A stretch of 64,000 nucleotides of DNA, from the NCBI GenBank assembly GCA_041879295.1, contig CP047152.1, positions 2,113,501 through 2,177,500 of the forward strand. Reading direction: 5' to 3'. Below the pieces are notes generated by a model, which was not told the origin of the DNA, searched no databases, and saw only the letters and a program-made list of their open reading frames with translations. The stretch is from Pseudomonas putida (GTDB lineage Bacteria > Pseudomonadota > Gammaproteobacteria > Pseudomonadales > Pseudomonadaceae). Shown in pieces: positions 1 to 64,000 of the stretch. A program made the position numbers and the translations under genes. How positions within the stretch are numbered: position 1 is the first letter of the stretch; each line of letters begins with the position of its first letter.

Positions 1-111
1 AAAGGTGCGCCGCTGAGCCTGCCTCAAGTGCTTCGGAATGTCACAAGACCGTACCAAAGTGTCACAAGCCATGGTAGCGTAGCCCTTTAATTCCGGGCAT
101 TGAGGACTACT

Positions 112-1131
112 GTGGAGTTTCTTGCCGAATACGCAAGCTTTCTCGCCAAAACCGCCACCCTGGTCATCGCCATACTGGTGGTGCTGTCGGCCATCGCCGG
201 GCTGCGTGGCAAAGGTCGGCGCAAATCAGGCGGGCAATTACAGGTCACCCGGCTGAACGATTTTTACAAGGACCTGCGTGAGCGTCTGGAGTCCGGCCTG
301 CTCGACAAGGCCCAGCTCAAGGCCCTGCGCAAGCAGCAGGCGAAGGCAGAAAAGCAGCAGAAGAAGGGCAAGGCCGAGGACACGAGCCGGGTATTCGTGC
401 TGGACTTCGATGGCGACATCAAAGCCTCGGCCACCGAAAGCCTGCGCAACGAAATCACCGCACTGCTGACGCTCGCCACCGCGCGTGACGAAGTGGTACT
501 GCGCCTGGAAAGCGGCGGTGGCCTTGTGCACAGTTACGGCTTGGCTGCATCGCAACTGGCGCGTATTCGTCAGGCGGGCATCCCGTTGACCGTGTGCATC
601 GACAAGGTGGCTGCCAGCGGTGGGTACATGATGGCCTGCATCGGCGAGAAGATCGTCAGTGCCCCATTCGCCGTACTGGGGTCTATTGGCGTGGTGGCGC
701 AGTTGCCCAACGTCAACCGCCTGCTGAAAAAGCACGACATCGACTTCGAAGTACTGACTGCTGGCGAGTACAAGCGCACCCTGACCGTCTTTGGCGAAAA
801 CACCGAGAAGGGCCGGGAGAAGTTTCAGGAAGACCTGGACATCACTCACCAGTTGTTCAAGGATTTCGTCTCCCGCTATCGTCCGCAGTTGCACATCGAC
901 GAAGTGGCCACTGGCGAAGTCTGGCTGGGCGTGGCCGCCTTGAATCGCAAGCTGGTTGACGAGTTGCAGACCAGTGACGAGTACCTGAGCGAACGCGCAC
1001 GCAACGCCAACCTGTTCCACTTGCACTATGCCGAACGCAAGAGCCTGCAGGAGCGTATTGGCATGGCCGCCAGCGGTACTGTGGAGAACGCGGTGGTAGG
1101 CTTGTGGAGTAAACTCAGCCGCCTGCGCTAA
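112..1131 (+). CDS. sohB: SohB-type inner-membrane S49 peptidase
   Basis: Probable membrane-anchored serine protease of the SohB/SppA (S49) family, which cuts membrane or signal-peptide-derived substrates on the periplasmic side. The 339-residue product has one N-terminal membrane segment (about residues 10-32), a basic alanine-rich linker, then the peptidase fold. The nucleophile is Ser169 in AASGGY and the general base is Lys221 in GEYKR, the Ser-Lys dyad of the family. A GTG start at 112 is preferred over TTG at 100 because GAGGA at 102-106 is a ribosome site that overlaps the TTG and lies 5 bases before the GTG. Length matches SohB. It is monocistronic here, followed by tRNA-Cys. Confidence 0.9.
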   Translation: MEFLAEYASFLAKTATLVIAILVVLSAIAGLRGKGRRKSGGQLQVTRLNDFYKDLRERLESGLLDKAQLKALRKQQAKAEKQQKKGKAEDTSRVFVLDFDGDIKASATESLRNEITALLTLATARDEVVLRLESGGGLVHSYGLAASQLARIRQAGIPLTVCIDKVAASGGYMMACIGEKIVSAPFAVLGSIGVVAQLPNVNRLLKKHDIDFEVLTAGEYKRTLTVFGENTEKGREKFQEDLDITHQLFKDFVSRYRPQLHIDEVATGEVWLGVAALNRKLVDELQTSDEYLSERARNANLFHLHYAERKSLQERIGMAASGTVENAVVGLWSKLSRLR

Positions 1132-1285
1132 CACCTTGAACCCGTTGAAATTTTTTTTCGTTCAGGGGGTTGCAAGGTTAAAGGAATGAAGACATAATGG
1201 CGCCCATCGAAACGCAGCAAGCTTTGAAAAAGGTTCAGCGTTTCAAGGAGATAGCAAAGCGCAAGCAGCTAGATCCGACCTTTGA

Positions 1286-1359
1286 GGCCGAGTAGCAAAG
1301 TGGTTATGCTCCGGATTGCAAATCCGTCTACGCCGGTTCGATTCCGACCTCGGCCTCCA
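1286..1359 (+). tRNA. tRNA-Cys (anticodon GCA)
   Basis: A 74-base cloverleaf with acceptor arms GGCCGAG and CTCGGCC, discriminator T and an encoded CCA. The anticodon GCA sits in the loop GGATTGCAAATCC, and the T arm carries GGTTCGATTCC. A strong terminator follows directly. The decayed phage sequence downstream suggests the 3' end may have served as an integration site, but no second attachment copy was seen. Confidence 0.95.
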
Positions 1360-1370
1360 CCATTCGAAAG

Positions 1371-1399
1371 CCCCGCAGATTAACGTCTGCGGGGTTTTT
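1371..1399 (+). terminator. Rho-independent terminator of tRNA-Cys
   Basis: Perfect 9-bp stem CCCCGCAGA/TCTGCGGGG with a 6-base loop, followed by TTTTT, 12 bases after the tRNA. Confidence 0.9.
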
Positions 1400-1661
1400 C
1401 TTTGTGGGACGAAAAAAACCACGAGTTCCGAAACTTTCGGGGTGGAGTTCTGAAACTTCAGCCTTTCGAGGGCTTTGCGATCTCCCTCTTTCGAGTGGCC
1501 CGGCAGTACGCTTGCCTCGCTAAGGTCGTTGATCTCTGATGCGGCCTTCGGTCGGATATCGCGGAACTGGATGAAGAACGGCGAAAGGTGCTGGCTGGTG
1601 TGTCGCGTAACCTTATCGAGCAGCAGGCTTAGGTTGTTCCTCACTCCGTTCATTTCCAGGA

Positions 1662-1847
1662 CCATCCTCAGTCGCTTACCGGTCTTACCCCGAGGTTTCG
1701 ATTAGTGATTGGGTGATTGCTGAGCGTGGTGAGGCGGCAGAAACCCTGTCGTTCTCCTACGTCAGCGGCCCTTACCAGGCTCGGCGCCTGGCCAACATTG
1801 AGTTGCGCCGCCGGGCCTGTGGAACGCAACGAGGCCGATTGTCTTAG
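1662..1847 (+). pseudogene. Remnant of a phage tail-tip (gpJ-like) protein gene
   Basis: No intact gene lies between 1400 and 1875. An open frame ending at TAG 1845 reads ...VIAERGEAAETLSF...GPYQARRLANIELRRR. The ARRLANIELRRR block resembles the conserved segment of lambda-J-like phage tail proteins, as recalled rather than searched. It has no start codon or ribosome site and is cut on both sides. A second fragment at 1540-1632 (ending EQQA, then TAG) is another open piece on the same strand whose family I do not recognise. I infer decayed prophage DNA beside tRNA-Cys. Confidence 0.5.
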
Positions 1848-1875
1848 AACTTGAAGCCATCATGAGAAAACGAGT

Positions 1876-2673
1876 TCAGTTCTGTGCGTTCAAAAATAAT
1901 GAGAACAGCTCGGACTGAGATTTAATGCCGAGTTTGCTGTACATGTGCTTGCGATGGACCTTCACAGTCTCTGCGGAAATCGCCAGCTTGCGCGCGATCT
2001 CCTTGTTCGAGCAGCCGCTAAGCATAAGCCGGCCAACTTCCAGTTCACGGGCGGAAAGCGGCGTATCCAACTGCTGGTCAGTAGAGTCCAGCCAGCTCTG
2101 CCAGCTGGGTGCCGGCGACGTGTTCTGCTCCAGCGCTTCCCGCTCGAATGCCATGCGCTGACGCATCAGGGCGGCAACCCAGGACTGGATGAGAGTGAGT
2201 AGGGCGGTCTGCTCTGCACTGAAGAGACACTCACTTCCCAGCGAGAGGCTGAGGGTGCGCTCCGTGTCGAGCTGGACGTTGATATGTGCTTCGTCGGCAA
2301 CGACATTGAGGCGGAAGTAGCGTTGGTAATAGTCGGTTTGCTCGAAGCACTCCGGCGCCACGTCGGCTAGCCAAAACAAACCGCTCTGCGGTGCTTCCCG
2401 GTTGGCGAGATAAAAGGGGTCGAGCAGATACAGGCCTTTGAGGTAGTCCTGAAAAAGCGGATCTGGCCCGCCATCCTTGCCTGGGCATTCTGCGAGCACC
2501 TGCGGGCGACCATTGCTGAATATCAGCACGACCCAACTGTCCACCGGAATGTATCTATCCAGTTGACGCACCAGAGCCAGCCAGAAATTAGGGCGGTCAA
2601 GTGCCTCGATTAGTCTGCCGATGGCCTGGTGCCAAGCCATGTCCTGCAGTGTAATGCTCCCGTTTCTACCCAT
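1876..2673 (-). CDS. LuxR-family transcriptional regulator
   Basis: A 265-residue regulator. The C-terminal quarter is a typical LuxR/GerE helix-turn-helix with LSARELEVGRLM, SNKEIARKLAIS and ETVKVHRKHMYSKLGI. The N-terminal 180 residues match no sensor domain I can name; no receiver aspartate pattern or autoinducer-domain signature is evident, so it is probably a ligand-responsive solo regulator. It is divergent from the nitrilase/binding-protein/aminopeptidase cluster at 2794-6066, with about 120 bp between, so it most likely controls that cluster. An alternative start lies at the internal MAWHQAIG. Confidence 0.85.
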   Translation of the reverse strand: MGRNGSITLQDMAWHQAIGRLIEALDRPNFWLALVRQLDRYIPVDSWVVLIFSNGRPQVLAECPGKDGGPDPLFQDYLKGLYLLDPFYLANREAPQSGLFWLADVAPECFEQTDYYQRYFRLNVVADEAHINVQLDTERTLSLSLGSECLFSAEQTALLTLIQSWVAALMRQRMAFEREALEQNTSPAPSWQSWLDSTDQQLDTPLSARELEVGRLMLSGCSNKEIARKLAISAETVKVHRKHMYSKLGIKSQSELFSLFLNAQN

Positions 2674-2793
2674 ACGGGGTTACCCCATCGAAGTAATTAC
2701 TTTCCGTTTTATGGCTCTCCATACTTCGTTTCAGCCCTGGCGGGTGCTGTTCAGTGTGGCGATTGAGCCAACATACACGTGAAAGGATCACCG

Positions 2794-3609
2794 ATGAAGA
2801 TTGAACTTGTACAACTCTCCGGTCGCGATGGCGATACCGCTTATAACCTGGAACGTACATTGCAGGCCATCGCTACCTGCGCCGTGGATACCGATCTGCT
2901 GATTTTTCCAGAGACCCAGCTGATGGGATTTGCCAGCGCCCAACAGCTCGCCGAAATCGCCGAGCCCGTTAACGGGCCGAGTGTGCAGGCCGTGCAACGC
3001 GCCGTACACGAACGAAACGTCTCAGCGGTGATTGGTCTGGCTGAGAACGACTCCGGCACCGTTTACAACACCTCCTTGCTGGTCACCCCGCAAGGGATCG
3101 CATTGAGTTATCGCAAAACTCACCTTTGGCCGTCAGAGCGCGGATTGTTCCAACAAGGAGACCGCTATGTCACCGCACTGTGGAAGGGCATCCGTGTCGG
3201 TATCCTGATTTGCTACGACATTGAGTTTCCGGAAAGTGCTCGGGCGCTCGGCCAACTCGGCGCCGAGCTCATATTGGTCACTAACGGTAACATGGATCCT
3301 TACGGCCCTGTCCACCGCACTGCAATCATGGCTCGCGCTCAGGAAAACCAGGCATTCGCGGTGATGGTCAATCGGGTGGGCGACGGCGACGAAGGGCTCG
3401 TTTTTGCCGGCGGCAGCGCCGCTATCGATCCCTTCGGGCGCACGCTGTTCGAAGCGGGCCGCGCAGAGTGTCGGCAGGTGGTGGAATTAGATCTCGACCT
3501 GCTGCGCACCGCCCGCCACGAATATGAGTACCTCAGTGACCGCCGCCTGTTCCTGACCGGCGAGCAGAGTGAGCATGATGATAGTCGACGTGAACTCCTG
3601 ATCCCCTGA
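2794..3609 (+). CDS. Carbon-nitrogen hydrolase (nitrilase superfamily amidase)
   Basis: A 271-residue cytoplasmic hydrolase of the nitrilase superfamily. The full catalytic triad is visible: Glu40 in FPETQ, Lys108 in YRKTH and Cys140 in ICYDIEFPE. The family releases ammonia from amides or nitriles, or removes carbamoyl groups; the ICYDIEFPE type suggests an amidase or omega-amidase-like enzyme rather than a true nitrilase. The ATG at 2794 is chosen because AAAGGA lies 6 bases before it; the in-frame GTG at 2779 has no such site. First gene of a three-gene run with a polyamine-type binding protein and a P1 aminopeptidase, which suggests breakdown of an amide- or amine-containing compound. Substrate unknown. 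Confidence 0.88.
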   Translation: MKIELVQLSGRDGDTAYNLERTLQAIATCAVDTDLLIFPETQLMGFASAQQLAEIAEPVNGPSVQAVQRAVHERNVSAVIGLAENDSGTVYNTSLLVTPQGIALSYRKTHLWPSERGLFQQGDRYVTALWKGIRVGILICYDIEFPESARALGQLGAELILVTNGNMDPYGPVHRTAIMARAQENQAFAVMVNRVGDGDEGLVFAGGSAAIDPFGRTLFEAGRAECRQVVELDLDLLRTARHEYEYLSDRRLFLTGEQSEHDDSRRELLIP

Positions 3610-3749
3610 ATCAGTTGTGGGGCGCAACTGCAACACAACGATTGTTCCGTCTTAACGCCTGTTTCGACCCTGCCACAACAGTAATTCACAAACTAGCAGG
3701 AGCAGTGCTCGTGTCTCTGGACTCAGCGCTAACGCTCCGGAGCATCCCA

Positions 3750-4859
3750 ATGAAACGGATTCGTTACATGCAATTCGCGCTGGTCTCTCTGTTCAGTTTT
3801 GGCCTGGTTTGCGCCGAGGCCGGTGACGCTCGAAAGCCAAGTGTCCATATCTACAACTGGTATGACTACATTGCCCCGAACACGGTGAAAGACTTCCAGA
3901 AAGAAGCAGGCGTCAGCGCGGTGTACGACGTGTTCGACAACAGTGAGGTCATGCAAAGCAAACTGATGGCTGGCCGCAGTGGTTATGACGTTGTGGTTGC
4001 CAGTGCCGACCTGCTACCGAACCTGATCAAAGCCGGCGTGCTGAAAAGACTGGATCGCTCCAAGTTACCCAACTGGTCCCATCTCGATCCCGACGTCCTC
4101 GCCAAGTTGCAGAGCAATGATCCCGGAAACAGCTACGCTGCCCCTTATTTGTGGGGGACCACTGGCATCGGCTATGACGCGGACAAGGTTAAGTCACTAC
4201 TCGGCCCCGATGCGCCAGTCAATTCCTGGGACTTGATTTTCAAGGAAGAAAATCTAGCCAAACTCCGTCAATGCGGTGTGGCCATGCTGGACGCGCCTGG
4301 CGAGGTTATTCCTATCGCACTGCACTACCTTGGACTGCCATACAACAGCCATAACCCGGACGATTACAAAAAAGCTCAGGAACTGCTGTTGAAGCTGCGC
4401 CCCCATATTGCCTACTTCGATTCTTCCAAGTTCATCTCTGATCTCGCCAATGGCAACGTCTGCGTTGTGCTGGGCTGGGCGGGCGGTGTCTCCGACGCGC
4501 AGAAAGCCTCCGAGCTGGCTGGCAACCATCGAAACCTTGTCTACAGCATTCCACGCGAAGGTGCCCCGGTGTGGGTGGAAAGTATGGTGCAGCTCAACGA
4601 TGCGCCGAACCCGGAGCAAGGGTTGGCCTTCATCAACTACATGTTGCGCCCCGAAGTCATTGCTGAGTCATCCAACTACCTGAGCTATCCGAACGCGAAC
4701 AAGGATGCCACTGCGCTTGTAGAGAAGAAGATCCGCGACAATCCTGGGGTGTATCCGTCCAAGGATGTGCTGTCCACGCTTTTTCCCCTGGAGCCACTGC
4801 CGCTGAAGCTGGAGCGCATTCGGACCCGTGCGTGGAACACAGTCAAGACCGGCAATTAA
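3750..4859 (+). CDS. Periplasmic polyamine-type ABC substrate-binding protein (PotF/SpuD-like)
   Basis: A 369-residue exported solute-binding protein of the PotD/PotF/SpuD family. It has an N-terminal signal peptide ending near CAEAGDA, then the family pattern HIYNWYDYIAPNTVKDFQKE and YDVFDNSEVMQSKL. Known relatives bind putrescine, spermidine or related amines. The ATG at 3750 has CCGGAG 7 bases upstream; the much longer open frame from 3615 lacks a signal-compatible start. No permease or ATPase is encoded beside it, so it either shares a transporter encoded elsewhere or delivers ligand to a sensor. It sits 140 bp behind the nitrilase-superfamily gene. Confidence 0.88.
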   Translation: MKRIRYMQFALVSLFSFGLVCAEAGDARKPSVHIYNWYDYIAPNTVKDFQKEAGVSAVYDVFDNSEVMQSKLMAGRSGYDVVVASADLLPNLIKAGVLKRLDRSKLPNWSHLDPDVLAKLQSNDPGNSYAAPYLWGTTGIGYDADKVKSLLGPDAPVNSWDLIFKEENLAKLRQCGVAMLDAPGEVIPIALHYLGLPYNSHNPDDYKKAQELLLKLRPHIAYFDSSKFISDLANGNVCVVLGWAGGVSDAQKASELAGNHRNLVYSIPREGAPVWVESMVQLNDAPNPEQGLAFINYMLRPEVIAESSNYLSYPNANKDATALVEKKIRDNPGVYPSKDVLSTLFPLEPLPLKLERIRTRAWNTVKTGN

Positions 4860-4932
4860 TTGGCAGACCCGGTTCTGCTGATGATTGACCAAACCCCAGT
4901 CATGAAACAAACCAAAACAAGAGCGAGAGATC

Positions 4933-6066
4933 ATGAAAGACACGATGAAGCCACGTGCCCGCGACCTGAAAATTCAGTTCGGCCAACTGCAACCCGGTCC
5001 CCTCAATGCCATCACCGATGTGCCGGGCGTTCGGGTCGGTCACAGCAATGTGCGAGGACGCACCGCCAACGGCCGCGACATCCTGACTGGGGTAACAATC
5101 ATCGAGCCGCGTGTCGGTTCCACCAGCCAGCAACCGTGCTTTGCCGGCGTCCATGTGTTGAACGGCAACGGCGACGCAACCGGGCTGGAGTGGATTCGCG
5201 AAGCGGGTCTTTTGACCAGTCCCATCGCCTTCACCAACACCCACAGCCTGGGTGTGGTGCGCGATGCACTGATTGTGCTGGACCGTGAACAACAACCGGA
5301 TGACGGCCGTATCTACTGGAACATGCCGGTGGTGCTGGAGACCTATGACGGGCTGCTCAACGACATCAACGGTTTTCATGTGAAGCACGAGCATGTGGCC
5401 GAAGCCCTGAGTAATGCTGTAATTGGGCCCGTTATCGAGGGCGCGGTCGGTGGTGGCAGCGGCATGATCTGCCACGAGTTCAAGGGCGGTATCGGCACTG
5501 CATCGCGGCGCCTGAGTAGCACTCAGGGCAGTTGGACTGTTGGCGCCATTGTCCAGGCGAACCACGGCATCCGTAACGAACTGCGCGTCGACGGCTATCC
5601 GGTGGGACGCTACATGGAACAGGCTGACTCCCCGTTCCTCAAGGCTTCGCTACCGCACCCGGGCATGGGTTCGATAGTCGTTTGCCTGGCCACCGATGCG
5701 CCGTTGCTGCCACACCAATGTACGCGCCTGGCACAACGCGCCAGCATCGGTCTCGCCCGCACCGGTGGAGGTAACGAAGACCACAGCGGTGACATTTTCG
5801 TCGCCTTCTCCACCGGTAATCATGTGCCGCCAGCAGCTTACGAAAGTAAGCGCGCGCCGACCACCGACAACCTTAGCATGGTCAACAACGACCATATCAG
5901 CGAGTTGTTTCTTGCCGCCACCGAAGCGGTGGAAGAAGCCATCATCAACGCCTTACTAGCCGCTGACACCGCCGAAGGCAACGGCCATGCAGTACCGGGA
6001 CTGGATTGTGAGACGCTGCTCAAAGCCTTGCATCAGGCCGGCTGGCCGGGAGCGGCGAATGGTTAA
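4933..6066 (+). CDS. P1-family N-terminal nucleophile aminopeptidase (DmpA-like)
   Basis: A 377-residue member of the P1/DmpA family, which self-cleaves to expose an N-terminal serine and removes N-terminal L- or beta-amino acids from peptides or amides. Visible features are ITDVPGVRVGH at the N terminus, TNTHSLGVVRDA and GGGSGMICHEFKGGIGTAS in the middle, and the autocleavage Gly246-Ser247 in PGMGSIVV, close to the position known in DmpA (249/250). No signal peptide, so probably cytoplasmic. It lies 73 bp after the polyamine-type binding protein and probably shares its transcript. With the upstream amidase it could process a gamma-glutamyl or beta-aminoacyl amine; that is inference. Confidence 0.88.
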   Translation: MKDTMKPRARDLKIQFGQLQPGPLNAITDVPGVRVGHSNVRGRTANGRDILTGVTIIEPRVGSTSQQPCFAGVHVLNGNGDATGLEWIREAGLLTSPIAFTNTHSLGVVRDALIVLDREQQPDDGRIYWNMPVVLETYDGLLNDINGFHVKHEHVAEALSNAVIGPVIEGAVGGGSGMICHEFKGGIGTASRRLSSTQGSWTVGAIVQANHGIRNELRVDGYPVGRYMEQADSPFLKASLPHPGMGSIVVCLATDAPLLPHQCTRLAQRASIGLARTGGGNEDHSGDIFVAFSTGNHVPPAAYESKRAPTTDNLSMVNNDHISELFLAATEAVEEAIINALLAADTAEGNGHAVPGLDCETLLKALHQAGWPGAANG

Positions 6067-6245
6067 CTGATCTCTTCGCATGGCCGCCGGAGCTTCACGA
6101 CAAGCGCTGAGTCTCTGGCGGGGCTGCTGAATAGCCGATTGTCCGATTCAGCTCACAGATGAGTCAGACGAATTTGCGTAAAACTGCACGTTCGCTATGG
6201 TGGCAATAAACCACCTGACTACAACTAAAGTCGTAGGAGCGCCTC

Positions 6246-6545
6246 ATGAGAATACGCGGTGATGTTTTCTGGGCCTGGGCTGACCCGACGCTTCATCACC
6301 GAACTCACGACGAGACACTCGACGATGGGACATACATTGATGTCCAGACGCGACTGTCGCGGACAGGCAGAACGCAGATGTTCATCGGGGTGTACGCCCC
6401 TGGTGGCATGGCTATCCTTGAGGAGGCCTTCGATTCTCGCCCTGGCGAGTCGATGACCAGGGCGCTGGCGTGGGGCGTTGGCCGGGCCCGACGTGTCGCC
6501 GCTGAAGGTGTGCCTGCCGCAGGCTTTCTGGCTGCCTCGAAATAG
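6246..6545 (+). CDS. Conserved hypothetical protein, 99 residues
   Basis: Short soluble protein without a family I can name. TAGGAG at 6234-6239 sits 6 bases before the ATG, and codon use is normal for the window, so translation is likely. The sequence is rich in charged residues at the N terminus (WADPTLHHRTHDE), with an alanine/arginine-rich C-terminal helix. It is monocistronic, preceded by about 180 bp without a gene and followed by 230 bp in which I see nothing else convincing. Confidence 0.6.
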   Translation: MRIRGDVFWAWADPTLHHRTHDETLDDGTYIDVQTRLSRTGRTQMFIGVYAPGGMAILEEAFDSRPGESMTRALAWGVGRARRVAAEGVPAAGFLAASK

Positions 6546-6773
6546 CGGCCAGGCGCGCAGCGCCGGAGGGCAGGCGGCGACTTCCAACTGTCATCAGCGA
6601 AAACGCTGTGTCTTAAATCGCTGCGTCGCCACACTTCCAGCGATCCGGCAGAGTAGGCATCATCGGTCTGGCCCGTCATCCTCGCTGATCAGCGCCTCCT
6701 TTTCTGGATTTTTCATCAAGTAGCCGTCGATATAGTGCGCCGTGTTTTTCAAGGCCTGCGTCATGTTCGAGCA

Positions 6774-7010
6774 TCAGCCTTCAGGTAAGGTGACACCGCA
6801 GATAAACTCATGCGTCCCCAGGCGGTGCGAGCCGAATTCCACCACGTAGCCATCTCCTCTGCGCTGCGCCTCTGCCATGGCCGTTTTCTGGTCGGCATAA
6901 ACGTCGACGAAATGCCATGGATGTCGGTCTCTCAGGACCCCCCATCCGATGACCCAGCCTTCCCGTGAAGGGTCCGGCGGCAGGTTCTTCGCCAAGCTTC
7001 GAATGGACAT
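6774..7010 (-). CDS. Small conserved hypothetical protein, 78 residues
   Basis: A 78-residue protein, MSIRSLAKNLPPDPSREG..., tryptophan-rich in the middle (WVIGWGVLRDRHPWHF). The start at 7010 is favoured because GAGGAG lies just upstream; the longer frame to 7070 would contain a CxxC motif but has no ribosome site. Function not recognised. The next gene upstream on the same strand starts at 7494. Confidence 0.55.
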   Translation of the reverse strand: MSIRSLAKNLPPDPSREGWVIGWGVLRDRHPWHFVDVYADQKTAMAEAQRRGDGYVVEFGSHRLGTHEFICGVTLPEG

Positions 7011-7200
7011 ACCTAGCTCCTCAATATGCACAGGCTCGCCGTTACAGGTTGAGCACTTTTCTTGAACCACAGCTTGCAGGCGTTGGTCTTCAGCATGAAG
7101 GATGGGTGAAATTTCCAGGTTTACTCATCAAATATTGAAATGTTCGCGGTCTATGGTTGAACGCAAGCCAATTCCAGCAGCAAGGGAGTCAGGAAATGGA

Positions 7201-7494
7201 TTATTCCAGCATGGTTGAATCGTTGGACAAGATGTTGAAAGCCACGGCTGCAGCCAAAGGCTGTCTCCAGCCTTCAGATACAGAGTGTCCCCCATACCTG
7301 CGTAGCCACTCATCCGCGACGTCACCCATGGTTGATGGGGTGCCACTTTTGATCCAAAGCATGAATCCTCGGTCGAACTTAAATGCTGCCCCGCACTCGC
7401 TGAGTAGAAACTGACGAACCTTCTGCGTGTTGCGGTAATGCTTGTCCAGTGGAGTCGTTCGGGTAATCGGCCCGGCGTGCCAGTCGACGGTCAT
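7201..7494 (-). CDS. DUF6434-type protein
   Basis: A 97-residue protein starting MTVDWHAGPITRTTPLDKHYRNTQ, with VRQFLLSECG and FKFDRGFMLWIKSG. This matches the pattern I recall for DUF6434, which also occurs beside SAP domains. AAAGGAAC lies before the ATG at 7494. Function unknown. It may form an operon with the 78-residue gene downstream, 190 bp away. Confidence 0.6.
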   Translation of the reverse strand: MTVDWHAGPITRTTPLDKHYRNTQKVRQFLLSECGAAFKFDRGFMLWIKSGTPSTMGDVADEWLRRYGGHSVSEGWRQPLAAAVAFNILSNDSTMLE

Positions 7495-7522
7495 GGTCTG
7501 TTCCTTTGACAATTGAGAAGGC

Positions 7523-7554
7523 AAAAAGCCCGTAGAGGGTCATCTACGGGCTTT
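7523..7554 (-). terminator. Terminator of adhP
   Basis: A 12-bp perfect stem AAAGCCCGTAGA/TCTACGGGCTTT with a 6-base loop; on the minus strand it ends in a T run. It lies about 30 bp after the adhP stop codon. Confidence 0.85.
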
Positions 7555-7585
7555 GCTGTGGTTCCACATGACCTGGCTCGGCCTG

Positions 7586-8596
7586 TCAGCCTTCGAACTG
7601 TATCACCATCCGGCCTTTGATCTTGCCCTCCAGCATCTCGTCAAAGATCTGGTTGATATCCTCGATCGGTCGCAGCGTCACCTTGGGCACCACTTTGCCT
7701 TCAGCGGCAAACTGGAAGGCTTCATGCAGGTCCTGGCGTGTACCTACCAGCGAGCCCACCACTTCGATCCCATCAAGCACCAGGCGGGGAATATTCAAAT
7801 CCATGGATTCCGACGGAAGCCCGACGGCCACCAGTCGCCCGCCAGCGCGCAAGGCATCGACGGCTGAGTTGAACGCGCCTTTGGCCACAGCAGTAACGAC
7901 GGCAGCATGTGCGCCGCCGGTTTTGGCCTGGATGACCTTCGCAGCATCTTCGTTGAGCGGGTTGACCACCAGATCCGCGCCCATCTCGCTGGCGAAGCGC
8001 AGTTGCTCTTCGTTGACGTCGATGGCGATGACTTTGGCGTTGAACACATTCTTGGCATATTGCAGGGCCAGGTTGCCCAAGCCGCCGAGCCCGTAGATGG
8101 CGATCCATTGGCCGGGGCGGACGTTGGAGATTTTCACTGCCTTGTAGGTCGTGACGCCGGCGCAGGTAATGCTGCTGGCGGCAGCGGAGTCGAGGCCGTC
8201 GGGCACTTTAACCGAGTAGTCGGCCTTGACGATGCAGGCCTCGGCCATGCCGCCGTCCACGGTGTAACCGGAATTCTTCACGTCGCGGCACAGGGTTTCG
8301 TTGCCGCTGTTGCAATATTCGCAATGTCCGCAACCCTGGTAGAACCAGGCAACGCTGGCTCGGTCGCCTGGCTTGAGCGAGGTGACGCCCGGGCCAACTT
8401 CCTGGACCACGCCAATACCTTCGTGGCCCAGTACTACACCGGTCTTGTCACCAAAGTCGCCATTTTTCACGTGCAGGTCGGTGTGGCACACACCGCAGCA
8501 CTGCATCTTCAGCAGCGCTTCGCCGTGTTCGAGAGGGCGCAGGGTTTTCTCTACCACGTCCACGCGACGGCCTGGTGCAACGACAGCAGCTTTCAT
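7586..8596 (-). CDS. adhP: Zinc-dependent alcohol dehydrogenase AdhP
   Basis: A 336-residue medium-chain alcohol dehydrogenase that oxidises short primary alcohols such as ethanol with NAD. The catalytic zinc ligands are in CGVCHTD and GHEGIG; the structural zinc loop is [15 protein letters not shown]; the dinucleotide fold has [14 protein letters not shown]. The ATG at 8596 has GGAGG in front; the frame extends 46 codons further upstream without family similarity. Monocistronic with its own terminator. Confidence 0.93.
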
Positions 8597-8740
8597 AAGA
8601 GCCTCCGTGTCTATCCGATGTGAGCTTGGGGTATCGCCGGGACAGCATAGACCTTGCCTGCCCAGGCAAAACTGCTTCAGGTCATGGTCGTGGTGGACGC
8701 GCCCATAAAATGCCTGCGTATGCCTGACTGGCATGTGCGG

Positions 8741-8776
8741 AAAAAAGAAAAGCCCGCGGCAATGATGCGGCGGGCT
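8741..8776 (-). terminator. Minus-strand terminator-like hairpin
   Basis: Stem AGCCCGC/GCGGGCT followed, on the minus strand, by TTTTCTTTTTT. No minus-strand gene is seen just upstream of it, so it either ends a short non-coding RNA or is a remnant. It lies in the 393-bp stretch 8597-8989, which holds no other convincing gene. Confidence 0.6.
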
Positions 8777-8838
8777 GCAAGAACGTACGGAGCAGGGTCA
8801 GTGTGCCAATCCGGATGTCGGCATTTCGTGAAGAACCA

Positions 8839-8865
8839 TAAAAAAGCCCGCCATGAAAGGCGGGC
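8839..8865 (-). terminator. Second minus-strand terminator-like hairpin
   Basis: Perfect 7-bp stem GCCCGCC/GGCGGGC with a 6-base loop and a T6 run on the minus strand. It is 60-odd bases upstream of the previous hairpin. Between the two only a 13-codon frame starting at 8841 is present. Confidence 0.65.
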
Positions 8866-8989
8866 AAAAGACGTTTGAAGGGAGAGCTTGCAGGCTGCGC
8901 CGTGCCGGTTAACCCAGGATTAAGCGACAACGCATTGACCCGGCACCCTGATCAGCCTATACAGGCCTGCCATTATCCCAGGAGCCAGC

Positions 8990-9184
8990 ATGCGCGACGA
9001 AGACGACCTGCACGAACCCGAGCACGATCACCTGCTCGACCACGAATTCCTCTACGACGACGTGGCGCCCGAGGCAGATGCCCAGGGCGCCGAGGATGAA
9101 GTGGAGGAGGACGAAGAAACGCTGGACGACCTTGATGACGAAGAGCGCGATCACCCAGCCTGGTTCGACGATTGCGACGACTGA
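8990..9184 (+). CDS. Very acidic small protein, 64 residues
   Basis: About half the residues are Asp or Glu (for example DEVEEDEETLDDLDDEE), with no membrane segment. AGGAG lies 6 bases before the ATG. The product ends two bases before the convergent DoxX gene stop. Function unknown; such acidic proteins may bind cations or mimic nucleic acid, but nothing here shows it. Confidence 0.55.
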   Translation: MRDEDDLHEPEHDHLLDHEFLYDDVAPEADAQGAEDEVEEDEETLDDLDDEERDHPAWFDDCDD

Positions 9185-9185
9185 C

Positions 9186-9599
9186 TCAGCGACCATCCAC
9201 CGAGAACCGGCCGGGCCCGCTTACCGCCAGCAACAGCAGGCCGCCCATGATGCTGAGGTTTTTCAGAAACTGGGTCATGTTGGCGCTGCGCTCGGGGTCG
9301 ACCATGTTCCAGAACGGGTGGCCAAGCAACGCGGTGCCCAGCACGAACAGTGCGAACAGGAACGCCAGCGGTCGCGTGTAGAAACCGAGGATCAACAGGA
9401 TTGCGACGACAAACTCCATAATGACGGCAATCCCTGCCGCCAGCATCGGTGCAGGGGCGCCGAGTGAGGTCATATAGCCTACCGTGCCATCGAAGCCGGT
9501 CAGCTTGGCCCAGCCGGACAAGACGAACAGGATCATCAGCAGTATGCGGGCGATCAGGATAATAATGTCGCGTTGACCATCGAACAGGGAGTAGCGCAT
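9186..9599 (-). CDS. DoxX-family inner-membrane protein
   Basis: A 137-residue protein with four hydrophobic segments: IILIARILLMILFVLSG, then around AAGIAVIMEFVVAILLIL, LAFLFALFVLGTALLG and LSIMGGLLLLAV. It has the DoxX pattern LSGWAKLTGF and GHPFWN. DoxX proteins are membrane components of quinone-linked or stress-related complexes; the role here is unknown. The start at 9599 (MRYSLF) is chosen over the longer frame to 9653 because similarity to the family begins there; the ribosome site is weak. Confidence 0.8.
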   Translation of the reverse strand: MRYSLFDGQRDIIILIARILLMILFVLSGWAKLTGFDGTVGYMTSLGAPAPMLAAGIAVIMEFVVAILLILGFYTRPLAFLFALFVLGTALLGHPFWNMVDPERSANMTQFLKNLSIMGGLLLLAVSGPGRFSVDGR

Positions 9600-9667
9600 G
9601 GCGGCGTTCCAGTGGACGAGTACAAGCTCCACTTTAGCAGCTGCGCAAGACATTGCCGTCAGGCAGC

Positions 9668-9692
9668 AAAAAGGCGCCGCAAGGGCGCCTTT
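9668..9692 (-). terminator. Terminator of tRNA-Leu
   Basis: Stem AAGGCGCC/GGCGCCTT with a T run on the minus strand, 12 bases after the tRNA 3' end. Confidence 0.85.
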
Positions 9693-9703
9693 TCAACGAA
9701 GTT

Positions 9704-9790
9704 TGGTGCGAGTGGCGGGACTCGAACCCGCAAGGCTCACGCCGACAGATTTTAAGTCTGCTGTGTATACCAATTCCACCACACTCGCAC
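9704..9790 (-). tRNA. tRNA-Leu (anticodon TAA)
   Basis: An 87-base class II tRNA with long variable arm. Minus-strand acceptor GTGCGAG pairs with CTCGCAC followed by CCA; anticodon stem-loop CAGACTTAAAATCTG with TAA; T arm GGGTTCGAGTCCC. Terminator downstream. Confidence 0.95.
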
Positions 9791-10016
9791 GCTTGAAGGG
9801 GTCGCAACGACCAGCTCGCTTCTAAGCAGAAGGGCTTCGCAATCAAGCGCGCTTTATAACCCATTGTTATAGTTGAGTCAACTGCAGCACCTATGATCAA
9901 CAGATAGAGGGGTCGATCAAACGGGCAATTGACACCTTGCCATCATCACGCAACTGTTGCCCGGTAAATGGCCCCGTGGGTGTTCCGCAATGACGCAGGG
10001 TGGAGTTGGCGAAGAC

Positions 10017-10265
10017 ATGGTGCGTCCACGGTTGTTCTGGCGGCTGCTGTTCGCGCAGGTGCTCGTGCTGGGTGCTTTTCTTTACATCAGCCTGATCAGC
10101 CTGGGCGGGTATCTGCTGTTGCTGGGCTTCGATGCAGAGCACTCACAGCAGCAGCGTATGTTGGCCCTGGCCGGCGGTGGTATGATCATGCTGCTTAGCC
10201 TGTGGTTGCTGAAAGTGGCCATGCCACGGCGCATCGGCCCGGTGCTGTCCGAGCCGGAACGCTGA
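10017..10265 (+). CDS. Small two-helix membrane protein, 82 residues
   Basis: Two hydrophobic segments, LLFAQVLVLGAFLYISLISLG and MLALAGGGMIMLLSLWLL, joined by a short polar loop. No recognised family. The ATG at 10017 has GGAG 11 bases upstream; an ATG at 9990 would add nine residues without a ribosome site. It lies just upstream of the sensor kinase gene, which has its own ribosome site. Confidence 0.55.
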   Translation: MVRPRLFWRLLFAQVLVLGAFLYISLISLGGYLLLLGFDAEHSQQQRMLALAGGGMIMLLSLWLLKVAMPRRIGPVLSEPER

Positions 10266-10349
10266 CTGCCTGTAGTGGTTCAACTGTCTACTGGCAGACA
10301 CTCCGGGCTACGTTCATTTCCTCCCTCCTGCTGTGCCAGTGGAGTTTGC

Positions 10350-11510
10350 ATGGTTCCAGCTGACTGTCTCGAATCTCCCGTCATGCCTGCCCATCGTTAT
10401 GAACAGCTGGTTCAGTCGGTGGTGGATTATGCCATCTACATGCTCGACCCCTCCGGCCATGTGGTGTCGTGGAACGCCGGCGCGCAACGGATCAAGGGTT
10501 ACCGTGGCGATGAAGTGATCGGCAAGCACTTTTCGTTGTTCTTCACCCCACAGGATTGTGCGGATGGCCGCCCCGATCAGTTGCTGCGCCAGGCGCTGGA
10601 GCAGGGTGTGGCGCAGGACGAAGGCTGGCGGGTGCGCAAGGACGGCACGCAGTTCTGGGCCCTGGCTGCACTGGATGTGATCCGTGATGAAAATGGCCAG
10701 ATCATAGGCCTGGCCAAGGTGACACGCGATATCACTGACCGTCGCGAGTCGGCGCTGCAGCTGGACGCAGTGCGCGCCCAGCTGTTCCAGGCGCAGAAGC
10801 TTGAAGCCCTCGGCCAGTTGACCGGTGGTCTGGCGCACGACTTCAACAACATGTTGACCATCATCATCAGCTCGGCGCGCCTGGCGCTGGCCACCCAGGA
10901 CCCGGCACGCGCCCAGCGCATGTTGCAGCACATCCTCGATGCCGGCCAGCGCGGCACCGAACTGACCCAGCAACTGCTCAGCTTTGCCCGGCACCGCAAG
11001 CTCGATGTGGCCAGCGTTGCCCCTTCAGACTTGGTTACCGCTACGCGTGGCCTGCTTGAGCATGCTTTGCCAGGCTCAATTGACTTGGAGGTATTGCTGC
11101 AACCGGACCTGCCGCTGATCGAGGTGGATGCCGGGCAACTGCAGATGGTGTTGCTCAACCTGTTGTTCAATGCCCGTGACGCCATCGAGGGGCATGGCCG
11201 GATCAGCCTGACTGTCGATGTGGTCGAGCTGCTCGGCGAAGTTGAAGGGCTCAAGGGCAGCTTCGTGCGCTTCAAGGTGGAAGACAGCGGCGAAGGTATA
11301 CCCACAGAAATACTGCCGCGTATCTTCGAGCCGTTTTTCACCACCAAGCCTTTTGGCAAGGGTACCGGCCTGGGGCTTAGCCAGGTCTATGGTTTCGCCC
11401 GGCAAAGCGGCGGCGCCATTTGTGTCGATAGCGAGCCTGGCCGGGGAACTTGCATGCAACTGTACTTGCCAATGTATCAGGACCAGACGGATAGCCCACT
11501 CGACAGGTAG
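10350..11510 (+). CDS. PAS-domain sensor histidine kinase
   Basis: A 386-residue kinase without membrane segments, so probably cytoplasmic. The PAS domain (about residues 20-125) contains [21 protein letters not shown] and the PAC motif [14 protein letters not shown] HisKA domain follows with the phosphorylated histidine near residue 164 in [11 protein letters not shown], then HATPase_c with [16 protein letters not shown] and [17 protein letters not shown] precedes the ATG at 10350. It starts a three-gene run with the KaiC-like ATPase (5 bp gap) and a receiver protein, so the three very probably form one signalling pathway. The signal sensed is unknown; the PAS resembles chemosensory PAS domains rather than a clear LOV domain. 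Confidence 0.88.
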
Positions 11511-11515
11511 ACAAC

Positions 11516-12961
11516 ATGGCACAGGCACTGAAGCGACTGGTAACGGGGATCGACGGGCTCGACGCGTTGCTCAAGGGTGGCCTGGTAGCTGGCGCCTCCT
11601 ACATTATCCAGGGGCCACCGGGGGCTGGTAAGACCATCCTCGCCAATCAGTTGGCCTGCGGCCATGTGCGGGGCGGTGGTCGGGTGCTGGTGGCCACCTT
11701 GCTGAGCGAGTCGCATGAACGCTTGTTCCAGTACCTGTCCACGCTGGACTTCTTCGATCCGGCGCTGGTCGGCGACCAAATCCAGTTCGTCAGTGCCTTT
11801 GATACCCTTGAGCAGGACGGGCTGGAAGCGGTGGTGCGGTTATTGCGCCAGGAAATCGCCCGGCAACAGGCCAGCCTGCTGATCGTCGACGGTGTGCTCA
11901 ATGCCCGGGTACGTGCGGAAACCGCGCTGGACACCAAAAAGTTCGTCTCTGAACTGCAGGGGCATGCAGCCTTCGCCGGCTGCACCGTTCTGCTGTTGAC
12001 CAGTGCCCGGCTGGACGAAGGCAGCCCGGAACACACCATGGTCGATGGCGTGATCGAACTGGGTGAGCAATTGGTGGGCAGCCGCGCCGTGCGCCATGTT
12101 CAGTTGCGCAAGACCCGTGGCAGTGGCGCGTTGTCGGGGCGTCACGAATGCCTTATCGATGAGTCCGGCATGCAGGTCTATCCTCGCCTGGAAGCCTTGT
12201 TCAGCCACCCCAGCCAGTTGGGCAGCGGCACCTTGGCGCGTGTCAGCAGTGGTGTGCCAGCCTTCGATGAAATGCTTGGCGGGGGCTTGGCCACTGGGTC
12301 AGTCAGCCTGTTGATGGGGCCTTCAGGAAGTGGCAAGACGTCATTGGGCCTGGCCTTTCTCGGTGCCAGCACCCCGCAGGCGCCGGGGTTGCATTTCGGT
12401 TTTTACGAAACGCCCGAACGTCTGCGCAGCAAGGCCGCTTCGCTCGGTTACGATTTTGCCGCGATGGAGCAGGGTGGTAGCTTGCAACTGTGCTGGCAGC
12501 CGACCACCGAGGGCTTGCTGGACCAGGTTGGCGCGCGGCTGCTGGAGCGTGTGGCGGCGCAGGGCAGCAAGCGCGTGGTGATCGACAGCCTTGGTGCATT
12601 CAGCCGGCTGGCAATTGACTCGACGCGGCTCAATGCGTTTTTCCGCGCGCTGGCGGGTGAGTTGCGCGCGCGCGATGTCAGTGTGATGCTGACCTGGGAG
12701 ATGCGCGACATCTTCGGCGCGGAAATCAGCGCCCCCGCACCGGACCTGTCGAGTATCGTCGACAACCTTATGCTGATGCGCTTTGTCGAACTGGACTCGC
12801 AACTACGGCGCATGCTGTCGGTCCTCAAAGTACGTGACAGCCACCATGACCCGGCCTTGCACGAGCTGCTGATCGGGCCGCAAGGCATTACCTTGCGCAA
12901 GGCGTTCGAAGGTGCCTGTGGTGTGCTCTCGGGAACGCCGATGCCGCAGGGGAGCGGGTGA
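11516..12961 (+). CDS. KaiC-like double-domain RecA ATPase
   Basis: A 481-residue protein with two RecA/KaiC domains in tandem. The first P-loop is GPPGAGKT at residues 33-40, the second GPSGSGKT near residue 270, each preceded by a GIDGLD- or AFDEMLGGGL-type entry motif. Cyanobacterial KaiC is the autokinase core of the clock; non-cyanobacterial relatives often sit beside histidine kinases and act in stress or timing responses. The short C-terminal tail lacks an obvious counterpart of the cyanobacterial KaiA-binding tail, and no kaiA or kaiB is nearby. Operon: 5 bp after the PAS kinase, 4-bp overlap with the receiver gene. Confidence 0.9.
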   Translation: MAQALKRLVTGIDGLDALLKGGLVAGASYIIQGPPGAGKTILANQLACGHVRGGGRVLVATLLSESHERLFQYLSTLDFFDPALVGDQIQFVSAFDTLEQDGLEAVVRLLRQEIARQQASLLIVDGVLNARVRAETALDTKKFVSELQGHAAFAGCTVLLLTSARLDEGSPEHTMVDGVIELGEQLVGSRAVRHVQLRKTRGSGALSGRHECLIDESGMQVYPRLEALFSHPSQLGSGTLARVSSGVPAFDEMLGGGLATGSVSLLMGPSGSGKTSLGLAFLGASTPQAPGLHFGFYETPERLRSKAASLGYDFAAMEQGGSLQLCWQPTTEGLLDQVGARLLERVAAQGSKRVVIDSLGAFSRLAIDSTRLNAFFRALAGELRARDVSVMLTWEMRDIFGAEISAPAPDLSSIVDNLMLMRFVELDSQLRRMLSVLKVRDSHHDPALHELLIGPQGITLRKAFEGACGVLSGTPMPQGSG

Positions 12962-13326
12962 CGGACGAGCTGATGAATACCATCCTGATTGTCGATGACG
13001 AATACCTGATCGCCGATATCCTCGGTTTTGCCCTTGAGGACGAAGGTTTTCTGGTGGAAAAGGCGAGCAATGGCTGCAAAGCACTGGAGGCGTTAAAGGA
13101 AAAACGCGTGCAGCTGGTGATTACCGACTACATGATGCCGCTACTCAACGGCGAGGAGCTGGCGCGTGCCATACGCGAGGACCCGGCGTTAAGCGAGTTG
13201 CCGGTCATCCTCATGAGCGGCGCACAGGCCAGCCAAGGATGCCCGGCCCTGTTTGCCGCAATATTCGACAAGCCGTTCGACATGGATGAGATGATCGCCA
13301 CTGTGCATCAGTTGCTGGGCACCTGA
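12958..13326 (+). CDS. Single-domain response regulator (CheY-like receiver)
   Basis: A 122-residue receiver domain with no output domain. The acidic pair is in IVDDEYL, the phosphorylated Asp near residue 57 in VITDYMMP, the conserved Ser in LMSGA and the Lys in DKPFDM. It overlaps the KaiC-like gene by four bases (GTGA), so translation is coupled; an ATG at 12973 is an alternative start. It probably receives phosphate from the PAS kinase or interacts with the KaiC-like protein. Confidence 0.9.
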   Translation: MTDELMNTILIVDDEYLIADILGFALEDEGFLVEKASNGCKALEALKEKRVQLVITDYMMPLLNGEELARAIREDPALSELPVILMSGAQASQGCPALFAAIFDKPFDMDEMIATVHQLLGT

Positions 13327-13366
13327 GACTGGCGGTCGAGCGCATCCATGCCCCTCGGGGGGAGGC

Positions 13367-13564
13367 TCAGTGGGAGTCTTCGTGCTTCTCCGGCGCCGGG
13401 CTACCGGCCTGGATGCGTTTGAAGATCTCTTCTCGATGGACCTGAACATCTTTCGGTGCATCGATACCAATCCTCACCTGCATCCCTTTGACGCCCAGAA
13501 TGGTGACTTTGATGTCATCGTTGATGACGATGCTTTCGCCAACCTTACGGGTGAGTATCAGCAT
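13367..13564 (-). CDS. rsmE: CsrA-family RNA-binding regulator, RsmE type
   Basis: A 65-residue CsrA/Rsm protein, [14 protein letters not shown]...[18 protein letters not shown]. Dimers bind GGA motifs in mRNA leaders and block ribosome access; small RNAs of the RsmY/Z type titrate them. The longer tail ([13 protein letters not shown]) and the KVGESI entry resemble RsmE rather than RsmA; this paralogue choice is from memory and the generic symbol would be csrA. The start at 13564 has AAGGAG upstream, and that GGA lies in ATCACCAAGGAGAAC, which could itself be an Rsm target for autoregulation. Confidence 0.88.
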
Positions 13565-13817
13565 GTAGTTCTCCTTGGTGATATAAAAATCCGCAGGGCT
13601 AGTTGCCCCGGCGGCGGGAGCTTGTCCCTCTTCCTTCTCATTAAAGACGCTTTCGGCGGATATTAATTCCCCGACAGACAAATTCTGTTGCGTGTCTTCA
13701 GTTGCAGGTGCCAAAGCAAACCGTCAACGGTTTGTCGGCCAAGGCGCTCGCTGCCAAGAATAGGGGGGTTGGCGGCTAATGGGAAATTTCTTCGCATCAT
13801 GGGCTGAATAGACAAGC

Positions 13818-14840
13818 TTAATGGTCCTCCTGTTCCTCGAGAGCCTGAAGAAACAACAGCAAGGCCACTTCCTCCGGGTCCAGGCCTTTGCGCACACGGT
13901 TTTTCGGCAAATTGGCCAGGCGCCCCAACGTATAGTGCTCCAGGACTGCCGGGTGGATGTAGCAGCGCCTGCACACTGCCGGCGTATTGCCCAGGCGCGT
14001 GGCTACCTGGCGGACTATCGCGGCGACCTGACGCTTGGCTTCACTCTCCGGCTCCCAGGCCAAGGGCCTCAGCAGGTGCAATGCCAGGCTGCTGCCGGCC
14101 CAGGTGCGATAGTCCTTGGCGGTGAAGTCGGCGCCGGTCAACTGCTGCAAAAACTGATTGACCTCGCTGGAGCCGACACTATGGCGCTGGCCGTTTTCGT
14201 CCAGGTACTGGAACAGCGCCTGTCCAGGCAGTTCCATGCAGCGTTTGAGCAAGTTGGCCAGGCGCCGATCGTTGAGGGTGACGTTGTGTTCGACGCCGCG
14301 CTTGCCGCGGAACTGGAAGCGAATGTTGCTGCCTTTGACCTGCACATGGCGATTGCGCAGGGTGGTCAGTCCATACGACTTGTTATCGCGCAGGTAGCGC
14401 TGGTTGCCAATCCGAATCAGGGTGTGGTCCAGCAGGCTCACTACCAGCGCCATTACCTTTTCCCGGTCCAGCCCTGGCCGCGCCAAGTGAGCTTCCAGCT
14501 GTGCGCGCAGCTTTGGCAGGGCCTGAGCGAACGCAAGCATGCGCCCGTATTTGTGCTGGTCGCGCAGTTCGCGCCACTGCGCATGGTAGCGGTACTGCTT
14601 GCGGCCACGGGCATCGCGGCCAGTGGCTTGCAGGTGGCCTTGCGGATCGGCGCAGATCCACACATCGGTGTAGGCTGGGGGAATCACCAGTGCGGCGATG
14701 CGCGAGAGGGTGTCGCTGTCGCGTACCCGTTGGCCATCGGCATCCAGATAGATGAAACGGTCGCGCCAGCGCCGACGGGTCAGGCCCGGCTGGCTGTCGT
14801 CAACGTAGTGCAGGGTGCGCGGCAGGGGGCAGTCGGGCAT
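13818..14840 (-). CDS. DNA topoisomerase IB (poxvirus/bacterial type)
   Basis: A 340-residue type IB topoisomerase that relaxes supercoils through a 3'-phosphotyrosyl intermediate. N-terminal domain with RRWRDRFIYLDADGQRV; catalytic residues in LIRIGNQRYL, KDYRTWAGSS and the active Tyr294 in CRRCYIHP. The start follows a weak ribosome site. An 800-codon open frame on the other strand spans this gene and modC but has no family signature and is treated as a shadow of high-GC codons. Confidence 0.9.
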   Translation of the reverse strand: MPDCPLPRTLHYVDDSQPGLTRRRWRDRFIYLDADGQRVRDSDTLSRIAALVIPPAYTDVWICADPQGHLQATGRDARGRKQYRYHAQWRELRDQHKYGRMLAFAQALPKLRAQLEAHLARPGLDREKVMALVVSLLDHTLIRIGNQRYLRDNKSYGLTTLRNRHVQVKGSNIRFQFRGKRGVEHNVTLNDRRLANLLKRCMELPGQALFQYLDENGQRHSVGSSEVNQFLQQLTGADFTAKDYRTWAGSSLALHLLRPLAWEPESEAKRQVAAIVRQVATRLGNTPAVCRRCYIHPAVLEHYTLGRLANLPKNRVRKGLDPEEVALLLFLQALEEQEDH

Positions 14841-14897
14841 GGGCTGCAGGCCTCGATCGGGTCACAGCTCAATGGACAATACGCGCGCGAAGGATGC

Positions 14898-15989
14898 TCA
14901 ACCCAAAAGGGCCACCGACTTGATCTGGGCGAACAGTACCTGCCCTGTGTGCAAGCCGAGCTGGTCTGCCGAGAAGCGGGTGATGCGTGCAAGCAAGGCA
15001 TTGCCCCCGGCATCCAGGCTGACCAGCACATGCGCCGGGTTGGCCGCCGGGCGGCTCTCGCGCATACGTACCGGCAGGCGGTTGAGGATGCTCGATGCGC
15101 TGTCCGCCGCCAGTGCCAGGCTGACGTCCCGGGCCTGCACCTTGACGCGCAGGGTGCTGCCCATCACCTGTGCCGCGTGGGTGATGCGCAGCAGCGGCCC
15201 GCTGCTGCCGGGCAGGCGCAGGTCAAGCAGGCCATAGTGCGGGTCGTGCCCTACCACCATACCCTCGAACACTACCCCGGCATCGTCGCCCTGGGCCAGC
15301 GACAGGTCGAGGCGAGCCAGGGTTTCGCCGATCGGGCCGCTGGCGATCGCCCGGCCTTGTTCCAGCAACACCAGATGGTCGGCCAGCCGCGCGACTTCAT
15401 CCTGGGCGTGGCTGACATATATCAGCGGGATGTCCAGTTCGTCATGCAGGCGCTCCAGGAAGGGCAGTATCTCGCGCTTGCGCGGGCCGTCGAGGGCTGC
15501 CAGCGGCTCGTCCATCAACAACAACCGTGGGCTGCTGAGCAGGGCGCGGGCAATACCCACCCGCTGCGCCTCGCCACCAGACAGGGTTGCCGGGCGGCGG
15601 TCCAGCAAGTGGCCGATACCCAGCAGTTGGCAAGCCTGGTCGAGGCTGACCTTGCGTTCAGCGGGTGCTACCCGGCGCCAGCCGAACGCAAGGTTGCCGC
15701 GCACCGACAGGTGTGGGAACAGGCTGGCCTCCTGGAACACATAGCCCACCGGACGCAGGTGCGGTGCCTGGAAGTGGCCACGGGTGCTGTCTTCCCAGAC
15801 TTCGCCGTTGACCTCGATATAGGCGCTGGCGGCCCGTTCCAGCCCGGCCAGGCAGCGCAGGCAGCTGGTTTTGCCGGAGCCAGAATGGCCGAACAGCGCG
15901 CTGATGCCGCGCCCGGGCAGGTGCAGGTCGACGTCCAGGGTAAAGTCGTCGCGCGCCAGTTTCAGGCGCGCCACAATCGATGCGGTCAT
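14898..15989 (-). CDS. modC: Molybdate ABC transporter ATPase ModC
   Basis: A 363-residue ATPase. Walker A GHSGSGKT, signature [16 protein letters not shown], Walker [13 protein letters not shown] and the H-loop [11 protein letters not shown]-terminal TOBE/molybdopterin-binding-like domain follows from about residue 290 (ARDVSLAL...). The start at 15989 lies one base after the modB stop; the frame continues upstream only inside modB. Drives molybdate import with ModA and ModB. Confidence 0.95.
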
Positions 15990-15990
15990 T

Positions 15991-16670
15991 TCAGCTCCAG
16001 CCAGCTTTGCCGCGGCGTCCAGCGTACAGCAGAAGCAGCACCAGGAAAGAGAACACCAGCATGGCACCGGCCAGCCAGTGGGCTTGCGAGTACTCCATGG
16101 CTTCGACGTGATCGAAAATTTGCACCGAAACCACGCGGGTCTTGTCGGGGATGTTGCCACCGATCATCAGTACGACGCCAAACTCGCCCACCGTGTGGGC
16201 AAAGCCGAGGATGCTGGCAGTGACGAAGCCAGGGCGGGCCAGCGGCAGCACCACATGAACGAAGGTGTCCCATGGGCTGGCGCGCAGGGTGGCGGCGACT
16301 TCCAGGGGCCGCTGGCCGATTGCGCCAAAGGCATTCTGCAGTGGTTGTACCACGAACGGCAGGGAGTATACCGTCGAGCCAATCACCAGGCCTGTGAAGC
16401 TGAACACCACAGTGCCCAGGCCCAGCGCCTGGGTGGCCTGCCCGAGCCAGCCGTGCGGGCCAAGGGCGATCAACAGGTAAAAGCCGATCACCGTAGGTGG
16501 CAGTACCAGCGGCAGTGCCACTACCGCACCCACCGGCCCGCGCAGCCATGAGCGCGTGCGCGCGAGCCACCAGGCGACGGGTGTGCCGATAACCAGCAGG
16601 ATCAGGGTGGTCAGGCTGGCCAGTTTTACGGTCAGCCAGATGGCACCCAGGTCACTGGCATCCAGTGGCA

Positions 16671-16671
<1 letters not shown>
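15991..16671 (-). CDS. modB: Molybdate ABC transporter permease ModB
   Basis: A 226-residue inner-membrane permease with about five membrane segments, the [14 protein letters not shown] segment typical of ModB, and the cytoplasmic [14 protein letters not shown] coupling helix followed by [18 protein letters not shown]. Its start overlaps the modA stop (TGATG) and its stop is one base before modC, so the three genes are translationally coupled. Confidence 0.95.
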
Positions 16672-17447
<776 letters not shown>

Positions 17448-17448
17448 T

Positions 17449-17478
17449 TATCGTTATAGCCATAACTATATAGCGATA
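17449..17478. promoter_or_regulatory. ModE-type molybdate-responsive operator
   Basis: Inverted arms TATCGTTATA (17449-17458) and TATAGCGATA (17469-17478), separated by 10 bases, with one mismatch between arms. This fits the known ModE box form ATCGnTATA-n-TATAnCGAT. Position just upstream of modA implies repression when molybdate is plentiful. No modE gene lies in the window. Confidence 0.8.
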
Positions 17479-17511
17479 AACCAGTTGCCGTGAAGAGGCC
17501 TGGCCTGCCTG

Positions 17512-18597
17512 TCAGAATGCCTGGTGACCGATCACTGCCAGTGCCTTCCCGGCGATTTCCCGGGTCAGCTCACCTGCTGGCATGTGCCGCCCCAGCCGCA
17601 AAGCCTGCCCCGACCAAAGATTACTGAAGTCACTATTACCCTGCGGATCGGTGATCGCCCGTAAAGGCATCAATGCCCCACCCGCCAGCGGAAAGCGCGG
17701 TACAAGTTCGCTCATCGGCCCCAGCTCGCGCATGATGCGATTGTTGATGCCACGTGCCGGGCGGCCGGTAAACAGGTTGGTCAGCGCGGTGTCGCTGGCA
17801 GGCGCGCTGTCCAGCGCCCGGCGATGCGCTGGCGACACCTTGGCCTCGGGGCAGAACAGGTAAGCCGTGCCGATCTGCACTGCCGAGGCGCCCAGGGCCA
17901 GTGCCGCCAACAGCCCGCGGTGGTCGCCGATACCACCGGCGGCAATCACCGGCACGCCGACGGCATCGGCCACCTGCGGTACCAGAGCGAAGGTGCCTAT
18001 CTGGCTGGTGATGTCATCGCTGAGGAACATGCCGCGATGGCCACCGGCTTCATAACCCATGGCGATGATCGCGTCGCAGCCATTGCGCTCCAGCCAGACC
18101 GCTTCTTCCACGGTCGTGGCGCTGGACAGTACCTTGGCACCGCTGGCCTTTACCCGCTGCAGCAGCTCGGCCTTGGGCAGACCGAAGTGGAAGCTCACCA
18201 CCTCCGGGCGCAAGGCTTCGACCAGTTGGCAGCTCTGCTCGTCGAAAGGCGCGCGGTTGGACACCGGGGTGGGCGCTGCGAAATCGGCGCCCACTTCGCT
18301 GTAATAGGACTCAAGTGCCTGCTTCCAGCGTGCATCGCGTTCGGCATCGGGCGCTGGCGGCTGGTGGCAAAAGAAGTTCAGGTTCAACGGGCGCCCCGGG
18401 CAGCCAGCGCGGAATGCGGCGATCTCGGCGCGCACCTGCTCGGCGCTGAGCATGGCGCAGGGCAGGGCGCCCAGGCCACCTGCCAGGCCCACGGCAATGG
18501 CCATGGCCGAGCCGGTGGCCCCCGCCATGGGGGCCTGCAGAATGGGCAGCTCGATGCCCAGCAGGTCGAGGATACGGCGGTCGGGCCAATGGCTCAT
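17512..18597 (-). CDS. Nitronate monooxygenase-like FMN oxidoreductase
   Basis: A 361-residue TIM-barrel flavoenzyme of the nitronate monooxygenase / 2-nitropropane dioxygenase family. N-terminal LGIELPILQAPMAGATG, central GYEAGGHRGMF, and the FMN phosphate site VIAAGGIGDHRGLLAALALGASAVQIGTA. Family members oxidise nitronates or act as NADH:quinone reductases. The ribosome site before 18597 contains AAGGAGAA. Probably monocistronic or leading into no further gene before modA, which has its own promoter. Confidence 0.88.
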   Translation of the reverse strand: MSHWPDRRILDLLGIELPILQAPMAGATGSAMAIAVGLAGGLGALPCAMLSAEQVRAEIAAFRAGCPGRPLNLNFFCHQPPAPDAERDARWKQALESYYSEVGADFAAPTPVSNRAPFDEQSCQLVEALRPEVVSFHFGLPKAELLQRVKASGAKVLSSATTVEEAVWLERNGCDAIIAMGYEAGGHRGMFLSDDITSQIGTFALVPQVADAVGVPVIAAGGIGDHRGLLAALALGASAVQIGTAYLFCPEAKVSPAHRRALDSAPASDTALTNLFTGRPARGINNRIMRELGPMSELVPRFPLAGGALMPLRAITDPQGNSDFSNLWSGQALRLGRHMPAGELTREIAGKALAVIGHQAF

Positions 18598-18648
18598 GCG
18601 ATTCTCCTTGCGTGGGGCGAGCGGTGCGGCGGGGGCTTGCGGAGAGTC

Positions 18649-18819
18649 TTACAGGGCCTTGCTGACCTGAATGTCGCTGATTTTGTCGGCGTCTTCGCCG
18701 TGGATCTTGCGCAGGGCCTCGAGGGCTTGCTCTTGCGAGGCATCGGGCATCAACGCGAAATCCCAGCGACGCTGGCCGTCGAGCTTGTATTTGATGACGT
18801 ACTTGATGGTCTGGGTCAT
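18649..18819 (-). CDS. Small conserved hypothetical protein, 56 residues
   Basis: Reads MTQTIKYVIKYKLDGQRRWD and ends in DIQVSKAL. AAGG lies 5 bases before the ATG, and it begins 7 bp after the stop of the DUF1883 gene, so the two form an operon. Beta-rich N terminus and a helical charged middle (SQEQALEALRKIHGED). No family recognised. Convergent or downstream relation to the nitronate monooxygenase gene is same-strand with a 50-bp gap. Confidence 0.7.
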   Translation of the reverse strand: MTQTIKYVIKYKLDGQRRWDFALMPDASQEQALEALRKIHGEDADKISDIQVSKAL

Positions 18820-18826
18820 GGTGGCC

Positions 18827-19129
18827 TTATCTGAGTTTCGACGACGAGCGACGGATAATCTTGATCTTGTGGGTCAGGGTTGGCTTGCGGGTGACCGAGA
18901 TCGGGCGAGTGGTCACGGTATCGATGGTGATGTTCCAGAAGCCGGTGCTGGGTACGGTTATCTTTGCCGGAAACTTCTCGAAATGGCCGCCGTGGTAAGT
19001 ATGACGGCCGCCGTTCTTGAAGCTGCGGAAGTTGGCGTCGTTCATCAGGCGGATATTGCAGCGCTGGGAGCACTCGATGACGACGATATCGTCCTCGTTG
19101 AGGTGCTCGCGCTGGTGTACGAATTTCAT
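18827..19129 (-). CDS. DUF1883 protein
   Basis: A 100-residue protein, MKFVHQREHLNEDDIVVIECSQRCNIRLM, with the glycine/histidine motif GGRHTYHGGHFEKFPAKI and the STGFWNITID strand. This is the DUF1883 pattern, a predicted beta-sandwich of unknown role. The start at 19129 has GCGGAGC upstream; the frame extends to 19174 without family similarity. Operon with the 56-residue gene. Confidence 0.8.
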   Translation of the reverse strand: MKFVHQREHLNEDDIVVIECSQRCNIRLMNDANFRSFKNGGRHTYHGGHFEKFPAKITVPSTGFWNITIDTVTTRPISVTRKPTLTHKIKIIRRSSSKLR

Positions 19130-19288
19130 GTGATGCTCCGCAAGGTTTGGATCTGCAAAAGCAAAAGATACCACGATGTGCCGTTACACTGCCGCGCTGA
19201 TCACCAGGCGTGGATAATTCTGCCAAAGCAGGGAGCAAAACCGCCTGGATGTGGTCGAAGCGAATTCTTGAAGGCAGAGGTGCTGCAA

Positions 19289-19648
19289 ATGAAGTGGATG
19301 GTGGCGGCGTTGTCGGTGGCGCTGGGTGGCTGCGTGAGTGTCGCGGAGCTGGAACAATCGCATGAAACGCTGGATGTGATCTCTGGCAAGAGCCCGCGTG
19401 CCTATGCCGATTGCGTAAAGCAGAAGCTGGCCGATACGCGTGACCCGCTGACCGAAGAGCAGCGTGGTGACGGTCTGCGGCTGATCGTACCGCAGAAAAT
19501 CGCATCAAGTGCTGGCCCGGCGGCGCTGGTGGATATCGACAAGCGGGGCAGCGGCAGCAGCATCAAACTGCACGAGCGGCTGAATAACTTCCCACTGCGC
19601 CTTGGGGATGTGCGCACTGCCGCAACCGAATGCATCTCCGGAAGTTGA
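19289..19648 (+). CDS. Hypothetical lipoprotein, 119 residues
   Basis: Signal peptide MKWMVAALSVALGGC with a lipobox ending at Cys15, so a lipid-anchored envelope protein. The mature part is polar with one later cysteine pair candidate (YADCVKQ, TECISGS). AGAGG lies 8 bases before the ATG. The open frame begins far upstream at 18671, but that part only shadows the opposite-strand genes. No family recognised. Confidence 0.7.
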   Translation: MKWMVAALSVALGGCVSVAELEQSHETLDVISGKSPRAYADCVKQKLADTRDPLTEEQRGDGLRLIVPQKIASSAGPAALVDIDKRGSGSSIKLHERLNNFPLRLGDVRTAATECISGS

Positions 19649-19677
19649 TCTGAGGCAAAGGGTCTACCTTTCTCTGC

Positions 19678-19704
19678 TTATATGTTTTAAGCCTAAACAT
19701 ATAA
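19678..19704. promoter_or_regulatory. Inverted repeat upstream of the cytochrome pair (candidate operator)
   Basis: Perfect 10-bp arms TTATATGTTT (19678-19687) and AAACATATAA (19695-19704) around 7 bases, ending 22 bp before the tsdB-like start. AT-rich and palindromic, so more like a repressor or activator site than a terminator (no T run on the plus strand). Confidence 0.55.
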
Positions 19705-19725
19705 CAAAAGAAAAGGAGATTCGTG

Positions 19726-20376
19726 ATGACACCGTTGAGACGCGTGATGATCGGCAGCCTGCTGATCCTGATCTGGCCCACGGCACATGCCGCTGACGGT
19801 CAGAAGGTCTTCACCCAGGGGGGAGCCAACCCCGCTGCCATGGCCTGCCTTGGTTGCCATGGCCCGGATGGCAAGGGCATTGCCGCCGCCGGCTTTCCAC
19901 GGTTGGCCGGGCTTCCGGCCGGTTACCTTGCCAAGCAGTTGCATGACTGGCGCAACGGCAGCCGCAAGCAGCCAGTGATGGAGCCCTTGGCCAAGGCCTT
20001 GAGCGACGATGAAATCAAGGCCGTCAGTACCTACCTGGCCAGCTTGCCGGCAGCGCCCGCTGGCGACCTGCGCCGGCAGCAGATTGCCAATGACCCTGCC
20101 ACCCGCATGGCCCTGTACGGCGACTGGAGTCGGCAAATTCCTGGCTGCGTGCAATGCCATGGGCCGGGAGGCGGCGGAGTGGGCGAACACTTCCCGCCCT
20201 TGGCCGGCCAGCCCGCCAGTTACCTGGTGGCACAGCTCAACGCCTGGCGTGACGGCAGCCGCAGCAATGACCCCAATCAGCTGATGGTCGGCGTGGCCAA
20301 GGCCATGACCGATGAGGAGGTCAAGGCCGTTGCCGAGTTCTTCGCTCGCCCCGCCAGCCAGGAGGTCACGCCATGA
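19726..20376 (+). CDS. tsdB: Dihaem c4-type cytochrome, TsdB-like electron acceptor
   Basis: A 216-residue exported cytochrome with signal peptide ending THAAD and two haem c sites, CLGCH at residues 41-45 and CVQCH near residue 140, in two similar halves (HGPDGKG..AAGFPRLAGLPAGYL / HGPGGGGVGEHFPPLAGQPASYL). AAAGGAG precedes the ATG. Its stop overlaps the next gene by 4 bases. In some pseudomonads a dihaem TsdB partners with the thiosulfate dehydrogenase TsdA; the assignment rests on this pairing and the c4 fold. Confidence 0.75.
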   Translation: MTPLRRVMIGSLLILIWPTAHAADGQKVFTQGGANPAAMACLGCHGPDGKGIAAAGFPRLAGLPAGYLAKQLHDWRNGSRKQPVMEPLAKALSDDEIKAVSTYLASLPAAPAGDLRRQQIANDPATRMALYGDWSRQIPGCVQCHGPGGGGVGEHFPPLAGQPASYLVAQLNAWRDGSRSNDPNQLMVGVAKAMTDEEVKAVAEFFARPASQEVTP

Positions 20377-21287
20377 AAACCATGATTCCAGTCTTGTTGC
20401 TGCTGACCGTGGGCAGCGCCCAGGCCACGCCGATCGCCATGGAAGACCAGTCGCAGTTGAAGGTTCCCGCTGTGCAGGCGGCACCGCAGTTCGTGCCGCC
20501 CGCAGAGAGTGAATTGCCCGATAATGCCTTTGGCAAGATGGTGCGTGAAGGCCATGCCTTGTTTGTCGATACCCGCCGATTGATGCCCGAGGCTGTGGGC
20601 AATGGCATGAACTGCAGTAACTGCCACCTCGATCAGGGGCGGTTGGCGCATTCGGCGCCGCTGTGGGGCGCCTACCCGATGTACCCGGCGTATCGCAAGA
20701 AAAATGACAAGGTCAACACCTTCGCCGAGCGTATCCAGGGGTGTTTCCAGTTCAGTATGAACGGCAAGCCACCGGCCGCTGACAGCCCGCAGATGACGGC
20801 ATTGGCAGTGTATTCATACTGGCTGTCGACCAAGGCACCGACCGGTGTGGAGATTGCCGGACGTGGTTATCCGGAGGTGGCACAACCCAAGGGCGGTTAT
20901 GACTTCAAGCGCGGCCAGCAGGTTTACCGCGAACAATGCGCGATTTGCCATGGCGATAACGGTGAAGGGCAAAAGGTCGCAGGCGAGTACGTAATGCCGC
21001 CGCTTTGGGGCAAGGACTCCTATAACTGGGGGGCTGGCATGCACCGCATCAACACCGCTGCGTCGTTCATCAAGTACAACATGCCGTTGGGCAAGCCAGG
21101 CAGCCTCAGCGACCAGCAGGCCTGGGACGTGGCGGCGTGGATCAACCGCCACGAGCGGCCACAGGACCCGCGGCTGGTGGAGGGATCCATCGAGAAAACG
21201 CGGGTGAAGTTTCATGCCAATGATGGGGTGAACCTGTATGGTCAGCAGGTTGATGGGGTGCTGATCGGACAAGGGACGGGGAGTTGA
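20373..21287 (+). CDS. tsdA: Dihaem cytochrome, TsdA-like thiosulfate dehydrogenase
   Basis: A 304-residue exported dihaem cytochrome. Signal peptide MKTMIPVLLLLTVGSAQA; haem sites CSNCH (81-85) and CAICH (189-193). Cys124 in RIQGCFQFSMNG fits the unusual cysteine haem ligand of TsdA, which oxidises two thiosulfates to tetrathionate. Coupled by ATGA overlap to the tsdB-like gene. The alternative is a SoxA-like or generic dihaem cytochrome; the conserved GCF..SMNG block argues for TsdA. Confidence 0.78.
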   Translation: MKTMIPVLLLLTVGSAQATPIAMEDQSQLKVPAVQAAPQFVPPAESELPDNAFGKMVREGHALFVDTRRLMPEAVGNGMNCSNCHLDQGRLAHSAPLWGAYPMYPAYRKKNDKVNTFAERIQGCFQFSMNGKPPAADSPQMTALAVYSYWLSTKAPTGVEIAGRGYPEVAQPKGGYDFKRGQQVYREQCAICHGDNGEGQKVAGEYVMPPLWGKDSYNWGAGMHRINTAASFIKYNMPLGKPGSLSDQQAWDVAAWINRHERPQDPRLVEGSIEKTRVKFHANDGVNLYGQQVDGVLIGQGTGS

Positions 21288-21523
21288 TGTAAGCCGGTGG
21301 CGGCCTTTTCGCCGGTGAACCCGTCGACGAGGCCGCCTCAGGCACGCTGATTTGCCTGTCATCCAACGGTCATGTATGACAGCAATATTCACGATCCCCC
21401 GGAACTATCTACACTGGGATATCTCTATGATGGCAATGGTCGTTATCGGGGGCATTGTAAGGTGACCGCCGCCTGATTAGACTGCGCCGAATTCCACAGG
21501 CCTAGCCTTTTGTAAGGACGTAT

Positions 21524-22363
21524 ATGATCAAAAAATGCTTGTTCCCGGCAGCCGGCTACGGCACTCGCTTCCTGCCTGCTACCAAAGCCATGCCCAAGGA
21601 AATGCTGCCGGTGGTCAACAAGCCACTGATCCAGTATGGCGTTGAAGAAGCATTGGATGCTGGTCTGAACGAGATCTCCATCGTTACCGGGCGCGGCAAG
21701 CGAGCCCTGGAAGACCACTTCGACATCAGCTACGAGCTGGAGAACCAGATCAAGGGCACCGACAAGGAAAAATACCTGGTCGGTATCCGTCGTCTGCTCG
21801 ACGAGTGCTCGTTCTCGTACACGCGCCAGACCGAAATGAAAGGTCTCGGCCACGCCATCCTCACTGGCCGCCCACTGATCGGCGACGAGCCGTTCGCGGT
21901 GGTGCTGGCGGATGACCTGTGTGTCAACCCGGAAGGTGACGGCGTGCTGACGCAGATGGTCAAGCTGTACAAACAGTACCGCTGCTCGATCGTCGCCATC
22001 CAGGAAGTCGACCCGCAGGAAACCAACAAGTATGGTGTGATCGCCGGTGAAATGATCCGCGACGACATTTTTCGTGTGACCAACATGGTCGAAAAACCGG
22101 CTCCGGAAGACGCGCCTTCGAACCTGGCGATCATCGGCCGTTACATCCTGACCCCGGATATCTTCGACATCATCGCCAATACCAAACCAGGCAAAGGCGG
22201 TGAAATCCAGATCACCGATGCCCTGCTGCAGCAGGCCAAAGATGGCTGCGTGATTGCCTATAAGTTCAAAGGCAAGCGTTTCGACTGCGGTGGTGCCGAA
22301 GGCTACATCGACGCGACCAACTTCTGCTTCGAGAACTACTACAAGACTGGCAAGGCTTACTGA
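21524..22363 (+). CDS. galU: UTP-glucose-1-phosphate uridylyltransferase
   Basis: A 279-residue nucleotidyltransferase making UDP-glucose for lipopolysaccharide and exopolysaccharides. N-terminal MIKKCLFPAAGYGTRFLPATKAMPKEMLPV is the GalU nucleotide-binding signature; VEKPAPEDAPSNLAIIGRYIL and KGKRFDCGGAEGYI are also typical. TAAGGA precedes the ATG, and a terminator follows. Confidence 0.96.
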   Translation: MIKKCLFPAAGYGTRFLPATKAMPKEMLPVVNKPLIQYGVEEALDAGLNEISIVTGRGKRALEDHFDISYELENQIKGTDKEKYLVGIRRLLDECSFSYTRQTEMKGLGHAILTGRPLIGDEPFAVVLADDLCVNPEGDGVLTQMVKLYKQYRCSIVAIQEVDPQETNKYGVIAGEMIRDDIFRVTNMVEKPAPEDAPSNLAIIGRYILTPDIFDIIANTKPGKGGEIQITDALLQQAKDGCVIAYKFKGKRFDCGGAEGYIDATNFCFENYYKTGKAY

Positions 22364-22380
22364 CAAGCCCTGCTGGCCTC

Positions 22381-22408
22381 AAAGCCATCCTTCGGGGTGG
22401 CTTTTTTG
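22381..22408 (+). terminator. Terminator of galU
   Basis: Stem AAAGCCATCC/GGTGGCTTT with TTCGG-type loop and a T6 run. Confidence 0.88.
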
Positions 22409-22460
22409 TTTGCTGCGGCCAACGGCGGTATGCTGGACGCCTGCCTAGGAGAGTGAATAC

Positions 22461-23816
22461 ATGGCCTTCGATTTTGATCTGTTCGTGATTGGCGCCGGGT
22501 CCGGTGGTGTACGCGCAGCGCGTTTTGCTGCCGGTTTTGGCGCCAAAGTGGCAGTGGCTGAAAGCCGCTACCTGGGGGGGACCTGCGTCAACGTCGGTTG
22601 TGTGCCGAAAAAGCTGCTGGTGTACGGCGCGCACGTTGCCGATGAGCTGGAGCAGGCCGCGGGTTTCGGCTGGACGTTGGAAGAGGGGCATTTCGACTGG
22701 GGTACCCTGATTGCCAACAAGAATCGGGAAATCGAGCGCCTTAACGGCATCTACCGTAACCTGCTGGTCAACAGCGGGGTGACCCTGTTGCAGGGCCACG
22801 CGCGTCTGACGGGTGCCAATGAAGTGGAAGTGGACGGTCAGCGCTACACCGCCGAACACATCCTCATCGCTACCGGTGGCTGGCCGCAGGTACCGGACAT
22901 CCCCGGCAAGGAACTGGCCATCACCTCCAACGAAGCCTTCTACCTCAAGAGCCTGCCGCGCCGCGTGCTGGTGGTGGGCGGGGGGTATATCGCCGTCGAA
23001 TTTGCCGGCATCTTCCAGGGCCTGGGTGCCGACACCTCACTGCTGTACCGTGGCGACCTGTTCCTGCGCGGCTTCGATGGCTCGGTGCGCACCCACCTGA
23101 AGGAAGAGCTGGAAAAGCGCGGCCTAGACTTGCAGTTCAACGCCGACATCCAGCGCATCGACAAGCTTGAAGATGGCCGCCTCAAGGCCACGCTCAAGGA
23201 CGGCCGCGAGCTGGTAGCCGACTGTGTGTTCTATGCCACTGGCCGGCGCCCGATGCTGGACAATCTGGGCCTGGAAAACACCGGCGTCGAGCTGGATGCG
23301 CGCGGCTACATCCGGGTTGATGAGCAGTACCAGACCACCGCGCCCTCGATACTTGCCATTGGCGATGTGATCGGCCGTGTGCAGTTGACTCCAGTGGCCT
23401 TGGCTGAAGGCATGGCCGTGGCGCGGCGCCTGTTCAAACCCGAGCAATACCGCCCGGTGGATTACCAGAACATCCCCACGGCGGTGTTCAGCCAGCCGCC
23501 AATCGGTACCGTGGGCCTGACCGAAGAGCAGGCGCTGGAGGCCGGGCACAAGGTGCAGGTATTCGAAAGCCGTTTCCGGGCCATGAAGCTGACCCTGACC
23601 GACATTCAGGAAAAGACCCTGATGAAGTTGGTGGTGGACGCCGAGACCGACAAGGTGCTGGGCTGCCACATGGTCGGTCCTGACGCTGGCGAGATCATTC
23701 AGGGCCTGGGCATTGCGCTTAAAGCCGGTGCGACCAAGCAGCAGTTCGACGAAACCATCGGCGTGCACCCGACGGCGGCTGAAGAGTTCGTGACCATGCG
23801 CACAGTCACCCGCTGA
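22461..23816 (+). CDS. gor: Glutathione reductase
   Basis: A 451-residue NADPH-dependent flavoenzyme regenerating glutathione. FAD motif [13 protein letters not shown], redox cysteines Cys42 and Cys47 in [18 protein letters not shown] site [13 protein letters not shown], and the C-terminal active-site histidine/glutamate [16 protein letters not shown] precedes the ATG. Monocistronic, followed by a REP-like hairpin. Confidence 0.96.
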
Positions 23817-23830
23817 TAACGCGGAGCCTG

Positions 23831-23922
23831 CTGTACAGCCTGTAGAAGCAGCCTTGTGCTGCGATGGGGCCCTTGTTCGGGCCTCTTTGCAGCAAAAAGG
23901 CTGCTACAGGGATGTGTACAGG
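23831..23922. repeat. REP-like imperfect inverted repeat
   Basis: Nested inverted sequence: CTGTACA..TGTACAG outside, then GTAGAAGCAGCC and GGCTGCTAC, with GGGCCC-type inner stem. Lies between the convergent gor and PstS-OmpA genes; may also end transcription from both sides. Confidence 0.6.
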
Positions 23923-23928
23923 GCCGGA

Positions 23929-25236
23929 TCAATACACCCACACTTCGACCCGCCGGTTGCGCAGCCGGCCTTGCTCCAGTTCATTCCCGGCCACTGGCAA
24001 TTCATCGCCCATCCCGGTCACCTGCATCACCTCCACCCCTCCGCGCGCGAGTTCGCGGCGCACCGCTTGCGCGCGCAGGCGGGAGAGCAGGGCTGCGCGC
24101 CCGGGGGTTTCCTTGGGGTCGCCGAACCCAACCAGCACTGCCTTGCCCTGTAGCTTCCCGGCCTGGCGCAGGTACTCTGCCACCCGCTGCACATCGCGCA
24201 GGGCCTTGTTGTCCAGGCTGGCGCTTCCTTCCTGGAAACGGAAGTTCACACTCAGGCGCTGCGCTTGCCGGGCCAAGGTACGATAGCGCGGTGGCATGTC
24301 ACGTTGGGGGGCGACGGACACGGCCTTGACCTGCTGCGAAACGAAACCCTGCTGGGCGATGATCGCCTGGCCGGCCGGGCTCTGAGCGAAATCCGCCAGG
24401 GCCTTGGCCTGGGGCTTGGGGTTGGCTGGCAGGTAAAAGTACAGGCGCCGCGAGAGCGGGTAGTCCTCGCTGGCCACCCGTGCGCGCTCCGGCAGCATGG
24501 CCGGCGCGTCGCCCTCGGCCACCGCGAGCACCTTGGCCCCGTGTACGGCGGCCAAGCTGCTGAAACCGATGGCCTGGCGGTCGTTACCCACTCGCTCCGC
24601 CAGTTCGTCGCTGGACTCGAAGCGCCTGGCTTTGGCCGAAAGCTCGCCGTGCTGAGGTTCCAGCACCAGTGCCTTGAAGGTCTCGAAAGTCCCGGAACGG
24701 TCGTCTCGGGCATACAGGTGAATGGCCCCGCCCGGTATGCCCAGTTGTTCCCAGCGCTGAATCTGCCCGGAAAAAATTTGCGCCAGTTGCCGAGTGTTCA
24801 GTTGGGGAATTGGGTTGTCGGGGTGGACGAAGACTGCGACGCCGTCGAGGCCGATCACGTGTTCGGCGCCTGCTGCGCGCAGGTCACCCAGCGCCTGCAA
24901 CTGGCGGACTTCACTGTCGTTGATCGGCCGCGAGGCAGCGGCCAGGTCCGCTTCGCCACGGCCCAGCGCGACAAAGCCGGTGCTTGAGCCGTGGGCGGCA
25001 ATGTCGATGCGCAAGGGCTGGCCGTGCTCGTCGCGGGCGGTAATCACCCACTCGTTGGCAACCTTGCCCGGCTGTTGTTCGATGGCTGTGGCCTGCTGCG
25101 CGCGCAATTGCCCCTGTACCAGCGCCGGCAGCAAGGCCGCGCCGATGGTGTTGGAGCCTTGCACGCGCAGGTGCAGGGGCTCAGCCAAGGTCGCGAGTGG
25201 TAGCAGGGTGAGCAGCAAGACAAGCAGGCGGAGCAT
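23929..25236 (-). CDS. PstS-like binding domain fused to an OmpA peptidoglycan-binding domain
   Basis: A 435-residue exported protein. After the signal peptide (MLRLLVLLLTLLPLATLA) comes a phosphate-binding-protein-like domain (about residues 25-300) with VQGSNTIGAALLPALV, AAHGSSTGFVAL, RDDRSGTFETFKAL and SSLAAVHGAK. The last 110 residues are an OmpA-C domain with VNFRFQEGSASLDNKA and SRLRAQAVRRELARGG..NRRVEVWV. The fusion would tether a ligand-binding domain to peptidoglycan. The PstS-type part may bind phosphate or another anion, or serve a signalling role; no pst genes are nearby. The start at 25236 has only a weak ribosome site. Confidence 0.85.
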   Translation of the reverse strand: MLRLLVLLLTLLPLATLAEPLHLRVQGSNTIGAALLPALVQGQLRAQQATAIEQQPGKVANEWVITARDEHGQPLRIDIAAHGSSTGFVALGRGEADLAAASRPINDSEVRQLQALGDLRAAGAEHVIGLDGVAVFVHPDNPIPQLNTRQLAQIFSGQIQRWEQLGIPGGAIHLYARDDRSGTFETFKALVLEPQHGELSAKARRFESSDELAERVGNDRQAIGFSSLAAVHGAKVLAVAEGDAPAMLPERARVASEDYPLSRRLYFYLPANPKPQAKALADFAQSPAGQAIIAQQGFVSQQVKAVSVAPQRDMPPRYRTLARQAQRLSVNFRFQEGSASLDNKALRDVQRVAEYLRQAGKLQGKAVLVGFGDPKETPGRAALLSRLRAQAVRRELARGGVEVMQVTGMGDELPVAGNELEQGRLRNRRVEVWVY

Positions 25237-25320
25237 GCCGGGTGGCCTGTGGCATAGAGTTGGCCGGCAGATTACGACAATGGCGTGATGATAATGTGAC
25301 GGGGTGTACGCCTCCAATCG

Positions 25321-25378
25321 TGCAGCGCCTGCCAGGTCGTGCGCCGCGCGGACGGTGCTCGATCTGGCAGGCGCTGCA
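25321..25378. repeat. Inverted repeat, possible terminator of the ABC operon
   Basis: Perfect 15-bp arms TGCAGCGCCTGCCAG and CTGGCAGGCGCTGCA. The inner part (GCGCCGCGCGGACGG, GATCTGGCAGGCGC) is related to the long inverted repeat at 46513-46756, so it belongs to the same dispersed family. It lies just after the stop of the ATPase gene. Confidence 0.6.
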
Positions 25379-25391
25379 ATGCAGAAGAGCG

Positions 25392-26540
25392 TTAATGCGC
25401 CCCGGCCGACTTGCTCAGGTCACTCTCGGCCCATTCGGTATAAATGCAAGCGTCGGTCACTGCCCAGCGCACCTTCACGTTGTCGCCCGGCTGCATCGGC
25501 ATGCCCGCCGCCGACAGTGCCTTCACGGTCAACTCGGTACCCCCTGCAGTTACCACGTGGCAGGTCTGGCTTTCACCCAGGAACAGCACTTCACCAACCT
25601 TGGCACTGACCTCGTTCCAACCCGCCGGCAGCGGCTCGCGCGTGGCCTGCTCAGCGGTCAGGGCCACGGCTTTTTCCGGGCGCACCATGATCAGTGCATC
25701 CTGCGAGGCGGTCAGCCCCGGGGTCAAGCGAATGGCCACTGGCTGGCCTTCGAAGCTGCCCGCGCCGTTGCTGCTGGCCTTGATCCGCAGGAAGTTGGAG
25801 TTGCCCAGGAACGATGCGACAAAGGCATTCGGTGGGTTCTGGTACAGGTCGTAACCGGTGCCCAGGCCGACGATCTTGCCGTGGCTGAAAATGGCGATGC
25901 GCTGTGACAGGCGCATGGCTTCTTCCTGGTCGTGGGTGACATAGACGATGGTGATGCCCAGGCGGCGATGCAACTGGCGCAGTTCGTCCTGCAGGTCTTC
26001 ACGCAGTTTCTTGTCCAGCGCGCCGAGCGGCTCGTCCATCAGCAGGATACGTGGTTCGTACACCAGCGCCCGGGCAATCGCCACGCGCTGCTGCTGGCCG
26101 CCCGACATTTGCGAGGGTTTGCGGTGGGCGAACTGTTCCAGTTGCACCAGCTTGAGCATGGCGTCGACGCGCTTGGCGGTTTCGGCAGCGCCGAGTTTGC
26201 GAATGGCCAGTGGGAAGGCGATGTTGTCACGCACATTCAGGTGCGGGAACAGCGAGTACCGTTGGAACACCATGCCGATGCCACGCTTGTGCGGTGGCAC
26301 GTTGACCAGCGACTGGCCGTCGACCAGGATCTCGCCGCTGCTCGGTGTTTCGAAGCCGGCCAGCATCGACAGGGTGGTGGACTTGCCCGACCCGCTGGAA
26401 CCGAGGAAGGTCAGGAACTCGCCGTCCTGGATCTCCAGGTCGAGGTTGTCCACGGCGGTGAAGTCGCCGTAGTGCTTGTTCAGGCCGCGCAGGCTGACCA
26501 GGGCCTTGCCGTGCGCGTTGTCTTTGATCACTGCACTCAT
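25392..26540 (-). CDS. Polyamine-type ABC transporter ATPase (PotA-like)
   Basis: A 382-residue ATPase with Walker A GSSGSGKST, signature MSGGQQQRVAIARALV, Walker B ILLMDEPLGALD, H-loop THDQEEAM and a C-terminal TOBE domain. The start at 26540 (MSAVIKD) follows the end of the permease by 19 bp; the frame upstream only shadows that gene. Last gene of a four-gene operon encoding a spermidine/putrescine-type importer. The true ligand is not evident from sequence. Confidence 0.9.
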   Translation of the reverse strand: MSAVIKDNAHGKALVSLRGLNKHYGDFTAVDNLDLEIQDGEFLTFLGSSGSGKSTTLSMLAGFETPSSGEILVDGQSLVNVPPHKRGIGMVFQRYSLFPHLNVRDNIAFPLAIRKLGAAETAKRVDAMLKLVQLEQFAHRKPSQMSGGQQQRVAIARALVYEPRILLMDEPLGALDKKLREDLQDELRQLHRRLGITIVYVTHDQEEAMRLSQRIAIFSHGKIVGLGTGYDLYQNPPNAFVASFLGNSNFLRIKASSNGAGSFEGQPVAIRLTPGLTASQDALIMVRPEKAVALTAEQATREPLPAGWNEVSAKVGEVLFLGESQTCHVVTAGGTELTVKALSAAGMPMQPGDNVKVRWAVTDACIYTEWAESDLSKSAGAH

Positions 26541-26559
26541 TGTTGTTATCTCCGCGCGC

Positions 26560-27369
26560 TCAGGCGTTGGTTTCGGTGCGCCGGCGCAAGGCGGCGGCAA
26601 TGAACATGACAAGCAGCGACAGGCCAATCAGCAGGGTCGAGGCCACGGCGATCACCGGGCTGAGGTCCTGGCGCAGGGTGGTCCACATCTTCACTGGCAG
26701 GGTCTGCAGGTCGGGGCTGGCCATCATCACGCTCAGCACCACTTCATCCCATGACACCAGGAAGGCGAACAGGCCACCGGCGATCATGCCGGGGCGAATG
26801 GCCGGGAAGGTCACCTTGAAGATGGCCTGCAGGCGCGAGGCGCCGCAGATCACCGCGGCATCCTCTATCGACTGGTCGAACAGTTTCAGCGAGTTGATGA
26901 TCGAGATGATGGTGAACGGCAGGGCGACGATCACGTGGCTGACCACGAACGCAAACAGCGTGCCGGTATAGCCAAGCTTGAGGAACAGCGCGTACACCGC
27001 CACGGCAATGATCACCAGCGGTACGATCATCGGCATGGTGAAGAGCCCGTATAGCAGCTCGCGGCCCGGGAAGCGGCCACGCACGAGGGCGAACGCGGTG
27101 GGCAGGCCCAGCAGCACGGCGGCGACCGTGGTCAGCATGGCCACCTTCAGGCTGGCCAGCGCGGCCTCCATCCACTCCGGGTTGGAAAAGAACTGGCCGT
27201 ACCACTTGAAGGTCCAGCCCGGTGGCGGGAACACCAGCCACTGTGACGAGCCGAATGACAGCAACACGATGAACACCACCGGCAGCAGCAGGAAGGCCGC
27301 GATGACCCCGGTGGTCAGGTACAGGCCCGTACGCAGCGGGCGGCCCATGGCATTGGGAGACAGGAGCAT
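26560..27369 (-). CDS. Polyamine-type ABC transporter permease (PotC-like)
   Basis: A 269-residue inner-membrane permease with six predicted membrane segments and the coupling helix EDAAVICGASRLQAIFKVTFPAIRPG. Lies 6 bp after the first permease gene in the same operon. Confidence 0.9.
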   Translation of the reverse strand: MLLSPNAMGRPLRTGLYLTTGVIAAFLLLPVVFIVLLSFGSSQWLVFPPPGWTFKWYGQFFSNPEWMEAALASLKVAMLTTVAAVLLGLPTAFALVRGRFPGRELLYGLFTMPMIVPLVIIAVAVYALFLKLGYTGTLFAFVVSHVIVALPFTIISIINSLKLFDQSIEDAAVICGASRLQAIFKVTFPAIRPGMIAGGLFAFLVSWDEVVLSVMMASPDLQTLPVKMWTTLRQDLSPVIAVASTLLIGLSLLVMFIAAALRRRTETNA

Positions 27370-27375
27370 GGCGGT

Positions 27376-28293
27376 TTACCTCGCGTTGCCAACCGGGGAT
27401 TCCGGCTGCAGCTTCAGGTACAGGTAGAAGAGCACCAGGGTGATCGCTACCAGGAGTGCGGCGGCAGCGCTGGCCAGGCCCCAGTTGAGGAACGACTGCA
27501 CCTGCTGGATGATGAATTCGGGCAGCATCATGTTCTGCGCACCCCCCAGCAGCGCCGGGGTGACGTAGTAACCGAGCGACATCACGAACACCATCAGTGC
27601 CCCGGAGAACAGCCCCGACCGGCACAGCGGCAGAAACACCTTCCAGAAGTTGGTCCACGGGCTGGCGCCACAGATCGAACCTGCCTGCAGCACCATCGGG
27701 TCGATGGCGTGCATGGTCGCCTGCAGTGGCAGCACGATGAACGGGATCATGATGTAGCTCATGCCGATCACCACGCCGGTGAGGTTGTGCACCATTTCCA
27801 GCGGGGCATCGATGATGCCCATGGCCATCAACGCCTTGTTGATCACCCCCGAGCCTTGCAGCAGCACCAGCCACGAGTAGGTGCGCGCCAGCAGGCTGGT
27901 CCACATCGACAACAGCACGATGTTCAGCAGCCAGCGGCCCCAGCCCTTGGGCACCAGGGTGATCGCCCAGGCCAGCGGGAAGCCCAGCAGCACGCTGATC
28001 AGGGTAACCACGCCGGCCACCGAAAAGGTGTTGAACAGCACACGCGCGTAGGCCGAGTTGGCAAACAGCTGCTCGTAATTACCCAGCCCCGGGGTGGGTT
28101 CCAGCACCCCGCGCAGCAACAGGCCGATCAGTGGCGCGAAGAAGAACACGCCAAGGAACAGCAGGGCGGGCAGCAGGTTGCGGCTGCCTTTCCAGCGCTG
28201 GCTCAGGCTTGCGCGGCGCGGGACGGTGCCTGGGGCGCCGGCACCCGTGGGGGCACCTTGCGCATTGTGCAGGGCGTTGATGGCGACTTTCAT
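27376..28293 (-). CDS. Polyamine-type ABC transporter permease (PotB-like)
   Basis: A 305-residue permease with a 35-residue polar N-terminal extension, then LLPALLFLGVFFFAPLIGLLLRG and further membrane segments. Coupling helix MVLQAGSICGASPWTNFWKVFLPLC. The start at 28293 overlaps the binding-protein stop by 4 bases (ATGA), which fixes the start. Confidence 0.9.
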   Translation of the reverse strand: MKVAINALHNAQGAPTGAGAPGTVPRRASLSQRWKGSRNLLPALLFLGVFFFAPLIGLLLRGVLEPTPGLGNYEQLFANSAYARVLFNTFSVAGVVTLISVLLGFPLAWAITLVPKGWGRWLLNIVLLSMWTSLLARTYSWLVLLQGSGVINKALMAMGIIDAPLEMVHNLTGVVIGMSYIMIPFIVLPLQATMHAIDPMVLQAGSICGASPWTNFWKVFLPLCRSGLFSGALMVFVMSLGYYVTPALLGGAQNMMLPEFIIQQVQSFLNWGLASAAAALLVAITLVLFYLYLKLQPESPVGNAR

Positions 28294-29315
28294 TTGACCA
28301 ACCACTCATTCCAGCGGGCCGCGATGGCTTGACCGTTTTTGGCCCAGTAGGCGAAGTCGAGGGTGACCTGGTCCTGGGCGTAGGCAGTTGGCAGGTTTGG
28401 CGCGAGGTCTTTGTCCAGTTTGGCCACGCTGTCGACGTTGACCGGCGCGTAGGCGGTCTTGTTGGCGAATTCGGCCTGGCCTTCGGCGCTGCTGGCGTTG
28501 GCCAGGAATTTCATCGCCGCGTCCTTGTTCTTGGCGCCTTTGGGGATGACCAGGAAGTCGGCCATGACCAGGTTCTGCTTCCAGCTCACGCCCACCGGTG
28601 CACCGTCTTGCTGCAGGGCGTAGACGCGGCCATTCCAGAACTGGCCGAGCGAAGCTTCACCTGAGGCCAGCAACTGCTGCGACTGGGCGCCACCGCCCCA
28701 CCAGACGATATCTTTCTTGATGGTGTCGAGCTTCTTGAAGGCGCGGTCCAGGTCCAGCGGGTACAGCTTGTCGGGGGCTACGCCGTCGGCCAGCAGGGCC
28801 AGTTCCAGCACGCCTGGGCTGGGCCATTTGTACAGGGCTCGCTTGCCGGGGTAGGTCTTGGTGTCGAACAGCGCGGTCCAGTCCACCGGCTTGTTGGCGC
28901 CGAGCTTGCCTTCGTTGTAGCCGAGCACGAAGGAGAAGAAGAATGAGCCGACGCCATGATCGGAGACGAAGCGTGGGTCGATCTTGTCGCGCTTGATCTG
29001 GGTGAAGTCGAGGGGTTCGAGCAGGCCTTCGCTGGCGGCACGCAGGGCAAAGTCGGCTTCGACGTCGACCACGTCCCACTGCACGTTACCGCTCTCGACC
29101 ATGGCTTTGAGCTTGCCGTAGTCGGTGGGGCCGTCTTGCACGACCTTGATGTTCGTGGCTTTGGTAAACGGTACAGCCCACGCTTCTTTCTGGGCGTCCT
29201 GGGTCGTACCGCCCCAGCTGACGAAGTTGAGGCTGTCGGCGGCCTGGGCGGCCTGACATGCCAGGGTCAGCAGGCTGGCAGACAGCACTGCGGTTACACG
29301 TTTGCTTAACAGCAT
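28290..29315 (-). CDS. Periplasmic polyamine-type ABC substrate-binding protein (PotD-like)
   Basis: A 341-residue exported binding protein; signal peptide ends QAAQAAD, mature start LNFVSWGGTTQDAQKEAW, with DVVDVEADFALRAASEGLLEPLD and FFFSFVLGYN. This belongs to the spermidine/putrescine-binding cluster but to the subgroup with SWGGT entry seen in many uncharacterised importers. First gene of the operon. A TGGTATTCCA element lies 150 bp upstream. Confidence 0.88.
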   Translation of the reverse strand: MLLSKRVTAVLSASLLTLACQAAQAADSLNFVSWGGTTQDAQKEAWAVPFTKATNIKVVQDGPTDYGKLKAMVESGNVQWDVVDVEADFALRAASEGLLEPLDFTQIKRDKIDPRFVSDHGVGSFFFSFVLGYNEGKLGANKPVDWTALFDTKTYPGKRALYKWPSPGVLELALLADGVAPDKLYPLDLDRAFKKLDTIKKDIVWWGGGAQSQQLLASGEASLGQFWNGRVYALQQDGAPVGVSWKQNLVMADFLVIPKGAKNKDAAMKFLANASSAEGQAEFANKTAYAPVNVDSVAKLDKDLAPNLPTAYAQDQVTLDFAYWAKNGQAIAARWNEWLVK

Positions 29316-29466
29316 GGTTACGCCCTCGTTGCTTTTGTTATTCGAGGCGGGGCTTTTGGTGCGCCCGCCAATAGTGTTCGGGGAGCAGCTAAAACAAAGT
29401 GTTCTGGTGGCCGTTTTTAATTGTAGATGCCGGCCTGTAGACTCAAGGTCTACGGGATATCATATT

Positions 29467-29478
29467 ATGGTATTCCAA
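29467..29478. promoter_or_regulatory. Candidate operator ATGGTATTCCAA upstream of the ABC operon
   Basis: Ten of 12 positions match the perfect palindrome ATGGTATACCAT found in front of the RibB-like gene at 30799. A second small inverted repeat GTAGAC-TCAAG-GTCTAC lies at 29437-29453. The 330-bp stretch 29316-29645 otherwise holds only a REP pair. Confidence 0.4.
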
Positions 29479-29536
29479 GATTTTGGCAAGAGGTATGGGG
29501 CGACCGGCCATCACTCCGCCCTGTCAAAAGCACCAA

Positions 29537-29620
29537 GGGCCCTGTAGGAGCGGGTTTACCCGCGAATGCGTCGGTGGTGTCACCCTCGCATTCGCGGGTA
29601 AGCCCGCTCCTACAGGGCCC
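29537..29620. repeat. REP pair, inverted
   Basis: 34-bp arms (29537-29570 and 29587-29620) with one mismatch, containing the core CGGGTTTACCCGCGAATGCG. Typical P. putida-type extragenic palindrome between same-strand genes. Confidence 0.9.
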
Positions 29621-29645
29621 CGCTAAATCAATTGCTTGTGTGTTC

Positions 29646-30767
29646 TCAGCCATCCATCCCCGGGTCGAACGGGATGCTCTGCACCACCTCCAGCTCATAG
29701 CCCGCCAGCCCCGCGTATTTCAGCGGTGGCCCCAGGTGACGCAGCTTGCCCACGCCAAGGTCCTGCAGAATCTGCGCCCCGGTACCCACTTCGGAATACA
29801 CCTTGGACTGGCCACGTTGATAGGGCCGCACAGGGTGGGTCAGTTGTGGCACGCGCTCAAGCAAGGCCTGGGAGGATTCGTGGTTGGCCAGGATCACCAC
29901 CACGCCAGTACCTTCCTCAGCCACCTTCTGCAGCGCCGCCCACAACGTCCAGTTGGCAGGGCCTGCGTATTCGGCACCCACCAGGTCGCGCAGCGGGTCA
30001 ATCACATGCACCCGCACCAGGGTCGGTTGTTCGCGGCGAATGTCGCCCATGACCATGGCCATGTGCACGCCTCCTTCGATGCGGTCTTCATAGGTGACCA
30101 GGCGGAAGGTGCCATGCACGGTCGGAAGCTCGCGCTCGCCGATGCGTTTAATGGTCTGCTCGGTGCTCAGACGGTAGTGGATCAGGTCGGCGATGGTGCC
30201 GATCTTGATGCCATGCCGGGCGGCGAACACCTCCAGATCGGGGCGGCGGGCCATGGTGCCGTCGTCGTTCAGCACTTCAACGATGACCGAGGCCGGGCTG
30301 AAACCGGCCAGTCGTGCAAGGTCGCAGCCGGCTTCGGTGTGGCCGGCACGCGTCAGCACGCCGCCTTCGCGGGCGCGCAGGGGGAAGATGTGGCCAGGTT
30401 GTACCAGGTCTTCGGGGCGAGCGTTGGGGGCCATGGCCGCTGCCACGGTGCGAGCCCGGTCAGCGGCGGAAATGCCGGTGGTGACCCCGGTGGCCGCCTC
30501 GATCGACACGGTGAACGCGGTGCTGAACACGCTACCGTTGGCCGGAACCATCTGCTCCAGGCCCAGGCGCTGGCAGTGATCGTCGGTCAAGGTCAGGCAG
30601 ATCAGCCCGCGCGCCTCGCGGGCCATGAAGTTGATGGCCTGGGCGTCGCAACGCTCGGCGGCGATCAGCAGGTCGCCTTCGTTTTCCCGGTCCTCGTCAT
30701 CCACCAGCAGGACCATCTTGCCTTGCCGGTAGTCCTCGAGAAGTTCCTCGATGGTGTTGAAAGCCAT
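29646..30767 (-). CDS. ribB: DHBP synthase with degenerate GTP cyclohydrolase II domain (RibBX-like)
   Basis: A 373-residue protein. The N-terminal 200 residues are 3,4-dihydroxy-2-butanone-4-phosphate synthase with the acidic loop [11 protein letters not shown] and [16 protein letters not shown], which makes the C4 precursor of riboflavin. The C-terminal half has the fold of GTP cyclohydrolase II, but the zinc-binding cysteines and catalytic HSECLTGD-type block are replaced by [15 protein letters not shown], so that activity should be lost. Such RibBX forms are known paralogues, some linked to flavin-dependent iron chemistry. Divergent from a DUF1330 gene, with a perfect palindrome between. 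Confidence 0.88.
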
Positions 30768-30798
30768 GGTGCACGCTCACTGTGGTGGGGTGAATTTT

Positions 30799-30810
30799 AT
30801 GGTATACCAT
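30799..30810. promoter_or_regulatory. Perfect palindrome ATGGTATACCAT (candidate GntR-type operator)
   Basis: Twelve-base perfect palindrome in the 78-bp gap between the RibBX-like gene and the DUF1330 gene, placed to control both. The form resembles FadR/VanR-type GntR operators. No GntR-family gene of that type is in the neighbourhood. Confidence 0.5.
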
Positions 30811-30845
30811 CATACACAAATATCGCCGTAACAGGAGAGCAGCAC

Positions 30846-31139
30846 ATGAAGGCCTACTGGATCGCCCATGTGGACGTGACCGACCCCGAGCAATACCAGC
30901 AGTACACCCAGCGCGCCCCGGCTGCCTTCAAGGCATTCGGCGGTCGCTTCCTGGCCCGTGGCGGGCGCAGCGAGGCGATGGAAGGGAGGGCTACACCTCA
31001 GCGTAGCGTGGTGATCGAGTTCGATTCGTACGCGCAGGCCGTCGCCTGTTACCGCTCCGCGCTGTACCAAGAGGCATGCAGCCATCGCCAAGGAGTGGCG
31101 AAGGCTGAGGTGATCATTGTGGAAGGGTTTGAGCCCTGA
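30846..31139 (+). CDS. DUF1330 protein
   Basis: A 97-residue dimeric alpha-beta barrel type protein, MKAYWIAHVDVTDPEQYQQY with FGGRFLARGG and VVIEFDSYAQAVACYRS, the DUF1330 signature. AGGAG lies 7 bases before the ATG. Function unknown. Divergent from the RibBX-like gene and likely co-regulated through the palindrome between them. Confidence 0.85.
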   Translation: MKAYWIAHVDVTDPEQYQQYTQRAPAAFKAFGGRFLARGGRSEAMEGRATPQRSVVIEFDSYAQAVACYRSALYQEACSHRQGVAKAEVIIVEGFEP

Positions 31140-31149
31140 GCAGGATTTG

Positions 31150-31249
31150 CCGGCCCTTTCGCGGGTAAACCCGCTCCTACACAGGCCACCACAAAATTTG
31201 ACGGTTGTGGTGGCCTGTGTAGGAGCGGGTTTACCCGCGAAAGGGCCGG
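31150..31249. repeat. Perfect 45-bp-arm REP inverted repeat
   Basis: Arms 31150-31194 and 31205-31249 are exact reverse complements with a 10-base loop. The core is CGCGGGTAAACCCGCTCCTACA. As RNA it would be a very stable hairpin after the DUF1330 gene. Confidence 0.93.
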
Positions 31250-31306
31250 ACCTGCCGCACCGATGGCAGATTCATTGAAGCCTGCGGGCCGTTTCCGCAA
31301 ATAGAA

Positions 31307-31336
31307 GCAAAAGACCCGCCCAGGCGGGTCTTTTGC
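31307..31336. terminator. Bidirectional terminator
   Basis: Stem GCAAAAGACCCGCC/GGCGGGTCTTTTGC with a 2-base spacer; T-rich on both strands. It ends the esterase gene on the minus strand and blocks readthrough from the plus strand. Confidence 0.88.
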
Positions 31337-31344
31337 TCATCGCC

Positions 31345-32364
31345 TCACTGCAGATGCACTTTAAGTTCGTTGCCCGCCTGCCGCAGCGCCGCCTTTACTG
31401 CCGGCACTTGGCTCAACGGGTTGAGCAGCCCATAGTCATGAATCATTCCGTTGTAGCGCACCGAGGTTACTGTCACGCCCGCCGCATTCAACTTGCGGGC
31501 ATACGCCTCACCTTCATCCCGAAGCACATCGAACTCAGCCGTTTGCACCAGGGCCGGTGGCAAGCCCTTCAGCTGTTCGGCGGACGCCCGCAGCGGCGAG
31601 GCGTAAATCTGCGCCCGTGCCTTTGCATCAAGGGTGTAGTTGTTCCAGAACCACTTCATCATCCCGGTGGTCAGGAAGTGTCCTTCGGCAAACTGCTTGT
31701 ACGACGCTGTCTCGAAGCTGGCATCGGTCACCGGCCACAGCAGCAACTGGAAGCGCAGGGCAGGGGTGCCGGCTTCTTTGGCCTTGAGTGCAACCACCGC
31801 CGCCATGTTGCCGCCAACGCTGTTGCCGGCTACAGCCAGGCGCTTGCCATCCACGCCGATCTCCTTGCCATGCTCGGCCACCCAGCGGGTCGCGGCGTAC
31901 GCCTGGTTGATCGCCGTCGGGTAGTGCGCTTCTGGTGACGGGGTGTAGTCCACATAGACCGCCACTGCACCCGAGCCGACCACCAGGTCGCGGATCAGTC
32001 GCTGGTGGGTCGGGAAGTCGCCCAGCACCCAACCGCCGCCGTGGAAGAACATGAACACCGGCAGATCACCTTTGACATTGGTCGGGCGTACCACTTGCAG
32101 CTTGATCGACTGGCCGTTGGCCTCAATGGTGCGTTCCTTCACTTCGATGCCTGAGAGGTCGACCTTGACCGAGGCTTGGGCGCCGGTCAGTACTGCGCGG
32201 GCGTCGTTCGGGGTGAGCTGTTCCAGCGGCTTGCCACCCCCTTTCTCCAGGGCTTCGAGGAAGGCCTGGGTGTGTTGTTCGACACCTGGGCTGCCTGCGG
32301 CGAAGGCACTGGAAACGGACAGGGCCAGGAGGGAGGTGGTGAGGGCTTTGTGGACAATGTTCAT
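31345..32364 (-). CDS. Exported alpha/beta hydrolase, hormone-sensitive-lipase family
   Basis: A 339-residue esterase with signal peptide MNIVHKALTTSLLALSVSSAFA. Oxyanion motif FFHGGGWVLGD, nucleophile serine in GNSVGGNMA, acid in FDVLRDEG and histidine in MIHDYG. Family members hydrolyse short-chain esters; export suggests a periplasmic role. Divergent from a LysR regulator that may control it. Confidence 0.88.
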   Translation of the reverse strand: MNIVHKALTTSLLALSVSSAFAAGSPGVEQHTQAFLEALEKGGGKPLEQLTPNDARAVLTGAQASVKVDLSGIEVKERTIEANGQSIKLQVVRPTNVKGDLPVFMFFHGGGWVLGDFPTHQRLIRDLVVGSGAVAVYVDYTPSPEAHYPTAINQAYAATRWVAEHGKEIGVDGKRLAVAGNSVGGNMAAVVALKAKEAGTPALRFQLLLWPVTDASFETASYKQFAEGHFLTTGMMKWFWNNYTLDAKARAQIYASPLRASAEQLKGLPPALVQTAEFDVLRDEGEAYARKLNAAGVTVTSVRYNGMIHDYGLLNPLSQVPAVKAALRQAGNELKVHLQ

Positions 32365-32510
32365 GAGCGAATCCTTTTCTGTACAAGTGTTGGTAGTGGG
32401 CGTCTTGCCTGGCCTGTGGGGCCATCGCTGCGACTTGTGCGTAGATTAGGCAGATGCACTCGTGGGAAAAAGCCGCTATAAAGTGTTTGACTGTCAGCAA
32501 GAGCGAGACA

Positions 32511-33395
32511 ATGAACCCTTACGAAGACATGCGGATCTTTGCCCAGGTGATGGAGGCCGGCAGTTTCACTGCTGCCGCCGACCGTCTGGGCATGTCCAAG
32601 CAATCGGTCAGCCGGCGCCTGATGCAGCTTGAAGAGCGCCTGGGCGTGCGTCTGCTCAACCGCTCCACCCGGCGCCTCGATGCCACGCCACTGGGGCAGC
32701 ACTACTACCAGTCGGCCCTGCGCTTGCTGGGTGAAGTGCAGCAGGTCGAGCACGACATCAGCGGTCAGGCCCAGGTCCTGCGCGGCACCTTGCGCCTCAG
32801 TGCGCCGCTGTCGTTTGCCATGGCGCACCTGGGCTGCCTGCTGACCGAGTTTCTGCAACTGCACCCCCAGGTCGATGTGGAGGTAGACCTGAGCGACCGC
32901 GCCGTGGACCTGATTGGTGAAGGCTATGATCTGGCGCTGCGGATTGGTGCACTGGAGGACTCCAGCCTGATCGCCCGGCGTATCGCCAGTGTCGAGCGCG
33001 TCTACTGTGCAAGCCCGGCGTATTTGCAAGCACGGGGAGTGCCGGAAAAACCGGATGAGCTCGCCGCACATGACTGCCTGCCCTATGGCCATTCGCGGCA
33101 GGTGCAGTGGCAGTTCCACAAAGGTGGTAAAGCCCAGGCAATTCAGGTGACCGGGCGCATGCGGGCGAACAATGGCGAGTTGCTGCGGGGCGCTGCGATT
33201 GCCGGGATGGGGGTTACTTACCTGCCGACCTTTATCGTTGGGCAGGCGTTGGCGGAGGGGCAACTGGTGACGGTTCTGGATGGGTGGCGCCCGCCCGCGC
33301 TGCAGCTGTCGGCGGTGTATCCGCAGCACCGGCAGGTGGCGCGGCCGGTGCAGGGTTTTGTCAGCTTCCTGCGTGCGCGGCTGGCGCAGCTCTGA
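32511..33395 (+). CDS. LysR-family transcriptional regulator
   Basis: A 294-residue LysR protein. Winged helix-turn-helix at residues 1-60 (FTAAADRLGMSKQSVSRRLMQLEERLG), then an effector domain. The ATG at 32511 begins at the conserved MNPYEDMRIFAQV; GAGCGA lies upstream. Divergent from the esterase gene with 146 bp between, which suggests it regulates that gene. Confidence 0.88.
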   Translation: MNPYEDMRIFAQVMEAGSFTAAADRLGMSKQSVSRRLMQLEERLGVRLLNRSTRRLDATPLGQHYYQSALRLLGEVQQVEHDISGQAQVLRGTLRLSAPLSFAMAHLGCLLTEFLQLHPQVDVEVDLSDRAVDLIGEGYDLALRIGALEDSSLIARRIASVERVYCASPAYLQARGVPEKPDELAAHDCLPYGHSRQVQWQFHKGGKAQAIQVTGRMRANNGELLRGAAIAGMGVTYLPTFIVGQALAEGQLVTVLDGWRPPALQLSAVYPQHRQVARPVQGFVSFLRARLAQL

Positions 33396-33421
33396 CCGTC
33401 GGTACAGGCTATGCTTGCCCT

Positions 33422-33823
33422 ATGAGTACCCCTGTTCCTTTACGCCAACCTTGCCCCCCTGGCGCCTGCGACTGCGGCCGCGAACAGCTGGCCGACCATC
33501 CGCAGGCGGCCCAGCGTATCCTCCTGCTGACCCGGCAGGAGGAAAAACGCCTGCTCGAACGCCTGGAAAACCTGAAGGATCTGGAAGACCTCCAACGTCT
33601 GCAGCAGCGCCTGTACGAAAACCTCGGCATCCGCGTGCACATCACCCCCGGTTACAACGAGGTACGGACCATGCGCGGCATCGTCATCGAACTGGACGAC
33701 CAGCCCGGGCTGTGCCGCAAGACCCGGCAGTCTATCCCGGCGGCGATCCGGCGCGGGCTGGAGCGTAATCCGCAGGTTGCGTTCCGATTGCTCGATACGC
33801 ACGACCTGTTGCGTGATACCTGA
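33422..33823 (+). CDS. Conserved hypothetical protein, 133 residues
   Basis: N terminus CPPGACDCGRE could bind a metal; the middle is a long charged helix (EEKRLLERLENLKDLEDLQRLQQRL) with coiled-coil character; the C terminus is ordinary alpha/beta. No family recognised. It starts 26 bp after the LysR stop and has no strong ribosome site, so translation may depend on the upstream gene. It precedes the mbtH promoter and could be unrelated to siderophore genes. Confidence 0.65.
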   Translation: MSTPVPLRQPCPPGACDCGREQLADHPQAAQRILLLTRQEEKRLLERLENLKDLEDLQRLQQRLYENLGIRVHITPGYNEVRTMRGIVIELDDQPGLCRKTRQSIPAAIRRGLERNPQVAFRLLDTHDLLRDT

Positions 33824-33873
33824 GCGTTGATACCGGGACCGGCCGCGCCCGCATGGGAGCGAGTCAATTCCGT

Positions 33874-33897
33874 TAATTTTTACACCGCTTGCTACGT
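33874..33897 (+). promoter_or_regulatory. PvdS-type (iron-starvation sigma) promoter of mbtH
   Basis: TAATT, 16 bases, then CGT, close to the PvdS/PfrI promoter form TAAAT-N16/17-CGT. It ends 60 bp before the mbtH start codon. One mismatch in the upstream element lowers certainty. Confidence 0.6.
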
Positions 33898-33957
33898 CTA
33901 CTTGAAAGCCACTTTGCGCCAGGCGCGCAGCGGCATCATCATTAAAGGAGACAGGCA

Positions 33958-34179
33958 ATGACTTCCGTTTTCGACCGCGACGATATCCAGTTCCAGGTAG
34001 TGGTCAACCACGAAGAGCAGTACTCGATCTGGCCCGACTACAAAGCCATCCCCAACGGCTGGCGAGCCGTGGGCAAAAGCGGCCTGAAGAAGGACTGCCT
34101 GGCCTACATCGATGAAGTCTGGACCGACATGCGCCCGCTGAGCCTGCGCCAGAAAATGGCCGAAGCTGCCGCCCAGTGA
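33958..34179 (+). CDS. MbtH-like activator of non-ribosomal peptide synthetase
   Basis: A 73-residue MbtH-like protein with [10 protein letters not shown], the invariant tryptophans and GWRAVGKSG...[18 protein letters not shown]. These proteins bind adenylation domains of peptide synthetases and raise their activity. AAAGGAG precedes the ATG. Coupled to the thioesterase gene by a 4-base overlap; together they are expected to serve pyoverdine synthesis, with synthetase genes outside the window. Confidence 0.94.
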
Positions 34180-34895
34180 CCGTGCTGAACCTGCTGTGCC
34201 TGCCGTACTCCGGGGCCAGCGCCATGGTCTACAGCCGCTGGCGGCGCAAGCTGCCGGCCTGGTTGCAGGTGCGCCCGGTAGAGTTGCCCGGGCGGGGTGC
34301 GCGCATGGGCGAGTCGCTGCACACCGACATGCAAGGTCTGGCCCGGCAACTGGCCAGCGAGCAGCGGCTGGCGGCAAGTGCTCCTTATGCGCTGCTCGGC
34401 CACAGCCTGGGTGCACTGCTGGCCTTCGAGCTGGCCCATGAGCTGCAGGCGTTGGGCTGCCCGGCGCCGCTGGCCTTGTTCGCCTGCGGCACCGCTGCAC
34501 CTACCCGGCGTGAAGACTACGACGGCAACAACTGGCGCGAGCCCAAGAGCGACGCTGAGCTGATCAGCGAGTTGCGCGAGCTGCAGGGCACGCCTGAGGA
34601 AGTATTGGCCAACGCGGAGCTGATGAGCCTGACCTTGCCGACCTTGCGTGCCGATTTTCTGTTGTGCGGCACTTATACATACCGCCAGCGACCGGCGTTG
34701 CAGTGCCCCCTGCATGTGCTGGGTGGCGTGGATGACCGGGCCAGTGATGAGCAACTGCGGGCATGGCGCAATGAAACCCACGGCGCGTTCTCGCTGCAGA
34801 TGTTCCCAGGTGGCCATTTCTTCATCCATGAGCAGGAAGACCGTGTGCTCGCTGCGCTGACCGCGTCACTGCAGCCGCTTCGGCTGTCCGCCTGA
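34176..34895 (+). CDS. Type II thioesterase of siderophore synthesis
   Basis: A 239-residue external thioesterase that clears misloaded peptidyl carrier domains. Serine 77 in [15 protein letters not shown], Asp in LGGVDDRAS and His in PGGHFFIH form the triad. GTG start overlaps the mbtH stop (GTGA). In P. aeruginosa the matching pair lies between the fpv genes and the pyoverdine synthetase genes. Confidence 0.9.
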
Positions 34896-34952
34896 TTGAC
34901 GTCACCGCTTGCTTGGGGGAGGCTAGGGTTTTTCCCAGGCAAGAGGCAGGCA

Positions 34953-35504
34953 ATGCTGATCGATCCACTCAAGGCCACGCTGCTGGTCGTCGACATCCAG
35001 GAAAAACTCATCGGTGCCATGAGCGATCCCGAAGGCACTCGGGCACGGGCCCGCTGGTTGCTGGCGGCGACTGCCGAGCTGGCGCTGCCGACAGTGATTT
35101 CCGAGCAGTACCCCAAAGGCCTGGGCCATACCCTGGCTGAACTGCTGGCCGCAGCCCCGACAGCCGACGTGGTGGAGAAAAGTCACTTTTCCTGCGTGGC
35201 CGCCGAGTGCCTGCCAGCCAGCGTGATGGCGCGCGATCAAGTGATCGTCTGCGGCATGGAAACCCATGTTTGCGTGCTGCAAACCGTGCTTGGCCTGCTG
35301 GCGCTGGGCAAGCAAGTGTTCGTGGTCGAGGATGCCTGCGACAGCCGCACCCCGGCCAGCAAGGCCGCAGGCCTGGCGCGCATGCGTGCCGCCGGCGCGC
35401 AGGTGGTGACCCGCGAGATGGTGTTGTTCGAATTGATGGGCAGTGCCGGGCACCCGCAGTTTCGCCACATCAGCAAAACCTATCTGGTCGGTGAACAGCC
35501 CTGA
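34953..35504 (+). CDS. Isochorismatase-like cysteine hydrolase
   Basis: A 183-residue hydrolase of the isochorismatase/nicotinamidase superfamily with Asp14 in LLVVDIQEKL, Lys in VEKSHFSC and the nucleophile Cys in METHVCVLQTVLGLL. No synthase-partner domain, so a YcaC-like role is as likely as a siderophore one. AGAGG precedes the ATG. Confidence 0.85.
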   Translation: MLIDPLKATLLVVDIQEKLIGAMSDPEGTRARARWLLAATAELALPTVISEQYPKGLGHTLAELLAAAPTADVVEKSHFSCVAAECLPASVMARDQVIVCGMETHVCVLQTVLGLLALGKQVFVVEDACDSRTPASKAAGLARMRAAGAQVVTREMVLFELMGSAGHPQFRHISKTYLVGEQP

Positions 35505-35527
35505 ACGGCCGGTTACTGGCCATTTCG

Positions 35528-36583
35528 GTGATGGCCCTGGTGCTGTTGCAAGGCTGTGCCGGGCGCCGCGAAGAAGCGCCCGAAGCGGACCCGGCGAAAG
35601 TCCGTGCGCAGCTGTTGCGGCTGTTACCCGCCCAGGTCAAGGACCGCGAGGGTTGGGCCAAGGATATCCAGGCAGCCTTCGAAGCCCAGCGCATAGCGCC
35701 CAGTAAAAGCAACCTGTGCGCAGTGCTGGCGGTGACCGAACAGGAGTCGACCTTCACTGCGGACCCGCAGGTGCCCAACCTTGGGCGTATCGCGCGCCAG
35801 GAGATCGACCGCCGCGCTGCGCGCCTGCATATTCCCAAACTGCTGGTCGACGGTGCGCTGAAGACGCCGTCGGGCAACGGCAAGAGCTACCAGCAGCGGT
35901 TGCAGACGGTGCGCAGCGAAAAGCAGTTGAGTGAACTGTACGACGAAGTCGTTGCACGCCTGCCGCTGGGCAAGACCTTGCTGGGCGGGCTGAATCCGGT
36001 GCACACCGGCGGGCCGATGCAGGTCAGCATCGACTTTGCCGAAAAGCATGCAAGGGATTACCCCTACAGCCATGAAGGCACGATTCGCCAGGAAGTGTTC
36101 AGCCGGCGCGGCGGCATGTATTTCGGTATTGCCCACCTGTTGGGCTACCCGGCCAACTACGAGCGTCAGCTTTACCGGTTTGCCGACTTCAACGCGGGCT
36201 GGTACGCCAGCCGCAATGCGGCATTCCAGGCGGCATTGAGCAAGGTCACGGGGGTGAAGTTGGCACTGGACGGCGACCTGGTGGCGCCGGGGGCGATCAT
36301 GCCGGGAAGCACCGAGCTGGCCGCGCGCAAGCTGGGGGTGAAGCTGGGGCTGCGTAACCCGCAGATCCGAAGCCAGTTGGAGGAGGGTGACAGCCTGGCG
36401 TTCGAAGACAGCAAGCTGTACAGCGGGGTGTTTGCCCTGGCGGATGCCAAAGTCGGCAAACCGGTGCCCCGCGCAGTGCTACCGGGCATCGAGCTGAAGA
36501 GCCCGAAGATTACCCGCAAGCTGACCACGGCCTGGTTTGCCGGGCGGGTGGATGAGCGCTATCAGCGGTGCATGAAGCGTTAG
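35528..36583 (+). CDS. DUF1615 lipoprotein
   Basis: A lipoprotein of about 350 residues with lipobox LLQGC followed by the DUF1615 body (VTEQESTFTADPQVPNLGRIA, HTGGPMQVSIDFAE, RRGGMYFGIAHLLGY). The family resembles lytic-transglycosylase-like proteins, with a glutamate in EQEST as a possible catalytic residue. The GTG at 35528 and ATG at 35531 leave a very short signal peptide. A CTG at 35501, overlapping the previous stop (CTGA), would give LNGRLLAISVMALVLLQGC, a normal lipoprotein signal, and may be the real start. Confidence 0.75.
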   Translation: MMALVLLQGCAGRREEAPEADPAKVRAQLLRLLPAQVKDREGWAKDIQAAFEAQRIAPSKSNLCAVLAVTEQESTFTADPQVPNLGRIARQEIDRRAARLHIPKLLVDGALKTPSGNGKSYQQRLQTVRSEKQLSELYDEVVARLPLGKTLLGGLNPVHTGGPMQVSIDFAEKHARDYPYSHEGTIRQEVFSRRGGMYFGIAHLLGYPANYERQLYRFADFNAGWYASRNAAFQAALSKVTGVKLALDGDLVAPGAIMPGSTELAARKLGVKLGLRNPQIRSQLEEGDSLAFEDSKLYSGVFALADAKVGKPVPRAVLPGIELKSPKITRKLTTAWFAGRVDERYQRCMKR

Positions 36584-36598
36584 TCATGTGTTGCCTCT

Positions 36599-36746
36599 GC
36601 CGGCCTCTTCGCGGGTAAACCCGCTCCCACAGGGTTAGCACTGACCATGAGGTCAGTGCAGTACCTCAAGGCCTTTGCAGGGATACCATTGGCTCGGAAG
36701 GCAGTGAGGTCCCTGTGGGAGCGGGTTTACCCGCGAAGAGGCCGGC
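36599..36746. repeat. REP pair with internal hairpin
   Basis: Exact 36-bp arms at 36599-36634 and 36711-36746 (core CTTCGCGGGTAAACCCGCTC). The interior contains a second hairpin GCACTGACC-ATGA-GGTCAGTGC at 36638-36659. It lies between convergent genes. Confidence 0.9.
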
Positions 36747-36756
36747 GCAGGCACCA

Positions 36757-37620
36757 TCAGCTTTCGCCCAATGCCCCCACCACCTGGTCGACACTGGCCT
36801 TCAACCCTGCAAACGCATCGTCAGGGTCACTCTCCACCACCACCAGCTTGGCTCCGGCTGCCTTGATCACTTCGGCCACCGCCGCGTCCGGCTGGCGGTG
36901 GTCCAGCACCAACGCGACATCCTGCGCTTTAAGATTTTCCTCCAACGCCTTGAGCGCGGCAGCATCCCACTCGGCCGGCAGCGGCTGCTCCACCACGTCC
37001 AGATTCAACCCGCTGGCGAGGTAACCCAGCCGGTCGGACAGGCTCACCACAGTCAGGTTGTCGACCTTGGCCAGGCGTGTCTGGCTGCTGGCCGAAAGCT
37101 CCAGCAACTGGCGTTTGAGGCCCGCCAGGTTGCCCTGGATCTTCGCTTTGTCACTTGGGGCCAGGCGCTCCAGATCGTTGGCCACCACATCGGCCATACG
37201 CCCCAGGTTGGTCGGGTTGAGCCAGGGGTAGGCGCCATAGGCGTCATCACCCGAGACCGCAATCCCTGGCAGCGCACCGTCCACCGGCCGTGCGGCATCG
37301 ATTTCGACGATGCGGATGTTGCTGCGCCGGGCCATTGGGTACAGCGGGTCGTCTCGCCAGATCGAACGCACGCCGATCACCGCGTCGGCCTGCTGTGCGG
37401 CTTTCTCCAGGCTGGCGCCACCGCGCCCGCTGAAGTACGACGGCTGGCGGCTGGCCGGCAGGTTGGCCGGCGCCGCACGTTTTAGCTGTACTGCAGTGCC
37501 GTCGAGCAGGGCGCTGGCCAGGCTGTGGGTGACGGGCAGGGTTGTCAGCACTTGCGTGGCGAAAGACAGTGACGGCAGGCCGGCCAGTGCCAGCGCCAGG
37601 GTCAGGTGTTTGAAGTTCAT
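36757..37620 (-). CDS. fpvF: FpvF-like periplasmic binding protein
   Basis: A 287-residue exported metal-type binding protein (signal peptide ends LSFA|TQ) of the ZnuA-like cluster but without the histidine-rich loop. In P. aeruginosa the equivalent last gene of the fpv operon binds ferripyoverdine together with FpvC. Start overlaps the fpvE stop by four bases. Confidence 0.82.
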   Translation of the reverse strand: MNFKHLTLALALAGLPSLSFATQVLTTLPVTHSLASALLDGTAVQLKRAAPANLPASRQPSYFSGRGGASLEKAAQQADAVIGVRSIWRDDPLYPMARRSNIRIVEIDAARPVDGALPGIAVSGDDAYGAYPWLNPTNLGRMADVVANDLERLAPSDKAKIQGNLAGLKRQLLELSASSQTRLAKVDNLTVVSLSDRLGYLASGLNLDVVEQPLPAEWDAAALKALEENLKAQDVALVLDHRQPDAAVAEVIKAAGAKLVVVESDPDDAFAGLKASVDQVVGALGES

Positions 37621-38516
37621 GCCGGGTTTCCTTGCAGGCGGGGAACGAGGGCGCGGGCCAGGGCGGCCAGGGCAAAGCAGATGCCGGCGACCAGGATGAT
37701 CGCGGCCCCTGAGGGTACTGGCAGGTCGAAAACGATCGGCAGCAGGATGCCGAACAGGGTGCTGATGGTGGCAATCAGCACCGACAGGAAGAAAAAGCCC
37801 TTGAGCGACTGGCTGACCAGGCGAGCGGCGGCGGCCGGGATGACCAGCAGCGCACCGACCAGGATGGCCCCGATCACCTTTACCGCAGCCACGGTCACCA
37901 ACGTGACCAGCACCACGAACAGATAGTCCAGGGTCTTTACCGCTACCCCGCGCACAGCCGCCAGCTGCGGGTTGAAACTGGCCAGCATGATGCGGTTGTA
38001 CAGCGGCAGGGCCAAGGCCAGTACCAGCACCGCGACGATGCCCAGCACAAGCAGGTCCTGGGCGCTAACGGTCAGCACCGAGCCGAACAGTACGTTCTCG
38101 AGGATGTGCACGTTGATCTTGCCCGCCAGCATCAGCAGCAGGCTGGCGCCCAGCGCCAGCGACACCGACAGGAACACGCCAATCAGTGTGTCCGGTGACA
38201 GCCCGGTGCGGTTGCGCAGGAAGTTGAGCAGGATGCCGAACAGCAGGCAGTAGCCGAAGAGGCTGCCGTAAGGGCCGGTATAGGGCTCACCCAGCAGGAT
38301 ACCGATGGCCACGCCGGTCAGCGCCGCATGGCCGACCGCTTCGGAGAAGAAGGCAAACCGCTTGACCACCACCAAGGTGCCCAGGCCGCCTAGCACCGGG
38401 CCGATCATCAGGCCGGCCAACAGGGCGTTGACCACGAAGCCGTAGGCCAGCGCCTCGGGCAGATAGCCGGCAGTGGCCCAGTCCTGGACCGTTTGGCGAA
38501 AGAATTCAAAACTCAT
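37617..38516 (-). CDS. fpvE: FpvE, metal-type ABC permease
   Basis: A 299-residue ABC-3 family permease with eight or nine hydrophobic segments, GPVLGGLGTLVVVKRFAFFSEAVGHAALTGVAIG near the N terminus and VVIPAAAARLVSQSLKG. Overlaps fpvD. Imports iron released from pyoverdine in the model established for P. aeruginosa. Confidence 0.85.
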   Translation of the reverse strand: MSFEFFRQTVQDWATAGYLPEALAYGFVVNALLAGLMIGPVLGGLGTLVVVKRFAFFSEAVGHAALTGVAIGILLGEPYTGPYGSLFGYCLLFGILLNFLRNRTGLSPDTLIGVFLSVSLALGASLLLMLAGKINVHILENVLFGSVLTVSAQDLLVLGIVAVLVLALALPLYNRIMLASFNPQLAAVRGVAVKTLDYLFVVLVTLVTVAAVKVIGAILVGALLVIPAAAARLVSQSLKGFFFLSVLIATISTLFGILLPIVFDLPVPSGAAIILVAGICFALAALARALVPRLQGNPA

Positions 38517-39262
38517 CAGGCAAGGCTCTCGCTACGCGGGTGAACGGAGAACAGGCCAAGCAGGCGCTCCGGGGTCAGGGCTTGGGCAGGCGGCGCATCG
38601 AACAGCACCTGGCGGTTAAGGCCTGTTACCCGGTCCGCCAGACGCAACACGGCTTCCAGGTCATGCTCGATCCACAGAACGGTAGTGCCGGCCTGGCGCC
38701 AGCCCTGCAATAACTGTTCGAACACCTGGATACCGGCTTCATCGAGGGCCGACATCGGCTCGTCCAGCACCAGCAACTGCGGCTCGGGGATCAGGCCTTG
38801 GGCCAGCAGCACGCGCTGGCGCTCACCGCCGGACAGTGCACCCATGCGCCGCGTGCGCTTGTCGAGCATGCCAACCTGAACCAAGGCTGCATCAATGGCT
38901 GGCTTCACGCGCCGCGACAGGCCGAGGAAGGCCGGGCGGCGCTGGCACATGGCGGCCATGAAGTCGTCCACGGTCATTGGCAGGCCGCGGTCGAACTCCA
39001 GTGCTTGCGGCACGTAGCCAATCACTTCGCGCTCACCTGGCCAATGCAGGGTCAGCTGGCCCTGGTGTGGCATCTGCCCGAGCAGGGTCTTGATCAACGA
39101 GCTCTTGCCGCCGCCGTTGGGGCCGACGATGGCGTGCACGCTGCCTGCTGCCACGCTGAAACTGACCTGTTCGAGGATGCGTGTGCGGCCCAAGGTCAGG
39201 TCGATGCCGGCGAATTCGATGCGCGGCCCGCAGGCTGTCACCAGCTTGGCGGCAGCGGTCAT
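38516..39262 (-). CDS. fpvD: FpvD, metal-type ABC ATPase
   Basis: A 248-residue ATPase: Walker A GPNGGGKSS, signature LSGGERQRVLLAQGL, Walker B LLVLDEPMSALD, H-loop WIEHD. Four-base overlap with fpvC. Powers FpvE. Confidence 0.87.
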   Translation of the reverse strand: MTAAAKLVTACGPRIEFAGIDLTLGRTRILEQVSFSVAAGSVHAIVGPNGGGKSSLIKTLLGQMPHQGQLTLHWPGEREVIGYVPQALEFDRGLPMTVDDFMAAMCQRRPAFLGLSRRVKPAIDAALVQVGMLDKRTRRMGALSGGERQRVLLAQGLIPEPQLLVLDEPMSALDEAGIQVFEQLLQGWRQAGTTVLWIEHDLEAVLRLADRVTGLNRQVLFDAPPAQALTPERLLGLFSVHPRSESLA

Positions 39263-40161
39263 GCGCGGTTCTCCTGAATGGCGCGGACTACCGTGTCGAG
39301 GTTGCGCTTCATTTCCACCTCGTACTTGTCCTTGGTGTAATCGCCGTAGGAGATATGCGTCAACGGATACAGGCGCACGCCGGACTCACGCTGAATGGTT
39401 TCGACATAGGCCGACGGGAAGTCCATTTCCGAGAAGATCACCCGCACGTCCAGTGCCTTGAGCTGGTCGATGGTCTTTTTCAGCTGTGCCGGGCTGGGCT
39501 CGATGCCATGGGCAGGCTCGACGACGGCCGTCACCTCTAGACCGAAGTCGCGCACCAGGTAGTCATAGGCAGCATGGATGGTGGCGACCCGGAACGTTGC
39601 GCCAGGGGCTTCGGTGACCTTGGCCAGGGCGTCGGCACGCAGGGCGCGCAGGCGCTTGGCGTAGGCACGGGCGTTTTGCGTGTAAAGCCTGGCGTTGTCC
39701 GGGTCGAGTTTGCCCAGTTCACGGGCGATGTTGTTCACCTGGGCGATGGTGGTGCTGATCGACAGGAAGGTGTGCGGGTTGACCACCTTGCCGGCACCGC
39801 GCGCGGCAATGCCGGTGGCCGCCAGCAACGGCACGTTCTGATTGGCTTCGATAGTGGCGATGTCGGGCTTTTCGCTGGTGGCGATCATGCGGTCTGCGAA
39901 ATCGTCATGGCCAACACCGTTGAGCACCACCACGTCCAGGGTGCCGATGCGCTTGATGTCCTCGGCCCGCGGCTCGTAGGCGTGCGGGTTGAAGCCCGCC
40001 GGAATCAGGGGAACCACCTCGGCCTTGTCGCCGACAATATTGCTCACGTAGCTGTAGTAGGGGTGCAGGGTGATGCCGATACGCAGCGGCTTGCTGTTAT
40101 CGGCCAGGGCCAGTGCCGGCAGGGCAAGGGCCAGGAGCAGGGCGAGGGCGGAGCGAAACAT
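39259..40161 (-). CDS. fpvC: FpvC, periplasmic metal-binding protein
   Basis: A 300-residue ZnuA/PsaA-type protein with signal peptide ending LALA|DN. Candidate ligands are in NPHAYEPRAEDI, NPHTFLS, VEPAHGIEPSP and SEMDFPS. In the P. aeruginosa fpv system this protein receives the ferrous iron freed by reduction. 16 bp after fpvK. Confidence 0.87.
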   Translation of the reverse strand: MFRSALALLLALALPALALADNSKPLRIGITLHPYYSYVSNIVGDKAEVVPLIPAGFNPHAYEPRAEDIKRIGTLDVVVLNGVGHDDFADRMIATSEKPDIATIEANQNVPLLAATGIAARGAGKVVNPHTFLSISTTIAQVNNIARELGKLDPDNARLYTQNARAYAKRLRALRADALAKVTEAPGATFRVATIHAAYDYLVRDFGLEVTAVVEPAHGIEPSPAQLKKTIDQLKALDVRVIFSEMDFPSAYVETIQRESGVRLYPLTHISYGDYTKDKYEVEMKRNLDTVVRAIQENRA

Positions 40162-40177
40162 GGGCGAGTCCTTGGGT

Positions 40178-40747
40178 TCAGTGACGGTGTTCGCGGGTGA
40201 CCCCGGCGTCGTAGTGGCTGACCACTTGTTGCCAGCCAGCGGCGATCAGGGCGGCCTGGCCGAGGTCGTCCGGGATCACGGCGGCGCTGTCGCGGCGCAG
40301 CCAGACATCGGCTTGGCCTGAACTGTCGGGTGGCAGGATCAGCAGCAGGCTGCCGGCAATTTCCGGGGCCTGGCTGCGGCCCAGGTAAGCGCCGGGTTCC
40401 AGCCATGACCATTGGTGGCCGCCACGGCTCTGGCTGCCGGCGTCGACCACGAACGGCGGCAGGCCTTCTTCGGCCAGGGTTTGTACGCTGGGGGCGACGG
40501 CGTTTTCTTCGCGCAGTAGCTGGATCTCGTCGAAGGCCACCCACAGGTCGGTGTACAGGCCTTGCTCGGCAGCGGTGAGGTCGCGGCGAGCGTCGATCTG
40601 GTGGCTGGCGATGGCCTGTTCGTCCTCGCGCTCACCGCGCAGCAGTACCACGCTGGCGGCGAGCACCACGATAAGCAGGCTTGCCAGCAGCACGTACAGG
40701 GTTTCGTGCCCGGCACCGGCCGGGCGAATGATTTGGGCGCGGCTCAT
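40178..40747 (-). CDS. fpvK: FpvK-like membrane-anchored periplasmic protein (DUF6162)
   Basis: A 189-residue protein with one membrane segment (LYVLLASLLIVVLAASVVLL) and a periplasmic domain rich in tryptophan and acidic residues. Overlaps fpvJ by four bases. Named by position in the conserved operon; FpvH, FpvJ and FpvK assist the reductase FpvG in P. aeruginosa. Confidence 0.78.
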   Translation of the reverse strand: MSRAQIIRPAGAGHETLYVLLASLLIVVLAASVVLLRGEREDEQAIASHQIDARRDLTAAEQGLYTDLWVAFDEIQLLREENAVAPSVQTLAEEGLPPFVVDAGSQSRGGHQWSWLEPGAYLGRSQAPEIAGSLLLILPPDSSGQADVWLRRDSAAVIPDDLGQAALIAAGWQQVVSHYDAGVTREHRH

Positions 40748-41064
40748 GGCTGGGCGATATCGGCGTAGTCCACTTCCACCACGTGCCCGGGGCCAGCATC
40801 GAACAGCACGTAGAATTCGCCGTCCGGGCGCTTGAAGGTCAGCGTCGAGTCGTCGCCAAGCTTGCCGCCGACCAGCACCTCTTCGTCATATCCGATCACA
40901 TCCAGGGTCACCCCGGGGGCACCGCTGCCGTCCGAGAAACCACCGGTACACTTGACCTGGCCGCTGGCCAGTTCTTCGCATTCGCACATCGGGTTGTGCG
41001 CCAGCGCAGGGCCGGCGGCCAGTACCAGGACGGGCAACGCCAGCGTGCGCATCAGGTGATTCAT
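40744..41064 (-). CDS. fpvJ: FpvJ-like small periplasmic protein
   Basis: A 106-residue exported protein; signal peptide ends PALA|HN and the mature N terminus HNPMCECEE has closely spaced His, Met and Cys, suited to metal binding. Start fixed by AAGGAG and by the ATGA overlap with fpvH. Confidence 0.8.
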   Translation of the reverse strand: MNHLMRTLALPVLVLAAGPALAHNPMCECEELASGQVKCTGGFSDGSGAPGVTLDVIGYDEEVLVGGKLGDDSTLTFKRPDGEFYVLFDAGPGHVVEVDYADIAQP

Positions 41065-41600
41065 TTGTTTTCTCCTTGTTTCTCGAGCCATGCCACAGTG
41101 GCTGGCGATGCCTTGGTCAGGGGGATTGACGCCTGGTGCAGGGTGCCGTCCCAGCCTTCCAGGGTGATCCAGATGTGCGCGTCGGGTTTGGTGCGCGGTG
41201 GGATCGGCAACGAGGTACCCATGCTGTACGGTGCACCGAAGAAAAGGGTGCCGGCGGCGCGCAGGCTGCGTGGCTTGCCGATGCGCAGGTAGGCTGCCTT
41301 GACGTCCTTTATGCAGGCCTTGCACAGCGATGCATTGAACGATTTGAAGTAGCCGGCCGGGCCGTCGGCGCGTGGCGCCTCGTCACGCAGTTCGGCAAGG
41401 TCGAGGCTGTAGGGGCCGACCTGAATGTCACTGATCAGGTTGGCGCCAAGGCCAGCGTCACCGCGAAACAACCTGGCGTCGGCGAAGTATTTGGGCATGA
41501 AGCCCAGCGGAATCAGGATCAGCAGAATGTTCAGGTGAAAACGCCACTTCAGCCAAAGCTGCTTCAGCCGGCTGGTGGGCAGGGCCTTGGCCTGGCTCAT
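41061..41600 (-). CDS. fpvH: FpvH-like inner-membrane protein
   Basis: A 179-residue protein with one N-terminal membrane segment (FHLNILLILIPLGFMPKYF) and a periplasmic domain containing a cysteine in NASLCKACIKDVKAA (CxxC). Overlaps fpvG by four bases. Positional assignment within the fpv operon. Confidence 0.8.
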   Translation of the reverse strand: MSQAKALPTSRLKQLWLKWRFHLNILLILIPLGFMPKYFADARLFRGDAGLGANLISDIQVGPYSLDLAELRDEAPRADGPAGYFKSFNASLCKACIKDVKAAYLRIGKPRSLRAAGTLFFGAPYSMGTSLPIPPRTKPDAHIWITLEGWDGTLHQASIPLTKASPATVAWLEKQGENK

Positions 41601-42808
41601 GTGTGGGCCTCCACGGTGGTTTCACTGCGTAACGCACGCGGTGCGCGCTCGGTGCGCTTGAGGGCTGCGGCCGTGGCCTGGGCGGTGCGTTTGGTCCAGA
41701 TCAGCAGGCCGCTGAGCACCATCAGGGTGAGGATCAGGCCGAAGAAGAACCACACCAGCTTGATCGGCAAGCCGCCAAAGTCGCCGGTGTGCAGCGGGCG
41801 CATGGACTCGGTGACGAACTCCAGGGCCGAGCGGTCGCTGATCAGGAACTGGCTGTCGACATCGCGTGTGTACGGATTCACCGAAGCACTCTGGAACATC
41901 AACGGGTACCAGCCCGGGCCTGACAGCGTGACGTGGCTGTAGGCGGTGGCGGGGAGCGAGATGGCGCTCACTTCCAGCCCTGGGATCGCCTGTCTGGCAA
42001 GGCGTGCCGCTTCATCCAGATCGATGCGCGAGGCGGGGCTGCCATCTGGCGTTTGTGGCACCTGTTCACGGGCGATCACTGGCACGTTGGGCCGGCTGGA
42101 AAGGGTGATGTGGTTGTCGGACAGGATCGCCTGGATCAGGAACCACGTGCCGGTGACGGAAATGACCGCAATGAACCAGATTGACCACACCCCGGACAGA
42201 CGGTGCAGGTCACCCCAGAAAATCCGCGACCCGTGGCCGGTGCGTACAGGTTTGAAGAAGCCCTTCCAGAACTTTTTGTAAACCACCAGGCCGGTGACCA
42301 GCGAGGCCAGCATCGGCAGGCCGAGCAGCGAGACCAGGTACCAGCCCCAGCTGAAACCGTTGGTGAATGGCACCAGCCACCAGCCGTGCAGGGCGCGGGT
42401 GAAGGCTTCGAAGTTGAAGTCCGGGGTCTTGCCCTGAATGGTTCCGGTATAGGGGTTTACATACAGCGTCGGGCTGGTTCCATCAGGCAGGGTGACATTG
42501 GCTTTTACCGCGAAGTGCGAACCATCCGGCTGGCTCAGGCGCTCCACCACCATGTCCGGCTCGGCCTTGTTCAAGGCCTCCAGTACCTGCTGAAAGCTCA
42601 TGCGCTCGGTGTCCGCGTCTGGCTTGTTGGCGCGCACAGCCGGATCGGCGAGCCAGACGATCTCCTGGCTGACCACGGCGAGCATGCCGGTGAAGCAGAC
42701 GATCAGGACAAAGAACCAGATCGGCAAGGCGAGCCAGCTGTGGACCAGGAACCACAGCCTGGATTTGGATATTTTTGGTGATTGGGCCATCAGACGGTCT
42801 TCTGCCAT
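41597..42808 (-). CDS. fpvG: FpvG, PepSY-type inner-membrane reductase
   Basis: A PepSY-TM protein of about 403 residues with four membrane segments, the first at SWLALPIWFFVLIVCFTGMLAVV. Conserved histidines (LVHSWLALP, ALHGWW, DLHRLSGVW, RPLHTGDF) suit haem or electron-transfer roles. In P. aeruginosa FpvG reduces ferripyoverdine in the periplasm so iron is released. The start is uncertain: ATG at 42808 or at 42790 (MAQSPKISKSRLW); neither has a strong ribosome site. Confidence 0.87.
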   Translation of the reverse strand: MAEDRLMAQSPKISKSRLWFLVHSWLALPIWFFVLIVCFTGMLAVVSQEIVWLADPAVRANKPDADTERMSFQQVLEALNKAEPDMVVERLSQPDGSHFAVKANVTLPDGTSPTLYVNPYTGTIQGKTPDFNFEAFTRALHGWWLVPFTNGFSWGWYLVSLLGLPMLASLVTGLVVYKKFWKGFFKPVRTGHGSRIFWGDLHRLSGVWSIWFIAVISVTGTWFLIQAILSDNHITLSSRPNVPVIAREQVPQTPDGSPASRIDLDEAARLARQAIPGLEVSAISLPATAYSHVTLSGPGWYPLMFQSASVNPYTRDVDSQFLISDRSALEFVTESMRPLHTGDFGGLPIKLVWFFFGLILTLMVLSGLLIWTKRTAQATAAALKRTERAPRALRSETTVEAHT

Positions 42809-42856
42809 GGGTGGTCGAGCGTGTGCCAACCAAAGAGTGCTGTACTGATAAGGACG

Positions 42857-42866
42857 AATGAGAATC
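42857..42866. promoter_or_regulatory. Fur-box-like element upstream of fpvG
   Basis: AATGAGAATC matches 9 of 10 bases of the core of the Fur consensus (AATGATAATC). It lies 50 bp before the fpvG start. The outer half of the 19-base box is weak. Confidence 0.4.
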
Positions 42867-42967
42867 GAAAACCTGCGGGTTAAAATGAAAGCAAATGTTT
42901 CAAAGCACAGACACCGGACTGCGCACGAGGCACCAGTCCGGCCTTGAAGGCTGTTTGTAGAGAGGGG

Positions 42968-44302
42968 TCAGGCGCGGGTCAGTGCCACTGCTGCTTGGGG
43001 CTTTTCGTGCAACTGCTCCAAGTCCTGGTACAGCGCTCGGCCAATTTCCGCAGCGCGGGCCGGCAGGACCGAAAGCAGGGTGTCACTCAGGCCGTGGCTG
43101 TTTTCGCAGAAGCCTTGCAGGTACACCGAGGCTTGCAGGTCCGGGCTGGCCAGTACGCGGTAGTTGCGGTCGACGCTGAAGTCCTCCAGGTAATCGGCCA
43201 GCGGCGCCAACAATTCACGGTGCGAGCGGCGCTCGTAGCCGGTGGCGAGGATAACGGCATCGTAGCGGTGGGTTTGCTGCTGGCCGGTGGCGAGGTCGCT
43301 CAGGGTCAGTTCCAGGCCTTCGCGGGTGGCCACCACCACTTCCACCTGGCGCCGACACAGCACGTTGTGGCGGTGCTGATGGGCAACTTTCTGCCGGTAG
43401 AGGATGCCGTAGATGCGCTCGATCAGGTTGAGGTCGACCACCGAGTAGTTGGTGTTGTGGTATTCGCCCAGCAGTTTGCTGCGCTGTTCGGCCGGTTCGT
43501 TGTAGACCAGGTCGGTATAGTCCGGCGAGAAAATCTCATTGACGAAAGGGCTGTCGTCGGCGGGCTTGAGGGCCGAGCCGCGCAGAATCATGTCGACCTT
43601 GACCGACGGGTAGCTGTCGTTGAGGTCGATGAACGCCTCGGCGGCGCTCTGGCCTGAGCCGATCACGGCAATGCGCATGGGTTTGCCAGCCGTGCACGGC
43701 AGTTTGGTCAGGCTGCTCAGGTACTGCGAGTGGTGGAAGACTCGTGGGTCGTCCTTGAAGGCACCGAAGTTTTCCGGGATTTTCGGCGTGCCACCGCTGC
43801 CCACCACCACCGAGCGAGTGGGGCGGCTGTATTCGCGGCCTCGTCTGTCACGCGTGATCACGCGCAGGTGTTGGGCCCGGCCTGCATGCACATACGGTTC
43901 GATGCGCAACACCTCCTGCCCATACACCGCCTGGGAGGCGAAATGCTCAGCGGCCCAGCGCAGGTAGTCGTTGTACTCCAGGCGGCAGGGGTAAAAGGTG
44001 CCGAGGTTGATGAAGTCGGCCAGGCGCTGCTTCTGGTGCAGGTAGTTGACGAAGCTGTAAGGGCTGGTCGGGGTGCGCAGCGACACCAGGTCCTTGAGGA
44101 ACGAGATCTGCAACTCGCTCTGGGTAGCCAAGGTCTCGCCGTGCCAGTGGTAGTCTTGCTGCTTGTCGATGAACACTGCGTCGAGCGCATGGCCCCGGGA
44201 TTCGGCGAGTTCTTCCAGGGCGATGGCCAAGGCCAGGTTGGAAGGGCCGAAGCCCACGCCGATCATGTCTTTGATGGTTTCCTGCTGTGAGGACTGGCTC
44301 AT
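42968..44302 (-). CDS. pvdA: L-ornithine N5-monooxygenase
   Basis: A 444-residue flavin-dependent N-hydroxylase that makes N5-hydroxyornithine for pyoverdine. FAD site GVGFGPSNLALAIALEE, substrate region TPTSPYSFVNYLHQKQRL, NADPH site IGSGQSAAEAF and the C-terminal ATGYERRS motif. A PvdS-type promoter lies 75 bp upstream. Confidence 0.95.
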   Translation of the reverse strand: MSQSSQQETIKDMIGVGFGPSNLALAIALEELAESRGHALDAVFIDKQQDYHWHGETLATQSELQISFLKDLVSLRTPTSPYSFVNYLHQKQRLADFINLGTFYPCRLEYNDYLRWAAEHFASQAVYGQEVLRIEPYVHAGRAQHLRVITRDRRGREYSRPTRSVVVGSGGTPKIPENFGAFKDDPRVFHHSQYLSSLTKLPCTAGKPMRIAVIGSGQSAAEAFIDLNDSYPSVKVDMILRGSALKPADDSPFVNEIFSPDYTDLVYNEPAEQRSKLLGEYHNTNYSVVDLNLIERIYGILYRQKVAHQHRHNVLCRRQVEVVVATREGLELTLSDLATGQQQTHRYDAVILATGYERRSHRELLAPLADYLEDFSVDRNYRVLASPDLQASVYLQGFCENSHGLSDTLLSVLPARAAEIGRALYQDLEQLHEKPQAAVALTRA

Positions 44303-44375
44303 GGCTGCGATTCCCTGAATGGTCGAATATGACGCCCGCCGGGGCTCCGGCCCCTGCGCAAGTACATGAGTTGGA

Positions 44376-44399
44376 ACGAGCCAACCGGGGGGGAATTTA
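44376..44399 (-). promoter_or_regulatory. PvdS-type promoter of pvdA
   Basis: On the minus strand: TAAAT, exactly 16 bases beginning TCCCCCCC, then CGT. This is a full match to the iron-starvation box known in front of pvdA in pseudomonads. Confidence 0.85.
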
Positions 44400-44475
44400 A
44401 GCGGGCTAAAGAACAGCGCGAGGCGGCCGATGTGGTGGTTACGGCAAGGACCAGTCTTTCAGGCAAGGAATCGAC

Positions 44476-44922
44476 ATGAGCGGCATCACGGCAAGCAACC
44501 TGATGATCAATGGCGTTTCAGCGCAGACGCTTAGCACGAACGCAGCCACCGAGCGCGAGCAGGCGAAACAGGCCGGTGAGGCGGCGGGGCCGGTGAGCGT
44601 CAGCAGTGACAGCATGAAGGTGTCGGCGGGTAGCCAGGCGCAATCCGCCGACACTCAAAGCAGTGGCGAGTCGGTGGCGGTGGCCGAGCTGCGTCAACTG
44701 ATCAAGGATCTGCAGAAGCAACTGGCAGAAGAGCAGAAACAGTTGGCTGCATTGCAGGACAGGAAGATGGACGAGGCTTCCAAGGCGGCAGCGGTTGGTG
44801 CCAAGCAGGCGAGCGTTGCCACCCTCAACGGGCAGATCATGGCGGCCACGGCGCAGTTGCTGGAGTTGTTGCAGCAAGAGGGCGGCAGCAGTGCGGGCGG
44901 GATGGTCAGTGCTACGGCCTGA
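44476..44922 (+). CDS. Coiled-coil protein, possibly FlxA-like
   Basis: A 148-residue protein with a Ser/Ala/Gln-rich N terminus and a coiled coil from about residue 75 (LRQLIKDLQKQLAEEQKQLAALQDRK). No signal peptide. AAGGA lies before the ATG. The pattern is compatible with the FlxA-like family, whose role is poorly defined. Not obviously linked to pvdA. Confidence 0.65.
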   Translation: MSGITASNLMINGVSAQTLSTNAATEREQAKQAGEAAGPVSVSSDSMKVSAGSQAQSADTQSSGESVAVAELRQLIKDLQKQLAEEQKQLAALQDRKMDEASKAAAVGAKQASVATLNGQIMAATAQLLELLQQEGGSSAGGMVSATA

Positions 44923-44955
44923 CAGTGATCTTGCTCAAAATTTGAAAAGCCTGCG

Positions 44956-45072
44956 CGGTCGCCTGTAGGGGAGGGTTCACCCGCGAAATGGCCGGGACTG
45001 GTGGCCAATTTCCACCCGCCGTTCACCGTTGCCGCCGCTACCGTATTCGCGGGTAAACCCGCTCCCACACGT
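44956..45072. repeat. Degenerate REP pair
   Basis: GCCTGTAGGGGAGGGTTCACCCGCGAAATGG at one end and TTCGCGGGTAAACCCGCTCCCACACG at the other; arms diverged. It lies between the coiled-coil gene and the convergent PBP7 gene. Confidence 0.65.
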
Positions 45073-45087
45073 TCCAGGATATGGCGG

Positions 45088-46014
45088 TTATTCGACCGCC
45101 AACCGCCCCTTGTTTTGCCGCTCTGCCTTGTACTGCATGGCCACTGCCGGTGCCGGCTTGGCGGCACCGGTTTCCAGCCATTGACGCATGCGGCTGGCAT
45201 CGGCGAAGTGGGTGTACTTGCCGAAGGCATCGAGAATGACCATGGCCACCGGGCGGTTGTCCATGCGGGTCAGCAGTACCAGGCAGTGCCCGGCTTCGTT
45301 GGTGAAGCCGGTCTTGGTCAGCTTGATATCCCAGTTGCTCTTGTTCACCAGGTGGTCGGTGTTACGGAAGCCCAGGGTGTAATTGGGCTTGCGGAAGGCC
45401 ACGGTCTTTTCGCGGGTGGTCGACAGCTCACTCAGCATCGGGTATTTGCGCGAGGCCATCAGCAGCTTGGCCAGGTCGCGGGCAGTGGAGACGTTCTGCG
45501 TCGACAGGCCGGTCGGCTCAACATAGCGGGTGTGGGCCATGCCCAGGCTGCGGGCTTTGGCATTCATTGCCTTGATGAACGCCGGATAGCCGCCGGGATA
45601 GGCGTTGGCCAGGCTGTTGGCCGCACGGTTTTCCGACGACATCAAGGTAATCAGCAGGGTTTCGCGGCGGTCCAGCTGGCTGCCCAGGCGCACGCGCGAG
45701 TACACGCCTTTCATTTCCGGGTTGTTGGCGATGGTCATGGTGAGCATTTCATCCATGGGCAGCTTGGCATCCAGCACCACCATCGCCGTCATCAGTTTGG
45801 TGACCGAAGCGATTGGCACTACGCGGTCCGCGTGGCTTGAATACAGCTCCTTGTTGCTGTTCAGGTCGATCAGCAGAGCGCTGCCTGAAGCCAGATGCAG
45901 TTTGGACGGGTCTCGTTGAACCTGGGCCGGGGGTTGTGCAGCAGCAGTCGACGGAAGGGTCGCGGTACCTGTGAGCAACAGCAGCAGGCTGAGGATAGAC
46001 AGGGATGTTTTCAC
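45088..46014 (-). CDS. pbpG: Penicillin-binding protein 7 (D-alanyl-D-alanine endopeptidase)
   Basis: A 308-residue low-molecular-weight PBP. Signal peptide to about residue 26, then SVTK (Ser70, Lys73), SEN in MSSENRAAN and KTG in [12 protein letters not shown], the three active-site motifs of S11 peptidases. It cleaves peptide cross-links in murein. A GTG start at 46014 is chosen because the signal peptide begins there; the open frame to 46227 is unrelated sequence. Confidence 0.92.
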
Positions 46015-46145
46015 GTTGAGGCTCACTAAAAGTTTGTATGTCGTTGGCTGTGCAAGGGTTTTCCCCCTTAAAACCGATGCATTCTGGAGTATGGCTGATT
46101 TGCTGTCGAATGCCTTATGACTAAAGGGCGCAAGGTGAACGATAT

Positions 46146-46406
46146 TTAATCCTGTACCCCTTCTGTATCCATAACGTTCTTTTCCAGTTTCGCCGGTTCC
46201 GCCCAATCGTTGGCAGAGTTCAACCACTTGGCGCGGGTCGAGAGAAGCACCTGCATCGAGTGCCCAAGCTGCCCAGCAATGAACGCTGGATTCGTGGTGA
46301 CTAGCCAGAAGGCTGGAAGGTGAATGGCGACTCCGTCGAGGATCGTGTCCCGGGAAGTGGTGTAACTCATCATGGTTCTGGCCGCTGAGTTCGCCGTGTA
46401 GTTGAT
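46146..46406 (-). pseudogene. C-terminal fragment of a phage-type tyrosine integrase
   Basis: Ends with [32 protein letters not shown], the C-terminal helix of phage integrases. The catalytic tyrosine expected before the final helix (S-T-Y-x-x-W) is Arg here (STRAKW), and the rest of the protein is missing, so the gene is dead. It is fused in frame to a transposase-like fragment at its upstream side. Confidence 0.6.
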
Positions 46407-46535
46407 CACGGCCGACAGCTTGGCCTGTGGATTATCGCTGACAGCCTCAAAGGCCTCCAACTGCATGTAACGCCGTTGCAGGCACCATTTGTCGTTCTGC
46501 TCCAGCAGCATCGCGCTTACCAGATCGAGCGCCGC
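46407..46535 (-). pseudogene. C-terminal fragment of a transposase (IS256-like)
   Basis: Reads [30 protein letters not shown], similar to the C terminus of mutator/IS256-type transposases as recalled (LLEQxDEW..RRYM). It is cut on its upstream side exactly where the long inverted repeat starts (46513). Confidence 0.5.
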
Positions 46536-46756
46536 CCGCGCGGCGCATCGCGAGCTGGCGCTCGCTCCTACGTTTTTTTCGGGCCAATAACGCCTGTGCG
46601 GGAGCGCGCGACCGCCTGGTTTGTACGACGCGCTATCGAGCCATGCGCCAAGGCGTTCGCGCGCAAAATCCTCAGGAACAATTGGCCCGAAAAAAACGTA
46701 GGAGCGAGCGCCAGCTCGCGATGCGCCGCGCGGGCGGCGCTCGATCTGGCAAGCGC
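46513..46756. repeat. Long inverted repeat, 76-bp arms
   Basis: Arms 46513-46588 and 46681-46756 are reverse complements with one mismatch, around a 92-bp centre. The arm runs GCGCTTRCCAGATCGAGC ... ACGTTTTTTTCGGGCCAAT and contains a REP-like segment (GCGAGCTGGCGCTCGCTCC). Part of the arm recurs at 25321-25378. No transposase lies inside. The interior has only chance open frames. Confidence 0.9.
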
Positions 46757-47104
46757 CAAAAACCTCATGACGAACAACTCCAGGCCCCACCGAACCCAAC
46801 GCCATGATCGTCCGCTTCGGGTCCAGGCTGCGCACCGGACGTTTTCACACAGCCTGGGTCGATAGCCGCAAACCGCACCTGACCGCATTCGACCCTTCGC
46901 AGCCGTTCGAGGTGTCCAGGATACCTGTGGCGATTCAAATCAACGGCCAGGGGCGGCCTCCGAAGTCAGCGCTAATCAGGACGGGACAACTATCCGTCGA
47001 GTCAATATGGCCTAGTTCGAAGTCGCAATCTTGGTTCTGTCAGGCAGGGCCATGCATCACTACAGTGGGCACCGACAACACCTTTCCACTGCGAGCAACT
47101 ACCC
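46757..47104. other. Intergenic region with degenerate dispersed repeat and a regulator motif
   Basis: No gene is seen. It carries GTCCGCTTCGGGTC (46810-46823) and CTGGGTCGATAGCCGC (46853-46868), members of the dispersed GGGTCG family, and the motif ATGGCCTAGTTC at 47007-47018 that also occurs in front of the MocR-type regulator. Confidence 0.5.
47011..47018. promoter_or_regulatory. CCTAGTTC motif before the AhpD-like gene
   Basis: ATGGCCTAGTTC followed after 15 bases by TCTTGG. The same two blocks, in the same order and similar spacing, occur at 49009-49035. Confidence 0.45.
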
Positions 47105-47584
47105 ATGAAAAGCCGTATCGATTACTTCAAACTGTCCCCCCAGGCGTCCAACAAGTTGGTGGACCTTACCCTGCACCTGAGCAAGAAGCCGCTACTGGCC
47201 GAGCTTGCTCACCTCGTCATGCTTCGGGCGTCCCAGCTTAATGGCTGTGCGTTCTGCGTGGACATGCATGTGAAAGAGGCCAAGATTCATGGCGAGCGCG
47301 AGTTGCGTCTTCACCACGTTGCCGTCTGGCGTGAGTCGCAGCTGTTCTCGCCTGTCGAGCGCGCCGCGCTGGAGTGGGCCGAAGCTCTGACCCAGTTGCC
47401 ACCCCATGGCATTCCTGAAAGCTTGTATGCGAAGGTGCGTGAACACTTTTCGGAACAGGACTTGTCGGATTTGACGTTCCTGATCGTCGCGATCAATGGT
47501 TGGAATCGCCTGAACGTGGCCTTTCAGGCGATCCCGGGTTCGTCCGATGAGGCATTCGGTTTGACCAAGGCCAACCTCAACTGA
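47105..47584 (+). CDS. AhpD-like carboxymuconolactone-decarboxylase-family protein
   Basis: A 159-residue protein with the redox motif CAFCVDMHVKEA of AhpD-like peroxidase-associated proteins and the conserved EAL..ERAALEWAEALT segment. Such proteins reduce alkylhydroperoxides or act on electrophiles. The start has only a weak ribosome site. It converges on the MocR-type gene, overlapping its end by 8 bases, and carries a copy of the presumed operator 86 bp upstream. A paralogue lies at 50283. Confidence 0.85.
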   Translation: MKSRIDYFKLSPQASNKLVDLTLHLSKKPLLAELAHLVMLRASQLNGCAFCVDMHVKEAKIHGERELRLHHVAVWRESQLFSPVERAALEWAEALTQLPPHGIPESLYAKVREHFSEQDLSDLTFLIVAINGWNRLNVAFQAIPGSSDEAFGLTKANLN

Positions 47585-49010
47585 GCATCTTGCTGATCAA
47601 AGCGCCAAGCTGCTCGCTTTGGGCAGCCGTGGCGCAGTTTGTAAAGCTCAGCAGCAGCCCCGAATGACGTTGAGACGATAAATACCAGCGCGACAATGCC
47701 TGTACCGACACGCCCCTTGCCAACAATTGCTCGGCCAGGGCCGTGTCGCTTGTCTCTTCTGGTAGACGCAGCAGCAAATGCATGCCGCCTGGGGAGCGAT
47801 CAACCTGAATGTGCTTCGGCAAACTTCGTTCCAGCGCTTCAATGGTCATCACTCGTCGTTCGTTATAGAGCCGGCGCATGCGCTGGATATGGCGGGTGAA
47901 ATGACCCTCTGCGATGAACTCCGCCACCAGGGCCTGGGTAATCGATGGTGAACCGGCGGAAAATAACGTCCGACCCACGCGTTCAAACGCCGCTACCTGC
48001 GCCTGGGGCACCACCAAGTAAGCCAGGCGGATACCGGGAAACAGCACCTTGCTGAATGTGCCGGCATACAGAACCCTCCCATTGCGATCCAGACTGGCGA
48101 GCGCCGGAAGCGGACGACTGACATAGCGATACTCGCTGTCGTAGTCGTCCTCGACAATCCAGGCGCCGGTGCGGGCCGCCCAATCCAGGAGCAGCTGCCG
48201 TCGAGGCAGCGATAAGGCCATTGACAGCGGGCTCTGATGCCCCGGTGTAACCGTGGCTACCTGCGCAGGCTTGGACGTAGCGATAGCCTGTTCCACATTC
48301 ATACCATCACCATCAACCGGGACTGCCTCCAAGTCCATCCCGAACTGGCGAAGTACCTGGCGCGTAATGGGATAACCCGGGTCTTCCACCCACGCGCGCT
48401 CGCATGACTGCAACAACGTCTGAGCGACGAAGGACAGGCTGTTTCGCCAACCACTCGTGATAAATACCTGATGGGCACCGCAATCGATACCTCGGGACAT
48501 CTGCAAATACGAGGCGATGGCGCTGCGCAATGCCGGCAGACCGTGGGGCGCCGGATAATCCAGATCGCCCAGACGCATGCCGCGTAGATATCGAGCACCG
48601 AGACGTGCCCATATCTTTCGCGGAAATGCATCCATTGCGGGCACACCCATCTGGAACGGCAAAAGCTGGAGCGGTCGACGTATGGAGTCAGAATCGTCTG
48701 TAACCTCCAGCGTAGGGGGCATTGCGCTGACCGCCCTTTCAGGCGTGCGCAACTCGGGATTGACCACTGTGCCTCTCTGCCCGAGCGCCAGTAGGTAGCC
48801 CTCACTGGTCAGTAAAGAATAGGCAAGTTCGACGGTGCCGCGCGCAACACCTAATTCCTTTGACATGGCACGCGCGGACGGCAAGCGATCACCGGGAGAC
48901 AGGGTGCCGGCAGCGATAGCGGTCAGCACTCGGTGGTAGAGCTGACGATACAAAGGAGAGCTGGATAGCTCATCCAGAGGCGCGAAAGGAGGCGAAGAAG
49001 AATTCGTCAT
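47577..49010 (-). CDS. MocR/PdxR-type GntR regulator with aminotransferase domain
   Basis: A 477-residue regulator. N-terminal winged helix (LYHRVLTAIAAGTLSPGDRLPSARAMSKELGVARGTVELAYSLL) joined to a class-I aminotransferase-like domain with HQSPLSMALSLPRRQLLLDWA, EDDYDSEYRY and the PLP lysine in YAGTFSKVLFPGIRLAY. Effector is normally a PLP-linked ligand. Divergent from a GNAT gene; direct repeats CCTAGTTC lie between, typical of the tandem sites MocR proteins bind. Confidence 0.9.
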   Translation of the reverse strand: MTNSSSPPFAPLDELSSSPLYRQLYHRVLTAIAAGTLSPGDRLPSARAMSKELGVARGTVELAYSLLTSEGYLLALGQRGTVVNPELRTPERAVSAMPPTLEVTDDSDSIRRPLQLLPFQMGVPAMDAFPRKIWARLGARYLRGMRLGDLDYPAPHGLPALRSAIASYLQMSRGIDCGAHQVFITSGWRNSLSFVAQTLLQSCERAWVEDPGYPITRQVLRQFGMDLEAVPVDGDGMNVEQAIATSKPAQVATVTPGHQSPLSMALSLPRRQLLLDWAARTGAWIVEDDYDSEYRYVSRPLPALASLDRNGRVLYAGTFSKVLFPGIRLAYLVVPQAQVAAFERVGRTLFSAGSPSITQALVAEFIAEGHFTRHIQRMRRLYNERRVMTIEALERSLPKHIQVDRSPGGMHLLLRLPEETSDTALAEQLLARGVSVQALSRWYLSSQRHSGLLLSFTNCATAAQSEQLGALISKMLS

Positions 49011-49012
49011 GG

Positions 49013-49064
49013 CCTAGTTCATATTCCATTTCTTGGCTCAATCAAGTGGGCTAATCCTAGTTCA
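49013..49064. promoter_or_regulatory. Direct repeats CCTAGTTCA, likely MocR operator
   Basis: CCTAGTTCA at 49013-49021 and 49056-49064 in direct orientation, 43 bp apart (about four helical turns), in the gap between the regulator and the GNAT gene. A third CCTAGTTC precedes the AhpD-like gene at 47011. Confidence 0.55.
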
Positions 49065-49101
49065 AGATAGCGCCATCACCTACTGGCAGAGGCTGGCTTT
49101 C

Positions 49102-49584
49102 ATGACACTCACTCCTCACCAATTTGTACCCAGCGTGCTTGATCTGGCTGACGCCAACCTGCGCCCTCTGGATACCTCTCACGACCTGCACGCCGCGTTT
49201 CCGGTGATGCAGCAATTGCGCCCCCACCTGGCTAGCGAAGCCGACTTCATCAGTCGTGTCGAGCGTATGCGCACCGAGGGATATCTTCTGGTTGGTGCCT
49301 TCGACTCAGGCAGTCTGGTGGCGCTGGCTGGTTACCGCCTCCAGGAGAATCTGGTCTACGGCACATTTCTGTATGTCGACGATCTCATAACCGCTGAAAC
49401 CCAGCGAGGTCATCAATGGGGAGCGCGGTTATTGAAGGCCTTGGAGCGGTTGGCGCGCGCCAGTGGCTGTGCCCGCCTTGTGCTTGATACCGGTTTGGCC
49501 AACGCCCGAGCCCAACGCTTCTACTCCCGTGAAGGCCTGCATAACAGTGCACTGCGCTTTCAAAAACAGTTCGACGCACCATGA
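49102..49584 (+). CDS. GNAT-family N-acetyltransferase
   Basis: A 160-residue acetyltransferase with acetyl-CoA site VDDLITAETQRGHQWGARLLKALE and the C-terminal LDTGLANARAQRFYSREGL. The ATG at 49102 has AGAGG upstream. First of a run with the azoreductase-like and AhpD-like genes; probably under the divergent MocR-type regulator. Confidence 0.85.
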   Translation: MTLTPHQFVPSVLDLADANLRPLDTSHDLHAAFPVMQQLRPHLASEADFISRVERMRTEGYLLVGAFDSGSLVALAGYRLQENLVYGTFLYVDDLITAETQRGHQWGARLLKALERLARASGCARLVLDTGLANARAQRFYSREGLHNSALRFQKQFDAP

Positions 49585-49614
49585 CTCTCGCCGTTATCAA
49601 ACTGAGGCAATTAC

Positions 49615-50286
49615 ATGACTTCCCAGAAGCAGCCAATTGTTCCGTTGAGAGTTCTTCGCCTGGTCGCCAGCCCCAATGGTGACAGTTCGGAAAGTCTCAA
49701 ACTGTCCCAACAAATTCTGTTTGCCTTGGCCCTCCATGCTGGCAGACGCGGTATCGAAGTGACGGATTTCGATCTCCACACATTAGCTCCAGTCGATGCC
49801 TCATACGCTCAGACTCTGGCCAATCAGCGAGCGGTCTCAGCGGGAGAACAAGAGGGGACGCTGAACCGTTCGAACGCACTCATCAATCAATTGCAGGAGT
49901 GCGACGTACTGCTGATTGCCACTCCAATGCACAACTACAGCGTGCCCGCCCCGCTCAAGGCCTGGATTGACCATGTAGTGCGCGTGGGCAAGACGTTCCT
50001 GAGCACCAGCGGAGGGAAGGTCGGTACGTTGGTGGATCGACCGGTCTATGTCGCCATTGCTTCCGGTGGCTACATCAATGGGCCGAGTGCCCGACAGCCC
50101 GACTTTCTGCGCCCCTACCTGACCGCCGTCCTTGCGACCATCGGCCTCAACCAAGTGCATTACTTCAGCGTTGAAGGTACTGCCAAGGGAAAGGCGTCCC
50201 TGGATGCTGCTAGAGAGCGTGGATACGGTGAGGTACAGGCTTTCTTCTCCAGTGTCACTAACGCTTTGCAAGGACAACGCCTATGA
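49615..50286 (+). CDS. FMN-dependent NADH-azoreductase-like flavodoxin-fold enzyme
   Basis: A 223-residue oxidoreductase. VLRLVASPNGDSSESLKLS is the FMN phosphate loop; ATPMHNYSVPAPLKAWIDHVVRVGKTF and the later IASGGYINGP block follow the AzoR pattern. Family members reduce quinones and azo compounds with NAD(P)H. 30 bp after the GNAT gene and overlapping the AhpD-like gene by four bases. Confidence 0.85.
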   Translation: MTSQKQPIVPLRVLRLVASPNGDSSESLKLSQQILFALALHAGRRGIEVTDFDLHTLAPVDASYAQTLANQRAVSAGEQEGTLNRSNALINQLQECDVLLIATPMHNYSVPAPLKAWIDHVVRVGKTFLSTSGGKVGTLVDRPVYVAIASGGYINGPSARQPDFLRPYLTAVLATIGLNQVHYFSVEGTAKGKASLDAARERGYGEVQAFFSSVTNALQGQRL

Positions 50287-50732
50287 GTCGCCTCAATTGG
50301 TTTGCAGCATCGCCCGGCGCCGCCAAGGCCCTCGGGGGACTGCATCATTTCGTAACCACTGGGACAGACCTGCCGGCTCCATTGATCCATCTGGTTTTTC
50401 TCAGGGTTTCTCAACTCAACGGTTGCGCACATTGTATTGATCTGCATTCACGTGATTTGATCAAAGAAGGCATGTCGGTGGACAAACTGCTGCTGATACC
50501 GGTGTGGCATGAGGCGCAGTATCTGTTCTCGGAGCAAGAGCGCTCGGCATTGGCCTGGGCTGAGGAAGTCACGCGGGTAAGTGAAACTCACGTCTCTGAT
50601 GAAGCATATGCAGCCGCATCGGCGGTATTTGCAGAAAAGGATCTGGTCGACCTGACAACGGCGATTGCCGCAATGAACGCTTTCAACCGTATGGGCGTCA
50701 GTTTCCGTGTACGGCCTGCTGCCAAGGCGTGA
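50283..50732 (+). CDS. AhpD-like carboxymuconolactone-decarboxylase-family protein (second copy)
   Basis: A 149-residue paralogue of the protein at 47105, with CAHCIDLHSRDLIKEG and ERSALAWAEEVT. ATGA overlap with the azoreductase-like gene gives translational coupling. The pair flanking one regulator suggests a common electrophile or peroxide substrate. Confidence 0.86.
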   Translation: MSRLNWFAASPGAAKALGGLHHFVTTGTDLPAPLIHLVFLRVSQLNGCAHCIDLHSRDLIKEGMSVDKLLLIPVWHEAQYLFSEQERSALAWAEEVTRVSETHVSDEAYAAASAVFAEKDLVDLTTAIAAMNAFNRMGVSFRVRPAAKA

Positions 50733-50985
50733 TGGCTATGTTGGGGCCGCGCAGCGGCCTTGACCAAGATGTCTGCAATGGGTTGATTGCGGTCAGTTGC
50801 GGTTTTCCGCTATCGACCCTTACCAGAAATTGACAGCTGTCCTCTTCCCGGTTCGTTGCTTGTGCACGACTTTCTCATGCGTCGCTGAAAATGCAGGACT
50901 AGTGGAAAACCACCCAGCGAGTGCACAATAACTGTGCCCACGCAGCGCGGAGTTTTTCCGGCCATCTTTCGTCACAGGAGTGAGC

Positions 50986-51459
50986 ATGAAAGAACACAGT
51001 TATGCTGTCACCGTAAATTGGATAGGCAACACGGGTGATGGTACTGCCAGCTACACGGCATACCAGAGAGACTTCAATGTGGAAGCTCCAGGCAAAGCAC
51101 CTATCCTTGGCTCCGCCGACCCTGCCTTTCGCGGAAATCCCGAACGCTGGAACCCGGAAGACATGTTGCTGGCCTCGATCTCGGCTTGTCACAAGCTTTG
51201 GTATCTTCATTTGTGCGCAGTCAACAATGTGAACGTATTGGAATACGTCGACCACCCGATGGGCCGGATGGTTGAAGCTGACGGCCAGCGCAAAGGCCAT
51301 TTCAAGAACGCAGAGTTAAGGCCTTCGGTCATCATTAGCAACGAATCGGATCTGGATCTGGCAAAACGTCTCCATGACGATGCTCACCATGAGTGTTTTA
51401 TTGCCAATTCGGTCAACTTCCCCATCACATGCAGTGCTGTTGTCAAGCATCGAAACTAG
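50986..51459 (+). CDS. OsmC-family peroxide-reductase-like protein
   Basis: A 157-residue OsmC/YhfA-type protein. WNPEDMLLASISACHKLWYLHLCA carries the first catalytic cysteine; the second is in HHECFIANSVNFP. Family members reduce organic hydroperoxides. AGGAG lies 5 bases before the ATG at 50986. It follows the MocR-linked genes after a 253-bp gap that holds only a degenerate repeat. Confidence 0.87.
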   Translation: MKEHSYAVTVNWIGNTGDGTASYTAYQRDFNVEAPGKAPILGSADPAFRGNPERWNPEDMLLASISACHKLWYLHLCAVNNVNVLEYVDHPMGRMVEADGQRKGHFKNAELRPSVIISNESDLDLAKRLHDDAHHECFIANSVNFPITCSAVVKHRN

Positions 51460-51545
51460 ATCTTTTGCGCGCACTGGCTGCGGCTCTGATCTGATCGTAC
51501 GGTACTCAATTCCCGGCCCCTGGGCGCGACTAGTATTGAGGCAAG

Positions 51546-51604
51546 TGTCCACTATGGGTCGGTAGTAGCCGATCGCGACAGCCCGCCATCGACCCAAACG
51601 GATA
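51546..51604. repeat. Degenerate dispersed repeat (GGGTCG type)
   Basis: TGTCCACTATGGGTCGGTAG ... CATCGACCCAAACGGA, an imperfect inverted unit. Related sequences occur at 46810, 50790, 52560, 54211 and 54770. Confidence 0.5.
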
Positions 51605-51707
51605 TTGCCGGTCTTTTTGGTCCGATTCGAGGCAGGCGAGCAGGATGGTTCATATTTTTACAGATGCTTGGCATCATAAGGTCTTTATGACCCACCGAAG
51701 GATCACC

Positions 51708-52304
51708 ATGCTGCGCATTCTGCTTGTGTTAGCAGTGCCACTAACCATCACCGCCTGTTCAGGTAGCGTTTACCAGTATGAGAGTCCTGAGGCTAGGCAC
51801 CAGATGAAACAAGACTTGAAATTGAACACCATCATCGACTCTTCGAGAATGAACTGGTGCCTTCATCCATACGGCAGCGCTCCCGGGTGCAAGCCTGAAA
51901 AGGGAATTGGCATCGTCACACCGGATGCTCTGGTGATGGCCCATTTTGTCAATGGCCAGTATGTACTGGACCGCGTTCTCAGATCCAAAGATGTCCTCTG
52001 CTCAACCGTCCCGGGCGGAAGAGCTGCGAATGGCATTTTTTTTGCTTTTACGGCCTCTGACGCATACATGCTGGGACCACTGCAAGCAGACCGAGATGAG
52101 ATCAACACTCGCTTCAAAAGCCGAATGTTTGATTACTTGCACAGTGATGGACAACAAAGCTTCAGCGGGCCGGAGATAAACTTCCAAAGGCCTTCCGGAG
52201 TAAAAGTAAGGAAGACAACGATTGCTCCAGCTGGTCCGTCTACCTTGATTTTGAATGACATGGTTGATGTGCTGGAGGTCTATAGCCCATGCTCACATAC
52301 GTAA
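51708..52304 (+). CDS. Hypothetical lipoprotein, 198 residues
   Basis: Signal peptide MLRILLVLAVPLTITAC with the lipid cysteine at 17. The mature domain contains several further cysteines (NWCLHPYG, APGCKPEKG, DVLCSTVPGG, YSPCSHT), so disulfides are likely in the periplasm. AAGGA precedes the ATG at 51708. No recognised family. Base composition is lower in GC than core genes here, consistent with acquired DNA. Confidence 0.65.
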   Translation: MLRILLVLAVPLTITACSGSVYQYESPEARHQMKQDLKLNTIIDSSRMNWCLHPYGSAPGCKPEKGIGIVTPDALVMAHFVNGQYVLDRVLRSKDVLCSTVPGGRAANGIFFAFTASDAYMLGPLQADRDEINTRFKSRMFDYLHSDGQQSFSGPEINFQRPSGVKVRKTTIAPAGPSTLILNDMVDVLEVYSPCSHT

Positions 52305-52328
52305 GTTGAGGGAGGACGCCGACGACAC

Positions 52329-52460
52329 CTATCCCTGAAAGTGCGTGATCTGGTGAGGGCGTTGATACCGTGTATCGACCACAGCATTGCTCATACGGAA
52401 CCACTTGAACTTCTCAGGGCGGTCGCCCAGGTTCAGGGCCCTTTGCTCGGCGTACTCTTG
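52329..52460 (-). pseudogene. C-terminal fragment of an unidentified gene
   Basis: The gap 52305-52704 has no intact gene. On the minus strand an open piece reads AEQRALNLGDRPEKFKWFRM and ends DTRYQRPHQITHFQG before TAG; an in-frame TAA closes it upstream. It reads like real protein but is headless. Family not recognised. A GGGTCG-type repeat follows at 52560. Confidence 0.35.
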
Positions 52461-52704
52461 TTAGGAGCGTTGGGATTTTAAATGCCGTCGCTGGCCCAGG
52501 AGCCAAAACCATAGGCCGCCGAACTTGCTTTGGGCGCTTAGATACTCATCCTGAAGGGCAACTATGGGTCGTTAGCTGCCTGCAATGAAGGGCAGCTTCC
52601 GGCCAACAGCAGTCATTAGCCGCCGAAAAGCTAGGCCACCGGCCACGTCATTCAGCGCAGAGCTAGACTGAGCCCAGTATTCTGAATCGCTAATGGTGGT
52701 TCCC

Positions 52705-53286
52705 ATGAAGCACTGGCTTCCCCTGCTGCTCACCCTGCCTCTGTCGCACACCCAAGCTGCGGGACCTGCCTTCAACTGCACTCAGGTCGAGGCCGGCAGC
52801 ATCGAACAACAGATCTGCCAGAGCGAGCCGCTCTCGGCACTGGACCGGAAAATGGCCGAGGTCTACACAGCCGCGCAGCAGAAGGCCGGCAATGAACATC
52901 CGCCGGTGCTCAAGACCGAGCAACGGGGCTGGATCAAAGGCCGCAACGATTGCTGGAAAAGCGCGGACCAGCCCGCCTGCATCGCCGACAGCTACCGCCT
53001 GCGCATCGCCGAACTGCAGGCGCGCTACCGGCTGGTCGAGGCCACCGGCCCGGTGTTCTACCAGTGTGACGGCAACCCGGCCAAGGAAGTGGTTGCCCGC
53101 TTCTTCCGCACCGAGCCGCCCACGGCCATCGTCGAGTTCGGTGACCGCAGTTCGCTGATGTACCTAGAACAGACCGCAAGCGGCGCGCGCTACCAGGGAC
53201 AAAATGAGAGTTTATGGGAGCACCATGGCGAGGCCATCGTGGTGTGGGGCTATCAGGAGCCGGAAATGCACTGCACAGCGCGTTGA
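52705..53286 (+). CDS. Periplasmic LprI (DUF1311)-MliC lysozyme-inhibitor fusion
   Basis: A 193-residue exported protein. After the signal peptide (to about residue 20) comes an LprI/DUF1311 domain with FNCTQVEAGSIEQQICQSEPLSALDRKMAEVY and RGWIKGRNDC; from about residue 110 an MliC-like beta-barrel follows (VFYQCDGNPAKEVVARFF, ASGARYQGQNESLWEHHGEA). Both domains are known to inhibit lysozymes, so the protein probably guards peptidoglycan against host or rival lysozymes. Confidence 0.75.
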   Translation: MKHWLPLLLTLPLSHTQAAGPAFNCTQVEAGSIEQQICQSEPLSALDRKMAEVYTAAQQKAGNEHPPVLKTEQRGWIKGRNDCWKSADQPACIADSYRLRIAELQARYRLVEATGPVFYQCDGNPAKEVVARFFRTEPPTAIVEFGDRSSLMYLEQTASGARYQGQNESLWEHHGEAIVVWGYQEPEMHCTAR

Positions 53287-53402
53287 AAGCCGCCGCTATG
53301 ACCCATTGCAGAAATTCTCCAGGGGTAGCTATCGGCCAATATCGAACTTTGATGTGGTCCGCCACGAGGACATCATCCAGAACACAGGCGCGCCCTGCTT
53401 CC

Positions 53403-54158
53403 TTAAAGCTGCATTACGGCGAGCGCCCTGCGCAGAGGCTCGTCGGATATCTGGATAGGACCGTGAAATGGTACGTCCATATCCAATACCAGATACACGG
53501 AGGCCGCGATAAGCATTGAAGAAACGACGAACATTCCTGTCACCATTGAATTACGTGGCGCTCGGTATCCAAAACTGGCGAAAATGAGCGTCAACCACGC
53601 AACCAGCATCCCAATGAGTGGGCCGGGAATTGCCCCCTCTGACTGCTCGACGATCCTCCAGCGTTGCTCGATAAGCGAATGATATTGCTGACGAATATCC
53701 TGAAGCATAGTTTCATGGTAGCGGTCCGGCGGCTTTATGGCAGCCAAAGATTTCCCTATGTCATCCAAGTATTTAGCTGCCTCGCTGTTACGATGTTGCA
53801 GCGCCTCGTCCCCCCGGTATGGCGTCTCGATAGCGTGCTCAAGATAGGTGACCAGTCGGTTGCGGGTGTCTTGTGCCGATTCGCCATAGCCCCGCAGTGT
53901 CCGATCAAATATGATCATGCTGGTTGCATACCCATGAAAGTTAGCGTCAATGGACTCGAAGGTATTTTTGGCAGAATTGATCATCAATCCAAAGACCAGC
54001 GATGTCATAACCACAAAAATGTTAGCTACCAGGCGAATCACTGTATTTGTGTCTTCGTCTCTGTGGTGGGATGCCAGCTTTGGGTACCACTGCATCATGA
54101 GAAGCGAGGCGGCAACCAAGCACCCAAAAATGGCCACTGCGATCCAGAGAGAATTCAT
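53403..54158 (-). CDS. DUF4239 membrane protein (bestrophin-like)
   Basis: A 251-residue protein with two membrane segments at the N terminus (WIAVAIFGCLVAASLLMM, LVANIFVVMTSLVFGLMI) and two near the C terminus (LIGMLVAWLTLIFASFGY, GMFVVSSMLIAASVYLVLDM), separated by a long soluble helical region. This layout and FGLMINSAKNTF fit the DUF4239 family. Function unknown; convergent with the lysozyme-inhibitor gene. Confidence 0.75.
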   Translation of the reverse strand: MNSLWIAVAIFGCLVAASLLMMQWYPKLASHHRDEDTNTVIRLVANIFVVMTSLVFGLMINSAKNTFESIDANFHGYATSMIIFDRTLRGYGESAQDTRNRLVTYLEHAIETPYRGDEALQHRNSEAAKYLDDIGKSLAAIKPPDRYHETMLQDIRQQYHSLIEQRWRIVEQSEGAIPGPLIGMLVAWLTLIFASFGYRAPRNSMVTGMFVVSSMLIAASVYLVLDMDVPFHGPIQISDEPLRRALAVMQL

Positions 54159-54210
54159 GCATCAAGGCCTCGATCAATCTGACTCAAGTCTTAAAAGATA
54201 GACCGTGGCC

Positions 54211-54270
54211 GACCGCTTTGGGTCGGTTGCAGCCATTCGCGAGTGACCGCTAACGACCCAAAGCGGACAT
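54211..54270. repeat. Inverted GGGTCG-type repeat, best-preserved copy
   Basis: GACCGCTTTGGGTCGG at one end and AACGACCCAAAGCGGAC at the other, arms of about 15 bp around 28 bases. Lies between divergently placed orphan genes. Confidence 0.7.
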
Positions 54271-54337
54271 CTACATACTCTGATTGACTAAGCTATCGCC
54301 CACCGCACGATGGTGATCAACACTCGGACTTGAACGA

Positions 54338-54703
54338 ATGACAGACAATCCTTTCCGTATTCCAACGGATGCTGAAATTGCTGACGCAGAGAGCAGGCTC
54401 AATTTTCGCTTTCCCGATGAATACATCCGCTTCCTGAAAGGTGGCAGCGATGTCGCAAACGCCGCATTTGAACCAGCGGTGATTTTGGGGGGATGCAGCC
54501 ATCTGGATATCTTTGAAATTACCGAAGCCGCCTGGGCCCAAGGCGTTCCTCGAGATTGGTTGCCTTTCATTGAAGACAACAGCGACTACTTCTGCATATC
54601 GCGGGCTGGTGTTGTCCGGTACTGGTCACACAACGGAAGCACAAACGAAAGTTGGCCAACCTTTGCCGCCTGGTTCAAACAGGTCTGTATAGCCCTTGAG
54701 TAG
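54338..54703 (+). CDS. SMI1/KNR4-family protein
   Basis: A 121-residue protein with NPFRIPTDAEIADAESRLNFRFPDEYIRFLKGGSD and DWLPFIEDNSDYFCI, the SMI1/KNR4 (SUKH) pattern. SUKH proteins are often immunity proteins against contact-dependent or secreted toxins; no partner toxin lies in the window, so this may be an orphan immunity gene. No clear ribosome site. Confidence 0.8.
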   Translation: MTDNPFRIPTDAEIADAESRLNFRFPDEYIRFLKGGSDVANAAFEPAVILGGCSHLDIFEITEAAWAQGVPRDWLPFIEDNSDYFCISRAGVVRYWSHNGSTNESWPTFAAWFKQVCIALE

Positions 54704-54932
54704 CGTCTGTACGATATCTGCAACCCGTACCAAATGTTCGATTCTGGCCGAACACTGCCTTTCGTCCCCGGCAGCTATGGGTCGACAGCGGACTGTGGGA
54801 GGTGGATGTAGCTGACGACCAGGACAGATCTTGGTTGGCAGAACGCTTGGATGGGGGAGTAAAGCTGTCTAAAACCGCCCGAAAGCGTCTCGGTTTTATT
54901 GGGCCAAAGTCGCTGAAACTGGCTGAACCGTA
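54704..54932. other. Non-coding stretch with degenerate repeat and hairpin
   Basis: No gene seen. Contains GCAGCTATGGGTCGACAGCGGA at 54770-54791 (GGGTCG-type repeat) and an AAAACCG/CGGTTTT hairpin near 54870-54897 that may end transcription from either side. Confidence 0.4.
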
Positions 54933-55241
54933 TTAGACAGGCCAGATGGTCCACCAGGCGGTCAAGACTCGGAAGGTAAAAGGGAGCAGCCCGAGGATCG
55001 CGACGATTGCGCGCAGACTCGGCCCTTTCGAGGCAGGCAGAGACCAGGCCCGCCGGACCCATCGCGGGCATCCAACGCCGAGCGCTATAGTTGTCACAAG
55101 CGCCCACTGGAGTAACTGCCAGTACAGTGTGTAAAGGCTGGCAGAAGTACTGTTCAGCCCAACTGATTGAAGCCCAGCCCCGCGCTGGGTTTTTGCATTC
55201 ATGCGACGCCATGAGGCGCTTGTGATAGCAGGGCCGGGCAT
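54933..55241 (-). CDS. Possible small membrane protein downstream of the PL7 gene
   Basis: A 102-codon frame that starts 6 bases after the PL7 stop, so coupling is possible. The product would have two hydrophobic stretches (LYWQLLQWALVTTIALGVG and AIVAILGLLPFTFRVLTAWW). Against it: no ribosome site, no family, and a plus-strand terminator hairpin (55172) inside the frame. A holin-like role would fit a prophage remnant but is a guess. Confidence 0.3.
   Translation of the reverse strand: MPGPAITSASWRRMNAKTQRGAGLQSVGLNSTSASLYTLYWQLLQWALVTTIALGVGCPRWVRRAWSLPASKGPSLRAIVAILGLLPFTFRVLTAWWTIWPV
55172..55195 (+). terminator. Terminator-like hairpin
   Basis: CCCAG-CCCCGCG-CTGGG followed by TTTTT on the plus strand. 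No plus-strand gene is evident upstream; it may end an RNA covering roughly 55050-55190. Confidence 0.5.
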
Positions 55242-55247
55242 CGACGT

Positions 55248-55922
55248 TCAGCGGTGGATGAGCGAGAGCTCGCTGATGATGCAGATTGAGCCGTCCTCGA
55301 CGGGTGTTGCGTCGGTGTAATCGACCTGGTTGTAGACCCCGCCGTGGAACTCGAACAGGTGTGAAGCCCAGGTGCTGTCGAGCTGCAAATTGCCCGACGA
55401 GGCGGTTACCCCGTTGCATTCGGCCGTCACGGTTACCACGCCTTCAGACGTGGTGTGAAGGCTGATGTGGAACGTCGCACCCAGTGGCACCCCCTTCAGG
55501 ACTGTGGAATTCACCGGGTCGGTCTGGTTGAAGGTTCGCCGAAACCCCAGGGTGATGTTGCCCTTGTTCCAGAACACCTTTACCGGCGGGCCGTCATCCC
55601 CGCGTACGTGCATCTGGGCAATGACCACCTTCTGCGCGGAGTTGACCTTGGTCAGCGTCATGGTCTGGCGATTCCAGTGATTCTGGGCGCTGGCCAGCGT
55701 CCAGTCATGCGTTTCTGTCCATTCGCAGCGTGTCCTGTGGGTGCTTTTGCTCGAAGCACCTTTGGTGGGGGCTGAGAACTGGATCGAGCCATCGCTGAGC
55801 ACCGTCACGATGCTGGGAAAGCGGGCAATCGCTTCAGCACCGTTTAGCTCCAGAGCAACGGGATTGGTTGAGGAGACGGCTACCGGTGTGGCAATGGTGA
55901 GGTTGCTGATATCTACGGCCAT
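55248..55922 (-). CDS. Polysaccharide lyase family 7 (alginate lyase-like) protein
   Basis: A 224-residue beta-jelly-roll protein. The PL7 landmarks are recognisable though varied: HRTRCEWTE for the R-E-R strand, VIAQMHV for QIH, and HLFEFHGGVYNQ for YFKAGVYNQ. PL7 enzymes cleave alginate by beta-elimination. No signal peptide (MAVDISNLTI), so secretion or release by lysis is needed if it acts outside. AGGAG precedes the ATG. Two palindromes of the repressor type (TTAGC-N5-GCTAA, one with a mismatch) lie 66-105 bp upstream, placing it in a prophage-like control circuit. Confidence 0.8.
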   Translation of the reverse strand: MAVDISNLTIATPVAVSSTNPVALELNGAEAIARFPSIVTVLSDGSIQFSAPTKGASSKSTHRTRCEWTETHDWTLASAQNHWNRQTMTLTKVNSAQKVVIAQMHVRGDDGPPVKVFWNKGNITLGFRRTFNQTDPVNSTVLKGVPLGATFHISLHTTSEGVVTVTAECNGVTASSGNLQLDSTWASHLFEFHGGVYNQVDYTDATPVEDGSICIISELSLIHR

Positions 55923-55987
55923 GGGGAACTCCTGGCGAAAGGGTTTGAGTGGTAGAGCAGCCGTGCAAATGGCTGCTGAACACAAAG

Positions 55988-56027
55988 TTAGCCCACGGCT
56001 AAAATCAAATCAATAGCTTTGGGCTAA
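55988..56027. promoter_or_regulatory. Paired repressor operators TTAGC-N5-GCTAA
   Basis: Exact site at 55988-56002 and a second with one mismatch (ATAGC-TTTGG-GCTAA) at 56013-56027, 25 bp apart, between the PL7 gene and the DUF1654 gene. The same palindrome occurs upstream of the S24 repressor. Confidence 0.65.
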
Positions 56028-56155
56028 AATAATTTCGCTTTGGGGGTATGTTACCTATTGGCGAAATTTTTAGCGGTGGGGCTTTACGCTGTATTTGGCG
56101 GTGAGATAAGCTTTCGCTGAGCACTGTACGAATATACAGCTATCAGGATAAGAAT

Positions 56156-56479
56156 ATGTCTAGGCACATGCAGTCGGAACCTCAACAGCGCCAGGAAATG
56201 ACTGGAATAGAGCGGCTTAGCCTGCGGGTATCGTCAATGATCAACCACCCGCTCGCGCAGACGCAGCGTTGGGTAGTGGTGCACCGCCTGGATAACGACG
56301 GTGAAGCGGAATGGGAGGAGGTGATGGGCCAGTTGCGGGAAACGCCCGAGTTGCAGCTGACGTTTAATGATGACGCTAGCGTGACGGTGCGATGGGCGCG
56401 CAGCAGCGTGGAAGAGCGTGATGATTTTGTCGTCGAGCGCGACTGCGAGGTGCAGGTCGAGGAGGCGGCTCCTTTCTGA
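56156..56479 (+). CDS. DUF1654 protein
   Basis: A 107-residue protein with ERLSLRVSSMINHPLAQTQRWVVVHRLD and WEEVMGQLRETPELQLTFNDDASVTVRW, the DUF1654 pattern common in Pseudomonas phage and prophage-like loci. AGGATAAG lies before the ATG. Divergent from the PL7 gene, convergent with the repressor gene. Function unknown. Confidence 0.8.
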   Translation: MSRHMQSEPQQRQEMTGIERLSLRVSSMINHPLAQTQRWVVVHRLDNDGEAEWEEVMGQLRETPELQLTFNDDASVTVRWARSSVEERDDFVVERDCEVQVEEAAPF

Positions 56480-56490
56480 ACTTCAGCAAA

Positions 56491-56512
56491 AGCCCGCCGG
56501 TCAGGGCGGGCT
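56491..56512. terminator. Bidirectional terminator between DUF1654 and repressor genes
   Basis: Stem AGCCCGCC/GGCGGGCT with a 6-base loop between two convergent stop codons; T run better on the minus strand. Confidence 0.75.
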
Positions 56513-56517
56513 TCGGT

Positions 56518-57342
56518 TTATACCAGGTGGGCATTCCACACCAGGAGGACCCTGGCCTGTATGTAGGTCTCTTCCCGACGAATCATGCGATCTTTGTGCC
56601 GCGAGTTGTCGGAGATCATTTCGAAGTGGTCCTCGTCCGCGATCTGTAACCGCTTGATGTAGATGTGGTCGCCCCAGGAAAAGAAGTAGATGCCATCGCC
56701 GACGAACTCTCGGATGCTGACATCGACGATCAGCGGGTCGCGGTGCCTGATGGTTGGCTCCATCGACTGACCCCAGCCGGTCACCATCTTCAGGTGATAG
56801 TGCTCGCTGAACTCTACGCCCAGCTCGCGCAGGTGGCTGGGGCTGACGCGAACGTCCTTGAACATCTCAGGGTAGTCGTGGGGTATCTGGCCGCCGCCCA
56901 TGGCAGCCCGCACGTCATAGTGGGCAATCCACACTTCGTCACCGACCAGGCCGGGGCGAAGCGGCTCGGCTTTCAGCAGCGTGGCATCTGCAGGCTCTTG
57001 CGCAGCTGCCAGCAGCCTTTGCCGGGTTTCTTCAGAAATCCCTTTGCCGCTTCGGGCAAGCATCTGCTTGACCAGGTCGGCTGCGGAGAGCCTGTTATCA
57101 CCTGACTCGACTGCCGCTTGCACGTGTTCGCCTGGTGACAGTGCGTCGAACCAGCCCCGTGGCAAGCCTTCGATGCCCTCGATGCGGCGGGCCACGTCAT
57201 CGCCCAGGTTTTTCACGGTCTTGTCGGAAAGAATCTGGCTCAGGTGTGCAGGCGCCATCCCCCAGCGCTCTGCGCAGGTGCCCTTTCTCTGGCTGCCGAT
57301 CAGTTTCACCAGGTTGTGCTTGCGAATTTGGTAAATGTCCAT
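56518..57342 (-). CDS. Phage-type repressor: HTH plus S24 (LexA-like) peptidase
   Basis: A 274-residue CI/PrtR-like repressor. N-terminal helix-turn-helix region IRKHNLVKLIGSQRKGTCAERWGMAPAHLSQILS; C-terminal S24 domain with the catalytic serine in TGWGQSMEPTI and lysine in HIYIKRLQI. Such repressors self-cleave when RecA is activated by DNA damage. Start uncertain between 57342 and 57354 (MLHPMD). Its upstream region has two perfect TTAGC-N5-GCTAA sites and one degenerate site, so it very likely regulates itself. Confidence 0.88.
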   Translation of the reverse strand: MDIYQIRKHNLVKLIGSQRKGTCAERWGMAPAHLSQILSDKTVKNLGDDVARRIEGIEGLPRGWFDALSPGEHVQAAVESGDNRLSAADLVKQMLARSGKGISEETRQRLLAAAQEPADATLLKAEPLRPGLVGDEVWIAHYDVRAAMGGGQIPHDYPEMFKDVRVSPSHLRELGVEFSEHYHLKMVTGWGQSMEPTIRHRDPLIVDVSIREFVGDGIYFFSWGDHIYIKRLQIADEDHFEMISDNSRHKDRMIRREETYIQARVLLVWNAHLV

Positions 57343-57362
57343 GGGGTGAAGCATGCCAGTGT

Positions 57363-57427
57363 TTAGCTTGCTGCTAAATGTGCGCACGGCTAAATCTGCT
57401 CTTGTAGTAATGTTAGCTGTAGGCTAA
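57363..57427. promoter_or_regulatory. Operator array of the S24 repressor
   Basis: TTAGC-TTGCT-GCTAA at 57363-57377, a degenerate TGTGC-GCACG-GCTAA at 57379-57393, and TTAGC-TGTAG-GCTAA at 57413-57427. Placement just upstream of the repressor and 80 bp before the plus-strand holin-like gene suits divergent lambda-OR-type control. Confidence 0.7.
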
Positions 57428-57506
57428 ATTAAACGCGCGAACAAGGAAAGCTATCGAGACATTTTTCTCCAGGGCTGATCACACCATCATCTGTAATGAG
57501 GTTCAC

Positions 57507-57845
57507 ATGGATCCGACCGACCTCGGCCCGGGCACCGTCACTTGGTTGGGCGGTACGGGGACTGTACTGCTAGGTGCGTTTCTTTGGCTGCGCAAGTGGT
57601 TGTCCCGCGATGCAGTCGACCGTGCGATGGACAATGCCGAGATTGCAGTCATCCGTCGTCTGACAGAACTCCTGGATATCGAACGGGACGCCCGAAGAGA
57701 GGCGCAGGCAAAAGCTGATCTGCTGACCAAGGAACGAAACGAGCTGGTGATGACCGTGGGCCGGCTGCAGGGCAAGGTCATGGTGCTGACCAGTCAGCTG
57801 GGCAGTAGCGGCCGAACACGAGGTGGCAACCCCGGCAATCCGTGA
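57507..57845 (+). CDS. Small prophage-type membrane/coiled-coil protein (holin-like position)
   Basis: A 112-residue protein with one membrane segment (VTWLGGTGTVLLGAFLWL) followed by a charged coiled coil (LLDIERDARREAQAKADLLTKERNELV) and a Gly/Asn-rich tail. TGAGGT precedes the ATG. Proteins of this kind occur in lysis or early regions of Pseudomonas prophages. Divergent from the repressor across the operator array. Confidence 0.65.
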   Translation: MDPTDLGPGTVTWLGGTGTVLLGAFLWLRKWLSRDAVDRAMDNAEIAVIRRLTELLDIERDARREAQAKADLLTKERNELVMTVGRLQGKVMVLTSQLGSSGRTRGGNPGNP

Positions 57846-57850
57846 AGAAC

Positions 57851-57877
57851 AAAAAAAAGCCCGCCAGTTTGGCGGGC
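57851..57877 (-). terminator. Terminator of the 60-residue gene
   Basis: Perfect stem GCCCGCC/GGCGGGC, 5-base loop, T8 run on the minus strand. Confidence 0.85.
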
Positions 57878-57913
57878 AACAGGGCTTAGGGAGCAACGCA
57901 CAACAAATTCGGG

Positions 57914-58096
57914 TCAGGCAGCCAAGGTGCCTGGCTGCAACTGTTCGGCCAGTGCCCGGGCTGAGGCGAGCGTCGGCATCGGGCCGCTGACGGCTTCACC
58001 GTTGCGAACCAGGTACCAGCACGCCAGCAGGCCCTGCTCACGCAGTGAGGCGGGAACGGCGCTACCGACAACGGACATGATCTGGATAGTGGCCAT
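57914..58096 (-). CDS. Small conserved hypothetical protein, 60 residues
   Basis: MATIQIMSVVGSAVPASLRE..., with WYLVRNGEAVSGPMPTLASARALAEQL. AGGAGGT lies 5 bases before the ATG and a strong terminator follows, so it is a real short transcription unit. No family recognised. Confidence 0.65.
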   Translation of the reverse strand: MATIQIMSVVGSAVPASLREQGLLACWYLVRNGEAVSGPMPTLASARALAEQLQPGTLAA

Positions 58097-58330
58097 GGGG
58101 ACCTCCTGTGAAACATGGCTTCACCATACGCAGCAGCCGGGGCTGTTTGAAATTAACTTCCTCGATAGTGATCATTGGTTCTATCAACCGTTACCACGTC
58201 CGGCCTTGTTACTTTGACTCCGTTGTTTGTCAACCGAGCACAGTGAAGCGGTAAAGGTTGTGTCAGGGGCGACCAGTGGCTGACTCTGTTACGCTGGATA
58301 AACGTTTCAGTCATGACTAAGGAGCCTGTT

Positions 58331-59152
58331 ATGCCGACAACTCCAAGCCGGGACACCGTGCTTTGCATCTCTCTGGCCGGTCGCCCGGGGACCTTCGGTG
58401 TGCGCTTTCACAACCACCTGTACCAGCAGCTGGGCCTGGACTTCTACTACAAGGCCATGCGCACCGATGACCTGCCGGCGGCGGTGGCAGGGATCCGCGC
58501 TTTGGGTATTCGCGGCTGTGGGGTGTCGATGCCCTACAAGGAAGCCTGCATGGCTTTGGTCGATGAAATCGATCCCTCGGCGGCGGCCATTGAGTCGGTC
58601 AATACCCTTGTCAACTGCAATGGCCACCTGAAGGCTTACAACACCGATTACCTGGCCGTGCGCCAATTGCTGGTGCAGCACCAGGTCGATCCGGGCACTG
58701 CGTTTGCCCTGCGAGGCAGCGGGGGCATGGCCAAGGCCGTGGCCAGCGCCTTGCGCGATGCCGGCTTTGCCGAAGGCATTATCGTTGCACGCAACGAGCA
58801 GGCCGGGCGTCAGTTGGCGGATGTCTGTGGTTATCGCTGGATGCCTGAGCCTGGCGATATCTGCCCGCCGATGCTGGTAAACGTGACGCCGATCGGTATG
58901 GCAGGCGGGCAGGAGGCAGATGAGCTGGCGTTTCCCGAGCACGCCATCGCGGCGGCGGAGCGGCTGTTCGATGTGGTGGCGATGCCGGCGCAGACGCCGC
59001 TGATTCGTCGGGCTCAGGCGTTGGGCAAGCCGGTGATCACTGGGCTGGAGGTCATAGCGTTGCAGGCGCTGGAACAGTTTGTGTTGTACACCGGGGTAAG
59101 GCCATCGCAGGAGCAGGTGGATGCGGCTGTGGCGTACGCGCGCGCTATCTAG
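58331..59152 (+). CDS. Shikimate dehydrogenase-like protein
   Basis: A 273-residue AroE-family protein with GVSMPYKEACM and NTDYLAVRQLL for shikimate binding, and the NAD(P) loop RGSGGMAKAVASALRDAG, where AroE usually has GAGG. The divergent loop and the short N-terminal extension point to an AroE paralogue rather than the housekeeping enzyme; substrate unknown. AAGGAG precedes the ATG at 58331. Confidence 0.82.
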   Translation: MPTTPSRDTVLCISLAGRPGTFGVRFHNHLYQQLGLDFYYKAMRTDDLPAAVAGIRALGIRGCGVSMPYKEACMALVDEIDPSAAAIESVNTLVNCNGHLKAYNTDYLAVRQLLVQHQVDPGTAFALRGSGGMAKAVASALRDAGFAEGIIVARNEQAGRQLADVCGYRWMPEPGDICPPMLVNVTPIGMAGGQEADELAFPEHAIAAAERLFDVVAMPAQTPLIRRAQALGKPVITGLEVIALQALEQFVLYTGVRPSQEQVDAAVAYARAI

Positions 59153-59206
59153 TTGCCCCGGCCCCCTTCACGGTTTCAACTGCGAAGGGGGCTGGCGAAA
59201 CCAGGG

Positions 59207-59449
59207 TCAGAACACCTTGTTCCCGCCATCGAGCTGCTTGTCGACCAGTGCACGGCCGTGGGCCAGTGACACATGCTGCGCATTCTCAAGGTCGGAGAAG
59301 AACTGCATTGGCATCGACATGCGCTTGCTGGTGTGCCCATCAGGGGCCGTGATCAGGCAGCCGGCGGCATAGGGCAGGGGTGAGTCGGGGTGGGGCATCA
59401 CGCTGGCGGTGATGGTGTGCTCGCGGTATTCACAGTGAAGAGATTGCAT
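59207..59449 (-). CDS. Conserved hypothetical protein, 80 residues
   Basis: MQSLHCEYREHTITASVMPHP with a LPYAAGCLITAPDGHTSKRMSMPMQFFSDLENAQ core and a helical tail. AAGGACG precedes the ATG at 59449; the longer frame to 59497 lacks one. No family recognised. 97 bp upstream of it, on the same strand, the gloA gene ends. Confidence 0.65.
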   Translation of the reverse strand: MQSLHCEYREHTITASVMPHPDSPLPYAAGCLITAPDGHTSKRMSMPMQFFSDLENAQHVSLAHGRALVDKQLDGGNKVF

Positions 59450-59546
59450 CGTCCTTACCTCGCTGTGGCATGTGAAGCAGTTACCTTCGTATACCACAGC
59501 AAGAGGCCGGGAGTTCCCGGCCCGACGAACGCGCCGCGACGAACGC

Positions 59547-60074
59547 TCAGCCTTTGAGCTCGGTTGGCTGGATTACTTCGACCCAGTAACCGTCCGGGTC
59601 CTTGACGAAGGCCAGGTGGTTCATGCGCCCGTCTTGCAGGCGTTTCTGGAACGGTACTTCCAGTTCCTCGAAGCGCGCGCAAGCGGCGCGTACGTCGGGT
59701 ACCGAAATGCAGATATGGCCAAAGCCGCGTGGATCGGTGTTGCCATTGTGGTAGGCGAACTCGGCATCGTTTTCGGTGCCATGGTTGTGGGTCAGCTCCA
59801 GCACGCCGGGGATCGACTTCATCCACTGGTGGCGGGCGTTGTCATCAGCGGGGATCTGTGCCGGGTCGACCAGGGCCAGGAAGTACAGGCTGAAAGCGGC
59901 TTCAGGGAAGTCACGCTTGTCCACCAGGCGGAAGCCCAGCACGCGGGTGTAGAAGTCCAGCGACTTCTCGATGTCCTTGACCCGCAGCATGGTGTGGTTG
60001 AAGACGAACTGGGCGGTGGCGGCGTCAGGTTGTGCGGTGACGCCAGGCAGGGTTTGCAGATCGTGCAGGCTCAT
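59547..60074 (-). CDS. gloA: Lactoylglutathione lyase (glyoxalase I)
   Basis: A 175-residue glyoxalase I converting the methylglyoxal-glutathione hemithioacetal to S-lactoylglutathione. Metal ligands His in FNHTMLR, Glu in LELTHN, His in GHICISV and Glu in WVEVIQP. AGGAG precedes the ATG at 60074. Length matches the long zinc-type pseudomonad GloA. Confidence 0.93.
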   Translation of the reverse strand: MSLHDLQTLPGVTAQPDAATAQFVFNHTMLRVKDIEKSLDFYTRVLGFRLVDKRDFPEAAFSLYFLALVDPAQIPADDNARHQWMKSIPGVLELTHNHGTENDAEFAYHNGNTDPRGFGHICISVPDVRAACARFEELEVPFQKRLQDGRMNHLAFVKDPDGYWVEVIQPTELKG

Positions 60075-60298
60075 GGGAACTCCTGAGACGGGGCCGGGCG
60101 CAAGGCGCCGGCAAAACAGACAGGCTGGCCATGATACGGCAGTGCGACGATTGCGCAAATGAAAGCGCCCTGCAAAGGCAGGGCGCTGAAATTAGAGGCC
60201 CGCATGTGCGGGCGCGTGATGGGGTCGCTAATCCTTTAGCTGTTTCGATACTGAGCCAGTCCTTGTGAAAAAAGTGTGAAGCCTGTGTGCACATTTCA

Positions 60299-60658
60299 TC
60301 AGCGTACCCAGCTTTCTACCGTGGCGGCCCCATACTGTTCTTTCCAGGCTTTGAGGCCGCGGTGGTTGCCGCCTTTGGTCTCGATTCGCTCGCCAGTGTG
60401 CGGGTTCTGATAGACCTTGACCACCCGCGGGCGGCGTTGTTGCTTGGGCGGTGTGCTGGAAGTGCGGGCCACAGCCTTCGGGTCGAGGATGGCGATGATA
60501 TCGCGCAGGCTCTTGTCATAGCTTTTCATCAGGCCGACTAGTTTCTGCTCGAATTCGATTTCGCGTTTGAGGCCGGCATCCTTTTTCAACGCTTCCAGTT
60601 GCGCCATCTGTTCCTGGAGCGCTTTTTCGGCAGCACGAAACTCTGCAAGTCTGGACAC
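60299..60658 (-). CDS. turB: MvaT/MvaU-family xenogeneic silencer (H-NS-like)
   Basis: A 119-residue nucleoid protein that silences AT-rich DNA. N-terminal coiled coil (LAEFRAAEKALQEQMAQLEALKKDAG), linker, then the DNA-binding part VVKVYQNPHTGERIETKGGNHRGLKAWKEQYG with the TKGGN loop. The SRLAEFRAAEKAL start is of MvaU/TurB type; the symbol follows P. putida naming and is from memory. The GTG at 60658 is preferred over GTG 60667 because AGGAG ends too close to the latter. Confidence 0.88.
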   Translation of the reverse strand: MSRLAEFRAAEKALQEQMAQLEALKKDAGLKREIEFEQKLVGLMKSYDKSLRDIIAILDPKAVARTSSTPPKQQRRPRVVKVYQNPHTGERIETKGGNHRGLKAWKEQYGAATVESWVR

Positions 60659-61007
60659 TGTAATCACTCCTGTACGTCAGTCGTGGCAGGGCGTGACGAA
60701 CATTGAAGAAGAGTAAAAACGCCGGCCACGCAGGTGGGTTCCACTGTTCGCTGATATCGAGTGTAGTCATTCATGGCTACTGGGTAAACTGCTAACTTTT
60801 TGTAAGTAATCCGGGAACTTTCCCAGTTTTGCGGGCGATATTTTGCAGTTTTTCTGCGGTTGCGCGACCGGATGCCTAGACCATGGTCCAATGGCCCGCA
60901 CCAGAGCCTTTGCGCGATCATTTCAGATGATGGCCGACCCATGTTCGGACCTGCCGCAGTGCCGTGGCCAGCCTGTGCCACAGGTTGTTAACTCGTCTTC
61001 ATTCTGG

Positions 61008-62309
61008 ATGTTTCCTCGCATGTTTTCCCCTTTCCCCCTCGCTCCCGGGCGCCGTGTTACCGGCCTGTTTCTATTGTGTGCCGGTGTCAACGCCCAGGCT
61101 GCCGGGTTTCTTGAAGACAGCAGTGCCAGGGTCGAAGCACGCAATGTCTATTTCAACCGGGACTTCCGGGACGGTTACAGCAGTTCCAGCCAGGGCGCAT
61201 CCAAGCGCGAAGAGTGGGCACAAGGCTTCATCCTCAATGTGCAATCGGGTTATACGCAAGGCCCGGTAGGTTTCGGTGTGGATGCGCTGGGCATGTTCGG
61301 CTTCAAACTGGATTCCAGCCCGGCCGACAGTAACAGTGGGTTACTGCCCTCGTCCGGTCACGATCCCCGGCACTCGGCCGACCAGTATGCGAAGATGGGC
61401 CTGGCGGCCAAGGTCAAGGTCTCCAGTACTGTGCTGAAGTACGGCTCAATGATGCCGGATGTGCCGTTGCTCAAGTACAACGATGGCCGTCTGCTCCCGA
61501 CCCTGTTCCAGGGTGCCATGCTCACCTCCGAAGAACTGCACGACCTGAAGTTCACCCTGGCTCGCCTGGACAAATACACGGCTCGGGATTCCACCGACCG
61601 CCAGGACATCCGCGTGCATTGCAAGAACAAGCGTTATGCTTGCGGTACCGAAGCCGACCACTTCGACCTGGCCGGTGTCGACTATCGCTTCAACGAGCGT
61701 TTCAGCGCTCAGTACCAAGTGGCCAGGCTGGAGAACATCTATCGCCAGCACTTTCTCGGGCTGGTGGCCAGTCAACCGCTGGCGGTGGGCAGCCTGTCGG
61801 CTGACTTACGGCTGATCAAAAGTGATGACATCGGCAATGCCCGTGCGGGCGAAATCGACCATCGCGCCTTCAGCGGCATGTTTGGCTACAGCGTCGGTGG
61901 CCACAAGATCAGCGCCGGCTGGCAACGCATGTATGGCAATAGCGCCATGCCGTACCTGGATGGCAGCAACCCGTATCTGGTCAACTACGCCCAGGTCAAT
62001 GATTTCGCCGCTGCCCAGGAGCGCTCCTGGCAAGTACGCTACGACTACGACTTCAAGGCGCTGGGTGTGCCCGGCCTGACCTTCTTCACCCGTTACATCA
62101 ACGGCGACAATATCAAGGTGCCGGGCAGCCGTGCCGAAGGCAAGGAGTGGGAACGCGACACCGAGTTCAAGTACCAGGTACAAAGTGGCACTTTCAAGGA
62201 TGTCAGCGTACGCCTGCGTAACTCCACCTACCGCAGTAACTATGAAAAGTGGGCGCGTGACATGGATGAGACGCGGGTCATTGTAAGTTACAATTTCTCG
62301 CTGTTCTAG
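61008..62309 (+). CDS. OprD-family outer-membrane porin
   Basis: A porin of about 433 residues with signal peptide ending NAQA|AG, then the OprD-family start GFLEDSSARVEARNVYFNRDF and features KVKVSSTVLKYGSMMPDVPLL, GAMLTSEELHDLKFTLARLDKY and the terminal RVIVSYNFSLF with C-terminal Phe. It admits amino acids, peptides or aromatic acids; the substrate cannot be told. Start at ATG 61008 or 61020; the ribosome site is weak. The open frame upstream to 60843 is not part of the gene. Confidence 0.9.
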   Translation: MFPRMFSPFPLAPGRRVTGLFLLCAGVNAQAAGFLEDSSARVEARNVYFNRDFRDGYSSSSQGASKREEWAQGFILNVQSGYTQGPVGFGVDALGMFGFKLDSSPADSNSGLLPSSGHDPRHSADQYAKMGLAAKVKVSSTVLKYGSMMPDVPLLKYNDGRLLPTLFQGAMLTSEELHDLKFTLARLDKYTARDSTDRQDIRVHCKNKRYACGTEADHFDLAGVDYRFNERFSAQYQVARLENIYRQHFLGLVASQPLAVGSLSADLRLIKSDDIGNARAGEIDHRAFSGMFGYSVGGHKISAGWQRMYGNSAMPYLDGSNPYLVNYAQVNDFAAAQERSWQVRYDYDFKALGVPGLTFFTRYINGDNIKVPGSRAEGKEWERDTEFKYQVQSGTFKDVSVRLRNSTYRSNYEKWARDMDETRVIVSYNFSLF

Positions 62310-62433
62310 ACATCCTAGGGCAACGCATTCAATACTGCTGGCGCGCGGGGATGCAGGTGAGGACACCACGTCGTGTGAAGAAGTGCCCGAGCCTGTATCC
62401 TGTGCTGTGGTACTTTGCCATGTGGCGCAGTTT

Positions 62434-64000
62434 TTAATACCGGCAGCCCGACTTGAAAATATCCTTGCCTGCCAGTTGTGCCAAGGGGCTGTGCCCCTCG
62501 CTCGAGCTCCAGTAATAGACGTTATAGTTCATCGCAAAGGGGTCTCGACCATAGAGGCCGAAGAAGATTGTCTGTGTAGTACTGCGGTTGTCGTCTGCCA
62601 CGCTTCGCACGACCCACAACGGCTTGTCGGGTTCGGTCGCTTCCACCTGAATGTAATAAGGGATCCGGAAGTTAGGATTTGGGTCCTTCCATTTTAACGT
62701 CATGGTGCCTGAGATTCCGTTGATGTTGTCTACGCACAAATCAGTAGGGGCTTTTTCAAGAGCAGGCGTTGTAAACGTTCCTTTGTCCTCGCGATCAGGT
62801 GCCTGGCCTTCGCTTTGATATATCTTGATGGTGTACTCGTACCGTGTGTCAGGGCGCAGATCATAAAGCGGTGTGGCGTTATTGGACAGGTTGTGGCGAG
62901 TGAAGGGTTGGCCATTCAAGGAGATTTCCACGAACGGTAGGCGAACGTCCCGCGGCCTGTTTTCGTACATAAGCAGTCCGCTGATTGCATTACCGCCTGG
63001 CTGGGTACTGAATTTGAATGTCGGCGGGGGCGGGAGCAGGTGCAAGGGAATCGTGGTCGGCGTGGCGTTATCGGTGTCGTTGTTGGTGACGACATTGACA
63101 ACCAAACGGCCTCGCCCCTCGTCCAGCTCGGCCGTGAGGAACCCTCGCCGGAAGCTTGCCCCAGCGTCATATACTGGCGTGTCGCCAATGGGTTGCTTGA
63201 CTCCGACGTTGTGGTGGTGGCCATGGAAGATGCTCAGGACCCGGTATTGTTTGACCAGGTTGTAAAACCGATTCCTGTCGGCTGCCGATCCGAATGTGGC
63301 ATCCCCGGGCGAGCGATGCATGTTGATGACAATATATTTGCCATTTTTGTTTGCCACCTCCATCTGCTGCTCAAGCCAGGCGAGTGAAGAGGTAATTTCG
63401 AAACGGACCTCTCTGGGGTGAAGTGGGCTGCTGTTGCTGGAAAAACTGTTGGTGTAGTTATAGTGGTCGTTAAGCTGGATGAACATGATGCTGCCAATGG
63501 TTTTGCTGTAACCGTAGCTTCCGGTCCAGCGTCTGTAGTCAGGCCGGTCTTCATCTGTTATGTGGAATGCGTCAACCTGCCATCCTCTCACCGCGGCCTC
63601 AAGGTGCTGGATGGAGTCTCGTGCGCAGCCGTTGTTGGCGCACTTGCCAACATTGTTCTGATAATCGTGGTTTCCCAAACTCCAGTAAGTGCCGGGCACC
63701 GTCGCCAGGTGTTGGAACATCACGCCCCATTCGCTGCCGTGGCCGAACTCCGTCACGTCACCATTCAGAAAAACAGGGATGGTACCGCCTGAGGCATTTC
63801 GCCAGTGGTTGATAGCGTTATCTTGTTCTGTCATTAACTGTTTCGACAGTACCGGTTCGTCGGAGGAGTTTGGCCCACGAGGGTATTGGGTGTCCGCGCG
63901 TATGATGAAGCGTTGAATAGAATCTTGAGGGCTTGATACGTTCAATGCTTTCGGTGGAGCAAGCGAAGCGCATGCGGCCGTCGACAGGCCGGCCACAATC
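62434..64000 (-). CDS. Calcineurin-like metallophosphoesterase with C-terminal Fn3-like part (5' end outside window)
   Basis: At least 520 residues, cut by the window edge; what remains of the N terminus (AGLSTAACASLAPPK) looks like a signal peptide. Metal-binding motifs are RADTQYP, NGDVTE, GNHDYQN, NMHRSPGD and HGHHHN, as in secreted phosphoesterases. The last 180 residues (TFKFSTQPGGNAISG..., ALEKAPTDLCVDNINGISGTMTLKWKD) look like fibronectin type III modules. GC content is lower than its neighbours, so acquisition is possible. Confidence 0.82.
   Translation of the reverse strand, partial: IVAGLSTAACASLAPPKALNVSSPQDSIQRFIIRADTQYPRGPNSSDEPVLSKQLMTEQDNAINHWRNASGGTIPVFLNGDVTEFGHGSEWGVMFQHLATVPGTYWSLGNHDYQNNVGKCANNGCARDSIQHLEAAVRGWQVDAFHITDEDRPDYRRWTGSYGYSKTIGSIMFIQLNDHYNYTNSFSSNSSPLHPREVRFEITSSLAWLEQQMEVANKNGKYIVINMHRSPGDATFGSAADRNRFYNLVKQYRVLSIFHGHHHNVGVKQPIGDTPVYDAGASFRRGFLTAELDEGRGRLVVNVVTNNDTDNATPTTIPLHLLPPPPTFKFSTQPGGNAISGLLMYENRPRDVRLPFVEISLNGQPFTRHNLSNNATPLYDLRPDTRYEYTIKIYQSEGQAPDREDKGTFTTPALEKAPTDLCVDNINGISGTMTLKWKDPNPNFRIPYYIQVEATEPDKPLWVVRSVADDNRSTTQTIFFGLYGRDPFAMNYNVYYWSSSEGHSPLAQLAGKDIFKSGCRY

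Follow-up and report, generated by a model that had tools for sequence, protein, structure and literature searches.

A reduced lambda-like immunity region with a PL7 lyase-like gene under predicted S24-repressor control in Pseudomonas putida

A four-gene module with predicted operators

The window analysed here is a stretch of 64,000 nucleotides from Pseudomonas putida (contig CP047152.1). It includes a compact module of four genes encoding a PL7 lyase-like protein, a DUF1654 protein, an S24-type repressor and a holin-like protein (HOL), together with several predicted regulatory sites (Table 1). The starts of the PL7 and repressor genes were taken at ATG 55922 and ATG 57342, respectively, and not at those of the longest ORFs. 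The repressor is composed of an N-terminal DNA-binding part, a linker containing the motif AAMGGG and an S24 domain, and the HOL protein of a single N-terminal hydrophobic stretch followed by a likely coiled coil.

Table 1. Genes and predicted sites of the module (positions in the window)
Feature	Position	Strand	Remarks
PL7 (alginate-lyase 2 family) gene, 224 aa	55248..55922	-	first of 'left' operon; PF08787 7e-47; phrog_31475 435 bits
Predicted promoter PL of PL7 gene	55985..56013	-	-35 TTGATT, 17-bp spacer, -10 TAACTT
Operator OL1, TTAGC-N5-GCTAA	55988..56002	no strand	exact in 14/14 modules
Operator OL2, ATAGC-N5-GCTAA	56013..56027	no strand	1 mismatch
Predicted DUF1654 promoter	56083..56110	+	TTTACG, 16 bp, GATAAG; consensus reading only
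LexA-type (SOS) box CTGTACGAATATACAG	56124..56139	no strand	32 bp 5' of DUF1654 ATG
DUF1654 gene, 107 aa	56156..56479	+	PF07867 7e-31; acidic tail ...EEAAPF
S24-type (CI-like) repressor gene, 274 aa	56518..57342	-	PF00717 1e-17; phrog_4
Repressor-side operator, TTAGC-N5-GCTAA	57363..57377	no strand	exact in 14/14 modules
Degenerate middle operator	57379..57393	no strand	2 mismatches, single half-site
Predicted promoter PR of holin-like gene	57402..57430	+	-35 TTGTAG, 17 bp, -10 TAAATT
Operator within predicted PR, TTAGC-N5-GCTAA	57413..57427	no strand
Holin-like gene (HOL), 112 aa	57507..57845	+	first of 'right' operon; phrog_2658 'hol-like chemotaxis' 1e-33

Predicted operators within two predicted promoters

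The three exact palindromes TTAGC-N5-GCTAA of the original prediction, as well as its near and degenerate copies, were all recovered. Rather than occurring hundreds of times at random sites, the exact palindrome is present only three times in the 6.05-Mb genome, always within the same 1.44 kb. This number is ordinary, since about 3.05 sites would be expected in the genome at the base composition of the window, but the clustering is not, the chance of finding three sites inside 1.5 kb being about 2e-7. The reversed pattern has 2 matches in the whole genome, and 100 dinucleotide shuffles of the window gave a mean of 0.00 exact sites.

We compared 14 modules, including that of the window. The halves of OL2 are retained as AATAGC in 13 modules and as GCTAAA in all 14. 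Among the 12 modules with a holin-like gene, 11 have an exact PR operator; this operator is decayed in both modules without the gene (L070 and L073). In the window, an operator lies within the spacer of the predicted promoter PL and across its -10 element. The PL geometry is common to 13 of the 14 modules (TTGACN in 12 relatives; absent in L060), and the PR geometry, together with TAAATT, is found in all 12 modules with a holin-like gene; an operator is located between the -35 and -10 elements in 13/14 modules for PL and in 12/12 for PR. A generic promoter scan listed neither PL nor PR.

The same operators are present in the phage AUS531phi, beside a CI-type repressor gene and before a DUF1654 gene. 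Of 12 prophage-like stretches with both S24 and DUF1654 genes (L137-L146, L148 and L149), 11 have them as well and L149 has none, most of these stretches having been picked because they held operators. On this sequence evidence, the palindromes are phage operators, and they flank the predicted repressor's own gene. Anatomy and conservation thus support the predicted S24-repressor regulon. The promoter proposed to be shared by PL7 and DUF1654 stands only in part: the pair at 55988 and 56013 sits on the predicted PL7 promoter, but DUF1654 has a separate predicted promoter and does not fall chiefly under the palindrome.

Phage origin and conservation of the module

In lambda, the immunity region has the layout PL-OL-cI-OR-PR. 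The window module resembles it in the order of PL preceded by OL, a leftward repressor gene and OR followed by PR, with operators inside the predicted core promoters. It differs in having PL7 in the place of N, the holin-like gene in the place of cro and DUF1654 at the position of rex; genes for replication, structural proteins or an integrase are found neither among these genes nor next to them. The four genes are what is left of an immunity region of the lambda type. In the prophage-like stretch L148 of genome G245, which encodes replication and terminase proteins, PL7 is located at OL and HOL near TerL.

The module is present in 12 named Pseudomonas records, with PL7 adjoining OL, and a shikimate-dehydrogenase-like flank was found at 11 of the 13 relatives' modules. 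The record of P. putida NBRC 14671 (L314) has the module with both HOL and PL7. Several bacteria of the Pseudomonas putida type have retained this remnant of a phage switch at a single chromosomal location. The median dN/dS values (0.08 for S24, 0.15 for HOL, 0.17 for PL7 and 0.20 for DUF1654) show purifying selection on all four genes. One could alternatively imagine a functionless, decaying prophage scar with its operators still aboard, as the window contains no endolysin gene, the holin-like gene is missing in the modules L070 and L073 and in the named record L302, and gene content on the PL7-distal side of the module is variable. We regard this as improbable, considering the low dN/dS of all four genes and the retention of operators and promoters in the 14 modules despite varying N5 centres. 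Anatomy and conservation support the remnant prophage origin originally put forward, as well as a reduced module that the host has retained.

The DUF1654 gene and the repressor

With respect to membership of the SOS regulon, DUF1654 has a LexA-type box at its promoter, and an exact CTGT-N8-ACAG precedes the gene in 13 of the 14 modules. The original prediction had overlooked this box. Since DUF1654 has its own box, two damage inputs are possible in the module.

Phage S24/CI-like repressors typically cleave themselves upon DNA damage, at an Ala-Gly or Cys-Gly site. The catalytic dyad, Ser193 and Lys230, is invariant in 14 aligned sequences, and the expected cleavage site of the S24 repressors neighbouring DUF1654 is Met-Gly instead of Ala-Gly, making self-cleavage uncertain. 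DUF1654 may therefore be the damage input, acting as an antirepressor. As a sub-mechanism of our main reading, the S24 repressor would remain uncleaved and be lifted off DNA by LexA-controlled DUF1654 bound to its C-terminal domain, a scenario that we consider possible but short of an even chance. Of 80 viral loci, 79 have a CTG-N10-CAG box located 18-33 bp 5' of the start chosen for DUF1654, and 74 contain an S24 repressor of this type. A looser search with added loci (96 in total) found the repressor in 91 and not in 5; the residue before the glycine is Met in 88 and Leu in 1 of the 89 proteins resolved among these 91. Among 71 loci, the repressor N-terminal domains are variable (mean distance 0.50), whereas the C-terminal domain shows the same degree of conservation as DUF1654 (mean distance 0.20 for either). 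LexA-controlled antirepressors have precedents in Gifsy GfoA/GftA of Salmonella phages, Tum of coliphage 186 and AntC of N15 (PMC3121763), and the likeness lies in a small gene with a LexA-type box adjoining a phage repressor gene. The repressor of the module nevertheless retains both dyad residues and its S24 domain, a domain missing from the Gifsy repressors (PMC3121763), and DUF1654 is only a candidate antirepressor. Moreover, distance matrices correlate no better between DUF1654 and the C-terminal domain (Spearman 0.34) than between DUF1654 and the N-terminal domain (0.41), and the viral box is mostly an inexact CTGG variant (62/80), with exact CTGT-N8-ACAG in only 17 loci. DUF1654 is also found in 129 of the 149 Pseudomonas genomes searched, and the one tail-less copy viewed, at L241, has no adjoining repressor gene.

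DUF1654 could otherwise be an SOS accessory protein whose acidic tail mimics that of SSB, competes for SSB partners (RecO, RecQ, PriA and others) and tunes RecA loading, affecting the switch indirectly. We consider this rather unlikely. In its favour, 77 of the 80 phage-type DUF1654 proteins terminate with PF after acidic residues, and the tail is predicted to be disordered (pLDDT <50, residues 87-102); the SSB C-terminal tail, DDDIPF (PMC5872125), is likewise acidic with a final PF. This is a resemblance only, however, and a fold search with DUF1654 revealed no confident relative. Furthermore, all 30 tail-less DUF1654 proteins terminate with KED or KDD, so the family as a whole can do without the tail; their loci carry an exact CTGT-N8-ACAG in 30/30 cases.

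PL7 lyase-like and holin-like proteins

The AlphaFold model of the PL7 protein (pLDDT 90.9) exhibits a jelly-roll fold, whose best PDB match is the alginate lyase PA1167 (Foldseek 1vav_A, E 1.7e-16, TM 0.82). The Arg, Gln, His and Tyr with known catalytic roles in PL7 enzymes are present in an alignment with Sphingomonas A1-II', and R65, Q103, H105 and Y197 are invariant in 13 aligned sequences, including that of the window; H191 and Y284 are also named in entry titles of the structural matches. The likeness to PA1167 and A1-II' concerns the fold and these active-site residues. The window protein differs from both in being only 22-24% identical, in having no signal peptide evident by eye, in line with the original prediction, and in its predicted control by phage operators; the RSELR motif of PL7 alginate lyases is replaced by RCEWT. 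Cleavage of alginate by this protein is a prediction.

Another possibility is that PL7 serves everyday nutrition or the turnover of biofilms and belongs to the regulon only incidentally. Relatives are found in 74 of 398 Pseudomonas genomes, and no S24 match was obtained at 42 of the 60 PL7 loci fetched from relatives. An ordinary role is nonetheless improbable, given that the protein has no evident signal peptide, that PL7 also follows OL in the prophage-like stretches L148 and L145, and that, among 47 PL7 loci not belonging to the module, 5 have an exact LexA-type box upstream, where 0.1 would be expected. These boxes suggest that a few species place PL7 under damage control in a different way. 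The family as a whole does not share such control, because 42 of these 47 loci have no box and 42 of the 60 have no S24 match.

The best candidate for a membrane helix in HOL, a 19-residue segment (residues 10-28), has a modest mean hydropathy of 1.36. Its match phrog_2658 belongs to the category 'other', and in phiPSA1 a gene annotated 'hol-like chemotaxis' precedes the terminase gene. HOL also occurs beside lysis genes: an endolysin gene is located behind it in G390, G057, G072, one viral contig and P. pudica. The label 'holin-like' thus draws on phage position, a modest hydrophobic stretch and a PHROG of category 'other'. Of the 12 HOL-bearing modules, only 3 include an endolysin gene, and no endolysin homologue was detected in the window's module or elsewhere in its genome (E <= 0.001); lysis would therefore require another endolysin or HOL alone. 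A small membrane protein, encoded at 57507 or 54933, had been proposed as perhaps letting PL7 out. The first of these, HOL, belongs to the module and could do so, as supported by anatomy and conservation; the ORF at 54933 lost support, with no tblastn match (E <= 1e-4, 40% of length) in the PL7 loci of 60 relatives.

Proposed mechanism and comparison with known systems

We think it probable that the module is a host-kept remnant of a lambda-like immunity region, with S24 operators in PL and PR, and that DNA damage turns on its PL7 and holin-like genes. A prophage immunity region would have been trimmed and retained by the host, the S24 repressor presumably binding the TTAGC-N5-GCTAA operators inside both early promoters. 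PL, the N promoter in lambda, would now serve PL7, and PR, the cro promoter, the holin-like gene and, in some relatives, an endolysin gene; DUF1654, between OL and the repressor gene, would use its own LexA-controlled promoter. DNA damage would produce RecA*, leading to LexA cleavage and DUF1654 synthesis, and repression by S24 would be lost through self-cleavage or inhibition by DUF1654, so that transcription from PL and PR begins. Membrane breach by the holin-like protein could then follow in some cells, allowing cytosolic PL7 to escape and possibly cut uronate exopolysaccharide around siblings. Both induction of the module and lysis are predictions. If true, this would connect the DNA-damage response of pseudomonads with an enzyme set free to degrade the matrix, something not previously seen as the output of a phage switch tamed by its host.

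More tentatively, and somewhat unlikely as a whole, DUF1654 might represent a kind of switch for prophage induction that is new in Pseudomonas: a small LexA-controlled protein, its acidic PF tail resembling that of SSB, would act as damage sensor for a family of S24 repressors devoid of Ala-Gly, and this switch would have been domesticated in P. putida-type species as a damage-triggered module to lyse and dissolve the matrix. LexA-type boxes at almost all DUF1654 loci examined, beside repressors with a non-standard site, make a large group of Pseudomonas prophages testable for antirepressor-type induction and offer an initial way into the function of a protein family that has hardly been studied.

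Two systems of Pseudomonas aeruginosa are comparable. The chromosomal AlpR-AlpA-AlpBCDE pathway has prophage features, and its damage-responsive repressor controls genes including a putative holin (PMC7969949). The window module is similar in being a chromosomal prophage-like locus with a repressor and a putative holin, its damage response being predicted. Alp relies on the antiterminator AlpA and on more than one lysis gene, whereas here operators lie directly on both output promoters, a polysaccharide lyase is among the outputs and a LexA-type box precedes a further gene; the gap between repressor and HOL genes, only 164 bp, contains no AlpA-type gene. In Hol/Lys explosive lysis in biofilms, some cells burst through the action of holins and an endolysin, releasing matrix-active material (PMC8131026). 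Lysis of some cells and matrix-active release are also proposed for the module, but it has no endolysin in the window, and the released enzyme would cut polysaccharide instead of releasing DNA.

Operator palindromes and layout of the module

The original prediction of exact TTAGC-N5-GCTAA palindromes at 55988, 57363 and 57413 was borne out (none occurs in shuffled versions of the window), as were the near copy at 56013, with one mismatch, and the degenerate copy at 57379, with two. Across the whole genome (6,050,864 bases in three contigs), the only exact sites are these three, and a reversed control pattern has two. Since about 3.05 palindromes are expected by chance at the 60% GC of the window, their number is ordinary; their clustering is not, the chance of finding all three exact copies within 1440 bases being about 2e-7.

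In phage lambda, the immunity region is ordered PL <- OL, repressor <- OR -> PR. The layout of the window matches this order, with PL7 at the position of N, the holin-like gene at that of cro and DUF1654 at that of rex, the last with its own predicted SOS-type promoter. DNA damage would raise the level of DUF1654 through LexA, the S24 repressor would be inactivated after damage, either directly or via DUF1654, and its loss would allow PL7 and the holin-like protein to be made. The version in the window, which has no module endolysin, may only depolarise cells unless another endolysin helps.

Among known systems, the Alp self-lysis pathway (PMC7969949) comes closest. We found no earlier account of the module in the literature within reach, and PMC5587285 and PMC12066637 mention alginate lyase without describing the module in their available text. 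The module is provisionally new, because this coverage is partial, subscription papers being mostly missing.

Genes of the module and of its right flank in the window
Feature	Position	Strand	Remarks
PL7 lyase gene	55248-55922	-	also phrog_31475, 435 bits
DUF1654 gene	56156-56479	+	
S24 repressor gene	56518-57342	-	
Holin-like gene	57507-57845	+	phrog_2658
Shikimate dehydrogenase-like gene	58313-59152		right flank in most relatives; by eye
Glyoxalase-like gene	59547-60158		right flank in most relatives; by eye
Porin-like gene	60843-62309		right flank in most relatives; by eye

Predicted output proteins

A structure search with the AlphaFold model of PL7 (pLDDT 90.9) points to the alginate lyase PA1167 as the nearest solved structure. 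The active-site Arg, Gln, His and Tyr, which have catalytic roles in PL7 enzymes (H191 and Y284 are named in the titles of structure entries), are all present and invariant in 13 aligned sequences. Twelve phage records hold relatives of PL7, and the top match, at 56%, is in phage Psa21.

The holin-like protein combines a single hydrophobic stretch with a probable coiled coil. Its gene is followed, in most prophage-like loci inspected, by one for a second small membrane-type protein (phrog_6065 in the one copy scanned). An endolysin gene lies behind the holin-like gene in the compact modules of three genomes (G390, G072 and G057, the latter with phrog_90 at 2.6e-47), in one viral contig, and also in P. 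pudica and P. inefficax, the last probably identical to G072. This endolysin is missing from the module of the window, and the genome contains no homologue of it at E <= 0.001.

Conservation among Pseudomonas

A search of 398 Pseudomonas genomes found PL7 relatives in 74 of them, at 79 places including the window. Wide context was taken for 60 of the 78 others (later for one more, L145), and 13 of these 60 loci carry the compact module, making 14 with the window. OL1 (55988 in the window) is exact in all 14, the half-sites of OL2 (56013) are kept in 13 and 14, and the repressor-side operator in 14; the five bases at the centre of the operators are variable. The holin-like gene is missing from two modules (L070 and L073), in both of which the PR operator has decayed; in the 12 modules with the gene, this operator is exact in 11. 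OL1 falls inside the predicted PL promoter in 13/14 modules and an operator inside the predicted PR promoter in 12/12, and the LexA-type box is exact in 13/14. Median dN/dS values are 0.08 for S24, 0.15 for the holin-like gene, 0.17 for PL7 and 0.20 for DUF1654, the last set including a copy (L066) read as 136 residues instead of about 107.

Eleven of the 13 relatives have a shikimate-dehydrogenase-like gene in the flank of the module (none was seen in L054 and L057). A scan of named genomes (42 loci) detected the compact module in 12 records, eight probably being the same assemblies as genomes counted before and four being new (L298, L301, L302 and L314). Carriers include P. putida W15Oct28 and NBRC 14671, P. 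hunanensis, P. monteilii, P. juntendi, P. inefficax and P. pudica. PL7 adjoins OL in all 12 records and the holin-like gene is present in 11 (not in L302); a shikimate-dehydrogenase-like gene stands in ten and a pbpG-like gene in eight (within the 5-kb flank, gene names assigned by eye). The presence of the module at one common site among host genes speaks for its vertical inheritance.

Beside the module, a 60-aa ORF (57914-58096, minus strand) is 88-93% conserved in 11 of the 12 named relatives. The stretch of about 9 kb from the pbpG-like gene to the module (46300-55200), much shorter in several relatives, holds SUKH (54338), bestrophin-like (53403) and, by eye, MocR-like (47577) genes.

Phage origin

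The repressor of P. aeruginosa phage AUS531phi is 45% identical to S24 of the window and has the same palindromes beside it, 49 bp apart, with a third copy before the DUF1654 gene of this phage. Among 17 loci inspected, 12 are prophage-like with both S24 and DUF1654 (L137-L146, L148 and L149). In 11 of these 12, exact operators are present and DUF1654 has an exact LexA-type box (L149 has neither), a descriptive figure and not a rate estimate, because most were selected for operator pairs. Phages L094 and L095 have a different DNA-binding domain and lack these operators, with the LexA-type box retained; locus L077 has the box without an exact operator, and L147 and L040 have operators and a distant S24 without DUF1654. 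In L148, a stretch from genome G245 that carries replication and terminase genes, PL7 sits at OL, and the holin-like gene is close to the gene for terminase; judging from this arrangement, the module of the window looks like a deletion product of an L148-like phage. A junction for such a deletion was sought, and none could be mapped.

In prophage-like stretch L139, the S24 repressor is split across two ORFs (9493-10244). Two viral contigs (L151 and L159; L153 and L215) each have what looks like the compact module at one of their ends, plus another DUF1654 at a different place, as though the module had a prophage with a different immunity type for a neighbour.

S24, DUF1654 and the LexA-type box

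The viral DUF1654 set comprised the best 80 of 527 relatives, some of which (e.g., L150-L154) look like the compact module. This type of S24 repressor is present in 74 of the 80 loci, and S24 was found in 91 of 96 loci scanned. In the 42 named loci, DUF1654 lies near S24 in 41, 38 of them with a CTGT or CTGG box. All 14 aligned S24 sequences retain the catalytic Ser and Lys. LexA and lambda CI are cut at Ala-Gly; the residue before the glycine of the expected cleavage site is Met in 88 and Leu in one of 89 resolved S24 sequences. In Salmonella Gifsy phages, uncleaved repressors are inactivated by LexA-controlled antirepressors; Gifsy repressors, however, have no bipartite structure (PMC3121763).

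A paper that mentions DUF1654 calls its function unknown. A fold search returned no confident relative, nor did the S24 C-terminal domain stand out as the partner of DUF1654 in a comparison of distance matrices. CTG-N10-CAG precedes DUF1654 in 79 of the 80 viral loci (CTGT-N8-ACAG in 17, CTGG-N8-ACAG in 62), the remaining contig beginning within the site. Of the 80 phage-type DUF1654 proteins, 77 have an acidic tail that ends in PF; the C-terminal end of SSB is DDDIPF (PMC5872125). The family is present in 129 of 149 Pseudomonas genomes searched, and the 30 best-scoring tail-less loci from these, here called chromosomal, with the context inspected at one of them (L241), all have an exact LexA-type box and end in KED or KDD. 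L241 (G000:C1:3561026-3561235) is a second DUF1654 gene in the genome of the window, encoding 80 aa without PF tail and preceded by its own exact box; its neighbours are, by eye, asparaginase-like and endonuclease-I-like genes.

PL7 genes outside the module

An exact LexA-type box lies within 230 bp upstream of PL7 in five of 47 loci outside the module, against 0.1 expected, and is missing there in the other 42; the P value (5e-8) overstates independence, because three of the five (L062-L064) are alike in upstream sequence. In these five loci (L062, L063, L064, L068 and L072), the box is 120-171 bp upstream, with no S24 nearby. Outside compact modules, a conserved, possibly structured leader occurs within about 100 bp before PL7 in L059, L062, L063, L064 and L077, consisting of a GATGCGG...CGCATC-like hairpin followed by roughly GGTTGGAAGGCAATCGTGCCAGGCCAATGAT.
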